Made by a program: the position numbers and the translations under genes
Source: a virus
Strand: one strand, 5' to 3'
DNA: 21,023 nucleotides
IMG/VR virus record: IMGVR_UViG_3300025168_017463
Location: 1-21,023 of that record
The notes under the pieces: model-generated
What the model saw: only the letters and a program-made list of their open reading frames with translations
Database searches by the model: none
Told to the model about the DNA's origin: nothing
In this document: positions 1 to 21,023 of the stretch, one piece after another
How positions within the stretch are numbered: the first letter of the stretch is position 1
Layout: each line of letters opens with the position of its first letter

Positions 1-645
1 CATTGTTTTCACATACTGTCTATCTTTAAGAAAGTAGCTTTCAAACCCGACTGCAAAGTATTCTCTAACAGAGGTTGAAGAATATGGACTTAAAAACAAG
101 CCTTTTGTAAGACTAGATAATACCGGATACCCAACTTGTTTATATAAGAAATCATCAAATTGCTTAGAGAAATCAACATTATTATATTCTTGATCATCTA
201 TATTATAACCTTCTTGTTTCAATAAGTCAAGCATTCTTTTCTTTTTTCCTAAAAACTCATTTACGATATCTAAGTCTTGATATAAGCCTAGCTTGTATAG
301 GGATTCCACAGAGTGAGCGATTTCATGAACGATGTCATCAATCATATCGTCTTCATCATCTTGAAAATTAGTGACATATATCGTGCCACTTTTGTATAAA
401 GCATTAAGATTTCTTTTGTCAAAGTCTTCTAGATGCTCGACATATATTGAATCAATGCCGTAAACTAAGTGCTCTGGTATTGAGTTCTCTATTGTGTGAA
501 GAACTTTTCTAATATCAACATTCTCAGGAAGCGCATCAACAATAGAAACTAACACTGTTCCGTGAAGGGTGTGTTCTTTACTATCTTTTAAGCTTCGATT
601 ATGTGATTCAAGTAAGAAGTTCTCAATATTACTTCTGTTCTTCAC
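1..645 (-). CDS. Zincin-type metallopeptidase (3' part only)
   Basis: The gene runs off the left edge; 215 codons are present. Residues 107-111 read HEIAH, inside IVHEIAHSVE, which is the HExxH zinc site of zincin peptidases. About 85 residues later the segment REYFAVGFESYF offers E195 as the third zinc ligand, an arrangement resembling the ATLF-like (anthrax lethal factor-type) peptidases. No signal peptide or membrane segment is visible, so it probably acts in the cytoplasm or is carried in the virion. I start it at the GTG at 643-645, which overlaps the end of the upstream 107-aa gene out of frame and suggests translational coupling; no strong SD is visible. The substrate is unknown. The fold assignment is fairly secure and the subfamily is a guess. 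Confidence 0.75.
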   Translation of the reverse strand, partial: MKNRSNIENFLLESHNRSLKDSKEHTLHGTVLVSIVDALPENVDIRKVLHTIENSIPEHLVYGIDSIYVEHLEDFDKRNLNALYKSGTIYVTNFQDDEDDMIDDIVHEIAHSVESLYKLGLYQDLDIVNEFLGKKKRMLDLLKQEGYNIDDQEYNNVDFSKQFDDFLYKQVGYPVLSSLTKGLFLSPYSSTSVREYFAVGFESYFLKDRQYVKTM

Positions 646-952
646 TTTGGGTTCCCGCTGGGGTTCTTTGAAGAATATTTTGGAGATCGGCTGGATATCC
701 GCTGTCTACATCATGCAGAGCTTGCTGGTAGCCTCTCAGGAAATTCTCTTCCGCGACGGCCAATACAAACTCAGGAAACTCTTTTGCTAAAGTTTCCACA
801 ATCATATGTACCGTAATGTTGTCATCTTCTGGATTATGTTGCTCACCTACGTAATTCACCAACATTTCCTTAAGATTGTTCTCAGGTTCTACAACCTCTT
901 CAAGAGTTGTTGTCGTGTCGAGATCGTTCTCTTCAAATTTAATATCTGCCAT
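629..952 (-). CDS. Small conserved phage-type protein (107 aa)
   Basis: An acidic N-terminal third is followed by a hydrophobic/aromatic core (about residues 48-80) with the elements EFPEFVLAVAEENFLRGY and QALHDV. From memory this core resembles a small hypothetical protein of T4-like marine phages; I know of no assigned function. It has no Cys, signal peptide or transmembrane helix. An AAGGAT Shine-Dalgarno lies 5-6 nt before the ATG. The gene follows the PIN-PhoH gene by 9 nt and overlaps the start of the next zincin gene, so the three are very likely one operon. Confidence 0.8.
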   Translation of the reverse strand: MADIKFEENDLDTTTTLEEVVEPENNLKEMLVNYVGEQHNPEDDNITVHMIVETLAKEFPEFVLAVAEENFLRGYQQALHDVDSGYPADLQNILQRTPAGTQSEEQK

Positions 953-961
953 TTTTTATCC

Positions 962-2272
962 TTATAATACTTTTGCAGCTAGTGTCGCAACTTTTGAACG
1001 CTCACCTTTTCTAAGAGTGATGTGACCGGCTAAATCATATTCCTTGAACTTTTCAACAATATATGTCAGACCATTTGAAGTCTCATCTACATACACATTA
1101 TCAATTTGTTCGATATCGCCAGTAAAAACGATCTTGGTTCCTTCACCAACTCTTGTAAGTATAGTCTTTATTTCATGTTTTGTTAACTGTTGAGCTTCGT
1201 CAATAATTAAAAAAGTATTTGCAATAGAACGACCTCGAATATAAGTCAAAGCTTCAACTTCAATAGTGCCGTTATCAATATAAAGATCTAATGTTCTCTT
1301 ATCGCTCATAAGGAATTCTAAGTTATCTTGCATAGGCATAAGCCATGGTGCCATCTTCTCTTCCATTGTTCCCGGAAGATATCCAAGATCTTTACCCATT
1401 GGTTGAATTGGTCGAGAAACAATAATTTTTTTATAATTTTGGTGATCGTTTTCTAAAACTTGCTCAAGGCCGGCTGCGATAGACAACAAGGTCTTTCCAC
1501 TACCAGCTTTACCAACCAAGCTAACCACTTGGATTTCTGGATTCATAAGGCAGTCTATTGCGAAAGCTTGTTCTTTGTTTCTAGAACGTACTCCCCAAAC
1601 AGAATCATAATTAACAATCTTTTCTAATGGGTTTTCATATCCTAAAAACTTTGCAATGGCAGTTTTGTTGTTATTGGAGTTTGACACCATCATTATAAGT
1701 TGATTTGGGTGAGCTAATAACTCTTCTTCTGTAACGTCTATATCTTCGCCGTTATAGAAGCGATCAATTACCTGATCGTCGACCAAAAGCTCGGCATAGC
1801 CAGAATAAAGGTGCTCGCTATCCCTTACAACCTGATCTACAACAAAGTCTTCAGATGGTAAATCAAGAGCATCGCACTTGATACGCATGTTGATGTCTCG
1901 GGTAACAACAATAATTTGTTTCTTTGGATTATCTCTTTTCTCTGCTAAAGCCGTTGAGATAATTGTGTTGTCCGCATCGCTTTTATCCAACTCTTGTGGT
2001 AATACCGACAAGTTTTGAGGACGAGCATAAACAAGACCCCTGCCTTTATCAATACGTACGCCTTTTTTCAGACTACCCTTTGCTCGAAGCTCGTCTAACG
2101 TGCGGATAATATGGCGTGCATTCAAGCCAACGCTATCTTGGCGTTTTTTGTGTTTATCTATTTCTTCTAATACTTTTAAAGGAATTAGAATATCGTTATT
2201 GCCGAACGAGCTTATCGCAGTTGCATCGGTCAAGTAAACATTTGTATCTAGAACATAAGTTTTTTTAGGCAT
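962..2272 (-). CDS. phoH: PIN-PhoH fusion: PIN RNase domain plus PhoH-like ATPase
   Basis: The protein has two domains, as in bacterial YlaK/PhoH2. The N-terminal PIN domain (about 1-150) shows the acidic residues of a Mg-dependent ribonuclease: D9 in LDTNV, D99/D101 in KSDADNT and D126 in TRDINM. The C-terminal PhoH-like P-loop ATPase has Walker A GKAGSGKT at 254-261, Walker B LIIDEAQ at 355-361, a sensor-like TGD near 395-400 and a late RKGERS segment. PhoH2 proteins of bacteria have been described as coupling RNA unwinding and cleavage. phoH genes are very common in marine phages, though their role in infection is unsettled. Length (436 aa) is normal for the family. The SD AAGGTG sits 5 nt before the ATG. 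The catalytic residues appear intact. Confidence 0.95.
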   Translation of the reverse strand: MPKKTYVLDTNVYLTDATAISSFGNNDILIPLKVLEEIDKHKKRQDSVGLNARHIIRTLDELRAKGSLKKGVRIDKGRGLVYARPQNLSVLPQELDKSDADNTIISTALAEKRDNPKKQIIVVTRDINMRIKCDALDLPSEDFVVDQVVRDSEHLYSGYAELLVDDQVIDRFYNGEDIDVTEEELLAHPNQLIMMVSNSNNNKTAIAKFLGYENPLEKIVNYDSVWGVRSRNKEQAFAIDCLMNPEIQVVSLVGKAGSGKTLLSIAAGLEQVLENDHQNYKKIIVSRPIQPMGKDLGYLPGTMEEKMAPWLMPMQDNLEFLMSDKRTLDLYIDNGTIEVEALTYIRGRSIANTFLIIDEAQQLTKHEIKTILTRVGEGTKIVFTGDIEQIDNVYVDETSNGLTYIVEKFKEYDLAGHITLRKGERSKVATLAAKVL

Positions 2273-2316
2273 AATTCACCTTGGTTTATACTCTAATTAG
2301 AACAAAAAACAGTATT

Positions 2317-2622
2317 CTACTTGCAATAAGAACCTGAATCTTTTACGATTGGTTCGTATACGGTTTCTACTTTCCCTTCTGAGTTGTAGACAACTACATT
2401 CATCATGTAAGCTCTGTTCTCGTTTTCTTCCTTATCAAAACCAAAGGGCATATAGAAATGATTGCGATGGTTTTCGTGATCGTTTGTAACTATTTCAAGC
2501 GCGATGGCTTCTTTGGTGGCGCTGGCTTGTGAAGCACAAGAGCAAAAAGAACAAACTGCGGCGGAAGCGAGCAGTGTTGTTGTAGCGAACAAAGTGACTG
2601 AATATTTAATAAAATTAAGCAT
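2317..2622 (-). CDS. Small exported Cys-rich protein (101 aa)
   Basis: The N-terminus is a Sec-type signal: a Lys, a hydrophobic stretch (about residues 9-23), then a Cys-rich junction VCSFCSCAS. None of these Cys sits in a good lipobox, so cleavage after an ASA-like site is as likely as lipidation. The mature part is about 70 aa, polar and acidic, with a final Cys. I recognise no family. An ATG four codons upstream (2634) is in frame, but the only good SD (GAGAGG) lies between the two ATGs, which favours 2622. It diverges from the trypsin-like gene, and both products are predicted to leave the cytoplasm, so they may be regulated and act together; that is inference. Confidence 0.7.
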   Translation of the reverse strand: MLNFIKYSVTLFATTTLLASAAVCSFCSCASQASATKEAIALEIVTNDHENHRNHFYMPFGFDKEENENRAYMMNVVVYNSEGKVETVYEPIVKDSGSYCK

Positions 2623-2706
2623 GATACCTCTCATCTCATGAGGGTATATAGTCTTTTATTTTCGATTAATCCTATTCTTTTCTAGTTAAATAAAGGAGGG
2701 TTCGTA

Positions 2707-3489
2707 ATGTTCAGAGTTTTTTGTAAGTTTTTTGTTATACTTTTTCTTTTCACCGCTTGTGGTGCAGCTACGGCTTGTAACCACGCGCCATGGGGAGAGG
2801 ATAGTGATGTAGGGGGCGTTCTGCCGAGAACATCATTTGTTAAGATAGAGAAGATTATAGAGGTAAAAATTTGTGATCCTACGGACCCCAAGGACTGCTT
2901 TACCAAAGCAATGGTATCTTCCGGTTCTGGATTCGTAATCAAAAACGATAATGATGGTTCTTATATCTTTACCGCAGGTCATGTTTGTGATGATAGTGAT
3001 ATAATCGCTAGATTTAAAGATGCTGGTGCGATAGTCACGAAACAAGAGTTCATCGTTATGGATATTAATAAAAATAGATTTAAGGCTAAGACAATAGCAT
3101 TCACAATGTGTGAAGATATGTGCGTAGCATATGCACCCGGCTTTTATCGTCCTCCTGTTAAGGTAGCTCAACTTTCTCCTCAACAAGGAGATGGTGCTTT
3201 AAATCTAGCAGCACCTCTTGGCGTGTTCGATGATGAGATGATTCCTATCTTACATGGACATTATAGTGGTATAGCTTACGGCGGGAAAGCAATTTACACA
3301 ATCCCAGCTATTGGTGGAAGTTCAGGTTCAGGAATCTTTAACAAAAATGGAGAGCTTATCGGTATGATCCACTCTGCTCACATTAGATTCCCTTTTCTTT
3401 CTCTTTCTCCAACTCACAGAGAGATTGTTGATTACATCTTAGAGCATGCCAACAGAAAAGCTTTGTTGCAAAAGTTAATGAATAACTAA
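2707..3489 (+). CDS. Trypsin-like serine protease, probable lipoprotein
   Basis: This is the only plus-strand gene in the window. The signal sequence (1-17) ends in FTAC, a slightly atypical lipobox with C18 as lipid site. The chymotrypsin-fold catalytic triad is readable: H92 in TAGHVC, D137 in EDMCVAY and S206 in GGSSGSG. Several Cys (C57, C64, C94, C135, C139) could form disulfides in the periplasm. An AAGGAGG SD lies 8 nt before the ATG. The stop codon overlaps that of the convergent ClpP-like gene by 2 nt. A phage-coded envelope serine protease is uncommon. It might trim host surface proteins, act on entering virions or exclude superinfecting phage; none of this can be read from sequence. 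The fold and triad are secure. Confidence 0.88.
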   Translation: MFRVFCKFFVILFLFTACGAATACNHAPWGEDSDVGGVLPRTSFVKIEKIIEVKICDPTDPKDCFTKAMVSSGSGFVIKNDNDGSYIFTAGHVCDDSDIIARFKDAGAIVTKQEFIVMDINKNRFKAKTIAFTMCEDMCVAYAPGFYRPPVKVAQLSPQQGDGALNLAAPLGVFDDEMIPILHGHYSGIAYGGKAIYTIPAIGGSSGSGIFNKNGELIGMIHSAHIRFPFLSLSPTHREIVDYILEHANRKALLQKLMNN

Positions 3490-4130
3490 ACGATCTCGTC
3501 GACTAGTCCGTATTCTAAACAAGTCTCTGCATCGAACCAGACATCTCTTTTGAGAATCTCGCGAAGCTTCTTCTTTGGAATCTTTGTGTGTTTATCATAA
3601 AGACCTTTAATAACCTCCATGATAAGATCGTTGTTTTGCATTTGATCTTTCTGCTCTTCATACTTTCCCCACATTCCTGAAGAAAGTTGGTGAATTAGCA
3701 TGAAAGAGTTCTTTCGAATTGCTCTTCTAGTTCCGACGATGCTCATAAGGGTGGCTGCGGAGGCCGCACAACCCTCTACAAGCGTACAAACAGGCACATT
3801 TGATGCTTGGATGGTGTCAACGGCAGAAAGGCCGGCAAACACGCTTCCTCCAAAGCTATTAATGTGAAGGTAAATGTTTCCGGGCACTTTTGTTTTCAAA
3901 AGGTTCGTTTGGTTAACAAGGTTGGTTCCTAAACTATTAATATTCTTGTTTAATTCCAAAATCTTCGGTCGACTAACCTCTGAATAAAAATAGATGGTGT
4001 TGTTAACAACGTCAACAATATGATCTTTGTCTCTTGTCACATTTGTGGGTGATGTGGTATGAGCAGATAGCGGTGGGGGCGTCGGGGTAACCTTTCTACG
4101 TCCCGCTGCCCAAAAATAATCTTCGTCCAA
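3486..4130 (-). CDS. ClpP-like serine protease
   Basis: ClpP/crotonase-fold peptidase of 214 aa. The triad aligns with ClpP: S124 in EGCAASAATLM, H147 in FMLIHQ and D196 in LKRDVWFDAE just before the conserved EYGLVDEIV. The oxyanion Gly pair is in NSFGGSVFAG (about 92-100). Residues 1-40 are a Pro/Thr-rich extension not found in bacterial ClpP. Phages use ClpP-like enzymes either as prohead proteases or as stand-alone proteases; no capsid gene lies beside it here, so the role stays open. The start is TTG at 4130, supported by AAGGAG 6 nt upstream. It converges with the plus-strand trypsin-like gene, with overlapping stop codons. Confidence 0.9.
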   Translation of the reverse strand: MDEDYFWAAGRRKVTPTPPPLSAHTTSPTNVTRDKDHIVDVVNNTIYFYSEVSRPKILELNKNINSLGTNLVNQTNLLKTKVPGNIYLHINSFGGSVFAGLSAVDTIQASNVPVCTLVEGCAASAATLMSIVGTRRAIRKNSFMLIHQLSSGMWGKYEEQKDQMQNNDLIMEVIKGLYDKHTKIPKKKLREILKRDVWFDAETCLEYGLVDEIV

Positions 4131-4145
4131 AATTAACTCCTTAGT

Positions 4146-4388
4146 TTATTGTAGTAAAAGCAGTATTGCTAACAATATGCTTGATAGTAGGTATGTATAG
4201 AAATAGAATTTATCTAATTTCCTATCAAAACATTTCATTGCGTGCTTTTTTAAGAATACCATTCCCACAAGAAGTGGCAGGGCCATGGCCATATTGTTGC
4301 TAGCTATACAAAGAAGTAAAGCAGACGCAATCAGTATTGTTATAATTGCTTCTAGTTCTGCCGGTAAGCATGGTTTCTCATTTTTCAT
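4146..4388 (-). CDS. Small membrane protein (80 aa)
   Basis: Two to three hydrophobic segments: about residues 12-27 (AIITILIASALLLCIA), an adjoining MAMALPLLVGMVFL, and a C-terminal YTYLLSSILLAILLLL. A basic loop (KKHAMKCFDRKLDK) lies between. I recognise no family; holin, antiholin or superinfection-exclusion roles are possible for a protein of this size but unsupported. I chose the ATG at 4388. A GTG five codons upstream is possible, but neither start has an SD, and a TATACT hexamer lies just 6 nt before the ATG, suggesting a leaderless message. Confidence 0.65.
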   Translation of the reverse strand: MKNEKPCLPAELEAIITILIASALLLCIASNNMAMALPLLVGMVFLKKHAMKCFDRKLDKFYFYTYLLSSILLAILLLLQ

Positions 4389-4394
4389 ATTATT

Positions 4395-4422
4395 AGTATA
4401 CACTAATTTCAGAACAAGTTAA
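4395..4422 (-). promoter_or_regulatory. Putative sigma70-type promoter abutting the membrane-protein start
   Basis: On the minus strand TTAACT (4417-4422) is followed after 16 nt by TATACT (4395-4400), which ends 6 nt before the ATG at 4388. Transcription from it would begin at or next to the start codon. The -35 match is 4/6 and the -10 match 5/6, so this is suggestive only. Confidence 0.35.
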
Positions 4423-4432
4423 GAAGAAAACT

Positions 4433-4969
4433 TCACACATGAGGCTCTGTTACTTTTTTTACGAGAAACATCTTCCAGTCTGGATGAAGAATTTTTGATG
4501 GATACAATCCATAATATAAATCATACAGCGGCTTAGCTGGTTTGCTTAAAAGCTTCATATCGATCTGAGATAATAGATTGTTGTTTTTTTTGTTATTACA
4601 TTTATAACAAGCTGTCACACAATTCTCATAAGTCGTCTCTCCGCCTTTTGAAACTGGTATAATGTGGTCGATTGTTGTGTTTTTCTTTGAGGGAGACTTA
4701 CCGCAGTATTGGCATGTGTAATTGTCCCTACGTTTGACCATTGCTTTTGAAAAGTTAACTTTCTTTCGGAAATAGTGAACTCGGGTTTTCAGTCTTAAGG
4801 TCGATGGAAGAGAGATAGTGCCATCGATTGACCTGATCACCATATCTTCCCATTCGGATACAATATCTACTTTTCCTCGGTACATCAATTTTAAGGCTCG
4901 GCTCCAATTTACAAACCGGAGCGCACGATAATCAGAATTTAAAAGTAGTATTTTCCGATCATCTATCAT
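4433..4969 (-). CDS. HNH endonuclease
   Basis: A 178-aa protein with a classic zinc-stapled HNH domain at about 76-128: CQYC (C86, C89), TIDHIIPVSKGG with D101/H102, N117 in YENCVTACYKCN, and the second zinc pair C121/C124. The N-terminal part (LLLNSDYRALRFVNWSRALKL) matches the stand-alone bacterial/phage HNH family that starts with a short beta-rich region. It could be a homing-type nuclease or a genome-processing enzyme; neither flank is an intron. There is no SD before the ATG. Instead a perfect extended -10 (TGnTATAAT) lies 8 nt upstream. Confidence 0.9.
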   Translation of the reverse strand: MIDDRKILLLNSDYRALRFVNWSRALKLMYRGKVDIVSEWEDMVIRSIDGTISLPSTLRLKTRVHYFRKKVNFSKAMVKRRDNYTCQYCGKSPSKKNTTIDHIIPVSKGGETTYENCVTACYKCNNKKNNNLLSQIDMKLLSKPAKPLYDLYYGLYPSKILHPDWKMFLVKKVTEPHV

Positions 4970-4977
4970 ATTCAGTA

Positions 4978-4986
4978 ATTATACCA
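4978..4986 (-). promoter_or_regulatory. Extended -10 promoter directly upstream of the HNH gene
   Basis: The minus strand reads TGGTATAAT, an exact TGnTATAAT, in the gap between the 187-aa gene and the HNH gene. The -35 region 17 nt upstream is poor (CTGTAA), as is usual for extended -10 promoters. A start 6-7 nt downstream would leave a leader of only 1-2 nt. Confidence 0.5.
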
Positions 4987-4990
4987 TAAA

Positions 4991-5554
4991 TTACCAAGCT
5001 TTACAGGACCAATATCTAGCCTTCCATTTTGGACCCGGATTGTCACAATTGTGTCGTGCTCTAAAAGACTTACGTCGTTTTGGGTTTGATTTCTTGATTC
5101 TCATATTTGGATCACCAAAATTAACCTTAACGACATTACCTTTTGCGTTTTTTACATAAACCTTAGATTTCTTTACATCGCCTCTCATTGGCTTATTTAA
5201 AGTAACCTTTCGGCCTTGATATTCTGCTTCTTCGATTACATCATCCCAAAATTCAAGGTCTTCTGCAACTGAGCCGTCCTCATAAGTTGCGTCTGTGATG
5301 TGATAATACTCTTCTTCTAAACCCATCTTCTCTTCTCTGCGATCAGATAAAGAGCTTGCAGCTTGCATTAAAAGATTCTCGTAAGCCTCTTGTTGAACAG
5401 GGCTTAATGTGTTGTGAGTTTGTGATAGACTCTGGGCTGTTTCACGAATCATGTTGTTAAATGCCGTAGCTTCATCTTCTGGTGTTGTTTCTGATAAGCT
5501 ATTTTTTAACTCTTCGCGGATTAATTCTCTAATTCTTGCTTTGGTGATTTTCAT
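4991..5554 (-). CDS. Modular phage protein: N-terminal IREEL helix plus basic Cys C-terminal module
   Basis: Residues 1-21 form a charged amphipathic helix (TKARIRELIREELKNSL) that recurs in other proteins of this window. The middle (about 22-110) is acidic and helical. The last 70 residues are very basic, with the segments VYVKNAKGNVVKVNFGDP, RRKSFRARHNCDN and a final KARYWSCKAW. From memory this C-terminal module occurs on assorted proteins of marine T4-like phages; I know no biochemical function. The ATG overlaps the stop of the upstream 307-aa gene (ATGA), so the two are translationally coupled. Both end in basic, Cys-containing modules. Confidence 0.8.
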   Translation of the reverse strand: MKITKARIRELIREELKNSLSETTPEDEATAFNNMIRETAQSLSQTHNTLSPVQQEAYENLLMQAASSLSDRREEKMGLEEEYYHITDATYEDGSVAEDLEFWDDVIEEAEYQGRKVTLNKPMRGDVKKSKVYVKNAKGNVVKVNFGDPNMRIKKSNPKRRKSFRARHNCDNPGPKWKARYWSCKAW

Positions 5555-6474
5555 TTCTTTTTACCCCACTTCTTTCCTTTGCCTTTTGAATCGCAGGCTG
5601 CTGGTGTTGGCCGGCAGGAAGGATATTTTGCTCTCTTTTCGCCTTCTTTTCTCCCACAAGATTTACAAGTCTTTTTTCCTGTTTTCTTGTCTTTTCGACA
5701 AGTGTTACAATCCACCCATCCTTTTGACTTGCCTTTTCCGCCTTGTCGAGAGAACCATTTATGAAGACCCTCTTTCTCTTTTAAAAAAGATTCAAGTTCT
5801 TCTTCGATGATTTCTCTAAGTCGACTTTCGCTAACGCCTTTCCAAATTTTACCTTGTCGACACCTCACAACTGCTCCTGAAGCATATGCGGATGGCCAAA
5901 CATCATACTTACGTTTTGCAATACGAGTGCATCGGTCGTCTTTCTTTTCTTCTAGATCAATACCCAGTTCTTCTGCGTCTTCTTCTCTGTCCTCGCGACT
6001 GGAAGCTTGATATTGTTCGTCTTCTTCTTGAAGACCACTAGTGTTTTTCTCTTGCCACTCGTTTGACGTCTTGTCCTCGGAGATAGGACCGCCGGCTGCC
6101 CAAGTATAACATGATCTTGCTGAGTGGCATTTAAAGTGATGCATCCAGCAGTAACCAAGCTTTCCTTCTGCGTCCTCAATTGGTTCAGACACTGGTCCCG
6201 GAAGGCACTCAAGCATTCTGGGAGATATATCAAAAGCGATACAATTACCGCAACGAGATTTCTTTGCAACCTCTGGATCAGTATTCCAATGTTCGGCTGC
6301 ATTTGTCCAATATTCTTGATCATCTAAGTTCAAAGGACCATACTGAATATGTTCGGCCTGAATTGCAGCGTCTCTGTTCTTTGTATTGAGTTCTAAGTCT
6401 TGTGTGGCCGGGGGGCAGGGAAGCTTTCCTGATTGTTCCACTACTTTTCGCCAACTTTCGAGTAACTTCTTCAT
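5551..6474 (-). CDS. Multi-module Cys-rich protein with HiPIP-like domain
   Basis: Four parts are visible. (1) Residues 1-14 (MKKLLESWRKVVEQ) are an N-terminal helix of a kind common on marine phage proteins. (2) About 42-132 resembles a high-potential iron-sulfur domain: C75-x2-C78, GYC at 109, then SCYTWAAGGP with C122; C90 and C116 are extra. (3) About 181-212 contains KRKYDVWPSAYASGAVVRCR, a short module I recall from giant viruses and phages. (4) About 216-232 is the shared SRLREIIEEELESF helix, followed by a basic Cys module (WVDCNTC, CKSCGRKEGEKR, YPSCRPTPAAC). No SD is visible; an 18-nt palindrome lies just before the start. The function is unknown. Confidence 0.8.
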   Translation of the reverse strand: MKKLLESWRKVVEQSGKLPCPPATQDLELNTKNRDAAIQAEHIQYGPLNLDDQEYWTNAAEHWNTDPEVAKKSRCGNCIAFDISPRMLECLPGPVSEPIEDAEGKLGYCWMHHFKCHSARSCYTWAAGGPISEDKTSNEWQEKNTSGLQEEDEQYQASSREDREEDAEELGIDLEEKKDDRCTRIAKRKYDVWPSAYASGAVVRCRQGKIWKGVSESRLREIIEEELESFLKEKEGLHKWFSRQGGKGKSKGWVDCNTCRKDKKTGKKTCKSCGRKEGEKRAKYPSCRPTPAACDSKGKGKKWGKKK

Positions 6475-6480
6475 AACTTT

Positions 6481-6498
6481 AAGTAGTTCAAACTACTT
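6481..6498. repeat. 18-nt perfect palindrome at the uvsE stop
   Basis: AAGTAGTT-CA-AACTACTT is a perfect inverted repeat (8-bp arms, 2-nt centre). It includes the uvsE stop codon (6488-6490) and ends 7 nt before the ATG of the 307-aa gene. It is not followed by a T-run on either strand, so it is not an intrinsic terminator. It could be an mRNA hairpin shaping translation of the next gene, which lacks an SD, or a protein-binding site. Confidence 0.55.
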
Positions 6499-7447
6499 GA
6501 TAATTCTTTTCAACTCTGTTTTTTTCCAGCAAAAGATCTTTCATTTTGAATAGTCCGATCTCTTTGTGTTTGCATTCGAGCATAACATCGACATCGTGGC
6601 CGAACGTATTAACAGGAAGCCAGTACGAATCAGAATGAGCATTAGGGCGAATTTTTGGATCGTTTTGTTCATCAGGTCTAGATTGTGAATAGTGTACTAC
6701 GGGCTTGACGTCGCCCCAAGTCTTGACAGCTAAAGACAAAGCTTCTTTGTTAGTCAAATCGCCAGTGCAAAATAAATGATGATGAAGATCATGCACAACG
6801 GGAATTCCGATGCGCGTATATACATCTTCGCAAAGTTCACGAGTTGAATAGAGAGAGGCTTTGTCGTCGTTCTCAACAGTCAACCTAGATTGGACTGCTG
6901 GGGATAGACGTTCAAAGTTGCGACAAAAGTTGTCGACAGCCATAGGCTTATCATTATAATGCGCTCCGACATGAATGTTAAGCTTGTTGAACGGTGTACG
7001 GGACAAACCAAGCATGTCAAAGACCTCTCCGTGTGTTTCTAAGTCTTTGATAGTATTGATTACAACCCGCTCGGAAGGGGAAGTAAGTTTGTTGAATGGA
7101 CCGGGATGACTAGTGATACGATGGCCGTGGTCTTCGATATAATCGCCGGCGTCTTGAAGTACACCACAGATCTCTTCATAATCTGGAAGATCTGACAATC
7201 TGTATTCTGACGACCATGGAAACAGATCCGAGGATATCCTGAAGAACCGAATGTTACGACGCTCATTCCACTGAAGGATCTTAATAAGATCTTTGCAGTT
7301 GGCTAAAGCTAGCTCAGAGGCGTATTTAAGCCCTCTGGCTTTGAAGGTACGCTTGATCATTGAGCGATTGGTAGTAACGCGCTTGGCTTTGGGCGCATTG
7401 GATAGTTCCATGTTGATACATGCATAGCCTAAGTTATGTTCTTTCAT
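6488..7447 (-). CDS. uvsE: UV damage endonuclease (UVDE/UvsE)
   Basis: A TIM-barrel metal-dependent nuclease that nicks DNA 5' of UV photoproducts and begins an alternative excision repair. Family motifs follow in order: LGYACIN (6-12), RISSDLFPW (70-78), SHPGPFNKL with H114, NIHVGAHYNDK with H159, TVENDDK with E192, VVHDLHHH with D220/H223, VHYSQSR with H252, AHSDSYW with H271 and MLECKHKE with E291. These correspond to the three-metal ligand set. Length (319 aa) is normal for the family. The ATG at 7447 has no SD, and a TTGACT-17-TAGAGT promoter ends 6 nt before it. A repair enzyme fits a phage exposed to sunlight. Confidence 0.95.
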   Translation of the reverse strand: MKEHNLGYACINMELSNAPKAKRVTTNRSMIKRTFKARGLKYASELALANCKDLIKILQWNERRNIRFFRISSDLFPWSSEYRLSDLPDYEEICGVLQDAGDYIEDHGHRITSHPGPFNKLTSPSERVVINTIKDLETHGEVFDMLGLSRTPFNKLNIHVGAHYNDKPMAVDNFCRNFERLSPAVQSRLTVENDDKASLYSTRELCEDVYTRIGIPVVHDLHHHLFCTGDLTNKEALSLAVKTWGDVKPVVHYSQSRPDEQNDPKIRPNAHSDSYWLPVNTFGHDVDVMLECKHKEIGLFKMKDLLLEKNRVEKNYQVV

Positions 7448-7453
7448 AGTAAT

Positions 7454-7482
7454 ACTCTATCAGTTTAGAAGTTAAAAGTCAA
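7454..7482 (-). promoter_or_regulatory. Putative promoter abutting the uvsE start
   Basis: TTGACT (7477-7482) and TAGAGT (7454-7459) are separated by exactly 17 nt on the minus strand. The -10 ends 6 nt before the uvsE ATG, so the predicted transcript would be leaderless, consistent with the missing SD. The -35 is 5/6 and the -10 4/6. Confidence 0.45.
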
Positions 7483-7483
7483 G

Positions 7484-7573
7484 TTATTTTTCAGATTGGT
7501 AAAAGAGTGAGAGATATATCGATATACTGAGACAAGTTGTCCAAAAAAGTATCTCGTCTGCGTTCATTCGCAT
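7484..7573 (-). CDS. Possible 29-aa membrane peptide
   Basis: A short reading frame between tRNA-Thr and uvsE with an AAGGGG Shine-Dalgarno just before the ATG. It encodes a brief polar start (MRMNADE) followed by one hydrophobic/aromatic stretch (ILFWTTCLSISIYLSLFY) and a polar end, the layout of a single-pass microprotein. It contains a 12-nt palindrome (7515-7526, TATATCGATATA). It may be chance; the SD is the main argument for it. Confidence 0.3.
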   Translation of the reverse strand: MRMNADEILFWTTCLSISIYLSLFYQSEK

Positions 7574-7593
7574 TTACCCCTTATATAACTAGG

Positions 7594-7666
<73 letters not shown>

Positions 7667-7671
7667 TTGGT

Positions 7672-8376
7672 TTAAATTGTTCTTCGGTGTAAGTCTAAAA
7701 ATGGAGAAGGCGAGGGTGCCGAAAGAATTTGTTGTGCTACCTTCTCTACAATTTCGGCCCTAGAATCCTTGTTATCTCTTTCTTGATCCCATGGTACCTC
7801 GATAATATTGACTCCTTGATTTCTTAAGACATTAATCATATTGACATTCTCTTCATATAAATTGTAAAGATAGCCTACATCGATTGTTGTCTCGCATTTC
7901 CTACCGGTTTCCTTCTCCATTCTTGCCTTGATTCTGTCAATAGCGACAATGGGGTTTACCATCAGATGCACACAAAAATTTGGAAGAAGCACGGTGGAAG
8001 TCATTGAGTGATATATGTTTCTATAAGTCTCAAACTCGTTTTCACTCATAGAGCCGTTCTTAATCTGAAGTCTGGCAAAGGCTGTATCTCCAAAATAAGA
8101 TCGATCCAGCACAGCATTGCCGTTTCCGTTGATCGAGTGCCACTGCGCATTTAAGTGCATCTTATACCGAGCTTGAAGAAGATGAACCTGCATCGTAAAC
8201 GCCCATCGGCTTTGATTTTCATAAAAGGAGGATAGATAAGGGTTGGCGTTATCTTTCTCGTCAGGTTCAAGGAGCAACAACGTGTCCTCCCCAAGTGCTT
8301 GACTTAATTCTTTAGAGAAGGTGCTTTTACCCGCTCCGATGATTCCTTCGACAATAGTAACCTTTCCACAATTCAT
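7672..8376 (-). CDS. Deoxynucleoside kinase (dNK family)
   Basis: P-loop kinase of 234 aa that phosphorylates deoxynucleosides for the dNTP pool. The P-loop is GIIGAGKST at 11-19, LLEP at 35-38 matches the family's substrate-side Glu, DRSYFGD at 91-97 is the catalytic/substrate DRS motif, and the Arg-rich lid is IKARMEKETGRK at about 149-160. It is closest in look to the dGK/dAK branch; exact specificity cannot be told. The SD AAGGAAAA precedes the ATG. The gene lies between two tRNA genes, 27 nt after tRNA-Arg and 5 nt before tRNA-Thr, so it is probably freed from the transcript by tRNA processing. Confidence 0.93.
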   Translation of the reverse strand: MNCGKVTIVEGIIGAGKSTFSKELSQALGEDTLLLLEPDEKDNANPYLSSFYENQSRWAFTMQVHLLQARYKMHLNAQWHSINGNGNAVLDRSYFGDTAFARLQIKNGSMSENEFETYRNIYHSMTSTVLLPNFCVHLMVNPIVAIDRIKARMEKETGRKCETTIDVGYLYNLYEENVNMINVLRNQGVNIIEVPWDQERDNKDSRAEIVEKVAQQILSAPSPSPFLDLHRRTI

Positions 8377-8403
8377 TTTTTTCCTTTTAATTTAAATGAG
8401 TAG

Positions 8404-8477
<74 letters not shown>

Positions 8478-8485
8478 ATGCTACT

Positions 8486-8515
8486 ATACTAACACACCTA
8501 CACAGCATTTGTCAA
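8486..8515 (-). promoter_or_regulatory. Promoter for the tRNA-Arg/dNK/tRNA-Thr unit
   Basis: A perfect TTGACA (8510-8515) is followed after 18 nt by TAGTAT (8486-8491) on the minus strand. The expected start point, about 8479, is 2 nt before the tRNA-Arg 5' end. It sits in the short gap after the 108-aa gene. Confidence 0.55.
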
Positions 8516-8523
8516 GTATCTTC

Positions 8524-8850
8524 TTAACAGGAACAGGCCCCACAATAGCAAGGAGCATTGGGGCATTTAAGTTCTTTATCTTGTATATACTGTTCAATAG
8601 TATAAGGATGATCAACCGCATTTCGGTTGTGACCACATACTAAGCGCCACCAAGCATTGAAGGTTTCCTTGTGGCATTTATTTTTGATTATATGATAAAG
8701 AGGACTTTGATTTCTTGGATCAACAAAGCTTTTGTAGATTTCTGCGGCTTTTTGAATTTCCTTATTGGTTAATTTAGGTTTAGCTTCTTCCCATGGGTTA
8801 GGTGCTGACCGCACCTCATCAAACCAATCAGTTACCTTGTTGTTCTTCAT
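8524..8850 (-). CDS. Small protein with Cys-rich tail (108 aa)
   Basis: No family recognised. Residues 1-90 are polar with several Trp (W9, W20, W67, W68). C59-H60 and C72-G-H74 could bind metal. The last 13 residues, CPNAPCYCGACSC, hold five Cys and resemble a zinc or Fe-S binding knuckle. An SD GAGGAAA lies upstream of the ATG, which overlaps the end of the preceding 68-aa gene. It is third in the tubulin-like operon. Confidence 0.75.
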   Translation of the reverse strand: MKNNKVTDWFDEVRSAPNPWEEAKPKLTNKEIQKAAEIYKSFVDPRNQSPLYHIIKNKCHKETFNAWWRLVCGHNRNAVDHPYTIEQYIQDKELKCPNAPCYCGACSC

Positions 8851-9034
8851 TCTTAAGTTTCCTCGATTTTACAACAAACTTATCATTCTCGCGTCTTCTG
8901 ACTTTAGCTTGATGAGTACCTTCTGTAATGATTCTCGTGCGTTCACTATCAGCTTCTTCAAACGAAACAAATTTACGACTGACCGTCCATGGACGACCTT
9001 GCTTCCTTACTTCTGGTTCTGCTTCTACTTCCAT
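8828..9034 (-). CDS. Small basic protein (68 aa), translationally coupled to the tubulin-like gene
   Basis: A short Glu-rich start (MEVEAEPEV) is followed by RPWTVSRKFVSFEEADSER and a basic segment AKVRRREND-FVVKSRK, giving a probable small beta/alpha fold of about 60 aa. Its ATG lies inside the last codons of the tubulin-like gene, which is typical of partners made in fixed ratio. It has no SD of its own. The function is unknown; an accessory factor or DNA-binding partner of the filament is possible. Confidence 0.7.
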   Translation of the reverse strand: MEVEAEPEVRKQGRPWTVSRKFVSFEEADSERTRIITEGTHQAKVRRRENDKFVVKSRKLKNEEQQGN

Positions 9035-10065
9035 TCTAAGCCACTCATTGACATGATTGCAATAAGGCCGGGAAGACCTTCCTTTATATATACTCCAGAA
9101 AAGAGAGTCTTTGTTCTACCACCGACATATGCAGTCGCAGCGTCGATATGTTTACTAATTTCTGGATCATTTGCCATTTCTGGTGTGATTACAAAAAGAA
9201 TCGAGCCAGTATCTGGCTTTCCTCGTGGCACTGGACAAGGAGAACGCTTAATACAGTTCTGGAATATCGAAGCCCCAAGATTTGAGTCTGAGGGGTCTGT
9301 GACCAAAGTTGTACCAAGTATCATTCTCTTCTTTGTCATAAGACATTTCTCAAGATCTTTCGAATCAAACGTCTGAATTGGAGAAGTCTCAGAGGATAAT
9401 TTAAAAACTTGAGCTAGCATCTTAGCAAAAGCGGTGTTCGCTGCGGGATAAAGATTGAGCATGCCAACTTTACCTCTGAGCATTTGAACTTGCTTTTCAT
9501 TACTAAGAGCGATGTGAGGGAGTGCAGAAACGTCCTTAAGCAATGAATTTGCATTTTCATTAATTGTATCGTTAAGTGATTCTTGTGCGGTCGGAACTGT
9601 TACTACATAAACAACAGTGCCTGTTGCTTGTACTGATTTAAGATATCTTGCGAAGACATCCTTTAATGCTCCAGAAGCAGAACCGGTACCACCGCCGCCT
9701 CCGGCCAGAACGAAAAGCCAATCAACCTTTCCAAGTTTTGTGCGCAATGCATCCTCAACTACAGTTCCATTGTCTTTAAGAACTTTCTTTCCAAAGTTAA
9801 CATCCTTACCAACACCATCTGAATCAGGAATCAACACAAGGTGCTGAGCTTCTACGCCTTCAGGTTGGTCTTTCTCTGTGGTATTAACCAACAGAGTCTT
9901 GCTAAATCCAATATCGATAAAAGCTTTTGCAAGCTTCCCGCCTCCGCCTCCAATGCCGACGAAGCCAACATTTAAAGCTGATATAGCTGTATTTTCAGGT
10001 AATAAATCACCACCGGTCTGCTCAACCTCTGCACCGTAATGATCTACGAAATCAAAATCACTCAT
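9025..10065 (-). CDS. Tubulin/FtsZ-like GTPase
   Basis: 346 aa from the ATG at 10065, chosen because GGAGAAAAG precedes it; a longer in-frame start lacks that support. Tubulin-superfamily motifs: T1 loop VGIGGGGGK (36-44), tubulin signature AGGGGGTGSASG (121-132), PTAQESL after strand S5 (T5 area), NEKQ (T6), and FDSKD at 233-237, matching the DxxD/E catalytic T7 loop needed to hydrolyse GTP in the neighbouring subunit. It ends soon after the C-terminal domain with no FtsZ-type tail for FtsA/ZipA binding, so it is unlikely to be a host division FtsZ. Phage tubulins (PhuZ) centre replicating DNA, and plasmid/phage TubZ segregates DNA. Which applies here is open. Confidence 0.92.
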   Translation of the reverse strand: MSDFDFVDHYGAEVEQTGGDLLPENTAISALNVGFVGIGGGGGKLAKAFIDIGFSKTLLVNTTEKDQPEGVEAQHLVLIPDSDGVGKDVNFGKKVLKDNGTVVEDALRTKLGKVDWLFVLAGGGGGTGSASGALKDVFARYLKSVQATGTVVYVVTVPTAQESLNDTINENANSLLKDVSALPHIALSNEKQVQMLRGKVGMLNLYPAANTAFAKMLAQVFKLSSETSPIQTFDSKDLEKCLMTKKRMILGTTLVTDPSDSNLGASIFQNCIKRSPCPVPRGKPDTGSILFVITPEMANDPEISKHIDAATAYVGGRTKTLFSGVYIKEGLPGLIAIMSMSGLEWK

Positions 10066-10183
10066 TTTTTCTTTTCTCCATATAAAAAGCGCTGAACAGC
10101 CCAAACCCTCTGTCAGCAAAGTCCACCCTTAGGGTTCAATTCACTAATAATAACCTATTTTTAAAATTAATTTAAGTATATAT
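10066..10183 (-). other. Leader region of the tubulin-like gene
   Basis: Non-coding on present evidence. It holds a small inverted element ACCCT-T-AGGGT (about 10123-10133) and the SD of the tubulin-like gene. No iterons resembling a tubC centromere were seen by eye. Confidence 0.3.
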
Positions 10184-10359
10184 CTATGAGTTGGCTTTTC
10201 TCTCGCTCCAAAGCCATACTAGCCTCTCTTCACATTTCGCATTACAATAGCTGGATTTCGTTAGAGACAATGAAAACCGACATTTGAAGGATACTCATAG
10301 AAAGATGTCCAACGACTTGCGTCTCCTTTCTTCAGGACATAAAAATATAACTAATTCAT
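10184..10359 (-). pseudogene. Broken small gene with Cys-containing C-terminus
   Basis: An ATG at 10357-10359 with an ideal SD (GAGGAAAG, 10363-10370) is followed two codons later by TAG. The same frame then runs open through KKGDASRW, TSFYEYPSNVGFHC and stops. A -1 shift continues as LTKSSYCNAKCEERLVWLWSERK to a TAG at 10184. The joined product would be about 57 aa with a Cys/His pattern (HC, YCNAKC) suggestive of a small zinc-binding protein. Two lesions, one amber and one frameshift, make a pseudogene the simplest reading; sequencing errors or recoding are alternatives. A strong promoter precedes it. Confidence 0.4.
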
Positions 10360-10386
10360 TTACTTTCCTCAATTTGTTTACATAAT

Positions 10387-10415
10387 AATATAGCTTAAAA
10401 AAAAGTTAAAGTCAA
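10387..10415 (-). promoter_or_regulatory. Sigma70-like promoter upstream of the broken gene and tubulin-like gene
   Basis: TTGACT (10410-10415), a 17-nt spacer and TATATT (10387-10392) on the minus strand. It overlaps the 3' end of the HTH gene. The predicted start, near 10380, leaves about 20 nt before the SD-ATG of the broken gene and a leader of about 315 nt before the tubulin-like gene. Confidence 0.6.
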
Positions 10416-10786
10416 TCTTTTTCTTCGAAGTAAGATTCGATCTGATATTTTTTAACCAGTTGATTAAACCTATTTTTATCTAATCCAAGAAATCTAGCAG
10501 CCTCCATCTTAGTTGATGTAGCTGAGTATGCATACTTTAAAACAGCATCGTTAGTAATGTTTTTTAGAGAATACCAAATTGGTAAACCATAAAGCATACC
10601 TCCAGCCGCTTTAGCTGCTAATTCTAGTTTCAGACCAATGACTTCTTCAAGACTTAAGTTATTTAACATAACTTCAAACTCGTCAGTACTTTTACTTTGT
10701 TTTTGAAGTTTTTTACTTAAAGAAGACTGTCTGTTTTTTCCTTGAGTCTTTTTATTCAATTTACTTTGTTTATTAAAGCTAACCAA
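10412..10786 (-). CDS. Fis/NtrC-type helix-turn-helix DNA-binding protein
   Basis: 124 aa. The C-terminus carries a Fis-like HTH at about 82-115 (AYSATSTKMEAARFLGLDKNRF, then NQLVKKYQI), similar in form to the DNA-binding end of NtrC-family regulators. Residues 1-35 are Lys/Gln/Ser-rich and probably disordered. Residues 40-72 hold a Leu-rich helix and a Gly/aromatic segment, which may allow dimerisation. The start is uncertain: no ATG exists before codon 40, and the frame begins with TTG at 10786. It lies directly upstream of the tubulin-like operon and could regulate it. Similar HTH proteins occur in T4-like marine phages (recollection). Confidence 0.75.
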   Translation of the reverse strand: MVSFNKQSKLNKKTQGKNRQSSLSKKLQKQSKSTDEFEVMLNNLSLEEVIGLKLELAAKAAGGMLYGLPIWYSLKNITNDAVLKYAYSATSTKMEAARFLGLDKNRFNQLVKKYQIESYFEEKD

Positions 10787-10839
10787 GTTAACCAGTAGTT
10801 AATAGATAGGGTAGCATATATTTTAAATTTTGTTAAGAC

Positions 10840-11592
10840 CTATAGATTAAGATCATCACTGAAATCAGGCGTCTCTTCAGGTTCATTTGCTGGCTCTGGT
10901 ACGCTAGGTTCTGGTAATTCTTGCTGAAGTTCATCTTCAAACTTTTTGAAATAAAGATCCAAATTAATTAAAAGATAGTCGTAAAAGATATCACGATCCT
11001 CAGGAGTATCAAGTTTCTCGTAACCTTTCATGATTTGATTTTCAATTCTTTTGAATGCGTCATAAGCAAAGTTTCTACCAGTTTTATCTTCACCCTCAAT
11101 TCCGAATTCATCCTCAGGAGATACTTCAATCTCTTGCTCAGCGTCTGGTCTAACATCGATAAAAGCTTCGTCTTCTTCATCACCAACTTCAATATCAATC
11201 TCTTGCTCAGCAATAGGATCTTCGACAACACCGTCTTCTTCTGGGCCAACTCTTTCTGTAGCTAACAGATTCTTAACAGCGTTAAGGATATGATTTTTAA
11301 AAGAAGTTCTCTGCTCAGTACTGGTGGTGAGTTGTTTAAACTCTTCTTCGAGAATCTTAATAATTTCTTTAAGCACCTTCTCAAGCTGGTTTCTACCAGT
11401 CATCTTCTCAGGTACTCCTGCTCCAACTGTTGTCTCAGAAATAAGATTACGAATCACTTGACGAAGTTTAGCTTCTTCAAGAAGTTGTTCTTTCATTCCA
11501 GCATCTCTTTTTTCTTTGACGATATTGATTGCTTTTCTAATTTGTTTTCTGAGCATTTGCTCTTGAGCGAAATTAAGTCTATCGATTTCCAT
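10840..11592 (-). CDS. Acidic helical protein with IREEL-type helix
   Basis: 250 aa. Residues 1-55 are charged helices, including EAKLRQVIRNLISE at 40-53, related to the helix shared across this window. Residues 60-110 are helical (coiled-coil-like). Residues 115-165 are very acidic with a near-repeat (AEQEIDIEV / AEQEIEVSP). The end is Pro/Glu-rich. Composition recalls phage head-core, scaffold or structural accessory proteins, but there is no homology I can name. The ATG overlaps the stop of the 803-aa gene (TAATG), with GGAG 7 nt upstream, so the two are coupled and probably co-produced. Confidence 0.75.
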   Translation of the reverse strand: MEIDRLNFAQEQMLRKQIRKAINIVKEKRDAGMKEQLLEEAKLRQVIRNLISETTVGAGVPEKMTGRNQLEKVLKEIIKILEEEFKQLTTSTEQRTSFKNHILNAVKNLLATERVGPEEDGVVEDPIAEQEIDIEVGDEEDEAFIDVRPDAEQEIEVSPEDEFGIEGEDKTGRNFAYDAFKRIENQIMKGYEKLDTPEDRDIFYDYLLINLDLYFKKFEDELQQELPEPSVPEPANEPEETPDFSDDLNL

Positions 11593-14003
11593 TATATTGC
11601 TCCATTTTGCCTTAATAAATAGTTCATAACACCCTCAATAAGCTCAGCTTCTTCTTCTAAAGTGTGAGATTTCTTTTTCTCATCTTCATTTTCTTTTTCA
11701 ACATCTGAGCCCGGGAAGGTTGCCGCTGCATGGCCGGCTACATTACCTCCAGCCATTGAAGATACTTCTTCCATGTTTTTTTCTACATCGATTTGCTTTT
11801 CATCATCTAGGATATAATCCCCATTTTTATGAAGACCAACATCTTGCATTCCTTTGATAGCGTTCTTGATTTTCTCTTCACTACTTTTGGTGTGATCTTC
11901 GAGAGCACCCATTCCTGCGGCACCGCCTTCATCTTTGAGAGCTTTTCTTATTTTACTCTCAAGATTCTCCTCAGCTTCTTTTGCCAAAAATGCATTTGAA
12001 ACTTTTGGTCGTTTATTTGGGAAAGAGGATCCCGGATCTTGAGGTCCGCCATCTAAATAAACAGAATGAGCCTTCTTAAGATGTTTTTTCATTTTCTTTT
12101 GAAATTCAGATTCAACTAACTTAATAAGTTTTTGTTCTAAAGTCATCTCAGCCGGCCCACCTTCGCTGATTCCAAACAGTCTGATTATTTCATCTTGATA
12201 TTGGAGGACATGTTTTGGGAGGAACGAAAGAAGCGCATCGATGTTTTGGGCCTTTGCAGCCTGTCTCATGTTCGTAGCGTTTAATTGCTCTTTTGGATCA
12301 AAAGCATATTCCATTGGGTTCATAACTCTCACGCCTTCTTTTGCATAAGCCTGAACGTCGCGAGCAAAACGAGCTTGATCTCCACCTTTTGTGCTTGCGC
12401 CGAGAATAACACATTCGTTACCTTTCAGATTTCCATCATCACCGGTGAATTCGTAAGCCGCTCTAACAGGAGATCTCATTGAAGATACCACAACTGTTAC
12501 ATTTGGAAGATTGCTTGTGTACATGTCCCAAAGTGCTTTCGACTGAGCTACTCCAACATCAGCTTGAGTTTCCGCGTCAAAGCCTTTTCTTTCACTTGCA
12601 GCTAATGGAGAAATCAAAACAAACACTTTTCCAGCAGAGCCAACAATACTACTATAATGTTCTATCATATCGTAGTGTCCACGGTGCGGAGGCTTGAAGG
12701 CTCCCGGAATTACAGCGATAAGTTCATCGCAGAGGTCAAGATCGGCCTCATAGAGGCCCTCAGAGGCCCCCTCTTCGTCCAAAGCCTGCAAAGCAGGAAC
12801 ATTCCCTCTTCCATACCGGAAAAGCCCTAAGATTTGATTTGCGGGCGCAAAGTTACCTGTGAACTTATAAGTCTTTCCATTATAATCAAACACAAAACCT
12901 TCAACTGCAGTAGAGATCCCTTCAATGCTTTTGAGTTTTCTCATCTGCAGTTGAAGAATTTTGAGTGCTTCTACGTTATCAGAAGCTTCAATTGCCCGAA
13001 TTGCTTGTGAAACTTTGTTTCTAAGTCTAATCACCTCCTTGGTGTTGTCTAGAATAAAGGCACTGTGCAGTCCCTTGAGCATTTCTACGGCAAAATCATG
13101 AATAATGTCCTCAATTTGGAGGGTTGAGTTCTTTAAAAGGTCTTTTGAGCTTTTAACGATACCTCTTACAATCTCCTTACTTTCACGGTCTAGACCCTTT
13201 ACAACTTGGTTAAAACCGACTCCTTTGACGCCAAATATGCGTTTTATGAGCAATTTCTTGTTTTTTTCGGGTAATTCGACCTGTTTTTCGATAAAAGGGA
13301 CGATTTTTGCGATAATATAGTCAGAAATCGTCTGTCTATCGCTAATTCCGTACTTATTTATCTCTTTTTCGAGTCTCTCAACAGCAACGTTCAAAGCTCT
13401 GTCATCATCAAGACCTCTGAGGCGTTTAATGGCATTTCTCTGGACGTTATACTCTTCTTTTTCAATTGCGGACTGCATTTGATTTAAAGCTCTGTCCAAA
13501 GCTCGCACGTTCTTCGACACATCAATATCTTTTATAGTTCCGGACTCTCTATCAAACTCGGCGTGACCTACTTGATGAATATTAAGAGTTTTTGTATCAT
13601 AATTGATTATATTTGCAGTTCTAGGATCCTGAATCTCTGCATTATAATATATATCCGCATTCGGACCAAATATTGCCATTTGAGCTTCCGGATCAAGTGA
13701 CTGAACCGCCTTTTCAAATGTTTTAAATGAATCAACAAATGCGGACTCCAGCGCCCCGCGACCAGCAAACTTCTGAGCCAACTCTTCAGCGGTCATTCCG
13801 CCGGATTTGATATTGCCTTTATTTCTAGCGGCTTTGGCTCTTCCGGTTTGCACGGAATAAGAAATAAACAGATTTTGACCGTCTGTCTTTTCGGTACCTT
13901 CTAACTCACCATTGGAAGCCATGGCGAAAACATCTTTGATCTCTTTGAATGTTAGCTCTGGATCTTCGTGCAGATGCGACATATGTCCAGCTACTCCACC
14001 CAT
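11592..14003 (-). CDS. Two-domain nucleotidyltransferase: ligase-type domain fused to HxGH domain
   Basis: 803 aa. Domain 1 (about 1-400) has the motif set of covalent nucleotidyltransferases (DNA/RNA ligases, capping enzymes): EKTDG with K39 (motif I), ARNKG 59-63, NAEI with E123 (motif III), VEGFVF with E368 (motif IV) and TYKFTG with K380 (motif V). A helical insert of about 200 aa separates motifs III and IV. Domain 2 (about 425-605) is an NMNAT/cytidylyltransferase-like fold: PGAFKPPHRGH with H440/H443, LGASTKG, and NATNMRQAA in place of ISxTxxR. Residues 615-803 are charged, with short helices (LIKLVESEFQKK, KIRKALKDEG) and an EEAELIEGVMNYL end. RNA ligation or repair coupled to nucleotide or NAD synthesis is plausible but unproven. 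Confidence 0.85.
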   Translation of the reverse strand: MGGVAGHMSHLHEDPELTFKEIKDVFAMASNGELEGTEKTDGQNLFISYSVQTGRAKAARNKGNIKSGGMTAEELAQKFAGRGALESAFVDSFKTFEKAVQSLDPEAQMAIFGPNADIYYNAEIQDPRTANIINYDTKTLNIHQVGHAEFDRESGTIKDIDVSKNVRALDRALNQMQSAIEKEEYNVQRNAIKRLRGLDDDRALNVAVERLEKEINKYGISDRQTISDYIIAKIVPFIEKQVELPEKNKKLLIKRIFGVKGVGFNQVVKGLDRESKEIVRGIVKSSKDLLKNSTLQIEDIIHDFAVEMLKGLHSAFILDNTKEVIRLRNKVSQAIRAIEASDNVEALKILQLQMRKLKSIEGISTAVEGFVFDYNGKTYKFTGNFAPANQILGLFRYGRGNVPALQALDEEGASEGLYEADLDLCDELIAVIPGAFKPPHRGHYDMIEHYSSIVGSAGKVFVLISPLAASERKGFDAETQADVGVAQSKALWDMYTSNLPNVTVVVSSMRSPVRAAYEFTGDDGNLKGNECVILGASTKGGDQARFARDVQAYAKEGVRVMNPMEYAFDPKEQLNATNMRQAAKAQNIDALLSFLPKHVLQYQDEIIRLFGISEGGPAEMTLEQKLIKLVESEFQKKMKKHLKKAHSVYLDGGPQDPGSSFPNKRPKVSNAFLAKEAEENLESKIRKALKDEGGAAGMGALEDHTKSSEEKIKNAIKGMQDVGLHKNGDYILDDEKQIDVEKNMEEVSSMAGGNVAGHAAATFPGSDVEKENEDEKKKSHTLEEEAELIEGVMNYLLRQNGAI

Positions 14004-14008
14004 TTAAA

Positions 14009-14299
14009 TTATCCCTCTGTTGTTTCCGTTACGGTTTCCGTTATAGTATTGGTTTTCGCTTTAGCTTTTTTTGTAGTGGAAGCTTTGGCTTTTTTTATAG
14101 TACCGGCACGAACAGTTTTTGTTTGTGTTGCTTCAATACTAGTCACCTTTGCTTCAAGGCGACCTACCTTCTCTGTCTCACGACTCAAAAGTACCTGCAG
14201 ATTCTCAATTGTTTGAGTGAGAGCCTCGATCTCTTGCGTCATACCTTGCACATCGCCTGCTTTAAGCAGAGCCATCTTTGCAGCCTTACGTTTACCCAT
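14009..14299 (-). CDS. Lys/Ala-rich coiled-coil protein (96 aa)
   Basis: The start at 14299 is chosen because GAGG lies 6 nt upstream and the ATG is 2 nt after the previous stop. Residues 1-60 contain a heptad-like helix (MTQEIEALTQTIENLQVLLS, then ETEKVGRLEAKV). Residues 70-96 are Lys/Ala/Thr-rich (IKKAKASTTKKAKAKT), like histone-H1-type nucleic-acid-binding tails. It is likely a small oligomer that binds DNA or RNA or decorates virion proteins. No named family. Confidence 0.7.
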   Translation of the reverse strand: MGKRKAAKMALLKAGDVQGMTQEIEALTQTIENLQVLLSRETEKVGRLEAKVTSIEATQTKTVRAGTIKKAKASTTKKAKAKTNTITETVTETTEG

Positions 14300-14301
14300 A
14301 A

Positions 14302-14961
14302 TTACCTCTTCTTTGTGTATTCTTTTAAAAGCTTTCCGTAGAGTGAACCATTGTACCATTCTTTAATAGGGGTTTCTGTAACTTCCTCTTCGGTTTTCTC
14401 TGTGATCTCCTCAGTTGTTTCTTCAACAACCTCTTCGGATGCTTCTTCTTCCTCTTCGTCATCTCTTTTCATAGGATGACCGTGACCTTCAGCCAAGGAA
14501 GCGTTTGTCACTTGGATGTCTTCGAATGCAACACCTTCAAGGATGGTGCCATCTTCTAACTTCATATCATAATGAGTTACGCGACCAATCTCTTCGTTAT
14601 AATTGTGGCTAATTGCTTCTGCCATCTTTGTGGCTCCATCGTGATTTACGCCACCATGGTGAACACAGTAGTGATTAGGAGCAAAGATACCATTAATAGT
14701 CATAGGAATTTCACCATTTTCATTAAGGTTTTCCTCAACGTCATCAGCCGCGTCTTTCATCGACTCTTCTGTATCGCCGTCTTTGTCAAGATCAAGAAAG
14801 TCTGGTTTAGCACCTTCTTCAATTTCTTCGTTCTCCTCGGCAACAGTGCTTTCATTTTCTGCAACTGTCTGCTCTGGTGTGTCTGTTGTGGTTTGCTCTC
14901 CAAGAGCTTTTTCAATTGCTTCCTTAATAACTGCGCGAAGCTTTTCTTCGTTGAGGTTCAT
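14302..14961 (-). CDS. Probable internal-start short form of the zincin-tail protein (219 aa)
   Basis: The in-frame ATG at 14959-14961 is preceded by AAGGAG (14971-14976) with a 9-nt gap, a better ribosome site than that of the full gene. The product would lack the peptidase domain and begin exactly with the shared IREEL-type helix, as the 187-aa protein does. This can be read as a nested gene or as an ancestral separate gene joined to the zincin. Confidence 0.5.
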   Translation of the reverse strand: MNLNEEKLRAVIKEAIEKALGEQTTTDTPEQTVAENESTVAEENEEIEEGAKPDFLDLDKDGDTEESMKDAADDVEENLNENGEIPMTINGIFAPNHYCVHHGGVNHDGATKMAEAISHNYNEEIGRVTHYDMKLEDGTILEGVAFEDIQVTNASLAEGHGHPMKRDDEEEEEASEEVVEETTEEITEKTEEEVTETPIKEWYNGSLYGKLLKEYTKKR

Positions 14962-15381
14962 CGTTTTTTTCTCCTTGATGTTTCTTTGATTTTCCCAATC
15001 TCGGAAGGTCATGTCCATATAGGCTTCCTCTTCCATCTCTCTTAAATAGGGATCAGATTGCGCATATCCCTCTTCTGTTGGTCCTAAATTCTCAAATTTT
15101 CCTTGACAATTCTGTTTATGGTGCACTAATTCGTGATTTAAAGAGCGCATAATGTCCTTGGGGTGACGATTATCTACATATATTGTAACAGAAGAATCAG
15201 AAGGATTATAGTGTGCTGTTTTTCCTAAAGGATTCGCAGCATTATCTAAATCAGATTCAAAAATAATAGCTGGATCATTACTGAACCCCATTGCATCTTT
15301 AGCATAAGGGTAGTATTCATTCACCAACGAAGTCAATTGAGAAAGATCATAATTTGAGTTATTTTTGATTATAGAACTCAT
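14302..15381 (-). CDS. Zincin-domain protein with modular acidic tail
   Basis: 359 aa. Domain 1 (1-135) is a zincin: HELVHHKQ gives H83-E84-H87, and EMEEEAY (116-121) supplies the third ligand Glu. Residues 141-160 (MNLNEEKLRAVIKEAIEKAL) repeat the window's shared helix. Residues 190-210 hold KPDFLDLDKDGDTEESMK, an EF-hand-like DxDxDG calcium loop seen on marine phage proteins (recollection). Residues 225-303 form a His-rich module (NHYCVHHGGVNHDG, GRVTHYDMKLEDGTILEGVA). A Glu/Thr-rich linker and the end EWYNGSLYGKLLKEYTKKR follow. M141 has its own strong SD, so a 219-aa short form is likely. The full-length start has AGGGAA close to the ATG. Confidence 0.8.
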   Translation of the reverse strand: MSSIIKNNSNYDLSQLTSLVNEYYPYAKDAMGFSNDPAIIFESDLDNAANPLGKTAHYNPSDSSVTIYVDNRHPKDIMRSLNHELVHHKQNCQGKFENLGPTEEGYAQSDPYLREMEEEAYMDMTFRDWENQRNIKEKKTMNLNEEKLRAVIKEAIEKALGEQTTTDTPEQTVAENESTVAEENEEIEEGAKPDFLDLDKDGDTEESMKDAADDVEENLNENGEIPMTINGIFAPNHYCVHHGGVNHDGATKMAEAISHNYNEEIGRVTHYDMKLEDGTILEGVAFEDIQVTNASLAEGHGHPMKRDDEEEEEASEEVVEETTEEITEKTEEEVTETPIKEWYNGSLYGKLLKEYTKKR

Positions 15382-15419
15382 TTCCCTAATAAGTAGTTGT
15401 TAAAACAGTATAAGTCTAT

Positions 15420-16568
15420 TTAACTGGACAGTGAAAAGCTGCCGCCGGCCATGGTAAGACTCGCGCCTTTTAGATTAAACTTTTCACTGACTGGGGTAGC
15501 GGCGGCTGTAAACTTAATTGCGCCCATACTTGGCGGGTCTGGAAAAGAGCCGCTGTTGACATCAAAGACTACGCCAGTTGCGCCGATACTAGCTCGCGCA
15601 GGAGCAATACCAGTCAACTTTGCGGGAGAGTCTGTTGTTAAAGAAAAATCTTTGCCGGATCGGTCAGTATAAGCAGGGTCATCTAATTTACAGTTGTTTC
15701 GTGTGTCGCCAGATGCAAAAAAGTTTCCTGATACAGTAGTATTGTTAAACGCAAGACAGTTATCCACTTCCGCACTGTTGAACACGTCATAGAATCTATA
15801 TGATGAGTTGACCGCACAGTTACTTACAATACAGTTACGTATATCAGCTTTACCAGATGCGATTACGTGACGACCGGTCGTGCAGTTGTCGACTGTGATG
15901 TGCCTTAATAACCCAAAGTTTGAACTATTCCCAATATATTTAACAGCTTCAAAGTCAAAAGTGCAATCATGAATCAAAATAGATTCAAAAATGCTAGTGT
16001 CATTTGGTGGACCGACAAGGGCAGATGTGCAATCTAAATTTTTAAACGTACATCTTTTAACCCAATTTGAATATCGGTCGCGACCAGATCCACCCGGGTC
16101 AACACAAACAGAGTCAGTGTCCGTACAATTGTCAAAGGTGCAATCTTCGACGCGGGCGTTGTGAGTTTGAGTAGGAACCTCAATAGTAGAGTCAGTTGTC
16201 TGACCAGAGACTTGTGAAGATGTAAAGTAAAAACCACGAACTGTGCTATAATGTGATAAGTAAGCTCCTCGCGTTTTACCATTACAATCCAGTATAACCG
16301 TGTGTGGACCAGCAGCGACGATAGTTGAACCATACTTGTTTCCCTGCATCGTATTGATTGTGTTAGAATTATATGATGCGTGTTTTCCATAATATGTAGC
16401 ATCGCCTGATGCACTAGAATAAACATTGATTAAATTTTGGTCCCACCCGTCTCCGAAAGATACAGAGCAAGCTTGAATCGCTGCGTTGATCGATGCAAAA
16501 GAGGCATCGAAAGAATTCGAGCCATCATTAGAGTCACTACCAGTTGGGGTTACATGAAAAGTTGCCAT
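15420..16568 (-). CDS. Right-handed beta-helix protein, probable phage appendage
   Basis: 382 aa without signal peptide. The N-terminus (TFHVTPTGSDSNDGSNSFDA, then SFASINAAIQA) is the usual opening of phage pectate-lyase-like beta-helix proteins. Repeated rungs follow, each with a short strand and a Cys/Asn turn: VEDCTFDNC, VKRCTFKNL, IHDCTFDFE, VDNCTTG, IRNCIVSNC, VDNCLAFNN (about 140-290). Such folds occur in tail spikes and depolymerases; no catalytic residues can be assigned. It starts 8 nt after the MopE/VWA gene, so the two are probably co-translated. Confidence 0.8.
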   Translation of the reverse strand: MATFHVTPTGSDSNDGSNSFDASFASINAAIQACSVSFGDGWDQNLINVYSSASGDATYYGKHASYNSNTINTMQGNKYGSTIVAAGPHTVILDCNGKTRGAYLSHYSTVRGFYFTSSQVSGQTTDSTIEVPTQTHNARVEDCTFDNCTDTDSVCVDPGGSGRDRYSNWVKRCTFKNLDCTSALVGPPNDTSIFESILIHDCTFDFEAVKYIGNSSNFGLLRHITVDNCTTGRHVIASGKADIRNCIVSNCAVNSSYRFYDVFNSAEVDNCLAFNNTTVSGNFFASGDTRNNCKLDDPAYTDRSGKDFSLTTDSPAKLTGIAPARASIGATGVVFDVNSGSFPDPPSMGAIKFTAAATPVSEKFNLKGASLTMAGGSFSLSS

Positions 16569-16576
16569 GAGTATAA

Positions 16577-18667
16577 TTACTCGTCAGAAACAGAACAGGC
16601 AGTATCTTCAAGAACTTGCATTAAATGATTGAACATAACGGAGGCGTCCGGTGTGATTTGATACCACTCTCCTACGTCACCAGCGGTAGTGAGAGCTTGC
16701 CAGCCAGCAGGCCATTGTGTCCATGACCCATTAATATATTTAGAAGCGTCGAATACCTTTGTTCCTTCCGGAGAGAATACAAAAACTTTCAGATCTTCTG
16801 TTCCATTAATAGCGCTAACTACAATCTCTTGTGATATCGCATCACCTTTTGTGGTCGACCCTCCGGGCGGTGCTAAGAACGATTGCCCCATCTCGTCAGT
16901 AAACACAACTATAACTCTACTTGCATCTTCTCTCCAGTTCACTTCCCATGCGGCAATGACAGGATCGGATATGTTAGAGTATCTCCACTGAAGGTCCGAT
17001 ACTTGATATTCAAGCATTGTCGGATCACAGACATTTAATAGAGATAGATATATAGCGTCATAAAGCGGCTCTAGACCACCGTTAAGAGGCGTATTATCGA
17101 TATCTTGGACAGCAGCTAAGAAATTACTAAAAGGCCCCATATTGGTCTTAAGGTGAAGTTTTTCTTTATACACTGTGGTATTATGGGTTGGACCGACAAC
17201 GAGAGCCCAATTAATATTAGGCTCGTCTTGATAAGATAAAGAGAAAGAAGTTAGCGCAGAGATAACCGCATCGATCTCATCCATCATAGAACCAGATAAG
17301 TCGATAACAAATAAGATATCAGTTTCGCTAAGCTCTTCTTCTATCACTCCGTCACAGTCGTCGTCCTTTCCGTTACAGATCTCCTCTTTTGGAATTACTT
17401 CACCGTCACAGTAATCCTCCATGAATATCTGACCGCCTCCCATGTCGACAAGAGTGCCCCAGTTTCCAGCGTAACATGTTAACTCACCAGCGATACACTC
17501 ACCAACGTCTAAAGTTTCAGGAGGGCCATTATAACAAGCTTTAGCTAAGTCCTCATCAATCAAGAAGTTACAATTGTCATCCCAGTTGTTACAAATTTCT
17601 GGAAAAACCATTCCCTTTAAAGGGTCGCATGGTTGTAAATTAAAAATAGAACAAGCAGTCTTACATTCTGACATTGTAAATTCAGTGCATTCTTCATTTG
17701 CACATTCGCAAGATTTATATCCTTGGCCGCAGATTAAAGGAGGTTCCATACACGGAATTAAAATCCCAACATCTTGGATACTGCACTCGCAATCGATTCC
17801 GTCATCAACTAATCCGTTGCAATCATCGTCTTCGCCGTTGCATATCTCTGGCCATGGCAGTTTGGCTGTGCAAGAAGCCCAAACACCAAAAACACAAGTT
17901 TCATATCCGACGCCGCATACAGTTTCGCATTCTTGCAGCAAGTCCTCATCAGTGTTCCCGTCACAATCATTGTCTAGAGTATCACAAACCTCTTCTGGTA
18001 CTGTGCCACATTCATCACAAGCGTTTCTCTGGCCTTCGTCAATCTCTCCATCACAGTCATTATCAATCCAATCGCAGACTTCTTCGCCCGGACCCTCAGC
18101 TTCACATATAAGTTCCCCATCCACACAATAGGCAGGTCCATTCCCGCACTCGGTTTCACATGTATAAACACCTTCATCGATTTCACCATCACAGTCATTG
18201 TCTTTACCGTCGCAGATCTCTTCTGTACAGGGGCTACAATCTGTAACCTGAACTTTACCTTTATCACAGTATACATCTAAGATACCCGGACTGCCGTCAG
18301 GCATTTGACATGGCTGATTATTGACAATCATAGGATCTAGAGGATCGCAATCATGTTTCCATTTGCAATTTGCTATATCAATAATGGCGTTACCATCGCA
18401 AACATCCATCCAAGCTTCCGCAATCCAATACTCAGTATAAGGAGGGCATCTCAAAAATACTTTTGTTAGACAACTATCTTTGTACTCTGCTGTGAAATCA
18501 GCTAATGGGTCGTGAATTGGGATGTCAAGTAACGTAAATACATCAGGTATTGGCGGAGGCAACGTTTGAGTGTCCTCTAATGGCTGTTTTGTCGGCGAAG
18601 GGGCGAAATCCATCGTCCCACAGGCCGAAATTAAGAAAAACAGCAAATATTTCAAGGTTTTATACAT
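16577..18667 (-). CDS. MopE-type metal-binding-repeat lipoprotein with VWA domain
   Basis: 696 aa. The signal peptide ends in ISAC (lipid Cys at 16). Residues 60-145 are Cys-rich. Six copies of the E(I/V)CDGxDNDCDGxxDE motif lie at about 150-166, 196-212, 226-242, 274-290, 357-373 and 429-445. This 'putative metal-binding' repeat is abundant in Myxococcota and related to the copper protein MopE; its Asp spacing resembles calcium loops. Residues 450-690 are a von Willebrand A domain with MIDAS DLSGS (456-460). Repeats and VWA together suggest a surface adhesion or metal-dependent binding protein. It is unusual in a phage. No SD is obvious before the ATG. Confidence 0.9.
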   Translation of the reverse strand: MYKTLKYLLFFLISACGTMDFAPSPTKQPLEDTQTLPPPIPDVFTLLDIPIHDPLADFTAEYKDSCLTKVFLRCPPYTEYWIAEAWMDVCDGNAIIDIANCKWKHDCDPLDPMIVNNQPCQMPDGSPGILDVYCDKGKVQVTDCSPCTEEICDGKDNDCDGEIDEGVYTCETECGNGPAYCVDGELICEAEGPGEEVCDWIDNDCDGEIDEGQRNACDECGTVPEEVCDTLDNDCDGNTDEDLLQECETVCGVGYETCVFGVWASCTAKLPWPEICNGEDDDCNGLVDDGIDCECSIQDVGILIPCMEPPLICGQGYKSCECANEECTEFTMSECKTACSIFNLQPCDPLKGMVFPEICNNWDDNCNFLIDEDLAKACYNGPPETLDVGECIAGELTCYAGNWGTLVDMGGGQIFMEDYCDGEVIPKEEICNGKDDDCDGVIEEELSETDILFVIDLSGSMMDEIDAVISALTSFSLSYQDEPNINWALVVGPTHNTTVYKEKLHLKTNMGPFSNFLAAVQDIDNTPLNGGLEPLYDAIYLSLLNVCDPTMLEYQVSDLQWRYSNISDPVIAAWEVNWREDASRVIVVFTDEMGQSFLAPPGGSTTKGDAISQEIVVSAINGTEDLKVFVFSPEGTKVFDASKYINGSWTQWPAGWQALTTAGDVGEWYQITPDASVMFNHLMQVLEDTACSVSDE

Positions 18668-18679
18668 CTATATTAGTAA

Positions 18680-18976
18680 CTATAGGAGTTCTATACAAAA
18701 GTAGGATAAAAGTAACAAATAAGCTCCAACGGATATTTTTAGACCTAATTGTGCTGTTTTTTCAGCCCTAAGAGTCCAAAAAACATAACAAGCTCCAAAA
18801 ACAGCCGCAAACTTGACCAAAATGAACCATAATACGTGTTTTTCTAAGAAAAACGCCATAATAGGGTTAATTTCCTCAGCAATGCCAGCGTTTATGGACA
18901 TAATTGTAACAGAAGCGTCCATAATGTTTAAGACAACCAAAAGATATATAAGTGTTATTATTCTTCGGTTGGACAT
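18680..18976 (-). CDS. DUF5658-like small membrane protein (98 aa)
   Basis: Three hydrophobic segments: about 6-28, 45-68 and 78-97. The pattern LNIMDASVTIMSINAGIAEE and then NPIMAFFL has the N..D...T......G..E.NP signature I associate with DUF5658, a bacterial membrane family of unknown role. The ATG lies inside the end of the upstream 59-aa gene, which implies coupling. GAAGA before the ATG is a weak SD. Confidence 0.75.
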   Translation of the reverse strand: MSNRRIITLIYLLVVLNIMDASVTIMSINAGIAEEINPIMAFFLEKHVLWFILVKFAAVFGACYVFWTLRAEKTAQLGLKISVGAYLLLLSYFCIELL

Positions 18977-19137
18977 TCTTCATCCACCAAGTCAATTACG
19001 ATCACTTTCGATTCTTCTTCGACTTTTGTCTTTTTTTGGAGAGGTTTAGGTTTTCTAATCTGTAAAAATGGACGTTTTTGTTCGTTTGCCACTTTTGGCT
19101 TCTTAAATTCTCTTAAGAATTTCAAAAAATCCCACAT
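18958..19137 (-). CDS. Small charged protein (59 aa)
   Basis: A short gene with an AGAGGAT Shine-Dalgarno 6 nt before the ATG. It begins MWDFLKFLREFKK, an aromatic/basic amphipathic helix that could lie on a membrane. A Lys/Pro-rich middle follows (KPKPLQKKTK), then an acidic end VIVIDLVDEECPTEE. It overlaps the start of the DUF5658-like gene by 19 nt. No family recognised; a partner of that membrane protein is plausible. Confidence 0.6.
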   Translation of the reverse strand: MWDFLKFLREFKKPKVANEQKRPFLQIRKPKPLQKKTKVEEESKVIVIDLVDEECPTEE

Positions 19138-19180
19138 ACAGTTATCCTCTAAAAATAACTAGTGGAAAAAGTTGCTTATT

Positions 19181-20074
19181 TTACCATTTTATCATTATAC
19201 TGAATAAATTCACTCCCATGGGACTCAAAATAACCCTCATTCTAGGCGATCTAAACTGCAAAACAAACCTTTGGCCATCATACTCCTGCAAAGACGTTGG
19301 TTTATACGGTCCAGCCGTGTTTCCAGCTATGTACCAAAGGAATTGTTTTAAATTCTGGTAGTCTACATGGATAAGATACTCTGGAATCTGATTATTATTG
19401 GCTGTAGCTTCAATTCTGTAGTGATTTCCAAAAATTGCATGCAAAATTTGAATCTCTCCTTCCATTTGTCGATGTAAATTAGAAACATGAGAGTCGTATG
19501 GTTGGGGTTGGTTCAAATCATGGAAGAGTTGATCAGCTTCTTCATCAAATTCTCCTTCTGCTTGGAACGGACTACGCCAGACAAAGCCTGAATGAGTTCG
19601 AGAATAAACATCTGCAAAGCGTTTTGCCATATTTTCAACAATTCTTGCCGATTTTCTGTCATTTCGTAAGAATCTCCTTAAAGACGTCCTGTAATTTTCA
19701 GGTGCCGACACATGTCTTTTGCTTTTTTCAAGGATTGTTACAAAACTTGGAGCAAAAAGCATAAAAGGACTACACGAGCTTTTAATGAACTGTGCAGAAT
19801 GACTTTGACAACCATAGTTTTCAGAGATTCTTCTGAAAATTGAAGATGATTTTGCTAATTTCGGTGAAAACTTTGTAGTTCGATACATCAGTGCTGCAGA
19901 AACAAAGGGATCTATCTTGTATTTCCTAGCTTGTTTAAGTGTAGCAATGCATGCAGAGTACGAAGTATTGAAATCTGCGTCTAATTCTAAGTGCGCTGAC
20001 CTTCCGTGGGGATCTTGGCCCGAAGATTCTGGTGCTAACAGCGCCGCACACAAGGACAGGACTTTAATCATCAT
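19181..20074 (-). CDS. Exported SLT-like protein lacking the catalytic Glu
   Basis: 297 aa with a short N-terminal hydrophobic segment (IKVLSLCAALLA) that may be a signal peptide. Residues 45-75 (ARKYKIDPFVSAALMYRTTK, FSPKLAKS) follow the pattern of lytic transglycosylase SLT domains (IDP.l..Al...ESxFxP), but the ES catalytic position reads T66-T67. The rest (about 95-297) is not recognised. If the similarity is real, the protein could bind peptidoglycan without cutting it. The fold call is weak. Two adjacent ATGs exist (20074, 20071). The start overlaps the end of the 74-aa gene. Confidence 0.6.
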   Translation of the reverse strand: MMIKVLSLCAALLAPESSGQDPHGRSAHLELDADFNTSYSACIATLKQARKYKIDPFVSAALMYRTTKFSPKLAKSSSIFRRISENYGCQSHSAQFIKSSCSPFMLFAPSFVTILEKSKRHVSAPENYRTSLRRFLRNDRKSARIVENMAKRFADVYSRTHSGFVWRSPFQAEGEFDEEADQLFHDLNQPQPYDSHVSNLHRQMEGEIQILHAIFGNHYRIEATANNNQIPEYLIHVDYQNLKQFLWYIAGNTAGPYKPTSLQEYDGQRFVLQFRSPRMRVILSPMGVNLFSIMIKW

Positions 20075-20288
20075 CCGTTTCTGTAGTTTCTACAGCTTCA
20101 GTGTCGTCTGTTGTGTCTGTACCCGTCTCAACAAGGCTCTCAGGCGTCGTTTGCGAGCCGTTTAAGAAAGATACGGCGTCAGACAGCAGACTAGCTTCTT
20201 CAAGCTGGAAAGCGCCCCTCTGTTGAGCTAGCTGAACCCCTTGAATTAGCAAGGAAACTGCTTCGTTTGATGTATTCACGACTGACAT
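20064..20288 (-). CDS. Small acidic protein (74 aa)
   Basis: A helical N-terminal part (EAVSLLIQGVQLAQQRGAFQ, LEEASLLSDAVSFL) is followed by a Thr/Asp/Glu-only tail (TDDTEAVETTETDDD). The SD AGGAG lies 4 nt before the ATG. From memory similar small proteins accompany structural genes in large marine phages, but I cannot name a family. It is coupled to the downstream exported protein by a short overlap. Confidence 0.7.
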   Translation of the reverse strand: MSVVNTSNEAVSLLIQGVQLAQQRGAFQLEEASLLSDAVSFLNGSQTTPESLVETGTDTTDDTEAVETTETDDD

Positions 20289-20320
20289 TATATACTCCTA
20301 TTTGTTAGTGTAGTATAATT

Positions 20321-20491
20321 TTAGTTTATTTTGTCAAACTTGTTAAGGGTTCTTCGGTCAAACTGATGAACATTATCTTGCTGTCCTTCTCTTCTATCGT
20401 AAATAACCTTAACGTTCTTGTCGTATTCAAATATTTTAGATATCACTTCGGCTAAACCTTTGTGACTTTTAGAAACAACGAAATAATCCAT
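20321..20491 (-). CDS. Small protein with DRR motif (56 aa)
   Basis: A short gene in the gap between the 74-aa and glutaredoxin genes. DYFVVSKSHKGLAEVISKIF then NVKVIYDRREGQQDN form a beta-alpha-beta-like unit. The DRR-G-x-x element resembles short DRRRGERR-type domains I recall from delta-proteobacteria. A second DRR occurs near the end. AGGGGA lies about 10 nt before the ATG. The function is unknown. Confidence 0.6.
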   Translation of the reverse strand: MDYFVVSKSHKGLAEVISKIFEYDKNVKVIYDRREGQQDNVHQFDRRTLNKFDKIN

Positions 20492-20509
20492 CACTTTGCG
20501 TCCCCTATA

Positions 20510-20932
20510 TTAGAAAGATTGCATTGATCTGGTAAAATTAGTCTTACAATCTTTATTAGACACCATACATAGTATCTCTTTAGGGTTAAATCCTATGATT
20601 ATTTTACTTTTTATAATAAAAAGGGGAACAGCGTTGAGTTTTTCAAGATCTACACCTGTTTTTATAGCTAAATCGGTTAATTCTTTAAAATCTTTAGCTT
20701 TATTCGGGTCTTTTTCAATAAATTTAATATTATTATCCCTCATAAACGCTTTTGCTGTCTTGCACCAATGGCACCACTCTGTAGAATAGAGAATAACAAT
20801 GACTTCTTCTTGTTTTTCTACTTGAGATGTCCCTTTTGTGCGAATTGTGCTGTCTATTGCTGCGCAAGCAAAGAGCAGAGTCAACATAACGAGTGTCGCA
20901 AGGACTCTTTCTTTGAAAAAGCGCATTTTCAT
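20510..20932 (-). CDS. Glutaredoxin-like lipoprotein
   Basis: 140 aa. The N-terminal signal ends in LFAC (lipid Cys 23; Phe at -2 is atypical). The thioredoxin-fold domain runs from about 43: strand VIVILYS, WCHWC with C54/C57 as redox pair, helix, IKFIEKD, and AVPLFII with cis-Pro P104. Order and length are glutaredoxin-like. A membrane-anchored thiol oxidoreductase outside the cytoplasm would act on disulfides of exported proteins, and this window codes several Cys-rich exported proteins. The ATG overlaps the stop of the upstream gene (ATGA); no separate SD is seen. Confidence 0.85.
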   Translation of the reverse strand: MKMRFFKERVLATLVMLTLLFACAAIDSTIRTKGTSQVEKQEEVIVILYSTEWCHWCKTAKAFMRDNNIKFIEKDPNKAKDFKELTDLAIKTGVDLEKLNAVPLFIIKSKIIIGFNPKEILCMVSNKDCKTNFTRSMQSF

Positions 20933-21023
20933 TTGAAAACTCTGTCTCGGGCTGTTTTATTAAGGTAAGGGCCAAGAAAGTTTCTTTTTAGCTTCAAAAG
21001 TCTTTGAAACTTAACCTCTTGCC
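20929..21023 (-). CDS. 3' end of an unknown gene
   Basis: An open frame of 30 codons enters from the right edge and ends in a TGA that overlaps the ATG of the glutaredoxin gene. The visible end is basic (FQRLLKLKRNFLGPYLNKTA). There is too little to identify a family; the ATGA junction supports it being real. Confidence 0.55.
   Translation of the reverse strand, partial: QEVKFQRLLKLKRNFLGPYLNKTARDRVFK

What the first reader, a model, noticed from the sequence alone, without database searches (positions are those of the whole stretch)
4991..15381. A shared LRxxIREEL-type helix tags several unrelated proteins
Seen: closely similar charged helices occur in the 187-aa protein (RIRELIREELKNSL, N-terminal), the 307-aa protein (RLREIIEEELESFL), the 250-aa protein (KLRQVIRNLISE) and the zincin protein (KLRAVIKEAIEKAL, at an internal start). 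A weaker version is in the 803-aa protein (KLIKLVESEFQKK). Partners differ completely: peptidase, Cys modules, nucleotidyltransferase. Known: T4 uses a short N-terminal capsid-targeting sequence on internal head proteins. Inference: this helix may be a sorting tag that loads proteins into the virion or a phage compartment.
Basis: partly seen in the sequence, partly recalled or inferred. Interest (0 to 1): 0.65.

Follow-up and report, generated by a model that had tools for sequence, protein, structure and literature searches.

The report
Cargo-loading tags in T4-like phages
Hundreds of unrelated proteins in a large group of uncultured T4-like phages carry one of two short helical tags that end in the cutting motif of the phage head protease, which suggests that the tags load proteins into the phage head for delivery into the next host.

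Summary
The helix is real and far more widespread than one window. A profile finds 650 copies in 4.4 Mb of fetched phage sequence and none in the reversed proteins. The 250-aa helix is a shorter, family-conserved relative; the 803-aa helix is not supported.

The tag stops at L/I-x-E, the published cutting motif of the T4 head protease gp21: LxE 2.7-fold and IxE 1.5-fold enriched, VxE and MxE not. All 12 records of at least 100 kb chosen without reference to the tag encode gp21. All 24 major capsid proteins read carry L-x-E at T4's maturation site. A second tag (MKLLxENWRKFLNE) replaces the first on the same cargo and opens the window's 307-aa protein.

Best reading: capsid-targeting sequences like those of T4 internal proteins, in two new forms, on 563 cargo clusters. 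Packaging and cutting are inferred; no virion data were available.

The parts
5489..5554 (-). Tag A at the N-terminus of the 187-aa protein, MKITKARIRELIREELKNSLSE; predicted cut after E22
   Evidence: 26.7 bits; same register as 89 forward / 0 reversed matches; 89% identical orthologue in G044 keeps tag and LSE
4991..5554 (-). 187-aa cargo protein; its C-terminal SFRARHNCDNPGPKWKARYWSCKAW module (phrog_7595) also occurs on other proteins
   Evidence: (phrog_7595, 4.6e-12)
6436..6474 (-). Tag B at the N-terminus of the 307-aa protein, MKKLLESWRKVVE
   Evidence: 12.9 bits; homologues with the same cargo begin with canonical tag B, e.g. L256 MRLLLENWRRFLAE. It ends VVE, so cutting here is less certain
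5776..5826 (-). Internal tag A of the 307-aa protein, SRLREIIEEELESFLKE, residues 217-233, between cargo modules
   Evidence: 14.6 bits; register match without Met
5551..6474 (-). 307-aa cargo protein: Cys module (relatives annotated as high potential iron-sulfur protein), phrog_727-like module, internal tag, second Cys module
14896..14961 (-). Tag A-like sequence at an internal start of the zincin gene, MNLNEEKLRAVIKEAIEKALGE; AAGGAG lies 9 nt before the ATG; would give a separate 219-aa tagged product
   Evidence: 11.0 bits, perfect Met-to-E22 register
14302..15381 (-). 359-aa protein: metallopeptidase-like domain with HELVHH, then the tag, acidic stretch and C-terminal module
11434..11469 (-). 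Short related helix in the 250-aa protein, KLRQVIRNLISE, residues 42-53, conserved with [LI]xE in its family
   Evidence: 13 of 17 homologues keep [LI]xE at the aligned place, 2 shifted, 1 VxE, 1 absent
12084..12131 (-).
   Evidence: not detected by profile; not conserved

Best explanation
The helix (tag A, consensus MKITKxQLKQIIKEELxxxLxE) is a capsid-targeting sequence of the T4 kind. Its amphipathic first part docks a newly made protein onto the prohead core (the gp22-like scaffold and neighbouring core proteins). The shell of gp23 then assembles around the core, and the gp21-type protease cuts after the glutamate of L/I-x-E, freeing the mature protein inside the head, to be ejected with the DNA at the next infection. 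A second tag (tag B, MKLLxENWRKFLNE) does the same job and is interchangeable with tag A. Shown here: motif, register, exact protease-motif specificity, link to T4-type head genes, exchange of the two tags, diversity of cargo. Inferred: docking, cutting, packaging and ejection.
For: (1) The tag ends at L/I-x-E: of 604 distinct contexts, 449 have [ILVM]xE in residues 16-30 against 228.7 +/- 10.5 shuffled (max 261). The next 15 residues show no excess (106 of 601 against 135.5). LxE is 2.70-fold and IxE 1.50-fold enriched; VxE (1.02), MxE (1.15) and AxE (0.72) are not. E is the only strongly enriched P1 residue (2.06-fold; next N at 1.25). gp21 is published to cut after L/I-X-E (PMC9026906, passage). 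(2) Anchored on that site in tagged homologue pairs, P1 Glu is identical in 58%, P2 in 12% and P1' in 25% (73 pairs). (3) Of 34 records picked by window proteins without regard to the tag, 30 have tag A and 17 gp21; all 12 of at least 100 kb have both. Of 32 tag-picked records of at least 70 kb, 24 have gp21, 22 have gp23, and one of the 8 without gp21 has a T4 portal. (4) All 24 gp23 proteins read have L-[RKD]-E at the site matching T4 gp23 FLTE|A. (5) 10 of 12 large records have a tag within 15 kb of gp21; random mean 3.2, 0 of 10,000. In G039 a tagged 116-aa gene is the next gene after gp21. (6) Tags A and B swap on the same cargo: L385/L256 88.6% identical, L114/L070 76%, L081/L072 65.5%. 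(7) T4 CTSs are 10-19 aa propeptides on otherwise diverse proteins (PMC9026906 section 2.6 read; PMC3012670 passages). (8) The 185-kb relative G045 of the window phage (FtsZ-like protein 81% identical) has gp21, gp22-like and gp23 genes, 9 tag A and 12 tag B matches, some of the latter weak.
Against: No protein is shown in a virion and no cut is shown. About a quarter of tag A contexts (155 of 604) have no [ILVM]xE in residues 16-30, and one recurrent cargo family (LDISIDYL) appears to lack it. Some tags are internal, so a cut would split the protein. Eight named phages with gp21 (T4, KVP40, P-SSM2, S-PM2, HTVC008M, phiW-14, RM378, Mel-JY01) have neither tag, so gp21 does not require them. G065 (98 kb) has gp21 but no tag A. 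Seven of 32 tag-carrying records show none of gp21, gp23 or T4 portal; they may be fragments. G064 and G056 have no tag within 15 kb of gp21. The window itself holds no head gene. Tag B of the window ends VVE, not L/I-x-E. The records are related to each other, so they are not independent.
Confidence: 0.8

Rival explanations
1. The tag marks prohead core (scaffold) proteins that help to build the head and are then destroyed, not cargo that stays in the virion. Many small acidic tagged proteins would be T4 gp67/gp68-like core parts.
For: Tagged genes sit beside gp21 in some records; the conserved gene after gp21 starts with a similar helix (MNKAELKAVLKPLIKECIKEAIFEE); median cargo is slightly acidic (-0.048 net charge per residue) and short (101 aa).
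Against: Cargo diversity is huge (563 clusters, 458 singletons), unlike a core that must be conserved; some cargoes are enzymes or toxin-like domains (thioredoxin, amidase, TseH-like, polynucleotide kinase-like, pentapeptide repeats).
Confidence: 0.15
2. The tag directs proteins to another place, such as a phage replication compartment, the host membrane or an FtsZ-like spindle, and L-x-E is a coincidence or is cut by another protease such as the window's ClpP-like protein.
For: The window and its relatives encode an FtsZ/tubulin-like protein and a ClpP-like protein.
Against: The end motif is the gp21 motif down to P3 specificity, matches the phage's own gp23 cut site, and the tag occurs inside the head operon.
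Confidence: 0.07
3. Chance similarity of charged amphipathic helices or generic coiled coils.
Against: 0 reversed hits against 650; 0 scrambled matches; no significant match in 177,635 distinct PDB sequences (best E 0.11); 9 stretches in 84,980 prokaryote genomes.
Confidence: 0.01
4. A DNA-level element (recombination seed or regulatory site) that happens to encode the helix.
For: Tags recur at the starts of neighbouring genes.
Against: Synonymous codons vary freely: Leu8 uses all six Leu codons, Ile12 all three, and both Glu codons occur at 14 and 15, among 169 distinct DNAs.
Confidence: 0.02

Closest known systems
T4 internal-protein capsid-targeting sequence (IPI, IPII, IPIII, Alt; MKTYQEFIAE|A in IPII and IPIII)
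   Same: N-terminal propeptide on otherwise unlike proteins; ends at L/I-x-E, the gp21 motif; phage encodes gp21, gp22 and gp23; tag B shares the layout MK....E....[FY][LI]xE
   Different: Different sequences; tag A about 22 residues with a KxxLKxIIKEE helix; many per genome (27 in G022) and two interchangeable types; internal tags and a likely internal start occur; neither profile finds T4's own sequences
phiKZ / SPN3US propeptides removed by gp175 / gp245 (A-X-E in SPN3US)
   Same: Gp21-type protease, Glu at P1, propeptides of 20 and 24 residues among the substrates (PMC10052503, passages)
   Different: P3 Ala there; here P3 is Leu or Ile, and AxE is depleted (0.72)
P1 DarB N-terminal 30-residue capsid signal
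   Same: Short N-terminal sequence enough to carry a reporter into the capsid (PMC9024508, passages including part of the abstract)
   Different: Different head type, a single large protein; sequence not compared here

Membership tests
T4-type capsid-targeting sequence (CTS) | Sits at the N-terminus as a 10-19 residue propeptide | tested here: met
   Met at the tag start in 513 of 601 tag A and 96 of 109 tag B hits; predicted cut sites fall at residue 22 (A) and 14 (B), slightly longer for A. In the window: 187-aa met; 307-aa internal copy not; zincin only by internal start
T4-type capsid-targeting sequence (CTS) | Ends in the gp21 motif L/I-x-E | tested here: met
   for tag A (LxE 2.70x, IxE 1.50x, VxE 1.02x); for tag B ([LI]xE at 12-14 in 216 of 282, a set partly selected with E14)
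T4-type capsid-targeting sequence (CTS) | Genome encodes a gp21-type prohead protease | tested here: met
   12 of 12 tag-independent records of at least 100 kb; 24 of 32 tag-picked records. In the window itself: absent, it is a 21-kb fragment
T4-type capsid-targeting sequence (CTS) | Same tag on otherwise unrelated proteins | tested here: met
   838 cargoes fall into 563 clusters, 458 of them singletons
T4-type capsid-targeting sequence (CTS) | Sequence similarity to MKTYQEFIAE | tested here: not met
   Neither profile finds a match in T4. So: works like a CTS, common descent not shown
T4-type capsid-targeting sequence (CTS) | Carries proteins into the prohead core | not testable with these tools
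   Needs packaging assay or virion proteomics
T4-type capsid-targeting sequence (CTS) | Is removed by gp21 during maturation | not testable with these tools
   Needs purified protease or mature N-terminal peptides

The most novel reading that the evidence does not exclude
A large uncultured group of T4-like phages runs an open protein-delivery system: two interchangeable loading tags put several to more than two dozen different proteins per phage into the head, with internal tags and internal starts giving several cargoes from one gene. The fast-changing, mostly unknown cargo (458 of 563 clusters seen once) would be an arsenal of injected early-infection effectors, which could be listed from sequence alone.
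Probability: 0.45. Interest if true: 0.88.

Novelty: new variant of a known kind. Interest (0 to 1): 0.72.

Why it matters
If true, proteins that phages inject at the start of infection could be recognised in uncultured phages from the first 14-24 residues. That would turn hundreds of 'unknown' phage genes into a testable catalogue of candidate anti-defence and host-takeover factors. It would also give two short, exchangeable tags for loading chosen proteins into large T4-like capsids. In print I found only the T4, phiKZ-like and P1 cases. Seven full-text searches of the PMC library showed no report of these tags; three of them, on literal motif or topic strings, returned nothing relevant. Subscription papers and bioRxiv were not covered.

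Tried and rejected
Rejected: the 803-aa helix as a member. Rejected: generic coiled coil, DNA element and chance. Led nowhere: tblastn of the 32-residue N-terminus against named phages found no match, probably because it is too short. Structure prediction of the 307-aa protein's Cys module was poor (mean pLDDT 37.9), so no fold search was run, and the iron-sulfur label rests only on annotation of distant relatives. A PDB sequence search with that module found nothing. Three accession numbers wanted for the control panel (recalled as T5, crAssphage and 0305phi8-36) were not held. A test for recurrent C-terminal ends found only a separate small family ending EVISESR or EVINESR.

Caveats on counts: the strict DNA pattern and the profiles built from it favour MKITK-like tags, so counts are lower bounds for degenerate tags. 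Pair statistics include many pairs from few clusters. The tag B figure includes loci fetched with a pattern that already asked for E14. The Pfam and PHROG scans covered the 100 longest of 155 cluster representatives with cargo of at least 110 aa. The position test used coordinates typed. Loci from the named phages T4, Mel-JY01, DSL-LC01 and the control panel were left out of the profile counts. Names such as terminase, gp22-like and portal in G039, G041 and G045 are my reading of the sequences (recalled); gp21 there rests.
Full report
The observation. All five peptides exist. The window is an IMG/VR virus record of exactly this length, so nothing more of its own genome can be searched.

The helix as a class. 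They are often on neighbouring genes. The same pattern with its codons scrambled gave 0. In one genome for each of 84,980 prokaryote species it gave 9 stretches on 6 contigs of 5 metagenome-assembled genomes, among them a 306-kb and a 101-kb contig with 8 and 7 matches; I suspect binned phage but did not test it. A profile built from these and iterated once gave 650 hits of at least 12 bits in 4.44 Mb of fetched phage DNA and none in the reversed proteins. Against 177,635 distinct PDB sequences the best E was 0.11. Codons vary freely, so selection is on the protein.

Where the tag stops. Conservation ends at a glutamate near residue 22. In 604 distinct contexts, [ILVM]xE in residues 16-30 was seen in 449 against 228.7 +/- 10.5 in shuffles. 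Broken down by residue, only Leu (2.70-fold) and Ile (1.50-fold) are clearly enriched two places before Glu; Val (1.02), Met (1.15) and Phe (0.60) are not, and Asp, Gln and Lys do not replace Glu. A plain amphipathic helix would not exclude Val and Met. This is the published gp21 motif L/I-X-E (PMC9026906, passage seen). In tagged homologue pairs the Glu is conserved in 58% while its left neighbour is conserved in 12%.

Who carries it. Of 32 tag-picked records of at least 70 kb, 24 have the gp21 family PF03420 and 22 gp23. Of the 8 without gp21, one has a T4 portal and seven have none of the three, possibly because they are fragments. To avoid selection by the tag, I took 34 records found with the window's 803-aa and FtsZ-like proteins (34 of the 80 loci returned, mostly the longer records): 30 have tag A, 17 have gp21, and all 12 of at least 100 kb have both. 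One, G065, has gp21 but no tag. In those 12, 10 have a tag within 15 kb of gp21, against 3.2 expected, 0 of 10,000 random placements. In G039 the order, as I read it, is terminase, portal, two further genes, a small membrane-like gene, gp21, a tagged 116-aa gene, a conserved gene starting MNKAELKAVLKPLIKECIKEAIFEEG, later a gp22-like gene and gp23. All 24 gp23 proteins read (22 records, 2) have L-R-E, L-K-E or L-D-E at the place of T4's FLTE|A; 25 sequences (with second copies) were aligned with T4 gp23 and the others read by eye. Of 14 named phages, only the uncultured 484-kb LR756508 has tag A (13 matches; 8 of 12 reading frames read end in LxE at the cut register) and none has tag B, although 9 of 14 have gp21. 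The tags therefore belong to certain T4-like lineages, not to gp21 phages in general.

A second tag. Near gp21 and elsewhere, genes start with MKLLxENWRKFLNE. The DNA pattern exceeds 120 rows in IMG/VR; the profile gives 292 hits against 1 reversed. It ends in [LI]xE at residues 12-14 in 216 of 282 contexts; where the Glu is shifted by one, Leu or Ile is often shifted too, as in RKYLLTE and NKFLIAE. Tags A and B replace each other on the same cargo: L385 (A) and L256 (B) 88.6% identical, L114 and L070 76%, L081 and L072 65.5%; six clusters in all met the N-terminal swap test, one of them with a tag deep in its frame. The window's 307-aa protein begins with tag B (MKKLLESWRKVVE) and carries tag A inside. 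Its Cys module occurs in relatives behind tag B (L012, L256, L006), with no tag (L177, L083) and behind an internal A-like helix (L048).

Cargo. 838 cargoes of at least 50 aa fall into 563 clusters, 458 of them singletons. Of the 100 longest of 155 representatives, Pfam finds 15 families, each in one member: pentapeptide repeats, thioredoxin, a TseH-like effector domain, amidase, DnaJ, an AAA_33 domain, leucine-rich variants and a few others; PHROGs add polynucleotide kinase and mostly unknowns. G022 has 27 tag A matches and no tag B; G045 has 9 A and 12 B matches, some of the B matches weak. In G045 two tagged genes stand between the neighbours that are adjacent in the window (118-aa and 249-aa genes there; 124-aa and 250-aa here), which shows cargo turnover at one place.

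The window's five helices again. A strict register from Met to E22 gives 89 forward and 0 reversed matches in 3.9 million residues. Two are in the window: the 187-aa protein, and MNLNEEKLRAVIKEAIEKALGE inside the zincin gene, which follows AAGGAG at ribosome-binding distance. The second is best read as an internal start giving its own tagged product (inferred). The 307-aa internal copy fits without Met (185 forward, 6 reversed). The 250-aa helix is shorter but conserved with [LI]xE. The 803-aa helix is rejected.

Mechanism and comparison. For T4, internal proteins have 10-19 residue propeptides that bind the core; [quoted passage not shown] Another review calls T-even internal proteins a highly diverse set of defence proteins with only a conserved CTS (PMC3012670, passages). 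The tags here have the same two-part build: helix first, cut site last. They work like a CTS. Descent from T4's CTS is not shown, because neither profile finds T4's sequences.

Verdict. Real, widespread, most likely a capsid-loading and processing tag. The kind is known from T4; the sequences, the number of tags per genome, the two exchangeable forms, the internal copies and the breadth of cargo are, as far as my searches reach, new. Docking, cutting, packaging and ejection are not shown.

Noticed in passing
window 5551-6474 (-): The Cys module of the 307-aa protein is annotated 'high potential iron-sulfur protein' in distant phage records; in Actinomycetia phage DSL-LC01 that gene lies directly before two genes annotated as capsid maturation proteases. 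The structure prediction was too poor to confirm the fold.
   Followed up: partly
L290, L116, L272, L260, L356, L368: Several small proteins, many with a VKVGDLV start, share the C-terminal end EVISESR or EVINESR on otherwise unlike sequences, 6 of them in one 20-kb stretch of G045; a fast-diversifying small family.
   Followed up: no
L300, L302 and gp21 loci L126, L127, L130, L131, L283: The gene after gp21 (or the next but one) is conserved and begins with a helix like the tag (MNKAELKAVLKPLIKECIKEAIFEEG); it is followed by a small basic gene that I read as a bS21-like ribosomal protein (my reading, no family search).
   Followed up: partly
L180, L193, L203: Homologues of the window's 803-aa and 250-aa proteins share one reading frame in these loci, so the two may be fused or separated by read-through.
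   Followed up: no
window 16577-18667 (-): 696-aa protein with MopE-type copper-binding repeats and a von Willebrand A-like domain, unusual in a phage.
   Followed up: no
window 9025-10119 (-): FtsZ/tubulin-like GTPase (Pfam Tubulin 1.4e-6) with 66 related loci in IMG/VR, common in this phage group.
   Followed up: partly
window 3486-4130 (-) and 962-2272 (-): ClpP-like protease and a PIN-PhoH fusion protein.
   Followed up: no
NHDW01000006.1 (L258, L262, L263) and PBIO01000025.1 (L259, L261): Contigs of 306 and 101 kb in a Methylococcaceae and a Halobacteriovorax metagenome bin carry 8 and 7 tag matches; probably phage contigs binned with bacteria, a weak hint to hosts.
   Followed up: no
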